Below, one piece after another: positions 1-22,893 of a stretch of DNA of 22,893 nucleotides (position 1 is its first letter; each line of letters opens with the position of its first letter). Below the pieces are notes generated by a model. That model searched no databases, was not told the DNA's origin, and saw only the letters and a list, made by a program, of their open reading frames with translations. The position numbers and the translations under genes were made by a program. The DNA is taken from the IMG/VR virus record IMGVR_UViG_3300042562_000233, positions 1-22,893 of that record; one strand, 5' to 3'. This stretch comes from a virus.

Positions 1-1
1 T

Positions 2-2398
2 ACTAATGGTACTAACGGAGTAACCGGTAACACTGGTCCTACTGGTCCACAGGGAAACACTGGTGCTACTGGTGCTACTGGTGCTACGGGTGCTACAGGA
101 TCTCAGGGTGCAACAGGTGCTACAGGTCCTCAAGGAATCGCAGGTGGAAATGCTGGTAGAATCTATTATCTTTGGGCAGGAGTAACTGCTGATGTTGTAG
201 GATACAAAAAAGCAGTTATATCTCCATCACCTAATGCAATTACAAGTATTACTACTAGTGTCACTGGTACTGGTGATGTTTTTGTTGCATCCTTTATAAC
301 TGATGTGGGCGAACCAGGAGTAGGATCTCTTCCTACAGGTATTGCAGAGAGACTCATTCATGCATATCAAGACGATAATGTAAACTGTATTGCAAGATTA
401 AATTTTGAATTGTGGAAAAGAGATCTTGCAGGAACAGAAACTCTACTCAGAAATGGGTATTCTGAAAACTTTTCTAATCAAACCAAAGCAGAAATTAGAT
501 GGACTGTTGCATATGCTTCTGCTTTCTCGTTTTTAACAACAGATAGATTAGTTTTTAAAGTTTATGCTGCTAGAGTAAGCGGTTCTGCTAGTTTTAATGT
601 TATTACTTCCTATGAGGGAGAAGATGTTTCTTATGTAAAGACAACCATTAGTGCAGGTTCCGTTGGTCCACAAGGTGCTACTGGTCCACAAGGTAATACT
701 GGAGCAACTGGTGCTACTGGTCCACAAGGTAATACTGGAGCAACTGGTGCTACTGGTCCACAAGGTAATACTGGAGCAACTGGTGCTACTGGTCCACAAG
801 GTAATACTGGAGCAACTGGTGCTATTGGTCCACAAGGTAATACTGGAGCAACTGGTGCTATTGGTCCACAAGGTAATACTGGAGCAACTGGTGCTACTGG
901 TCCACAAGGTAATACTGGAGCAACTGGTGCTACTGGTCCACAAGGTAATACTGGAGCAACTGGTATACAGGGAAATACTGGTCCCGTTGGTGATTATGTG
1001 ATTTCTTTTAATGGACTCACGGGTGCAGTCACAGGTGTAACTACAGGGGTTGCAAATACCTTTGGTCCTCTTCAAAGTTTTACAAGTGGTATTAGTGCTT
1101 CTGGTGGTACTTTTGGAAGATTTGTTACGATAGATGCTATACCCTTTGGTGCTGGTGGAACTGCATCTTATACACCAACAAATCAATTTGGACTTGGTGA
1201 TGACAATCGTACCAATGTTGCCATTGGAAGAGGTGCGCTTTCATCTAATATTTCTCAATTTACTTTATTTCCTTCTTTTATAATAAGAGGAATATACAAT
1301 ATTGCTATAGGATCTGAAGCCTTAGCAAACTTGTCTGGCGTTACGGGTACTATTTCGAGTGCATCTTCAAATACAGCATTAGGATCTTCCAGTCTATCTC
1401 AATTAAAAATAGGTGCATTTAATCTTGGCATTGGAAATAATTCGTTAAGTGGTCTTACTGCGGGTGATTACAATATTGGAATCGGTTTTCAGGCTGGTTC
1501 TCTCGCGTTTGCTTCGGGAAACACAGCAGCGAGTACTCTAAACAATGGTATTTACATTGGAGCCACTACAAGAGCATCTTCTCCTACTGCAAGCGGAGAA
1601 ATTGTACTTGGACAAGCTGCTGTGGGACTCGGATCTAATACTACAGTCATTGGATCAAATTCACAAACATCTGCAACCATCTATGGATTGCTAAATGCTC
1701 CAAGTGGTATCTCTGCTGCTGGTGCAACCTTTAGTGAATTGATTCGTGCCAATGCAGGTATTAGTGCTGCTGGTGGAATAACCTTTGCCAATGCTATTTC
1801 TGTAAATAGTATGAAAATTGGTAGAGGTGCTGGTACTAACTCTGAGTCTGTTGCCATTGGAGGTGGTGCTGCAGATGTTTTAGCTAAGAATACTACTGGA
1901 ACATATAATGTGGGTGTTGGAAATGGTTCGTTAGAAGAAAATCTTACTGGATCTAGTAATGTAGGTGTGGGATCTTATGCTTTACAAAGTAATACTAACG
2001 GCATAAATAATACTTCTGTTGGCAATTATAGTTTGGGCCTATTAAATGGAAGTAATAATACTGCTATTGGAGGAGAGGCAGGTACATATCGAGGAACTGG
2101 AAGTTCATACCTGACTAGTGGTACTGGTGGTATATATATTGGTCACGAAGCAAGAGGTTCTGCTAATGCCACGACCAATCAAATTGTTATTGGTACAAAG
2201 GCACTTGGTCTTGGATCTAATACGGCTGTAATTGGTGCAACTTCTCAGACTGCTGCAACAATCTATGGATTGATGAATCTACCCGGTGGACTTAGTGCTG
2301 CTGGTGGAACATTTGCAGCAAACGTACAAGCCGCTACATATACTGAGACATCAAATCAAATCAGAGTAACTAATAATGCTAGGAGTTGGTTCCTATGA
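2..2398 (+). CDS. Large tail fibre/adhesin protein, 5' partial: collagen-like repeats plus YadA-like beta-roll repeats
   Basis: The reading frame is open from base 2, so the gene starts before the window; the GTG at 305 is an internal codon, not a start. About 798 residues are visible. In order they hold a collagen-like Gly-X-Y stretch (bases 2-150), a non-repetitive domain (about 150-655), a second collagen-like stretch (665-990), an FNGLTG linker module (992-1114), then two segments rich in N-x-A-I-G-x-x-A/S-L repeats (about 1210-1690 and 1840-2280), as in the beta-roll heads of trimeric adhesins such as YadA. Both segments close with a GLGSNT...SQT.ATIYGL motif. Such Gly-X-Y and beta-roll repeats form elongated trimers, so a fibre exposed on the virion is the natural role; this is inference from composition and neighbours. 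The stop TGA overlaps the next ATG as ATGA (2395-2398). Confidence 0.85.
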   Translation, partial: TNGTNGVTGNTGPTGPQGNTGATGATGATGATGSQGATGATGPQGIAGGNAGRIYYLWAGVTADVVGYKKAVISPSPNAITSITTSVTGTGDVFVASFITDVGEPGVGSLPTGIAERLIHAYQDDNVNCIARLNFELWKRDLAGTETLLRNGYSENFSNQTKAEIRWTVAYASAFSFLTTDRLVFKVYAARVSGSASFNVITSYEGEDVSYVKTTISAGSVGPQGATGPQGNTGATGATGPQGNTGATGATGPQGNTGATGATGPQGNTGATGAIGPQGNTGATGAIGPQGNTGATGATGPQGNTGATGATGPQGNTGATGIQGNTGPVGDYVISFNGLTGAVTGVTTGVANTFGPLQSFTSGISASGGTFGRFVTIDAIPFGAGGTASYTPTNQFGLGDDNRTNVAIGRGALSSNISQFTLFPSFIIRGIYNIAIGSEALANLSGVTGTISSASSNTALGSSSLSQLKIGAFNLGIGNNSLSGLTAGDYNIGIGFQAGSLAFASGNTAASTLNNGIYIGATTRASSPTASGEIVLGQAAVGLGSNTTVIGSNSQTSATIYGLLNAPSGISAAGATFSELIRANAGISAAGGITFANAISVNSMKIGRGAGTNSESVAIGGGAADVLAKNTTGTYNVGVGNGSLEENLTGSSNVGVGSYALQSNTNGINNTSVGNYSLGLLNGSNNTAIGGEAGTYRGTGSSYLTSGTGGIYIGHEARGSANATTNQIVIGTKALGLGSNTAVIGATSQTAATIYGLMNLPGGLSAAGGTFAANVQAATYTETSNQIRVTNNARSWFL
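665..990 (+). repeat. Collagen-like tandem repeat, 36-base unit, inside the fibre gene
   Basis: Starting at 683 there are seven full 36-base units encoding GPQGNTGATGA(T/I), then a 30-base partial eighth unit ending at 964. A degenerate 18-base lead-in (665-682) comes first, and IQGNTGPVG follows. The units are almost identical down to codon choice; the visible variation is act to att (Thr to Ile) at the last codon of units 4 and 5. This points to recent expansion by slippage or unequal recombination. The repeats leave long open frames in other phases and on the opposite strand that are not genes. Confidence 0.95.
992..1114 (+). repeat. Shared linker module, copy in the large fibre gene
   Basis: The 41 codons encode DYVISFNGLTG-AVTGVTTG-ANTFGPLQSF-SGISASGGTF. 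The same 41-codon module recurs at 6336-6458, with only scattered substitutions, and a shorter relative occurs twice in the fibre gene at 8942. It ends each time just before a non-repetitive domain, so it behaves as an interdomain linker and a likely recombination point. Confidence 0.85.
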
Positions 2399-4098
2399 GA
2401 ACAAGAGCAAATCGACTTAACAATGGTTATATTGGTGAATATACTGCTCACGATGATGTGAATGGAATGGTGAGTGCAAACAAGAAATATCTTGTAAATG
2501 AATATAGCATAGAATCTTTGGTTTGGGAAAGACCTACGCAGTGGCGTTCGGGTCCTGCTGTAAACATAGGTGATCAAAAAATTGTAATAACAAACGCGGT
2601 TTATGATACTGATAATAATTTCGCAGCCTTTACATGTACTGGAAACTTTGCAGTAGACTGGGGTGACGGAACCACAGGTGCATTTACATCTCTCAACACA
2701 GCATCTAAAAATTATGATAAAACAACATATGCTGGATTAACAAGTGATGTTTTTAGAGGGTATAAAACTTTAAATATTGTAATAACTCCACAAGCAGGAG
2801 CAACATTTAGCGGTCAATTAAATTTTGCACTAAAACACCCACAAAGCGGATTACAGAGTTATTATTCTAGCGGATACCTTGAAATTATAATGTCAGCACC
2901 AAATGCAACTGGTGGATTGGTAGTATCAGATACTACATTTAATAATAGATCTGCAGCGCGTCTCTTGGAACATTTTAGATGGATTGGAACTGCTAATTTA
3001 AGTGGTAGTGCGGTTGCAGCAGCATTTATTGGGTGCAATAATTTAAAAATAATTAGTGAGTTTCCTTCCACACGAAACTGCACAGATTTTCAATCTCTGT
3101 TTCATAGTTGTCACAATCTAGAATATATTCCACCATCTATATGTGAAACACAAAATGGTACTAATTTGGCATTTATGTTTTATCTATGTAGTAGACTTAA
3201 AAGAGTTCCTGGTACTTTAAATACTAGTAAGGCTATAACTCTGACACAGCTGTTTCAAGATTGTCAGAATTTAAAAAGAATTCCAAGATTAGATACATCA
3301 AAAGTTACTAGTACATCTTTAGCTGGATTATTTTCTGGTTGCAGAACATTAGAAGAAATACCCGGAGAAGTTAATGCCATATCAGCCACCAGTTTAGCTT
3401 CTTTATTCTTTGGATGTGATAATTTAAGATATTTGCCTGAGATTATAAACACTTCAAATATTACTAACTTTGCTTCTATGTTTTCTCAAACTAGAGCATT
3501 ACAAACTGTTCCATATTTCGATACAACAAAAGGTACAGATTTTAATAATATGTTTAATACATCTGGTATAAGAGAGTTTGATCCGCAATGGGGTAATACC
3601 TTTAACATGCCTAATGCCGTAAATACAAGTAATATGTTTAGATTTGATAGAACGTTAGAACGAGTTCCGAATACATTTAATACTGGTGCTACGCTCACAA
3701 CAGCAAATGCAATGTTTTATGAATGTTATGCTCTGACAAATTGTCCAAATATAAATTTAAGTGGAGCTGCAAATTTAACAGAATTATTTTATAATTGCAG
3801 AGCAATTAAAGAAATCCCAAATATAAATTTACCCACAAATACGGCTGGTACATATACAAATACATTCTTGCAAAATTGGAATTTGAGTCAATGTGGTATG
3901 AGTGGATTTACAGGAGCAAATGTTTCCTTTGCATCATGTTCTTTGGGAGCAACTGCATTAAATCAAATTTACACAAATCTTGGAGTTGTTGGAGCATCGG
4001 GAGCAAATGCACGAACAATTACCGTTTCTGGAAACTGGGGAACTGCTAACGACACGCCTTCAATAGCAACAACTAAAGGTTGGGCTGTATCAGGATAA
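2395..4098 (+). CDS. Receptor-binding adhesin candidate: PKD-like segment and BspA/DUF285-type leucine-rich repeats
   Basis: The start is the ATG at 2395: AGGAG at 2381-2385 lies nine bases upstream and the ATG overlaps the previous stop as ATGA; an upstream TTG is open but not needed. The product is 567 residues. Residues about 58-115 contain a WGDGT motif typical of PKD-like beta-sandwich domains. From about residue 207 to 490, units of the form 'F..C..L..IP.....T....L..LF' recur about ten times, the pattern of BspA/DUF285 leucine-rich repeats found on bacterial surface proteins. The C-terminus carries LNQIYTNL and a TPSIATTKGW motif also found at the end of the protein at 10072-10968. Its place behind a fibre gene suggests a virion adhesin that binds the host or a surface polymer. 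No signal peptide is seen. The receptor cannot be told from sequence. Confidence 0.8.
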   Translation: MRTRANRLNNGYIGEYTAHDDVNGMVSANKKYLVNEYSIESLVWERPTQWRSGPAVNIGDQKIVITNAVYDTDNNFAAFTCTGNFAVDWGDGTTGAFTSLNTASKNYDKTTYAGLTSDVFRGYKTLNIVITPQAGATFSGQLNFALKHPQSGLQSYYSSGYLEIIMSAPNATGGLVVSDTTFNNRSAARLLEHFRWIGTANLSGSAVAAAFIGCNNLKIISEFPSTRNCTDFQSLFHSCHNLEYIPPSICETQNGTNLAFMFYLCSRLKRVPGTLNTSKAITLTQLFQDCQNLKRIPRLDTSKVTSTSLAGLFSGCRTLEEIPGEVNAISATSLASLFFGCDNLRYLPEIINTSNITNFASMFSQTRALQTVPYFDTTKGTDFNNMFNTSGIREFDPQWGNTFNMPNAVNTSNMFRFDRTLERVPNTFNTGATLTTANAMFYECYALTNCPNINLSGAANLTELFYNCRAIKEIPNINLPTNTAGTYTNTFLQNWNLSQCGMSGFTGANVSFASCSLGATALNQIYTNLGVVGASGANARTITVSGNWGTANDTPSIATTKGWAVSG

Positions 4099-4103
4099 AC
4101 ACT

Positions 4104-4325
4104 ATGGATAGAGGACCAGGATTTTATAAACTAGACGAAACAGACTTACTCTGCGGACCAAATTATGTTTTAGCAGGAAGTTTTTCTTTATATAAAGAAG
4201 AAAAAGACACATACATATACCCAATAGGAGGTTGGTATTGGTTTGATACAGAAGCAGCAGCAAGAATATTTTTTGGATTGCCGGAATTGACTATAAATAC
4301 AGAAGAAGGAAACCCATATGCCTGA
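4104..4325 (+). CDS. Small protein of unknown function in the structural block
   Basis: This 73-residue protein starts at the ATG at 4104, five bases after the previous stop, with a weak GGA at 4093-4095. A TTG at 4080 is open in the same frame but would overlap the previous gene and has no better ribosome site. The protein is aromatic and acidic (GGWYWFDTEAAARIFFGLPEL) with no membrane segment or signal peptide. It overlaps the next gene by eight bases, so the two are probably translated together. I do not recognise a family; position suggests a minor virion or chaperone protein. Confidence 0.65.
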   Translation: MDRGPGFYKLDETDLLCGPNYVLAGSFSLYKEEKDTYIYPIGGWYWFDTEAAARIFFGLPELTINTEEGNPYA

Positions 4326-4638
4326 AACATATAAAAGTTTTGGTACAATTGTTGGAAATACTGCCGCAACAACAATATACAGTGGAGTTACTGGTACCGC
4401 TTTGGTGAATGCTATTACAATAGCAAATAATGATACAAATAGTATAAATTATGTTACTGTAGAATTATTAAAAGGAAGTACTGCTTATTCAATAATTACA
4501 CAAGCACAATTACCTAGTAGAACAAGTTTGCAAGTGTTAGATGCACCGCTTGCACTTGAGAGTGGAAACCAACTCAGATATACTGCTGGATATACCTTTT
4601 CTACTCATGTAATTGTTTCCGTTATGGAAATTACCTGA
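4318..4638 (+). CDS. Small beta-rich virion protein candidate
   Basis: The 106-residue product starts at ATG 4318, with GAAGGA at 4305-4310 seven bases upstream. It is rich in Thr, Ser, Asn and Ala with alternating hydrophobic residues and no charged clusters, as expected for a compact beta-sandwich. The pattern 'TALVNAITIANNDTNSINYV' (a domain with ligand or shell contacts spaced by short strands) resembles small structural proteins of marine myoviruses, but I cannot assign it to a named family. It closes the first transcription segment: the next gene has its own late-promoter-like box. Confidence 0.7.
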   Translation: MPETYKSFGTIVGNTAATTIYSGVTGTALVNAITIANNDTNSINYVTVELLKGSTAYSIITQAQLPSRTSLQVLDAPLALESGNQLRYTAGYTFSTHVIVSVMEIT

Positions 4639-4678
4639 CATTCTTTGGTGTTCTACTAAAATCCTTCATTTGTAATAT

Positions 4679-4689
4679 GATAAATATTA
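4679..4689 (+). promoter_or_regulatory. T4-late-like promoter box before the fibre gene at 4694
   Basis: GATAAATATTA matches the T4 late promoter box TATAAATA at seven of eight positions and shares ATAAATATTA with boxes at 6598-6607 and, on the minus strand, 13475-13484. Start of transcription about six bases after the box would fall around 4692, leaving almost no leader before ATG 4694, and no Shine-Dalgarno is present. Confidence 0.5.
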
Positions 4690-4693
4690 ACAC

Positions 4694-6076
4694 ATGGCAA
4701 TAGATTTTCCCACGTCACCAGCACTTAATGAGATTTATCCTTATGATGGTCGTTCATGGCGATGGAATGGCTATGCATGGGATATTTACAGTACTGTAAG
4801 TGGTGATGTTGTAACAAAACTTAATGGTTTAACTGGTGGCGTAACTCTTGCTGCTGGTTCAAATATTACTTTAACTCCATTTGGCAATACTATTACTATT
4901 GCATCTTTGGGTGGTGGTTCTACTGCATCTGTTTTTGATACTGATCTTATTGCTGCCTTTGGATCTGGAAAGTTTTTTGGTAAATATGTGCAAGGAGATG
5001 TGATTCCTGCAATTGGAAAAACTGCAGTAGAAGTAATTAAAGATGCTCTCGTTGCTGCTCTATCTCCAACAGTATCTTTGACAAGTTCAACTATCATACC
5101 ATTTAATCAAACTGCAATAAGCAATGTATTAAATTTTTCTTATGTTATTAACAGTCTTGGTGCAACAGCAAGTGGTGTGACTTTAGATTGGAGAAGAAAT
5201 TATACTGATGGATATACTGCTCTTTCTACAAATATAGGAATCACTGGTTATACACATACTTTAACAGACAGTGCGTTTAATTCTCAAGCATTCAATTATC
5301 GTTATCGTGTAACAGATAGTGTTGGTGCTACTGGTGAAGCAATTCTGAATATAACTCCAACTGCATATGTTGCACCAACACGAACAATTACAGTCATCGG
5401 AACAAATACTAGTAGTCCAGAAACATCAACGAGTAGAGAAAAAGGAAATGTTGAATCTACTATTAGTGCTCTAATAGAGAAAAATAGTCCAAATGTTGCT
5501 ATTACAAGTTGGCAACGACAAGTTCAAGAAAATGGAGGGGGATTTACTGGCATTGAAAGTGCAACTGGTATTACAGCAGATCCATCATCAATATCTACCG
5601 GATCAGTAAACCATTCAACTGCAAATACAGTTTCTTCTGCTGCATATCGTATAAAAGTTACAGACGCATATCAAGATTCAATTGCCAGTTCTGTTACCAC
5701 CGATTCCAGCACTATAAATTATTATAATTATATTTTCTACGGTGCAACTGCATCTGCACCAACTACTTCTGCCAATATTCGTTCTCTTCCTTCCAAGGCA
5801 TTGAATATAAGTATATCAAATCCTAGTAATCCATTTAATCTTGATACTGGATCAATATATAAAAACTTTACAGTTGCACTTCCATCGACATTGGGTATTA
5901 CTTCTGTTATTGATCTTGATGGACTCAATGCAAATATTACCGATCAATATATTTTGAATTCTGGGTTAACTGGAATTTTAGACTATGCTGGAATTACATC
6001 TTCATATAATGTCTATACGATGACGCAGGGAATAACTTATAGCACAAATCATAGACATTCAGTGACTAGAGCATAA
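4694..6076 (+). CDS. Virion fibre-type protein with Ig-like beta domains
   Basis: The 460-residue product begins MAIDFPTSPALNEIYPYDGRSWRWNGYAWDI when read in pieces: a short FP.SP...E.Y...G..W.WNG.AWD head segment seen at the N-terminus of many marine phage tail proteins. It is followed by a KLNGLTGGVTL linker (residues about 42-55) and two or more Thr/Ser-rich segments that look like Ig-like beta sandwiches (about residues 140-230 and 230-330). No collagen repeats or signal peptide. No Shine-Dalgarno lies before the ATG; the late-promoter-like box ends five bases upstream. The next gene begins one base after the stop. A tail or baseplate fibre role is inferred from composition and neighbours. 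Confidence 0.75.
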   Translation: MAIDFPTSPALNEIYPYDGRSWRWNGYAWDIYSTVSGDVVTKLNGLTGGVTLAAGSNITLTPFGNTITIASLGGGSTASVFDTDLIAAFGSGKFFGKYVQGDVIPAIGKTAVEVIKDALVAALSPTVSLTSSTIIPFNQTAISNVLNFSYVINSLGATASGVTLDWRRNYTDGYTALSTNIGITGYTHTLTDSAFNSQAFNYRYRVTDSVGATGEAILNITPTAYVAPTRTITVIGTNTSSPETSTSREKGNVESTISALIEKNSPNVAITSWQRQVQENGGGFTGIESATGITADPSSISTGSVNHSTANTVSSAAYRIKVTDAYQDSIASSVTTDSSTINYYNYIFYGATASAPTTSANIRSLPSKALNISISNPSNPFNLDTGSIYKNFTVALPSTLGITSVIDLDGLNANITDQYILNSGLTGILDYAGITSSYNVYTMTQGITYSTNHRHSVTRA

Positions 6077-6077
6077 C

Positions 6078-6593
6078 ATGCCAATTAATCCAGGATTACA
6101 ACTTCCCTTTGGTATACAACCAACAAACCCGATACCGGTAGATGCTTGGTCTGGTCCCTTTACAGCAGGATCTCTTGTTGCTGGTGTTTCTGCCGCAAAT
6201 GCAGCAATTCCAAGTGCTGTTCGTTTTCAATCGATGGAAGTAAGATTGATTGTTGGTGGAGTATCATACAAATATTGGTATGCCAATGGTATTGCTGATA
6301 TTGATCTTGTTGCATTTAGTAGCAGCATACCAACAGATTATGTAATATCTTTTAATGGATTAACTGGTGAAGTTAGTGGTGTAACTACAGGAATTTCAAA
6401 TACTTTTGGTCCTCTTCAAAATTTTTCAAGTGGTATTAGCGCATTTGGTGGAACATTTTCTAATAATGTAAAAATTATAGGTGATTTATTTGTAACCGGA
6501 AGAATAATAACGGAAACTGGACTATTTGGTGTTACTTATAATAACGCAATAGAAAGCATTGATGATATGAGCATGGATGGGGGAGAGTTTTAA
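6078..6593 (+). CDS. Short fibre-type virion protein with the FNGLTG linker module
   Basis: This 171-residue protein starts one base after the previous stop, without a clear Shine-Dalgarno, so translational coupling is likely. Residues 1-80 form a small domain (AVRFQSMEVRLIVGGVSYKYWY) similar in style to the 'question-form' head segments of marine phage tail proteins. Residues 87-127 are the FNGLTG/GISAFGGTF module that is shared with the large fibre gene. The protein ends SMDGGEF; the next two genes end IDGGSF and LDGDTF, pointing to a common C-terminal tag. It is probably a tail-associated protein; the exact role is unknown. Confidence 0.75.
   Translation: MPINPGLQLPFGIQPTNPIPVDAWSGPFTAGSLVAGVSAANAAIPSAVRFQSMEVRLIVGGVSYKYWYANGIADIDLVAFSSSIPTDYVISFNGLTGEVSGVTTGISNTFGPLQNFSSGISAFGGTFSNNVKIIGDLFVTGRIITETGLFGVTYNNAIESIDDMSMDGGEF
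6336..6458 (+). repeat. Shared linker module, copy in the short fibre gene
   Basis: The 41 codons correspond one-to-one with those at 992-1114: DYVISFNGLTG-EVSGVTTG-SNTFGPLQNF-SGISAFGGTF. Most differences are synonymous or conservative, so the two copies are paralogous. Confidence 0.85.
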
Positions 6594-6596
6594 TAT

Positions 6597-6607
6597 CATA
6601 AATATTA
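6597..6607 (+). promoter_or_regulatory. T4-late-like promoter box before the fibre gene at 6625
   Basis: CATAAATATTA matches TATAAATA at seven of eight positions and shares the ten-base core ATAAATATTA with two other boxes in the window. Transcription would start near 6610, just at the Shine-Dalgarno AAGGA (6610-6614), ten bases before ATG 6625. Confidence 0.55.
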
Positions 6608-6624
6608 TTAAGGAATAACACACA

Positions 6625-8682
6625 ATGGCATCAAAGATCACAATTAAACGCTCAACAACTGCAGTTCCACCTGCTGGACTTTCATTTGGTGAAATGGCGT
6701 TTGTTCAAGGTACTGGTCTCACCGCAAATCAACTTTATGTTGGTATTTCTGGTGGAAGTCCAGTCTGGGTTGGTGCGCAAATTGGAACTACTGGATCATG
6801 GACAGATAATGCTGCAAGAACATCACTTGCAACACAATATGCAATTGATCAAAGAATTAGTGCTCAGATCTCCGGTGGTAGTCCAATTACCACAGTCTCA
6901 GACAATACAAATACAACCAGATATTTGGTATTCGGTAGTACCGCCGGTGCAGGTGTTACTCTTTTTGTTGATGATAGCACTACACCATTAGCATACAATC
7001 CATCCACTGCGGACTTGACATTGAAAGGTGATTTAAATATTGCTGGAGATATTGTAGCTGGAGCCGGAAAACAAACTGGAAATGTATTTGCTACAACTAC
7101 CACTAAAATAAACATAGGTTTAGCAGCTACCGGTATTACTATGGGTGGTACTGGTGGTACCATTGCATTACGAAATCCTACACTGGTCTTGGGAACTACC
7201 GGCTCCACTATTACAACAACAAGTGGAATAACAAACAGTCTTAATATTAGTCCATTTGGCAATTTGACATTAGCGCCTACTGCAACGATAGGTCTAATAG
7301 GTCTATCAACACCATCTATAGCAATAAGCAATTCTGGAGGAGGTCAAGTTGCAATTGCAGGTGGTGATCTGGCGTTGGGTATCAAGCAAACAGGTGAATT
7401 TTCTTATGAACCTGTAAATATTGTATTTGAAGGTTTAACAGATAACGAATTCGAAACAACATTAACTGTAGTAGACCCAACAGCAGATCGTACAATAAGT
7501 CTACCGAATGCATCAGATACTCTTGTTGGTAAAGCAACCACTGATACGTTCACTAACAAGACTTATGACACTGGTAATACAGGAAATGTATTCAGAATCG
7601 CTGGAGTAACTTTAAGTGGAGTTACTGGTACTGGTAGTGTTGTTCTTTCAACAAGCCCAGCCATAACAACAAGTCTTATTGCTGGTAGTACAACTTTTGC
7701 TCTTCTCAATACCACGGCAACTACTGTTAACTTTGCAGGTGCAGCAACTGCATTAAATATTGGTGCTTCTGGTGGTACTGCAACTTTTGGTGGCAATGTT
7801 ATAGTAACCGGAGACTTGGCAGTAAATGGTGCAGACATTACAACATCTTCTACTGGTACTGCAACTGTGTTCAACACAAATGCAACGACACTCAATATGG
7901 GTGGGGGCGCGGGTACAATTTCTATAGGTTCAGGTGGTGGTACTATATCAATCAATAGTGATGATACCGTCGTTACTGGTGACTTGGCAGTAAATAGTGG
8001 ATTCATCGTTACAAATCAAGGAATTGTCAATATATTTAATGGAACTGCAACAACAGTAAATGCGTTTGGTGCTGCTACTGCAGTTAATATAGGTGCTGCT
8101 GGTGGTACTGCAACATTTGCTGGTGCACTTACTGTTTCTGGAAATCTTACAGTCAATGGTACTACTACGACATTAAATAGTACCACACTTACAGTAGATG
8201 ACAAGAATATTGAAATGGGTGTGGTTGCCGACCCAACTGTGGATACTGCAGATGGTGGCGGTATTATACTTAAAGGTGACTCAGATAAATCAATCCTTTG
8301 GGATAAACTAAACACTAATTTTACATCTAATCAACATTGGAATCTTCCAACAGGTAAACTATTCAAGATCAATAATGCTACTGTATTAAGTTCATCTGCT
8401 CTTGGTAGTGGTGTAACAGGATCTTCGCTCACACAAGTTGGTACAATTACTAGTGGTACATGGAGTGGATCTTTCGGAGCAGTAAGTGGAGCAAGTCTTA
8501 CCAATCTTATTGCAACCAATGTAGTTGCTACCGAACAAACAACAGGAACTATGTTCCTTGTTGGTGTTGCAGCAGGTGGAACTACAGGACTACTGGTTAA
8601 TGCAACTCCTGCAACTGCTCTAGCATACAATGTGGCAACTGGAGAACTTTCTGCAACTTTAATCGACGGTGGAAGCTTCTAA
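6625..8682 (+). CDS. Long fibre-type virion protein with internal beta repeats
   Basis: The 685-residue product starts at ATG 6625 with AAGGA at 6610-6614. It opens ITIKRSTTA..PAGLSFGEMAF, the 'K.S.T...P..L..GELA' head segment common to T4-like marine phage structural proteins. The body is Gly/Thr/Ser/Ala-rich and very low in charge. Two 28-codon copies of TATTVN..GAATA.NIGA.GGTATF (7711-7794 and 8041-8124) are each followed by a TGDLAVN or SGNLTVN strand. A segment DRTISLPNASDTLVGK.TTDTFTNKT (residues about 290-315), a familiar phage fibre motif, precedes them. The C-terminus is IDGGSF. Long, beta-helical trimeric fibre is the likely form; no receptor-binding or enzymatic motif is visible. 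Confidence 0.8.
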   Translation: MASKITIKRSTTAVPPAGLSFGEMAFVQGTGLTANQLYVGISGGSPVWVGAQIGTTGSWTDNAARTSLATQYAIDQRISAQISGGSPITTVSDNTNTTRYLVFGSTAGAGVTLFVDDSTTPLAYNPSTADLTLKGDLNIAGDIVAGAGKQTGNVFATTTTKINIGLAATGITMGGTGGTIALRNPTLVLGTTGSTITTTSGITNSLNISPFGNLTLAPTATIGLIGLSTPSIAISNSGGGQVAIAGGDLALGIKQTGEFSYEPVNIVFEGLTDNEFETTLTVVDPTADRTISLPNASDTLVGKATTDTFTNKTYDTGNTGNVFRIAGVTLSGVTGTGSVVLSTSPAITTSLIAGSTTFALLNTTATTVNFAGAATALNIGASGGTATFGGNVIVTGDLAVNGADITTSSTGTATVFNTNATTLNMGGGAGTISIGSGGGTISINSDDTVVTGDLAVNSGFIVTNQGIVNIFNGTATTVNAFGAATAVNIGAAGGTATFAGALTVSGNLTVNGTTTTLNSTTLTVDDKNIEMGVVADPTVDTADGGGIILKGDSDKSILWDKLNTNFTSNQHWNLPTGKLFKINNATVLSSSALGSGVTGSSLTQVGTITSGTWSGSFGAVSGASLTNLIATNVVATEQTTGTMFLVGVAAGGTTGLLVNATPATALAYNVATGELSATLIDGGSF
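7711..8124 (+). repeat. Internal duplicated 84-base beta repeat in the long fibre gene
   Basis: Two in-frame 84-base units, 7711-7794 and 8041-8124, encode TTATTVNFAGAATALNIGAS and TATTVNAFGAATAVNIGAA followed by GGTATF. They differ at many third codon positions, so this is an older duplication than the collagen repeat. Confidence 0.85.
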
Positions 8683-8692
8683 GGATTAATAT

Positions 8693-8899
8693 ATGAGTGA
8701 ACCTAATTATAATGAGACTATAGTTATTCCTTTGTTACAGAGTAAATTTAAAGAATTAACAAATACTAATCTAATATTAGAGGCAAATTTGTTAATTGAA
8801 AGAGCAAAGAATGCTGATCTTACGGAGAAGTATAATATCGCCCTAAATAAACTAGATAAGAAGAAAAAGCATGAAAAGTTGGATGGCGATACATTTTAA
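8693..8899 (+). CDS. Small helical (coiled-coil) protein of unknown function
   Basis: The 68-residue protein starts at ATG 8693; AAGGA at 8681-8685 overlaps the previous stop and lies seven bases upstream. Residues about 14-60 (PLLQSKFKELTNTNLILEAN onward) show heptad-like Leu/Ile spacing and many Lys and Glu, which suggests a coiled coil. It ends KKKKHEKLDGDTF, matching the D-G-G/D-x-F ends of the two genes before it. A small helical partner of the fibre or baseplate proteins is a reasonable guess, but no family is recognised. Confidence 0.7.
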   Translation: MSEPNYNETIVIPLLQSKFKELTNTNLILEANLLIERAKNADLTEKYNIALNKLDKKKKHEKLDGDTF

Positions 8900-8941
8900 A
8901 TAAAATACATTAATTGTTATTATGTATATAAGGTGAGTTAA

Positions 8942-10075
8942 ATGACTACTATTAAGATAAAAAAAGGTTCTGGTACTCCATCTGGCTTGACATTTGGAGA
9001 ACTGGCATACGATGTTACAAACAAAAGACTTTTTATCGGAATTACTGGTGGTAATGCTTTATTAGCAAATACTGACGGTGGTGTTGCATCTTTCAATGGA
9101 CTCACGGGTGCAGTTAGTGGTGTCACCGTTGGTGGAACAAATGTCTTCACTGCACTCAATACTTTCAATGCAGGTATCTCTGCATCTTCTCTTATTGTTG
9201 TAGGTGGTGCAACATTCTCAGGTAGTGTATCAGCAGGAACAATAACAGCGACATTGAATGGAAATGCTTCCACCGCTACAACTCTCCAAACCACACGAGC
9301 AATAAATGAAACATCTTTTAATGGTAGTTCAAATATTACAATTAATCAGGTGTATAGAGAAGATAATCGAATAATTTCTCCTAGCGAAGGAAGCACAGGA
9401 TATTCTCGGTTTGCTTTTACTTCTTGGAACAACAACAATACATCTCCATACGCAGATGCAATTCACTTCAGAACATATCTTGATGCATCGGGAGGATCTG
9501 ACAACCTTCTGATGTTAAGAAAAACTAGTGGCATTGGAATGCGTCTATGGCAACAGACATATGGTTCCACTTTGGCATATTCAGTATACAAAGATGTTGC
9601 GTTTATTCAGGATAGTGTTGCATCATTCAACGGAATCACAGGTGCTGTTACTGGTGTAACGGTTGGTGGAACAAATGTCTTCACTGCACTCAATACTTTC
9701 AATGCAGGTATCTCTGCTGCTGGTGGAATTACATTCTCAGGAACTGTAAGTTCAGACACAGGTTATAGAATATCATCAAGTGCTTTAAACACGCAAACAG
9801 GAACTACATATACTTTTAGTGCAGCAGATAATGGAGAAATAGTTACGTTTAACAATGGTTCCACTATAACAGTCACAGTACCCACAGGACTTCCAGTTGG
9901 ATTTAATTGTACTTCAATTCAGTTGGGCGCGGGACAGGTAGGATTTACCGCAGCGTCTGGTGTGACTTTAAATGCTTACGCAAGCGGATTTAAAATTGCT
10001 GGTCAGCATGGTTCTGCAGCATTAATATCATATGCATCAAATGTATATAATTTATCAGGAACCTTGACTATATGA
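8942..10075 (+). CDS. Tail fibre protein with duplicated linker and conserved fibre-tip-like C-terminus
   Basis: The 377-residue product starts at ATG 8942 with AAGGTGA at 8930-8936. It opens TIKIKKGSGTPSGLTFGELAYD, the head motif also used by the gene at 6625. Two copies of FNG(L/I)TGAV(S/T)GVTVGGTNVF follow (residues about 51 and 225), separated by a domain with a NETSFNGSSNITI motif, as in many fibres (SFDGS.NI). The C-terminal third, with TTYTFSAADNGEIVTFNN and a hydrophobic Gly-rich end, resembles the C-terminal domains of phage fibres and pyocin-type tails. The last base of the ATG of the next gene overlaps this stop as ATGA, so fibre and adhesin are co-translated. Confidence 0.8.
   Translation: MTTIKIKKGSGTPSGLTFGELAYDVTNKRLFIGITGGNALLANTDGGVASFNGLTGAVSGVTVGGTNVFTALNTFNAGISASSLIVVGGATFSGSVSAGTITATLNGNASTATTLQTTRAINETSFNGSSNITINQVYREDNRIISPSEGSTGYSRFAFTSWNNNNTSPYADAIHFRTYLDASGGSDNLLMLRKTSGIGMRLWQQTYGSTLAYSVYKDVAFIQDSVASFNGITGAVTGVTVGGTNVFTALNTFNAGISAAGGITFSGTVSSDTGYRISSSALNTQTGTTYTFSAADNGEIVTFNNGSTITVTVPTGLPVGFNCTSIQLGAGQVGFTAASGVTLNAYASGFKIAGQHGSAALISYASNVYNLSGTLTI
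9128..9717 (+). repeat. Two exact 56-base direct repeats within the fibre gene
   Basis: The 56 bases at 9128-9183 recur without a mismatch at 9662-9717 and in the same frame, encoding VGGTNVFTALNTFNAGISA. Exact identity means recent duplication or active gene conversion. Recombination between the copies would delete 534 bases (178 codons) and keep the frame, removing the central domain. Confidence 0.93.
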
Positions 10076-10968
10076 TATCAGTTCCATCAATAAAACCAGT
10101 ACTCACTAAATCTCCATCAGCAGACTATTATGAAGGAACAATAGTACAAAGTTCGGTGACATGGAGAATAAGACTTTCCACTTCTACTGGGTTTTATAAA
10201 ATTGAATGGTGGGATGGAACTACTTCTACTGCCGCAAATGGATCTTTTGTTTCCAAAGCAGTAGTAGCCCCATACAATAACTCTACACCAAAACCATTCA
10301 AGGTTTATTCAATCGATAATACTACAAATCAAAGAAGAATAGGGTATATAACTCAAATATGGCATCACCGGAGTGGAACCTCAAGAAGTCAAACAAGCAC
10401 TTCAAATTTTCGTAACTGTCCAAGATTACAAAAATTGTATATGTTTTCCACTTTGGGAGTAGGACAAGAAATAAGACCATCAACATTAGATCTGTCTGGA
10501 TTAAAGGAACTCACAGATTTAAGAATTGGTGCTACTGACTCCGGTGCATATTCAGTCTCCAATGGTGGTACCAACAGTACATTAACTTCTGTAGATGTCT
10601 CTGGTTGTTCTTCTTTACAATATTGTTATGTATCCAAAAGCAGTGCGTTGACAAGTATTACCGGATTGAACTCTGCCGCAAATTCTTTGATAATTTTAGT
10701 GTTAAATTCTAATACGAGCTTATCTTCTCTTAGAATTCAAAATTGCACTTTTAATACTCCATCTACTTATACTTATGGTGGATACAACTACTTGTATTCT
10801 GGTGGAGCAGATATATCATACTGTGCATTTAATGGTGCTGCTCTAGATCAAATATATACGGATTTGGCAGCAGGCGATGGTTATCTACTTGTAAGTAACA
10901 ATACTGGAACCTCGACAGATAATCCCTCTATAGCAACCGCAAAAGGATATACCGTATTAGGTTCATAA
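10072..10968 (+). CDS. Leucine-rich-like adhesin, paralogous at its C-terminus to the protein at 2395
   Basis: The 298-residue product starts at the ATG of an ATGA overlap. Residues 1-95 form a beta-rich domain with W.I.......Y.I.WWDGTT, comparable in place to the WGDGT segment of the adhesin at 2395. Residues about 110-260 hold irregular leucine-rich units (LDLSGLKELTDLRIG, VDVSGCSSLQYCYV, LNSAANSLIILVLNSNTSL). The C-terminus has AALDQIYTDL and DNPSIATAKGYTV, which match ALNQIYTNL and DTPSIATTKGW at the end of the other adhesin. Together with the identical ATGA coupling to an upstream fibre gene, this suggests a receptor-binding subunit. The binding target is unknown. Confidence 0.78.
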   Translation: MISVPSIKPVLTKSPSADYYEGTIVQSSVTWRIRLSTSTGFYKIEWWDGTTSTAANGSFVSKAVVAPYNNSTPKPFKVYSIDNTTNQRRIGYITQIWHHRSGTSRSQTSTSNFRNCPRLQKLYMFSTLGVGQEIRPSTLDLSGLKELTDLRIGATDSGAYSVSNGGTNSTLTSVDVSGCSSLQYCYVSKSSALTSITGLNSAANSLIILVLNSNTSLSSLRIQNCTFNTPSTYTYGGYNYLYSGGADISYCAFNGAALDQIYTDLAAGDGYLLVSNNTGTSTDNPSIATAKGYTVLGS

Positions 10969-10969
10969 A

Positions 10970-11635
10970 ATGGCATATTACATCACTCCAAACTACAGCG
11001 TATCTCTTATACCAAAATCAGGGTGTTCTACTATAGCAAGACTTGTGTTAAAGTCTTTTTATCCAGACAAAGAAAATTTAATACAAACCGGAGCATACCC
11101 AGAAGGAAAAGGACCGGACAACACATTATGGCAAGGGTTTACTCCAAAAGAAAGATATCCATCAAAACCTGTTATATCTTTTATAAGAGAACCAATTGAA
11201 CGATTCTTGTCAGCAATGTCACAAGAAAATCTTATTGATGTTGATTTAACCATAGATTCAATAATAAATAGCACCATATTGCCACCACAAAATTTAAATG
11301 GAAAAAGAAAAGAAAGAGTGCTTTCCAAAAATCCTCATTTTAGTCTTCAGATTAAACAAGTTACACCAAATGCAAAACTTTACAAGTTTCCCGATCACCT
11401 AACAGAAGGATGTGTAGAAATAGGATTTGTTGGCGATTTGGTACAGATAAATTCAGCAAAAAGACCAAAACCACCTTTAACACAAAATCAAATAAATACA
11501 TTGAACGAAATATATGCAGAAGATATTATGCTTTATAATTCAATAGTATTGCCGGGAATTGTTACTGGACAAGTTTGGTCTCAATATTCTCTACCACCAG
11601 AACCAGTAGATGATGAAATATTGTCTGATTCTTGA
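10970..11635 (+). CDS. Sulfotransferase-family-like protein
   Basis: The 221-residue product starts at ATG 10970, right behind the adhesin stop. It carries both signatures of PAPS-dependent sulfotransferases: a 5'-phosphosulfate loop at residues 14-22 (IPKSGCSTI, with Lys16 in place) and a 3'-phosphate site at residues 70-82 (SFIREPIERFLSA, with Arg73 and Ser81). This is the pattern of the carbohydrate/membrane sulfotransferase groups, which lack long N-terminal arms when soluble. The protein is short against the usual 250-350 residues. No signal peptide or membrane segment is seen, so it acts in the cytoplasm. Such enzymes move sulfate from PAPS to a hydroxyl or amine of sugar, lipid or peptide. 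Its position at the end of the fibre block suggests a sulfated virion or host surface glycan; that is inference. Confidence 0.75.
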   Translation: MAYYITPNYSVSLIPKSGCSTIARLVLKSFYPDKENLIQTGAYPEGKGPDNTLWQGFTPKERYPSKPVISFIREPIERFLSAMSQENLIDVDLTIDSIINSTILPPQNLNGKRKERVLSKNPHFSLQIKQVTPNAKLYKFPDHLTEGCVEIGFVGDLVQINSAKRPKPPLTQNQINTLNEIYAEDIMLYNSIVLPGIVTGQVWSQYSLPPEPVDDEILSDS

Positions 11636-11659
11636 CAAGTATCTATATTATGATATAAT
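11632..11659 (+). promoter_or_regulatory. Sigma70-type promoter for dut, predicted leaderless
   Basis: TTGACA (11632-11637), a 16-base spacer, TATAAT (11654-11659), then six bases (actcac) and ATG 11666. The stop codon of the previous gene (TGA, 11633-11635) lies inside the -35 box. No Shine-Dalgarno is present; the mRNA should start at or next to the ATG. Confidence 0.8.
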
Positions 11660-11665
11660 ACTCAC

Positions 11666-12181
11666 ATGTTCCTAGACTACTTCAAAGTTTCTCCAAATAT
11701 TCCAGATCCAAACTTTCAGACCAAAATGGCTGCGTGCTTTGACCTTGCCGCATACATTCCACCGAATGAAAAAGTAAAAATTTATGATGGAAAAAAGGAA
11801 AATTTGTTTTTTCCAGACCATGATGGAGAAAAAGGTTCATACATTACTCTGATGCCTTCTGAAAGGGCTCTAGTTCGCACAGGCTTGACTTTTAACGTGC
11901 CCCAAGGATATTCTGTCCGAATACACCCTAGATCAGGAATGGCTCTTAAATACGGTCTTACGCTTGCAAATTGCGAAGGTGTAGTCGATGAAGATTACAC
12001 CTATGAGACCAAACTTATCATGATCAATACTAGCACAGATCCTGTTAGAATCTATGATAGAGACAGAATTGCACAAGGTGAACTAGTAAAGTACGAACAA
12101 CCAAGGCTCATGGAAATTTACACAGAACCAAGTCTCAAGTCAGACCGTATCGGTGGGTTCGGTAGTACTGGAGTCAGTTGA
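11666..12181 (+). CDS. dut: dUTP diphosphatase (dUTPase)
   Basis: The 171-residue protein hydrolyses dUTP to dUMP and diphosphate, keeping uracil out of new DNA and supplying dUMP to the ThyX encoded downstream. All five motifs of the trimeric dUTPase family are visible: I at 22-29 (AACFDLAA), II at 88-97 (PRSGMALKYG), III at 105-111 (GVVDEDY, catalytic Asp108), IV at 133-140 (DRIAQGEL), V at 161-169 (RIGGFGSTG). An insertion of about twenty residues (roughly 38-60) between motifs I and II makes it longer than the 150-residue norm. The ATG sits six bases after the -10 box with no Shine-Dalgarno, so expression is probably early and leaderless. The last 42 bases overlap the end of the convergent lipoprotein gene. 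Confidence 0.95.
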   Translation: MFLDYFKVSPNIPDPNFQTKMAACFDLAAYIPPNEKVKIYDGKKENLFFPDHDGEKGSYITLMPSERALVRTGLTFNVPQGYSVRIHPRSGMALKYGLTLANCEGVVDEDYTYETKLIMINTSTDPVRIYDRDRIAQGELVKYEQPRLMEIYTEPSLKSDRIGGFGSTGVS

Positions 12182-12409
12182 TTTCTTTTTAGTGAATTTA
12201 ATTGATTTAAATTCTTTCCATACCATCCAAAGTACAAATACGACAACTGGAAAATACCAGAATGCCCATTCAGATGCTTTGTCTGGAGTATTGAAAAAAG
12301 CATTTTCAGATACTGTGTGAATATGTTCACCATCCTTTGTCTTTAATGTGACAAATTCAGGACTCGTGCATGAGGCAAGAAAGAGAATGATTGGAAGTAA
12401 ATATTTCAT
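12140..12409 (-). CDS. Small lipoprotein with a C-terminal membrane segment (u-spanin-like)
   Basis: The 89-residue product begins MKYLLPIILFLASC, a signal peptide with lipobox LASC and acceptor Cys14. A strong membrane helix follows at about residues 48-64 (WAFWYFPVVVFVLWMVW), then a Lys/Ser/Thr-rich tail. A lipid anchor at one end and a membrane helix at the other is the topology of unimolecular spanins, which join outer and inner membranes in the last lysis step. The link between the two anchors is only about 33 residues, short for crossing the periplasm, which weakens the assignment. The start overlaps the holin-like gene as ATGA, with GGGAG seven bases upstream. The 3' end overlaps dut convergently by 42 bases. 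Confidence 0.7.
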   Translation of the reverse strand: MKYLLPIILFLASCTSPEFVTLKTKDGEHIHTVSENAFFNTPDKASEWAFWYFPVVVFVLWMVWKEFKSIKFTKKKSTDSSTTEPTDTV

Positions 12410-12837
12410 TTGTTGCTCCCTGCTGCTGAACCGAAGTAGAACCCAACAACGGCAAGTAGAACTTGACGATTTTCTTCAGCCAAGAAATATCCTGGAATTT
12501 CAATAAAGTATTTACGAGTTGTCGCTGGAATGAATCCAAATATAGCATCTGGTTGTTTTTGTGAAATTTCTACAAAGGTAGGAATACCAAAGAACGGTAA
12601 GACGAACGGAGCAGCCACAACTGCAAAGAGACATGAAAGTACAATAAAACGACGAACATTCTTACCAAGATCAATTGGTACTCTTTGGACAGCCTTATCT
12701 TGATTTTCAGTAGTTTGAGTATTTGCTTGGAGCATTTGCTGAAATAGTTCTTTTTGGTCTTGAGCCCGTTGAGCCCAGTACTTAAAAAGAAATCCAGTAG
12801 CAGTTCCACCGATTAATGATATAAGTTGTTCAGTCAT
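12406..12837 (-). CDS. Holin-like small membrane protein
   Basis: The 143-residue product has a weak hydrophobic N-terminal segment (residues 5-20), a charged helical region (21-62), and two clear membrane segments at about 63-84 and 124-140, the last ending VGFYFGSAAGSNK. The two- to three-helix layout and the FYFGS end recall the three-helix holins of gene transfer agents and alphaproteobacterial phages; this is a resemblance from memory, not a search. GAGGT lies five bases before the ATG, and the stop overlaps the next gene as ATGA. As a holin it would sit in the inner membrane and time lysis. An unrelated membrane protein remains possible. Confidence 0.62.
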   Translation of the reverse strand: MTEQLISLIGGTATGFLFKYWAQRAQDQKELFQQMLQANTQTTENQDKAVQRVPIDLGKNVRRFIVLSCLFAVVAAPFVLPFFGIPTFVEISQKQPDAIFGFIPATTRKYFIEIPGYFLAEENRQVLLAVVGFYFGSAAGSNK

Positions 12838-12845
12838 AATATACC

Positions 12846-13451
12846 TCAGTTCTTTTGATGTGAAAGTTGAATTTCAATCGATTCTTTAATGGCTTTAAAA
12901 TGTTTCATTATAATATCTTGTTCTTCGATTGCCGGTGTATAACCTTCGTCCCACTGAAGCAAAACAAATCCAACATTGGTTCCTTTATTTTTGATTGGAA
13001 GACAGGCATAATTCACAATACTTTCATCTTCGAAGAAACCTTTAACATAACTTTCTTGTAAAGCCCTTGTTGGATAAATCAAACTTTTATTATCAATTAC
13101 ATGAACCAAGAGAGGAATAAACATGGAACACAAACTTGCTTTAAGTTTTACAACTTGAGAAGTAAATCCTTTATGTGTAGATTCATGTGTTACAGAAAAT
13201 TTACGCATACTAATTCCATCCATAGTATAATCACCATTATGGAATTGTAAAATTGTTGCTCTAAGTGCCTTTGTTGTGATTCTTAATTCTGTTAACAATT
13301 CATGAATTTCTGTATGAATTGCAATAAAGTTATCAACTTTAGATCTATTTTGAATAAATTTTAAAACCCCTAAACCAATTCCCAGTCCACCTACAACCAT
13401 GATTGAAATAGACTCTAAAAACTTTGTATAATCAATCAGGGCTATTAACAT
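12846..13451 (-). CDS. Membrane-anchored GAF-like domain protein of unknown function
   Basis: The 201-residue product has one N-terminal membrane helix (about residues 14-34, SIMVVGGLGIGLGVLKF), a helical linker, then a domain from about 60 to 195. Its features (RATILQFHNGDYTMDG, FSVTHE, YACLPIKNKGTNVGFVLLQW) fit a GAF-like sensor fold: a central sheet with a ligand pocket, ending in a long helix. No catalytic motif such as a kinase or cyclase follows. GGAG (13459-13462 on the plus strand as CTCC) lies seven bases before the ATG. It is the first gene of the minus-strand island and is eight bases from the holin-like gene, so a role in sensing conditions and tuning lysis is possible, but this is inference. 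Confidence 0.65.
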   Translation of the reverse strand: MLIALIDYTKFLESISIMVVGGLGIGLGVLKFIQNRSKVDNFIAIHTEIHELLTELRITTKALRATILQFHNGDYTMDGISMRKFSVTHESTHKGFTSQVVKLKASLCSMFIPLLVHVIDNKSLIYPTRALQESYVKGFFEDESIVNYACLPIKNKGTNVGFVLLQWDEGYTPAIEEQDIIMKHFKAIKESIEIQLSHQKN

Positions 13452-13474
13452 AGGGGAACTCCATTGGGGTGCAT

Positions 13475-13485
13475 TAATATTTATA
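13475..13485 (-). promoter_or_regulatory. T4-type late promoter for the minus-strand island
   Basis: Read on the minus strand the sequence is TATAAATATTA: an exact match to the T4 late box TATAAATA (13485 to 13478) within the extended core ATAAATATTA. Transcription would start near 13472 and give a leader of about 20 bases that contains the GGAG for the first gene. Confidence 0.75.
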
Positions 13486-13488
13486 TTC

Positions 13489-13516
13489 TTGACACGTGCA
13501 TAATTGATGCTATACT
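13489..13516 (+). promoter_or_regulatory. Sigma70-type promoter, predicted leaderless, for the gene at 13523
   Basis: TTGACA (13489-13494), a 16-base spacer, TATACT (13511-13516), six bases (agttcc), then ATG 13523. Geometry is identical to the promoters of dut and gp41. It lies a few bases from the divergent late promoter, so early and late transcription face away from the same 75-base gap. Confidence 0.8.
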
Positions 13517-13522
13517 AGTTCC

Positions 13523-13864
13523 ATGACAAAAGATGAATTATTTCAGTTACATGAAGACATTTGCCGCCGAGCATTAGTAATAATGCGTCACAAATCAGCA
13601 GACTACTCATCCGGAACAGATCCCTTTGCTAACTTTAAGCGGGGAGAGATTCTTGGATTTGCAAGTGCTGAAGAGGGATTAATGTTGCGGGTAGTCGATA
13701 AAATCTCACGTATTTCCACCTTTCTAAAGAAGGGTGAATTAAAAGTGGGAAATGAGACCGTTCAAGACAGTATTCTTGATGTTGTTAATTATATGATTCT
13801 ACTTCAGGGATTGTTGGAAGACAAAGAACTTAAGGCACTGTTGGAACACAAAGAAACAAAATAA
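13523..13864 (+). CDS. MazG/DUF1599-like nucleotide-associated protein
   Basis: The 113-residue all-helical product has KSADYSSGTDPFANFKRGE (residues about 24-42), then RVVDKISRISTFL (56-68) and DSILDVVNYMILL (82-94). This 'K..DY...DPFANF ... R..DK..R ... D...D..NY' layout is that of the DUF1599/Nmad1 group, related to MazG-type NTP pyrophosphohydrolases whose acidic residues bind Mg-nucleotide. The substrate is not known; a nucleotide pool or base-modification role fits the neighbours dut, gp43 and thyX. No Shine-Dalgarno precedes the ATG, and it is likely leaderless. The stop TAA overlaps the polymerase ATG by one base (TAATG). Confidence 0.72.
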   Translation: MTKDELFQLHEDICRRALVIMRHKSADYSSGTDPFANFKRGEILGFASAEEGLMLRVVDKISRISTFLKKGELKVGNETVQDSILDVVNYMILLQGLLEDKELKALLEHKETK

Positions 13865-16371
13865 TGAAATTTTATACAGCATGTGCACTTAAGGGGAACA
13901 AGGTTCTTGTTCGTGGCTATAACAACGGTGTCCGTTTTACGGATACTGTCACATATAAGCCATCATTGTATATGCGTACAGATACTCCCAGCAAGTATAA
14001 GACTCTAACTGGTGTTAATGTTGGTCGTATTAAGTTTGAGAATTTGTATGAGTCTCGTGAATTTCTTGATCAATACAGAGAACTAGAAGATTGTCCAATT
14101 TATGGAAACACTGATTTTATCACTCAATATATCATGGAGACTTATCCGTCTGAGGTGGAATACGATCTTTCCAAGATCAAAGTAGCCTACTTGGACCTTG
14201 AATGTGAGACGGAAGGGGGGTTTCCCAATCTTGATGCGCCTAATGAACGCATCAACTTGGTGACGATTCGTATCTCTGGTGTCAATTATGTTATCACCAT
14301 GAAACCCCTCAACCTTCCGGATTGTAGAGTTGTTCTTGTTGCATCTGAGAAGGAATTGATCAAGAAGATCTTTGACATTCTTCGTCAATGTGATGCAGAC
14401 ATTCTGACTGGCTGGAACATCAAACTCTTTGATATGCCCTATATCATTGGTCGTGCCAAACTGTTCTTTGAAGAAAAGGAAATTCAAGCATGGATGCCCT
14501 TTGGCTTCATGAAGATGCGGATTACCAATATTGGTGGTAAAGACTATACTCTATATGAGTTTCCGGGATATACCATTCTAGATTACATGGATTTATATAA
14601 GAAATTTTCTGGAACCAACCAAGAAAGTTACGCCCTAAATAATATAGCAAAGGTAGAACTAGATGAACAAAAACTGGATTATACCGAATATGGTTCGTTG
14701 CGTGAGTTTTATACGCAAAACTTTCAAAAGTTTGCTGAGTACAATGTCCAAGATGTGGTCTTGGTTGAGCGACTTGAGGGTAAATTAAAGTTAATTGATC
14801 TTGCGGTTTCGATTGCCTATGAAGCCAAAATCACCTTTGATACCGTCTTCTTCGCTACACGTATTTGGGAAACCATTTGTTGTGACTATCTTGCCAAACA
14901 AAACATTGTTCCTCCACTAAAGACAAAGTATTCTAAAGACGAACAGTTCATTGGTGCGTATGTCAAGGATGTTATTCCCGGTCTATATAAAAATGTTGTG
15001 AGTTTTGATGCAACATCTCTATACCCATCTATTATCATTGGTTGGAACATTTCACCCGAGACTTGTATTGTAAAGAATTCATCCTTGAATGCAGATGACT
15101 TTTTGCGTAGTAGTCGTAAAGAAATTCCAGGTATGATTGGGGATGCTATTAGTCAAACTGCATGTTTGGCGTGTAATGGTTCAGTCTTCTCAAATACTGT
15201 CAAGGGATTTATTCCTACTCTGATTGAAATCACTTTCAACCAGCGTCAGGAAGCCAAGAAGAAAATGATCAAGTTGGAAAAGGAATACGAAGTATCGAAG
15301 GACAAGAAACTTATTCCATTAATTGCTGCGTTAAAGATTCGTCAGTCTGTTAAGAAGATTCTAGCAAACAGTTTGTATGGCTGTCTTGGTAATCCTGCAT
15401 TTACATATTCGTCTCCGGAACTCGCAACTGCGGTTACAGTTACGGGTCAGGTGATCATTCGATCTGCCGAAGAGCAGATGAATGCATACATCAACAGAGT
15501 CATGAAGAATGAAGATCCCAAGGATTATGTCATTGCCGTTGACACAGATTCCGTTTATCTAAATCTCGAAGACATTATTAATAAAGTTTCTACCAAGAGT
15601 GATATAGGTGACATCACAACCTTTATTGATAATATCTGTGAAAAGAATATTCAAAAGGAATTGACTGGGACGATGAAGGAGTTGACCACTAAACTTAATT
15701 GTCTCACGAACAAGATTCTATTCAAGCGTGAAGCAATTGCATCAAGTGGAATGTTTATTGCCAAGAAGCGATATGCGTTGCTGATGACAGATCTTGAAGG
15801 TGTTCGATTCAGCGAACCAAAGTTAAAGATCATGGGTCTTGAAACAGCACGAAGCAGTACTCCCGGTATTGTTCGTACTAAACTCAAAGACTGCATCATG
15901 ATAATCATGACCAAGACCCCCGAGGAGTTGCGTAAGTATGTCAATTTATTTTATGATGAATTTATGGAACTACCTATAGATGTTATCGCATCTCCTCGGG
16001 GTGTTAAGGGTATCTCTAAGTACACAGATGTCTCTGATATATACAAGAGTGGAACACCTATCGCTACTAAGGCAGCACTGTTACACAATGCATATTTAAA
16101 GAAGTTAAAACTTGATAAAGAAGTTGCACCGATTAAAGAAAATGACAAGATTCGATTTGTGTTTGTAAAAGTTCCAAATCCATATGGTATGGGTGGTCGT
16201 GATGCAGTTCTTGGGTTTATAAACAAAGCCCCAGCACAGTTTCAACTAGATAAATTTGTAGACCGCAAGAAACAATTTGAAAAAACTTTTAATGAACCAC
16301 TTGATAATATTTTGCAAGCAATCAAATGGTCAATTAGTGACAGGGTAACACTTGACTCGTTCTTTTCATGA
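13864..16371 (+). CDS. 43: DNA polymerase, family B, T4 gp43 type
   Basis: The 835-residue replicative polymerase copies the phage genome with 3'-5' proofreading. Exonuclease motifs: Exo I Asp111/Glu113 (YLDLE), Exo II Asn185-Asp190 (NIKLFD), Exo III Tyr293-Asp297 (YNVQD). Polymerase motifs: A at 382-390 (DATSLYPSI, catalytic Asp382), B at 497-506 (KKILANSLYG), C at 559-563 (VDTDS). All are intact, and no intein or split is seen. T4 gp43 is 898 residues, so this is slightly shorter. The C-terminus RVTLDSFFS looks like a sliding-clamp binding peptide, as at the gp43 end in T4. The gene is coupled to the previous one by TAATG; its last codons hold the -35 box of the next promoter. Confidence 0.97.
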   Translation: MKFYTACALKGNKVLVRGYNNGVRFTDTVTYKPSLYMRTDTPSKYKTLTGVNVGRIKFENLYESREFLDQYRELEDCPIYGNTDFITQYIMETYPSEVEYDLSKIKVAYLDLECETEGGFPNLDAPNERINLVTIRISGVNYVITMKPLNLPDCRVVLVASEKELIKKIFDILRQCDADILTGWNIKLFDMPYIIGRAKLFFEEKEIQAWMPFGFMKMRITNIGGKDYTLYEFPGYTILDYMDLYKKFSGTNQESYALNNIAKVELDEQKLDYTEYGSLREFYTQNFQKFAEYNVQDVVLVERLEGKLKLIDLAVSIAYEAKITFDTVFFATRIWETICCDYLAKQNIVPPLKTKYSKDEQFIGAYVKDVIPGLYKNVVSFDATSLYPSIIIGWNISPETCIVKNSSLNADDFLRSSRKEIPGMIGDAISQTACLACNGSVFSNTVKGFIPTLIEITFNQRQEAKKKMIKLEKEYEVSKDKKLIPLIAALKIRQSVKKILANSLYGCLGNPAFTYSSPELATAVTVTGQVIIRSAEEQMNAYINRVMKNEDPKDYVIAVDTDSVYLNLEDIINKVSTKSDIGDITTFIDNICEKNIQKELTGTMKELTTKLNCLTNKILFKREAIASSGMFIAKKRYALLMTDLEGVRFSEPKLKIMGLETARSSTPGIVRTKLKDCIMIIMTKTPEELRKYVNLFYDEFMELPIDVIASPRGVKGISKYTDVSDIYKSGTPIATKAALLHNAYLKKLKLDKEVAPIKENDKIRFVFVKVPNPYGMGGRDAVLGFINKAPAQFQLDKFVDRKKQFEKTFNEPLDNILQAIKWSISDRVTLDSFFS

Positions 16372-16379
16372 TGTATATT
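16352..16379 (+). promoter_or_regulatory. Sigma70-type promoter after the polymerase gene
   Basis: TTGACT (16352-16357), a 16-base spacer, TATATT (16374-16379). The -35 box lies in the codons for Leu-Asp-Ser near the polymerase C-terminus. Unlike the other three, the next ATG (16421) is 41 bases after the -10 box, giving an A-rich leader of about 36 bases. Confidence 0.6.
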
Positions 16380-16420
16380 AGTTGAAGCAAATAAATAAAA
16401 ATTTGAAAGAATATTAAGAA

Positions 16421-16720
16421 ATGGTAAAGAAATTTAAATCTAGATATGGGGATGAACGAATCCTCACCAAACGTAAAGACGGAAACTATAGTCTCGAAGG
16501 TCACACCTTATTTTCTAGGGGTGGCGATGGTTTATTTGATTTTGAAGGTGGTCCATGTATTATGGTTGGTACTAGACTACTTGACATTATCAATGACGTA
16601 GATGACGTAATCGTAGAATCAATTACTGTTGACGATACCATAGTTGAAGAAAACTATGCTCGTATTATTATTACAACAAAAAACTATAAGAAAGGAAAGA
16701 AGAAAAGTGACTTACTTTAA
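16421..16720 (+). CDS. Small protein of unknown function between gp43 and uvsX
   Basis: The 99-residue product starts at ATG 16421 with only an AAGAA-like purine run upstream. It begins with a basic segment (MVKKFKSRYGDERILTKRKD), has a Gly-rich middle (LFSRGGDGLFDFEGGPCIMVG), an acidic stretch (INDVDDVIVESITVDDTIVEE), and a Lys-rich end. There is no membrane segment. It is likely an early gene expressed from the promoter at 16352. No family is recognised. Confidence 0.65.
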   Translation: MVKKFKSRYGDERILTKRKDGNYSLEGHTLFSRGGDGLFDFEGGPCIMVGTRLLDIINDVDDVIVESITVDDTIVEENYARIIITTKNYKKGKKKSDLL

Positions 16721-16892
16721 AAAGATTTGGAATATGGTTAAGAAGAATTTTCGTATCGATCATCAAATGGATCGTATGATTATTATTTTTATGGGCATGG
16801 CTGCAGCGTTTTGTTTTATGACATGCGGATTTTGGTTTGGACTACCACTGCTTGTAGTCGCTTCAATTAACCCTTATTGGTTTGATGAATAA
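16707..16892 (+). CDS. Small membrane protein, likely GTG start
   Basis: The 61-residue product begins VTYFKKIWNMVKKNF, with GTG at 16707 after AAGGAAAGAAG (AAGGA 16692-16696), and overlaps the previous gene by 14 bases. The ATG at 16734 would give 52 residues but has a poor ribosome site; upstream starts lie deep in the previous gene. After a basic amphipathic N-terminus comes a long hydrophobic run (MIIIFMGMAAAFCFMTCGFW, then FGLPLLVVASI), enough for one or two membrane helices. Function unknown; a small inner-membrane protein acting on the host early in infection is possible. Confidence 0.55.
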   Translation: MTYFKKIWNMVKKNFRIDHQMDRMIIIFMGMAAAFCFMTCGFWFGLPLLVVASINPYWFDE

Positions 16893-16894
16893 TT

Positions 16895-17272
16895 ATGAAA
16901 AAGAATATTAAAGTTACTGTTACAAAAACTATCCCGTGGCAATACGAATATGATATTTTAAAAGTTCCATATCATGAATTTGTAGATTCTATTCAAGACA
17001 TGCCATTCACGATGTTGTTGCACGAATATCGTTCACATTGTGAATACAGAGGTCACAAATTAAAAAATCACCCAAACTTTGGTGCTGAAAATAATAGTGA
17101 TCTATATAATAGAATCCATACAATTGAAACTTTACTCAAAGAACATTATCATAGGCTCAATGATTCTTTAGAAGCATGTCAATATTGGGAAAACGAAAAT
17201 TGGAAAGTCTCACAAAAGAAGAAAGAAGAGAATGTCAAAGTACCTAACAAATCTACTAAGCAAACTAAATAA
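16895..17272 (+). CDS. Small protein of unknown function before uvsX
   Basis: The 125-residue product starts two bases after the previous stop without a clear Shine-Dalgarno. It has a mixed N-terminal part (VTVTKTIPWQYEYDILKVPY), a His/Glu-rich helical middle (LLKEHYHRLNDSLEACQYW), and a Lys-rich tail (SQKKKEENVKVPNKSTKQTK). The tail overlaps the uvsX start by 41 bases. No domain is recognised. Its place suggests it belongs to the early replication operon. Confidence 0.6.
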   Translation: MKKNIKVTVTKTIPWQYEYDILKVPYHEFVDSIQDMPFTMLLHEYRSHCEYRGHKLKNHPNFGAENNSDLYNRIHTIETLLKEHYHRLNDSLEACQYWENENWKVSQKKKEENVKVPNKSTKQTK

Positions 17273-18254
17273 TCCTGATGCAGCCATCGTAGCCGATGGT
17301 ATTGATGGTGCTGATGTTACAGGCTTCATTGATACTGGATCATATGTACTGAATGCTTTGCTTTCAGGCTCTATATATGGTGGGCTACCTGCAAATAAGA
17401 TCTCTTGTCTTGCAGGAGATCCTGCTACTGGAAAGACTTTCTATGCAATTGGTATCGCTACACAATTTCTCAAAGACCACAAAGACGGTGTTGTCATCTA
17501 CTTTGACACGGAGCAAGCAATCACTTCAGACATGTTTGCACAACGGGGAATCGATTCCAAAAGAATTGCAGTTGTTCCTGTTGCAACAATCGAAGAGTTC
17601 AAGAATCAGGCTCTCAAGATCGTCAATGACGTACTTGAAACACCTGAAGAAGACCGCAAGCCAATCTTTATGGTTCTTGATTCTTTGGGAATGTTATCGA
17701 CAAACAAAGAGATGACAGATTCAGCAGATGGTAAAGATGTGCGTGATATGACAAAGGCACAACTTACCAAGGCTACATTCCGTGTTCTTACATTGAAACT
17801 CGGTAAGGCAAAGATACCACTTCTTCTTACAAACCATACATACCAAGTTATTGGTTCGTATGTTCCTACTAAGGATCTTGGTGGTGGTACAGGTATCAAG
17901 TATGCGGCTAGCAATATCATCATGCTGTCAAAGAGTAAAGATAAGACTGATGAAGGTATTGTTGGTAACTTTATTAAATGCACCAATTACAAGAATCGTT
18001 TTGTCAAAGAAAACATGCACGTTCAGACACGACTTAACTATACTTCTGGGTTAAGCAGATATTATGGCTTGACAGACCTAGCAATTGAGTATAATATATT
18101 CAAGAAGGTTTCAACACGAGTAGAACTCCCAGATGGTACAAAAGCATTTGAGAAAAATATAGATGAAGATCCTGAAAAATATTTTACAAAAGATATTCTT
18201 GACAAGTTGGATGTGGAAATTCAAAAAGGATTCAAGTATGGGCAAGGCAGTTGA
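17232..18254 (+). CDS. uvsX: UvsX, RecA-like recombinase
   Basis: The 340-residue protein is the phage strand-exchange recombinase. It coats single-stranded DNA, drives homologous pairing, and starts recombination-dependent replication. A RecA-type ATPase core is visible: Walker A at 62-69 (GDPATGKT), FDTEQ at 91-95 (catalytic Glu94), Walker B at 146-150 (FMVLD), and the Gly-rich loop DLGGGTGIKYAAS near residues 215-229. Its length is slightly less than T4 UvsX (391 residues). ATG 17232 follows an AAGAAGAAAGAAGAG purine run inside the previous gene's tail. Its end overlaps the next gene by 17 bases. Confidence 0.93.
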   Translation: MSKYLTNLLSKLNNPDAAIVADGIDGADVTGFIDTGSYVLNALLSGSIYGGLPANKISCLAGDPATGKTFYAIGIATQFLKDHKDGVVIYFDTEQAITSDMFAQRGIDSKRIAVVPVATIEEFKNQALKIVNDVLETPEEDRKPIFMVLDSLGMLSTNKEMTDSADGKDVRDMTKAQLTKATFRVLTLKLGKAKIPLLLTNHTYQVIGSYVPTKDLGGGTGIKYAASNIIMLSKSKDKTDEGIVGNFIKCTNYKNRFVKENMHVQTRLNYTSGLSRYYGLTDLAIEYNIFKKVSTRVELPDGTKAFEKNIDEDPEKYFTKDILDKLDVEIQKGFKYGQGS

Positions 18255-18564
18255 ATATAAATTTATTCCCGAAGCATCAGTAGACAGTACACAGACATGT
18301 CCGATTCAAATTACATCAGGGCAATTTGCTGGTATTGTTTATAGGTATGGTAAAATTGATTTTAAAGAAGATGGTAATGATGGATTAAATGTTACCATGG
18401 AAATTGAAATGATTAAATTCCCTGAAGGGTTTGATCAAGCCGATAAAGATTTCACACAAACTGCTGGTGAAATATTTGTAAAGATCATAGAGTCACAAGT
18501 TGAAAGTGATGACGCTAAAGATCTTGAAGCAGATGTTCATGAAGATCATCTTGACAACGCCTAA
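18238..18564 (+). CDS. Acidic protein of unknown function between uvsX and gp41
   Basis: The start is ATG 18238: AAGGA at 18226-18230 is seven bases upstream, while an in-frame start further upstream would run far into uvsX. The 108-residue product opens MGKAVEYKFIPEASVDS, has a beta-rich middle (IQITSGQFAGIVYRYGKIDF) and an acidic end (ESDDAKDLEADVHEDHLDNA). The family is not recognised. Its place between uvsX and gp41 suggests a replication accessory role, which is inference only. The promoter of gp41 lies in its last codons. Confidence 0.7.
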   Translation: MGKAVEYKFIPEASVDSTQTCPIQITSGQFAGIVYRYGKIDFKEDGNDGLNVTMEIEMIKFPEGFDQADKDFTQTAGEIFVKIIESQVESDDAKDLEADVHEDHLDNA

Positions 18565-18578
18565 CTCAGTGATATAAT
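18551..18578 (+). promoter_or_regulatory. Sigma70-type promoter for gp41, predicted leaderless
   Basis: TTGACA (18551-18556), a 16-base spacer, TATAAT (18573-18578), six bases (aaaacc), ATG 18585. The -35 box is within the Leu-Asp-Asn codons at the end of the previous gene. No Shine-Dalgarno. Confidence 0.8.
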
Positions 18579-18584
18579 AAAACC

Positions 18585-20003
18585 ATGGAAACAGTTATTC
18601 TAAAGAACTTAGTCCTCAATGAGGACTTTGCTCGTAAGGTTGTCCCGTTCCTTCAAGAAGAATACTTTCAAGACAAGGCTGAACGAACAGTCTTTAATAT
18701 TGTAAGTAAGTTTCTCCTCAAGTACAATAACATTCCTACCAAGGATGCTGTACTCATTTCACTCGGAGATGACAAGACTCTTGGAGACAGTGAATTCAAG
18801 AAGTGTGTTGCCATATCTGATGAGATGTATAAGGAAGGTGAGAAGTCTGATACTGAGTGGCTCGTAGAACATACTGAAAAGTTCTGCAAAGAGAAAGCCA
18901 TTTATAATGGTATCATGGCATCCATCGGGATCATTGAAGGTAAAGATAAGGAGCAGACTCAGAATGCAATTCCTGAGATCATGTCTAAGGCTCTATCTGT
19001 ATCCTTTGATACTCGTGTAGGACACGACTTCTTTGAAGATGTTGATGAGCGATATGAGTATTATCATCGTGTCGAAGAGCGTGTACCATTTGATCTTGAG
19101 ATGTTCAATCTCATTACTGGTGGTGGCGTTCGTAAGAAGACTCTCAACGTAGTGATGGCAGCATCCGGTGTTGGTAAGAGTGCATTCTTGTGTCATCATG
19201 CTGCTGCATGTCTTACACAGAATTTGAATGTGTTATATATTACACTTGAAATGTCTGAAGAAGAAATTGCTAAACGTATTGATGCCAATCTTTTAGATAC
19301 AGATATTCATGTTCTAGAAAAGATGCCTCTTGCTATGTATGAGAACAAGGTAAACAATCTTAAGAAGACATGTCATGGTAAACTTATTATTAAGGAATAC
19401 CCTACTGCTGCTGCTAACGTTACTCACTTCCGTAATCTAATGGAAGAACTGAAGATCAAGAAGAAGTTCAAGCCTGACATTATTATTGTTGATTATCTAA
19501 ACATCTGCTCATGTGCAAGATTCAAGATGGGCAACGGTATGAATAGTTACACTTATGTCAAGGGTATTGCAGAAGAACTACGTGGTCTTGCCAAGCAGTT
19601 CAATGTACCACTATGGTCTGCTACTCAGGTAAACCGTGAAGGTGCAAAGAGTAGTGACATGGAGATGACAGATACATCTGAAAGTTTTGGTCTACCACAA
19701 ACTACAGACTTCTTCATTGCACTCATTGAGACAGAAGAGTTAGCACAGAACGGTCAACTCATGGTGAAGCAGTTAAAGAACCGTGGTAATGATACAACTA
19801 AGAATCGTAAATTTCTTGTTGGTGTAAACAAATCCAAGATGAAGTTCTATGATGTAGAAAATTCAAATAACAATCTTGTCAATGCCAACAATACAAATGA
19901 AGAAAGTTTTGGATCAGGTTCTGGTCCACTAGTATTTTCAGATAGTTTTGGTATTAAAAAGAATAAGGCAGTAAACTGGGTTTTTGAAGACGCACCAAAA
20001 TGA
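18585..20003 (+). CDS. 41: Replicative DNA helicase, T4 gp41 (DnaB-like)
   Basis: The 472-residue protein forms the hexameric helicase that unwinds DNA ahead of gp43 and works with the gp61 primase encoded next. Residues about 1-130 are a helical N-terminal domain. The RecA-like core has Walker A at 192-199 (AASGVGKS), catalytic Glu222 in TLEMSEEE, Walker B at 299-303 (IIIVD), and ATQVNREG (about 347-354). The C-terminal 60 residues are Asn/Ser-rich and may be a flexible primase contact. The start METVILKNLVLNEDFARKV aligns in style with the T4 gp41 start, which supports the leaderless ATG. It ends in an ATGA overlap with the primase gene. Confidence 0.94.
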   Translation: METVILKNLVLNEDFARKVVPFLQEEYFQDKAERTVFNIVSKFLLKYNNIPTKDAVLISLGDDKTLGDSEFKKCVAISDEMYKEGEKSDTEWLVEHTEKFCKEKAIYNGIMASIGIIEGKDKEQTQNAIPEIMSKALSVSFDTRVGHDFFEDVDERYEYYHRVEERVPFDLEMFNLITGGGVRKKTLNVVMAASGVGKSAFLCHHAAACLTQNLNVLYITLEMSEEEIAKRIDANLLDTDIHVLEKMPLAMYENKVNNLKKTCHGKLIIKEYPTAAANVTHFRNLMEELKIKKKFKPDIIIVDYLNICSCARFKMGNGMNSYTYVKGIAEELRGLAKQFNVPLWSATQVNREGAKSSDMEMTDTSESFGLPQTTDFFIALIETEELAQNGQLMVKQLKNRGNDTTKNRKFLVGVNKSKMKFYDVENSNNNLVNANNTNEESFGSGSGPLVFSDSFGIKKNKAVNWVFEDAPK

Positions 20004-20992
20004 GTATATATATTGATAAGAAATATGTGAATATGTTGTCTGGCTCACTTGAGAAGTTCAAGTGGAAGAAAGAGAACCTTGCTACGTGTCGTTGTTTTAA
20101 GTGTGGAGACTCACTAAAGAACAAGACAAAGACGAGAGGATTCTTTTTTGAAAACAAAGGAAATTATGTTTATAAATGTCACAACTGCGGTATTGCTTGT
20201 AGTCTATATTCTGTACTTGAAAGTATCAGCCCATCACTCTGCAAAGAATATGCATTTGAAAACTTCAAAGACAAAAATCCAGAACCGTTGGTTACAACGA
20301 AGACAGAAAAGAAACAGCCAGTGTTCAGTGATCTCGGAACAAGGCTTGATTTACTCAATGCAGATCATCCGGCGGTAAAATATGTTCAATCTAGAGAAAT
20401 TCCAAAAGAAAAGTATTGCAATTTTTATTACTGCAGTGATTTTAGTAGAATCATGTCTTCTTTCGATAGAGAAGGATCTAAGGAAGGTAGGCTCGTCATA
20501 CCGTTCTATGACGAAAGCGGCAACCTTATTGGCGTTCAAGGCAGGATCATCGAAGAAAAAGCGCAAGAGAAAGCGATAAGGTACATCACCTTAAAGCGTG
20601 AAGGCGAAGAGCGTCTATGGTACAACATAGATAAAGTAGACGCAAGAGATACTGTGTATGTGACTGAAGGTCCGATTGATTCCATGTTTATTCCAAATGG
20701 AATTTCAATGCAGGGTGCAGGTTGGTTAGAAGATCTTCCTAAGAAGATCTCAAAATCAAAGGTTGTGTTCATATTTGATAATGAACCAAGAAATGTAGAA
20801 ATTGTTCACTTGATTGGCAAGTACATTGAGGCTGGAAGAAATGTAGTAATCTGGCCAAATGAAATTGATAAAAAAGATATTAATGATATGGTGATGGCAT
20901 TCGGTGAATCTATGACCATGAAACTAATAATCAACAATGTTTATTCTGGACTTAAAGCAAAAGTAAAGTATACTTACTGGAAGAAGGTTTAA
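20000..20992 (+). CDS. 61: DNA primase, T4 gp61 type
   Basis: The 330-residue enzyme makes RNA primers for lagging-strand synthesis with gp41. The N-terminus has a zinc-binding site, CFKC at 32-35 and CHNC at 60-63. The TOPRIM core includes Glu223 in VTEGPID and Asp260 in FIFDNEP, the residues that bind metal. Length matches T4 gp61 (342 residues). The ATG overlaps the gp41 stop as ATGA, so both are made together. An AAGAAGG just before its stop serves the next gene. Confidence 0.92.
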   Translation: MSIYIDKKYVNMLSGSLEKFKWKKENLATCRCFKCGDSLKNKTKTRGFFFENKGNYVYKCHNCGIACSLYSVLESISPSLCKEYAFENFKDKNPEPLVTTKTEKKQPVFSDLGTRLDLLNADHPAVKYVQSREIPKEKYCNFYYCSDFSRIMSSFDREGSKEGRLVIPFYDESGNLIGVQGRIIEEKAQEKAIRYITLKREGEERLWYNIDKVDARDTVYVTEGPIDSMFIPNGISMQGAGWLEDLPKKISKSKVVFIFDNEPRNVEIVHLIGKYIEAGRNVVIWPNEIDKKDINDMVMAFGESMTMKLIINNVYSGLKAKVKYTYWKKV

Positions 20993-21232
20993 ATGGAAGA
21001 TGAAAACGAGAAACTATCTGAAGAAGATATTTTAAAGGCTAGTGAAGCGTACATCACCTTTGTTCAAAGATTTGGTGAGTATGTAAAAGAAATGGACCCC
21101 GAACTATGGGGACGTGCTCGAGAATATGCAGCAGATTTTACAAAGATTGATGGCGTAAGAGTTGAACTTGTAGATATAGATGAGGATGAAGAAAATGACA
21201 CAGACGATAACAATGTTTCCGGAGCAGACTAA
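20993..21232 (+). CDS. Small acidic protein of unknown function
   Basis: The 79-residue product begins directly after the primase stop (TAAATG), with AAGAAGG at 20981-20987. It is strongly acidic: MEDENEKLSEEDILKASEAY at the start and an Asp/Glu run (DIDEDEENDTDD) near the end, with a helical middle (FVQRFGEYVKEMDPELWGRA). It overlaps the start of thyX by 38 bases. A DNA-mimic or protein-binding role is possible given the charge, but no evidence beyond composition exists. Confidence 0.65.
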   Translation: MEDENEKLSEEDILKASEAYITFVQRFGEYVKEMDPELWGRAREYAADFTKIDGVRVELVDIDEDEENDTDDNNVSGAD

Positions 21233-21947
21233 CCTTTCAGTACTTGATCATGGACATGTACAACTTATTGATTACATGGGTAACGATTTATCTGTAGTGG
21301 ATGCTGCCCGTGTTTCATTTAATAAGCAGAGTGTCTATGGAACAATGGAAGATCACACTCCTCGTCCAGGTAAAGAAGAACCATATGAATCTTATCTACT
21401 GGATAGAGATGTAAAGTTAATTACATATCTTGCCAAGCATAATCACTTTACACCATTTTGCCATCCACAGATTAGTCTTCGTATTAAGTGCCCTATCTTT
21501 GTTCGTGCACAACTTGGTAAACATCAAGTTGGTCTTGTCATGAATGAAGTAAGTCGCCGCTATGTTACCTTTGAGCCAGAGATTTATGTACCTCTTTGGA
21601 GAAATGCTCCAACTAATGGAGCCAAGCAAGGTAGCAGTGGTGCGATTGAAGATCTTGATACTTGTATTAAATTACGTCAAGAATATTCTGGTGTTGCAAA
21701 AGAATGTTTAGATATGTATAACCGTCTATTAGCAGATGGTGTTGCACCAGAACAAGCACGATCAATTTTACCACAAGGTACATATACAGAATTTGTATGG
21801 ACTGGTTCACTCTATGCATTTGCAAGAGTTTATAATCTTCGTATTGACACACATGCCCAATGGGAAGTGCAAGAATTTGCTAAAGCAATTGACAAATTAA
21901 TTGCTCCTCGTTTCCCAGTTTCATGGCATACTCTAACAACTAAATAA
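21195..21947 (+). CDS. thyX: FAD-dependent thymidylate synthase ThyX
   Basis: The 250-residue enzyme makes dTMP from dUMP using methylene-tetrahydrofolate and FAD/NADPH, the next step after dUTPase. The start is ATG 21195 (MTQTITMFPEQ), with GAGGA eight bases upstream; an ATG at 21180 adds five residues without a better site. The core reads FTPFCHPQISLRIKCPIFVRAQ, then GKHQVGLVMNEVSRRYV, then a C-terminal RIDTHAQWEVQEF. The family signature RHR-x7-S appears here as KHQ-x8-S (residues about 110-121), so two arginines are replaced. NEVSRRY and AQWE, which shape the nucleotide and flavin site, are intact. Probably active, with an unusual motif. Confidence 0.9.
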   Translation: MTQTITMFPEQTNLSVLDHGHVQLIDYMGNDLSVVDAARVSFNKQSVYGTMEDHTPRPGKEEPYESYLLDRDVKLITYLAKHNHFTPFCHPQISLRIKCPIFVRAQLGKHQVGLVMNEVSRRYVTFEPEIYVPLWRNAPTNGAKQGSSGAIEDLDTCIKLRQEYSGVAKECLDMYNRLLADGVAPEQARSILPQGTYTEFVWTGSLYAFARVYNLRIDTHAQWEVQEFAKAIDKLIAPRFPVSWHTLTTK

Positions 21948-21971
21948 GACACCCACTAGGAGTTCATTTTT

Positions 21972-22893
21972 ATGGCAGATGCTTTATCACCGTTTCAATC
22001 TTTTATTTTTATTTCCCGTTATTCTCGTTGGCTTCCTTTACAAAATCGCCGCGAAAGTTGGGATGAATGTGTAGACCGTTGGTGGAATTATTTCACCGAT
22101 AAGGTTCCTACTTTAGCCGAGAGACCTGATGTCAAAGAAGCAATTTTAAATCTTGAAGTTCTTCCTTCCATGAGAAGTTTGATGACTGCAGGTATTGCTC
22201 TTGATCACGATAATACTTGTTTGTATAACTGCTCATATCTTCCAATTGATTCTATTGAATCATTTGCAGAACTGTTCGTCATTCTCATGAATGGAACAGG
22301 TACCGGATATTCTGTAGAGCGTCAATACACCGATAAACTTCCAACTGTTGCTAACAAGATTGTAAAGAATTTTGATAAGGTAATCGTTGTTGAAGATTCA
22401 AAGGAAGGTTGGGGGAATGCTCTCAAAACCTTATTCGATGACCTCTATTCCGGTAAACATCCTAAGTGGGACTTGTCAAAGGTTCGACCATCTGGTGCAC
22501 GACTCAAGACTTTTGGTGGTCGTGCTTCTGGTCCTGCTCCGTTAGACAATTTATTTAAATTTTTGGTCAAGGTCTTCTATAATGCACAAGGACGTAAACT
22601 TTCTGCTCTTGAATGCCATGACACCTGCTGTGCAATTGCCAATGCCGTAATCGTTGGTGGAGTGCGTAGATCCGCTATGATTTCTCTGAGTGACCTGGGA
22701 GACCGTGAAATTGCCATGTGTAAGTCAGGTGCATGGTGGGAACAAGCTGGATTCCGGTCTTACGCCAATAATTCAGCAGTTTATCGTGGTAGACCCCCCA
22801 TGGGACAGTTTCTTGAGGAGTGGACCTCTCTGTACAACTCCCACAGCGGAGAACGCGGCATGATCAATCGTAGGGCTCTACAGGAGCAAGCAG
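21972..22893 (+). CDS. nrdJ: Adenosylcobalamin-dependent (class II) ribonucleotide reductase, 3' partial
   Basis: The first 307 residues of the enzyme that reduces ribonucleotides to deoxyribonucleotides are visible; the gene runs off the window. The start is ATG 21972 with AGGAG (21958-21962) nine bases upstream. The visible part matches the monomeric class II type (Lactobacillus RTPR-like): PSMRSLMTAG (65-74), NTCLYNCSYLP (81-91, with Cys86 likely one of the redox cysteines), GTGTGYSVE (108-116), PSGARLKTFGGRASGPAP (173-190), HDTCCAIANAVIVGGVRRSA (216-235) and GERGMINR (293-300). The thiyl-radical cysteine and the second redox cysteine lie beyond the window. Use of B12 means that the host makes or imports cobalamin. 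No intein is seen in this part. Confidence 0.92.
   Translation, partial: MADALSPFQSFIFISRYSRWLPLQNRRESWDECVDRWWNYFTDKVPTLAERPDVKEAILNLEVLPSMRSLMTAGIALDHDNTCLYNCSYLPIDSIESFAELFVILMNGTGTGYSVERQYTDKLPTVANKIVKNFDKVIVVEDSKEGWGNALKTLFDDLYSGKHPKWDLSKVRPSGARLKTFGGRASGPAPLDNLFKFLVKVFYNAQGRKLSALECHDTCCAIANAVIVGGVRRSAMISLSDLGDREIAMCKSGAWWEQAGFRSYANNSAVYRGRPPMGQFLEEWTSLYNSHSGERGMINRRALQEQA

Follow-up and report, generated by a model that had tools for sequence, protein, structure and literature searches.

Promoters and genes in the window

The window, by which we mean the whole stretch of DNA analyzed here, is a complete IMG/VR record of 22,893 bases and covers part of an uncultured T4-like phage genome. 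It encodes homologs of gp41, the family B polymerase and UvsX, and Gp23 was found in three of its relatives. The gp41 protein is 55% identical to g41 of cyanophage S-RSM4, with Methylophilales and Pelagibacter phages almost equally near, and the polymerase and UvsX are 41% and 55% identical, respectively, to their cyanophage homologs. Close relatives (gp41 84-99% identical) were seen in IMG/VR only. No near cultured relative of the window was found, and a search of phage records with the early region of one relative gave no near match. The six related contigs (G001-G006), which are incomplete, had no match to psbA/psbD or WhiB, and thus gave no ground for placing the lineage among the cyanophages or actinophages. 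A search of GTDB genome contigs for relatives of gp41 and ThyX returned none and so identified no host. The habitat is presumably fresh water, as we judge from the IMG sample numbers.

Three genes of the window, dut, a MazG-like gene and the helicase gene gp41, are preceded by the arrangement TTGACA-16-TATAAT/TATACT-6-ATG (Table 1), and all coordinates and spacings given for it in a preliminary description proved exact. The three promoters agree with the consensus at 12, 12 and 11 of 12 positions, and a TGn extended -10 element is present at all three. These promoters are three of the four top sigma70-like sites between positions 10900 and 22893, and TTGACA-N14..19-TATAAT has three occurrences in the window where 0.08 would be expected. 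The third of these, at 18069, is located inside uvsX, lacks a start codon and was rejected as probably spurious. The -35 box of gp41 overlaps the 3' end of the preceding ORF; read-through from upstream could also yield leadered mRNAs, above all for this gene. Predicted folding of the initial 50 nt of each RNA shows a hairpin at the gp41 start (z -2.5) and nothing for dut and the MazG-like gene.

Table 1. Promoters, genes and late-type boxes in the window
Feature	Position	Strand	Details
Late-type box GATAAATA	4679..4686	+	7 nt before ATG 4694; candidate near-leaderless late gene
dut promoter	11632..11665	+	TTGACA 11632-11637, N16 with TGn extended -10, TATAAT 11654-11659, 6 nt ACTCAC
dut, dUTPase, predicted leaderless	11666..12181	+	Pfam dUTPase 9.4e-17
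T4-type late box TATAAATA	13478..13485	-	Back-to-back with MazG-like -35; positioned for minus-strand gene 12846-13451
MazG-like promoter	13489..13522	+	TTGACA 13489-13494, N16 ending TGC, TATACT 13511-13516, AGTTCC
MazG-like/DUF1599 gene	13523..13864	+	PF07659 8.6e-4 (below its cut-off); phrog_1485 3.7e-12
gp41 promoter	18551..18584	+	TTGACA 18551-18556, N16 ending TGA, TATAAT 18573-18578, AAAACC
gp41, DnaB-type replicative helicase, predicted leaderless	18585..20003	+	DnaB_C 8.8e-22

Each of the three promoters heads one transcription unit. Minus-strand genes come after dut, the MazG-like gene is the first cistron of a unit in which the DNA polymerase gene (13864-16371) is coupled to it by TAATG, and gp41 is followed by the primase gene (20000-20992), which starts by overlap with it. 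No Shine-Dalgarno (SD) sequence lies upstream of the dut, MazG-like and gp41 starts, as had been described. The accompanying statement that the other genes have an SD or overlap coupling holds broadly: the polymerase, the primase and the gene at 20993 start by overlap or coupling, nrdJ and the genes at 6625 and 8693 start with an SD, and in uvsX and the gene at 16421 a weak purine-rich stretch precedes the start.

The six-base gap in related contigs

We scanned seven contigs comprising 658 kb, namely the window (G000) and its six relatives; the contigs are incomplete, genes were called with a simple program, and the window and G001 are too closely related to count as independent samples. An exact search of seven related contigs for TTGACA-N15..18-TATAAT-N3..12-ATG returned six matches, each of them combining a spacer of 16 with a gap of 6. 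By plain consensus matching, before any matrix was trained, there were 28 sites at gap 6, seven at gap 8 and no more than four at any other gap. A two-box matrix gave ATG counts of 3, 5, 6, 2, 103, 14, 9, 2, 8, 6 and 5 at gaps 2 to 12, that is, 103 promoter-like sites at gap 6 versus about six per other gap. The matrix was trained on gap-6 sites of the clade, which inflates its sensitivity, but it was applied identically at every gap, and this comparison across all gaps is the control on which we rely for the peak. The excess of gap 6 over gaps 5, 7 and 8, suggested earlier as a check of the layout, is decisive in the relatives (103 vs 2, 14 and 9). The layout described for three genes is real and not confined to them. 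Of the 104 gap-6 sites, 98 open an ORF of 30 or more codons, and small ORFs overlooked by the simple gene caller follow many such sites. No gap-6 peak was seen in T4, S-RSM4, Melnitz or HTVC008M.

For each gene of interest, ortholog upstream regions were collected without motif selection, and redundancy was removed. A spacer of 16 together with a gap of 6 is shared by 20 of the 21 non-redundant sequences upstream of dut and by 19 of the 22 upstream of gp41, and by none of those upstream of polymerase (16), uvsX (21) and primase (14). The two boxes carry 1.4-1.6 bits of information, compared with about 0.4 in the spacer. In the MazG-like orthologs the spacer is mostly 16 and the gap varies from 6 to 11; the exact gap of 6 is therefore locked in dut and gp41 and not in the MazG-like gene. 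Shuffled sequences contain sites that match at 9 or more of the 12 positions about as often as the real DNA does, as would be expected if the layout were a chance product of searching AT-rich DNA. However, near-perfect sites exceed expectation, and the gap-6 peak, the conservation among orthologs and the flat profiles of the comparison phages exclude this explanation, to which we assign a negligible probability.

The gap-6 sites share further properties. With the -10 box at -12 to -7, the A of an ATG at gap 6 coincides with +1. Of 100 gap-6 sites, 93 have C or T at -1, compared with 58% before other genes (p ~1e-13). This pyrimidine is what the usual pyrimidine/purine (YR) initiator would provide, and as it is independent of the spacing arithmetic it gives indirect support to a start at the A. 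The start codons at gap 6 are ATG (103), GTG (6), TTG (3) and CTG (3), with no enrichment of the non-ATG starts. In E. coli and Caulobacter, leaderless translation was reported to depend on AUG (PMC9031893), and the restriction to ATG is in line with this. The SD core is depleted, being present in 9 of 98 gap-6 genes versus 213 of 594 others. In Lactococcus, leaders of 4-14 nt were not found (PMC10986495), and the scarcity of gaps just above 6-8 in the clade would fit that missing range of leader lengths.

Based on these features, we consider it highly probable that the sigma70-type early promoters of this clade start transcription at the A of the ATG and produce leaderless mRNAs. The earlier prediction that the mRNA begins at the ATG is supported by the ortholog conservation, the -1 pyrimidine, the ATG restriction and the SD depletion. 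The host sigma70-type RNA polymerase would start at the A of the ATG of the first gene in each unit (dut; the MazG-like gene, then polymerase; gp41, then primase), and downstream genes would be reached through stop/start overlap or an SD. Ribosomes would need to initiate on a 5'-terminal AUG in the absence of SD pairing. The layout is also under selection, because it is kept across diverged orthologs, combines the -1 pyrimidine with ATG restriction and SD depletion, and forms no peak in T4 or S-RSM4.

Alternatively, the promoters could be real and translation could proceed mainly from read-through or coupled upstream transcripts, the spacing being incidental. The position of gp41, 20 nt past the preceding stop, and another sigma70-like site at 13403, upstream of the MazG-like gene, would be compatible with such an arrangement. 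On the other hand, many genes in the arrays described below stand alone, each with its own promoter, and among the gp41 relatives the 16/6 spacing persists while the upstream stop codon shifts. We find this explanation very improbable.

In an additional IMG/VR scan (gaps 3-9, among the first 120 stretches listed), TTGACA..TATAAT before ORFs peaks at gaps 6 and 7, with the peak sites mostly having spacer 17. Leaderless sigma70-type phage promoters are thus probably common among uncultured viruses. The clade stands apart from the compared phages by its spacer-16 lock and by the double use of the layout at early and late promoters.

Late promoters and two early sets

In T4, late promoters of the TATAAATA type use gp55/gp33/gp45, and early promoters use sigma70. 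The late boxes of the clade have the form (T)ATAAATA-N5-ATG: (N)ATAAATA peaks at gap 5, where it precedes 49 ORFs of at least 60 codons, and the base at -1 is T or C in 47 of the 49. Scrambled motifs served as the control (ATAAATA is identical when reversed), and they gave no such peak except where they overlapped the late box itself in a different register. Among the relatives, the late gap-5 genes include homologs of the tail tube and head-tail adaptor (neck) genes, as would be expected of T4-type late promoters. In T4 the late box spans -13 to -6 (PMC1524935), so that at the clade's gap of 5 the A of the ATG would again be +1. Many late genes would therefore also be leaderless, transcribed from gp55-type promoters.

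These late promoters bear directly on the proposal of the preliminary description that leaderless translation deliberately marks the early class, perhaps in connection with 70S initiation; such a signal would steer ribosomes to early messages. The strong enrichment at sigma70-type promoters and the early-looking tandem arrays of leaderless genes speak for such a signal. Nevertheless the proposal fails at the sequence level, because the late promoters of the clade keep just as fixed a distance to the start codon; moreover, some sigma70-type promoters within the arrays have leaders with an SD. We rate it as very improbable.

The early sites fall into two sets. The spacer-16 set, to which the three window promoters belong and which is the only one the window shows, comprises 47 scattered sites with an ORF, with TATAAT or TATACT and a local GC content of 39%. 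The spacer-17 set comprises 50 sites, mainly with TACAAT, a local GC content of 57% and C at -1 in 44 of 46 non-redundant sites. The latter lie in tandem arrays; the arrayed genes are mostly small, many have a promoter of their own, and the arrays adjoin CobS- and CobT-like genes. The lineage would accordingly use leaderless starts broadly, for replication genes (spacer 16) and for arrays of small early genes (spacer 17, TACAAT). A difference in timing between the two sets is conjecture.

A late box on the opposite strand lies within 40 nt of 11 of the 47 spacer-16 sites, versus about 0.4 expected, and in 8 of these 11 pairs the late gene is itself at gap 5. The MazG-like promoter of the window belongs to one such back-to-back pair; its late partner on the minus strand has a leader with GGAG, and many of the MazG-like orthologs likewise have TATTTATA beside an upstream TTGACA. 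Such pairs, packed into intergenic regions of about 50 bp, suggest that genome compaction alone may set the promoter position, with no special translational role, and the overlap of the gp41 -35 box with the upstream ORF points the same way. Late gap-5 boxes are also present in pelagiphage HTVC008M (9, including those at record positions 6280 and 49760) and in Melnitz (3), and absent from T4 and S-RSM4; the nine boxes of HTVC008M again agree with compaction. However, under compaction the short gaps should vary in length, while gaps of 6 (early) and 5 (late) dominate, and gap 6 is used even in array genes that have room upstream. We regard compaction as possible, although it has clearly less than an even chance. 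As it concerns why the layout exists, it is compatible with the leaderless reading.

Comparison with known leaderless systems

The T4 promoters have the same elements and serve the same gene sets (gp41, polymerase, uvsX, tail tube) as those of the clade. In T4 and S-RSM4, however, they lie mostly about 20-40 nt upstream and leaders are kept, while in the clade the start codon is predicted to be at +1. Leaderless translation is usually deemed rare in T4-type phages and most proteobacteria. In the alpha-, beta- and gammaproteobacteria the values are low, at 4-7% in the few genomes showing any, and in bacterial leaderless genes generally the Pribnow box precedes the start codon by about 12 bp (PMC3160421). 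As in the clade, the -10 box of these genes sets +1 at the start codon and no SD is present; of the 6-7 nt that separate the -10 box from the start in such genes, the three window sites and 103 clade sites have exactly 6. The spacing signature is thus already described, but for bacterial genomes, whereas the clade is viral and carries it at both early and late promoters.

Leaderless classes of phage mRNAs are known as well. The classic leaderless phage message is the cI mRNA of lambda, a single gene, whereas the layout in the clade is genome-wide; a leaderless message of lambda is cited in PMC3160421. In Thermus phage phiYS40, the middle and late transcripts are leaderless, and an increase of IF2 and a decrease of IF3 were reported (PMC3594737). 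In phiYS40 a whole temporal class lacks leaders; in the clade, large classes of genes carry the layout predicted to be leaderless. In contrast, phiYS40 infects a thermophile and its middle and late genes are concerned, while the clade is T4-like and its early and late leaderless mRNAs are predicted from the DNA. Pelagibacter phage HTVC008M and methylophage Melnitz share with the clade the placement of some late boxes at gap 5, but differ in having no sigma70-type peak at gap 6 and in encoding bS21. Within the open-access literature, we found no leaderless class described for a T4-type phage, and no T4-type lineage described as leaderless in both classes.

A more far-reaching possibility is that the lineage has shifted most promoter-proximal genes of both classes to leaderless starts and alters the host ribosome or initiation factors through some early gene so that leaderless messages win, with the spacer-16 and spacer-17 promoters as separately timed sets. 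We consider this combination unlikely. Phage-encoded bS21 or IF3, as candidate ribosome-tuning factors, were searched for in the incomplete contigs of the clade and not found.

That sigma70-type and gp55-type promoters both converge on the start codon suggests that two transcription systems were selected in parallel for an identical mRNA end. In viral contigs the layout may aid annotation by flagging start codons that are likely to be real, and the lineage could serve as a natural model of the conditions under which leaderless initiation pays.

Tandem gene arrays of relatives

Mostly small genes lie in a tandem array in L234 (positions 1-20000 of the related T4-like contig G006), and similar arrays occur in three other relatives (Table). 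Many array genes are preceded by their own TTGACA-N17-TACAAT-N5-C-ATG promoter, and the arrays sit in a GC-rich island with a local GC content of ~57%. Many of the array ORFs were overlooked by a simple gene caller. In L234, GGTGGAATAATTTATT is present in four exact copies, each located 3' of an additional TTGACA..TACAAT promoter and a short way upstream of a leaderless promoter; it was absent from all other loci retrieved.

tmRNA genes and coding repeats

Relatives carry permuted (two-piece) tmRNA genes with the tags ANIKAAPMRMAA or ANQLAMAA, accompanied by several tRNAs. A window gene that probably encodes a tail fibre contains coding repeats of the collagen-like Gly-X-Y type, in which a unit of 36 bp is present in 8.1 copies with a 99% match. 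Within the MazG-like gene, an imperfect 27-bp tandem duplication occupies the 3' end and is apparently absent in aligned close relatives.

Early and late promoters

A late box (TATAAATA) and an early TTGACA were also observed back-to-back on opposite strands, separated by 2-11 bp; often both flanking genes appear to have the leaderless layout. In the cultured pelagiphage HTVC008M (W02, KC465899), nine late boxes are located exactly 5 nt upstream of ATG, and the late genes at these boxes are predicted from sequence to be leaderless.

Coordinates of the described features (G, related contigs; L, loci of relatives)
Feature	Source	Position
Tandem array	L234	~370-6000
Similar array	G002	81.7-91 kb
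Similar array	G003	26-31.7 kb
Similar array	G005	48-57 kb
GGTGGAATAATTTATT	L234	1510-1525, 2404-2419, 3177-3192, 4885-4900
Permuted tmRNA	L216	2244-2643
Permuted tmRNA	L220	12251-12626
Permuted tmRNA	L230	7543-7942
Permuted tmRNA	L235	7830-8229
Gly-X-Y repeats	Window	62-982
27-bp duplication	Window	13801-13855
Late/early pair	Window	13478-13494
Late/early pair	G001	8081/8131
Late/early pairs	G005	28166/28215, 31136/31190
Late/early pairs	G006	24420/24475, 27059/27108
Late boxes (+)	HTVC008M	6280, 7562, 19456, 31132, 49760, 75559, 142360
Late boxes (-)	HTVC008M	18916, 16007
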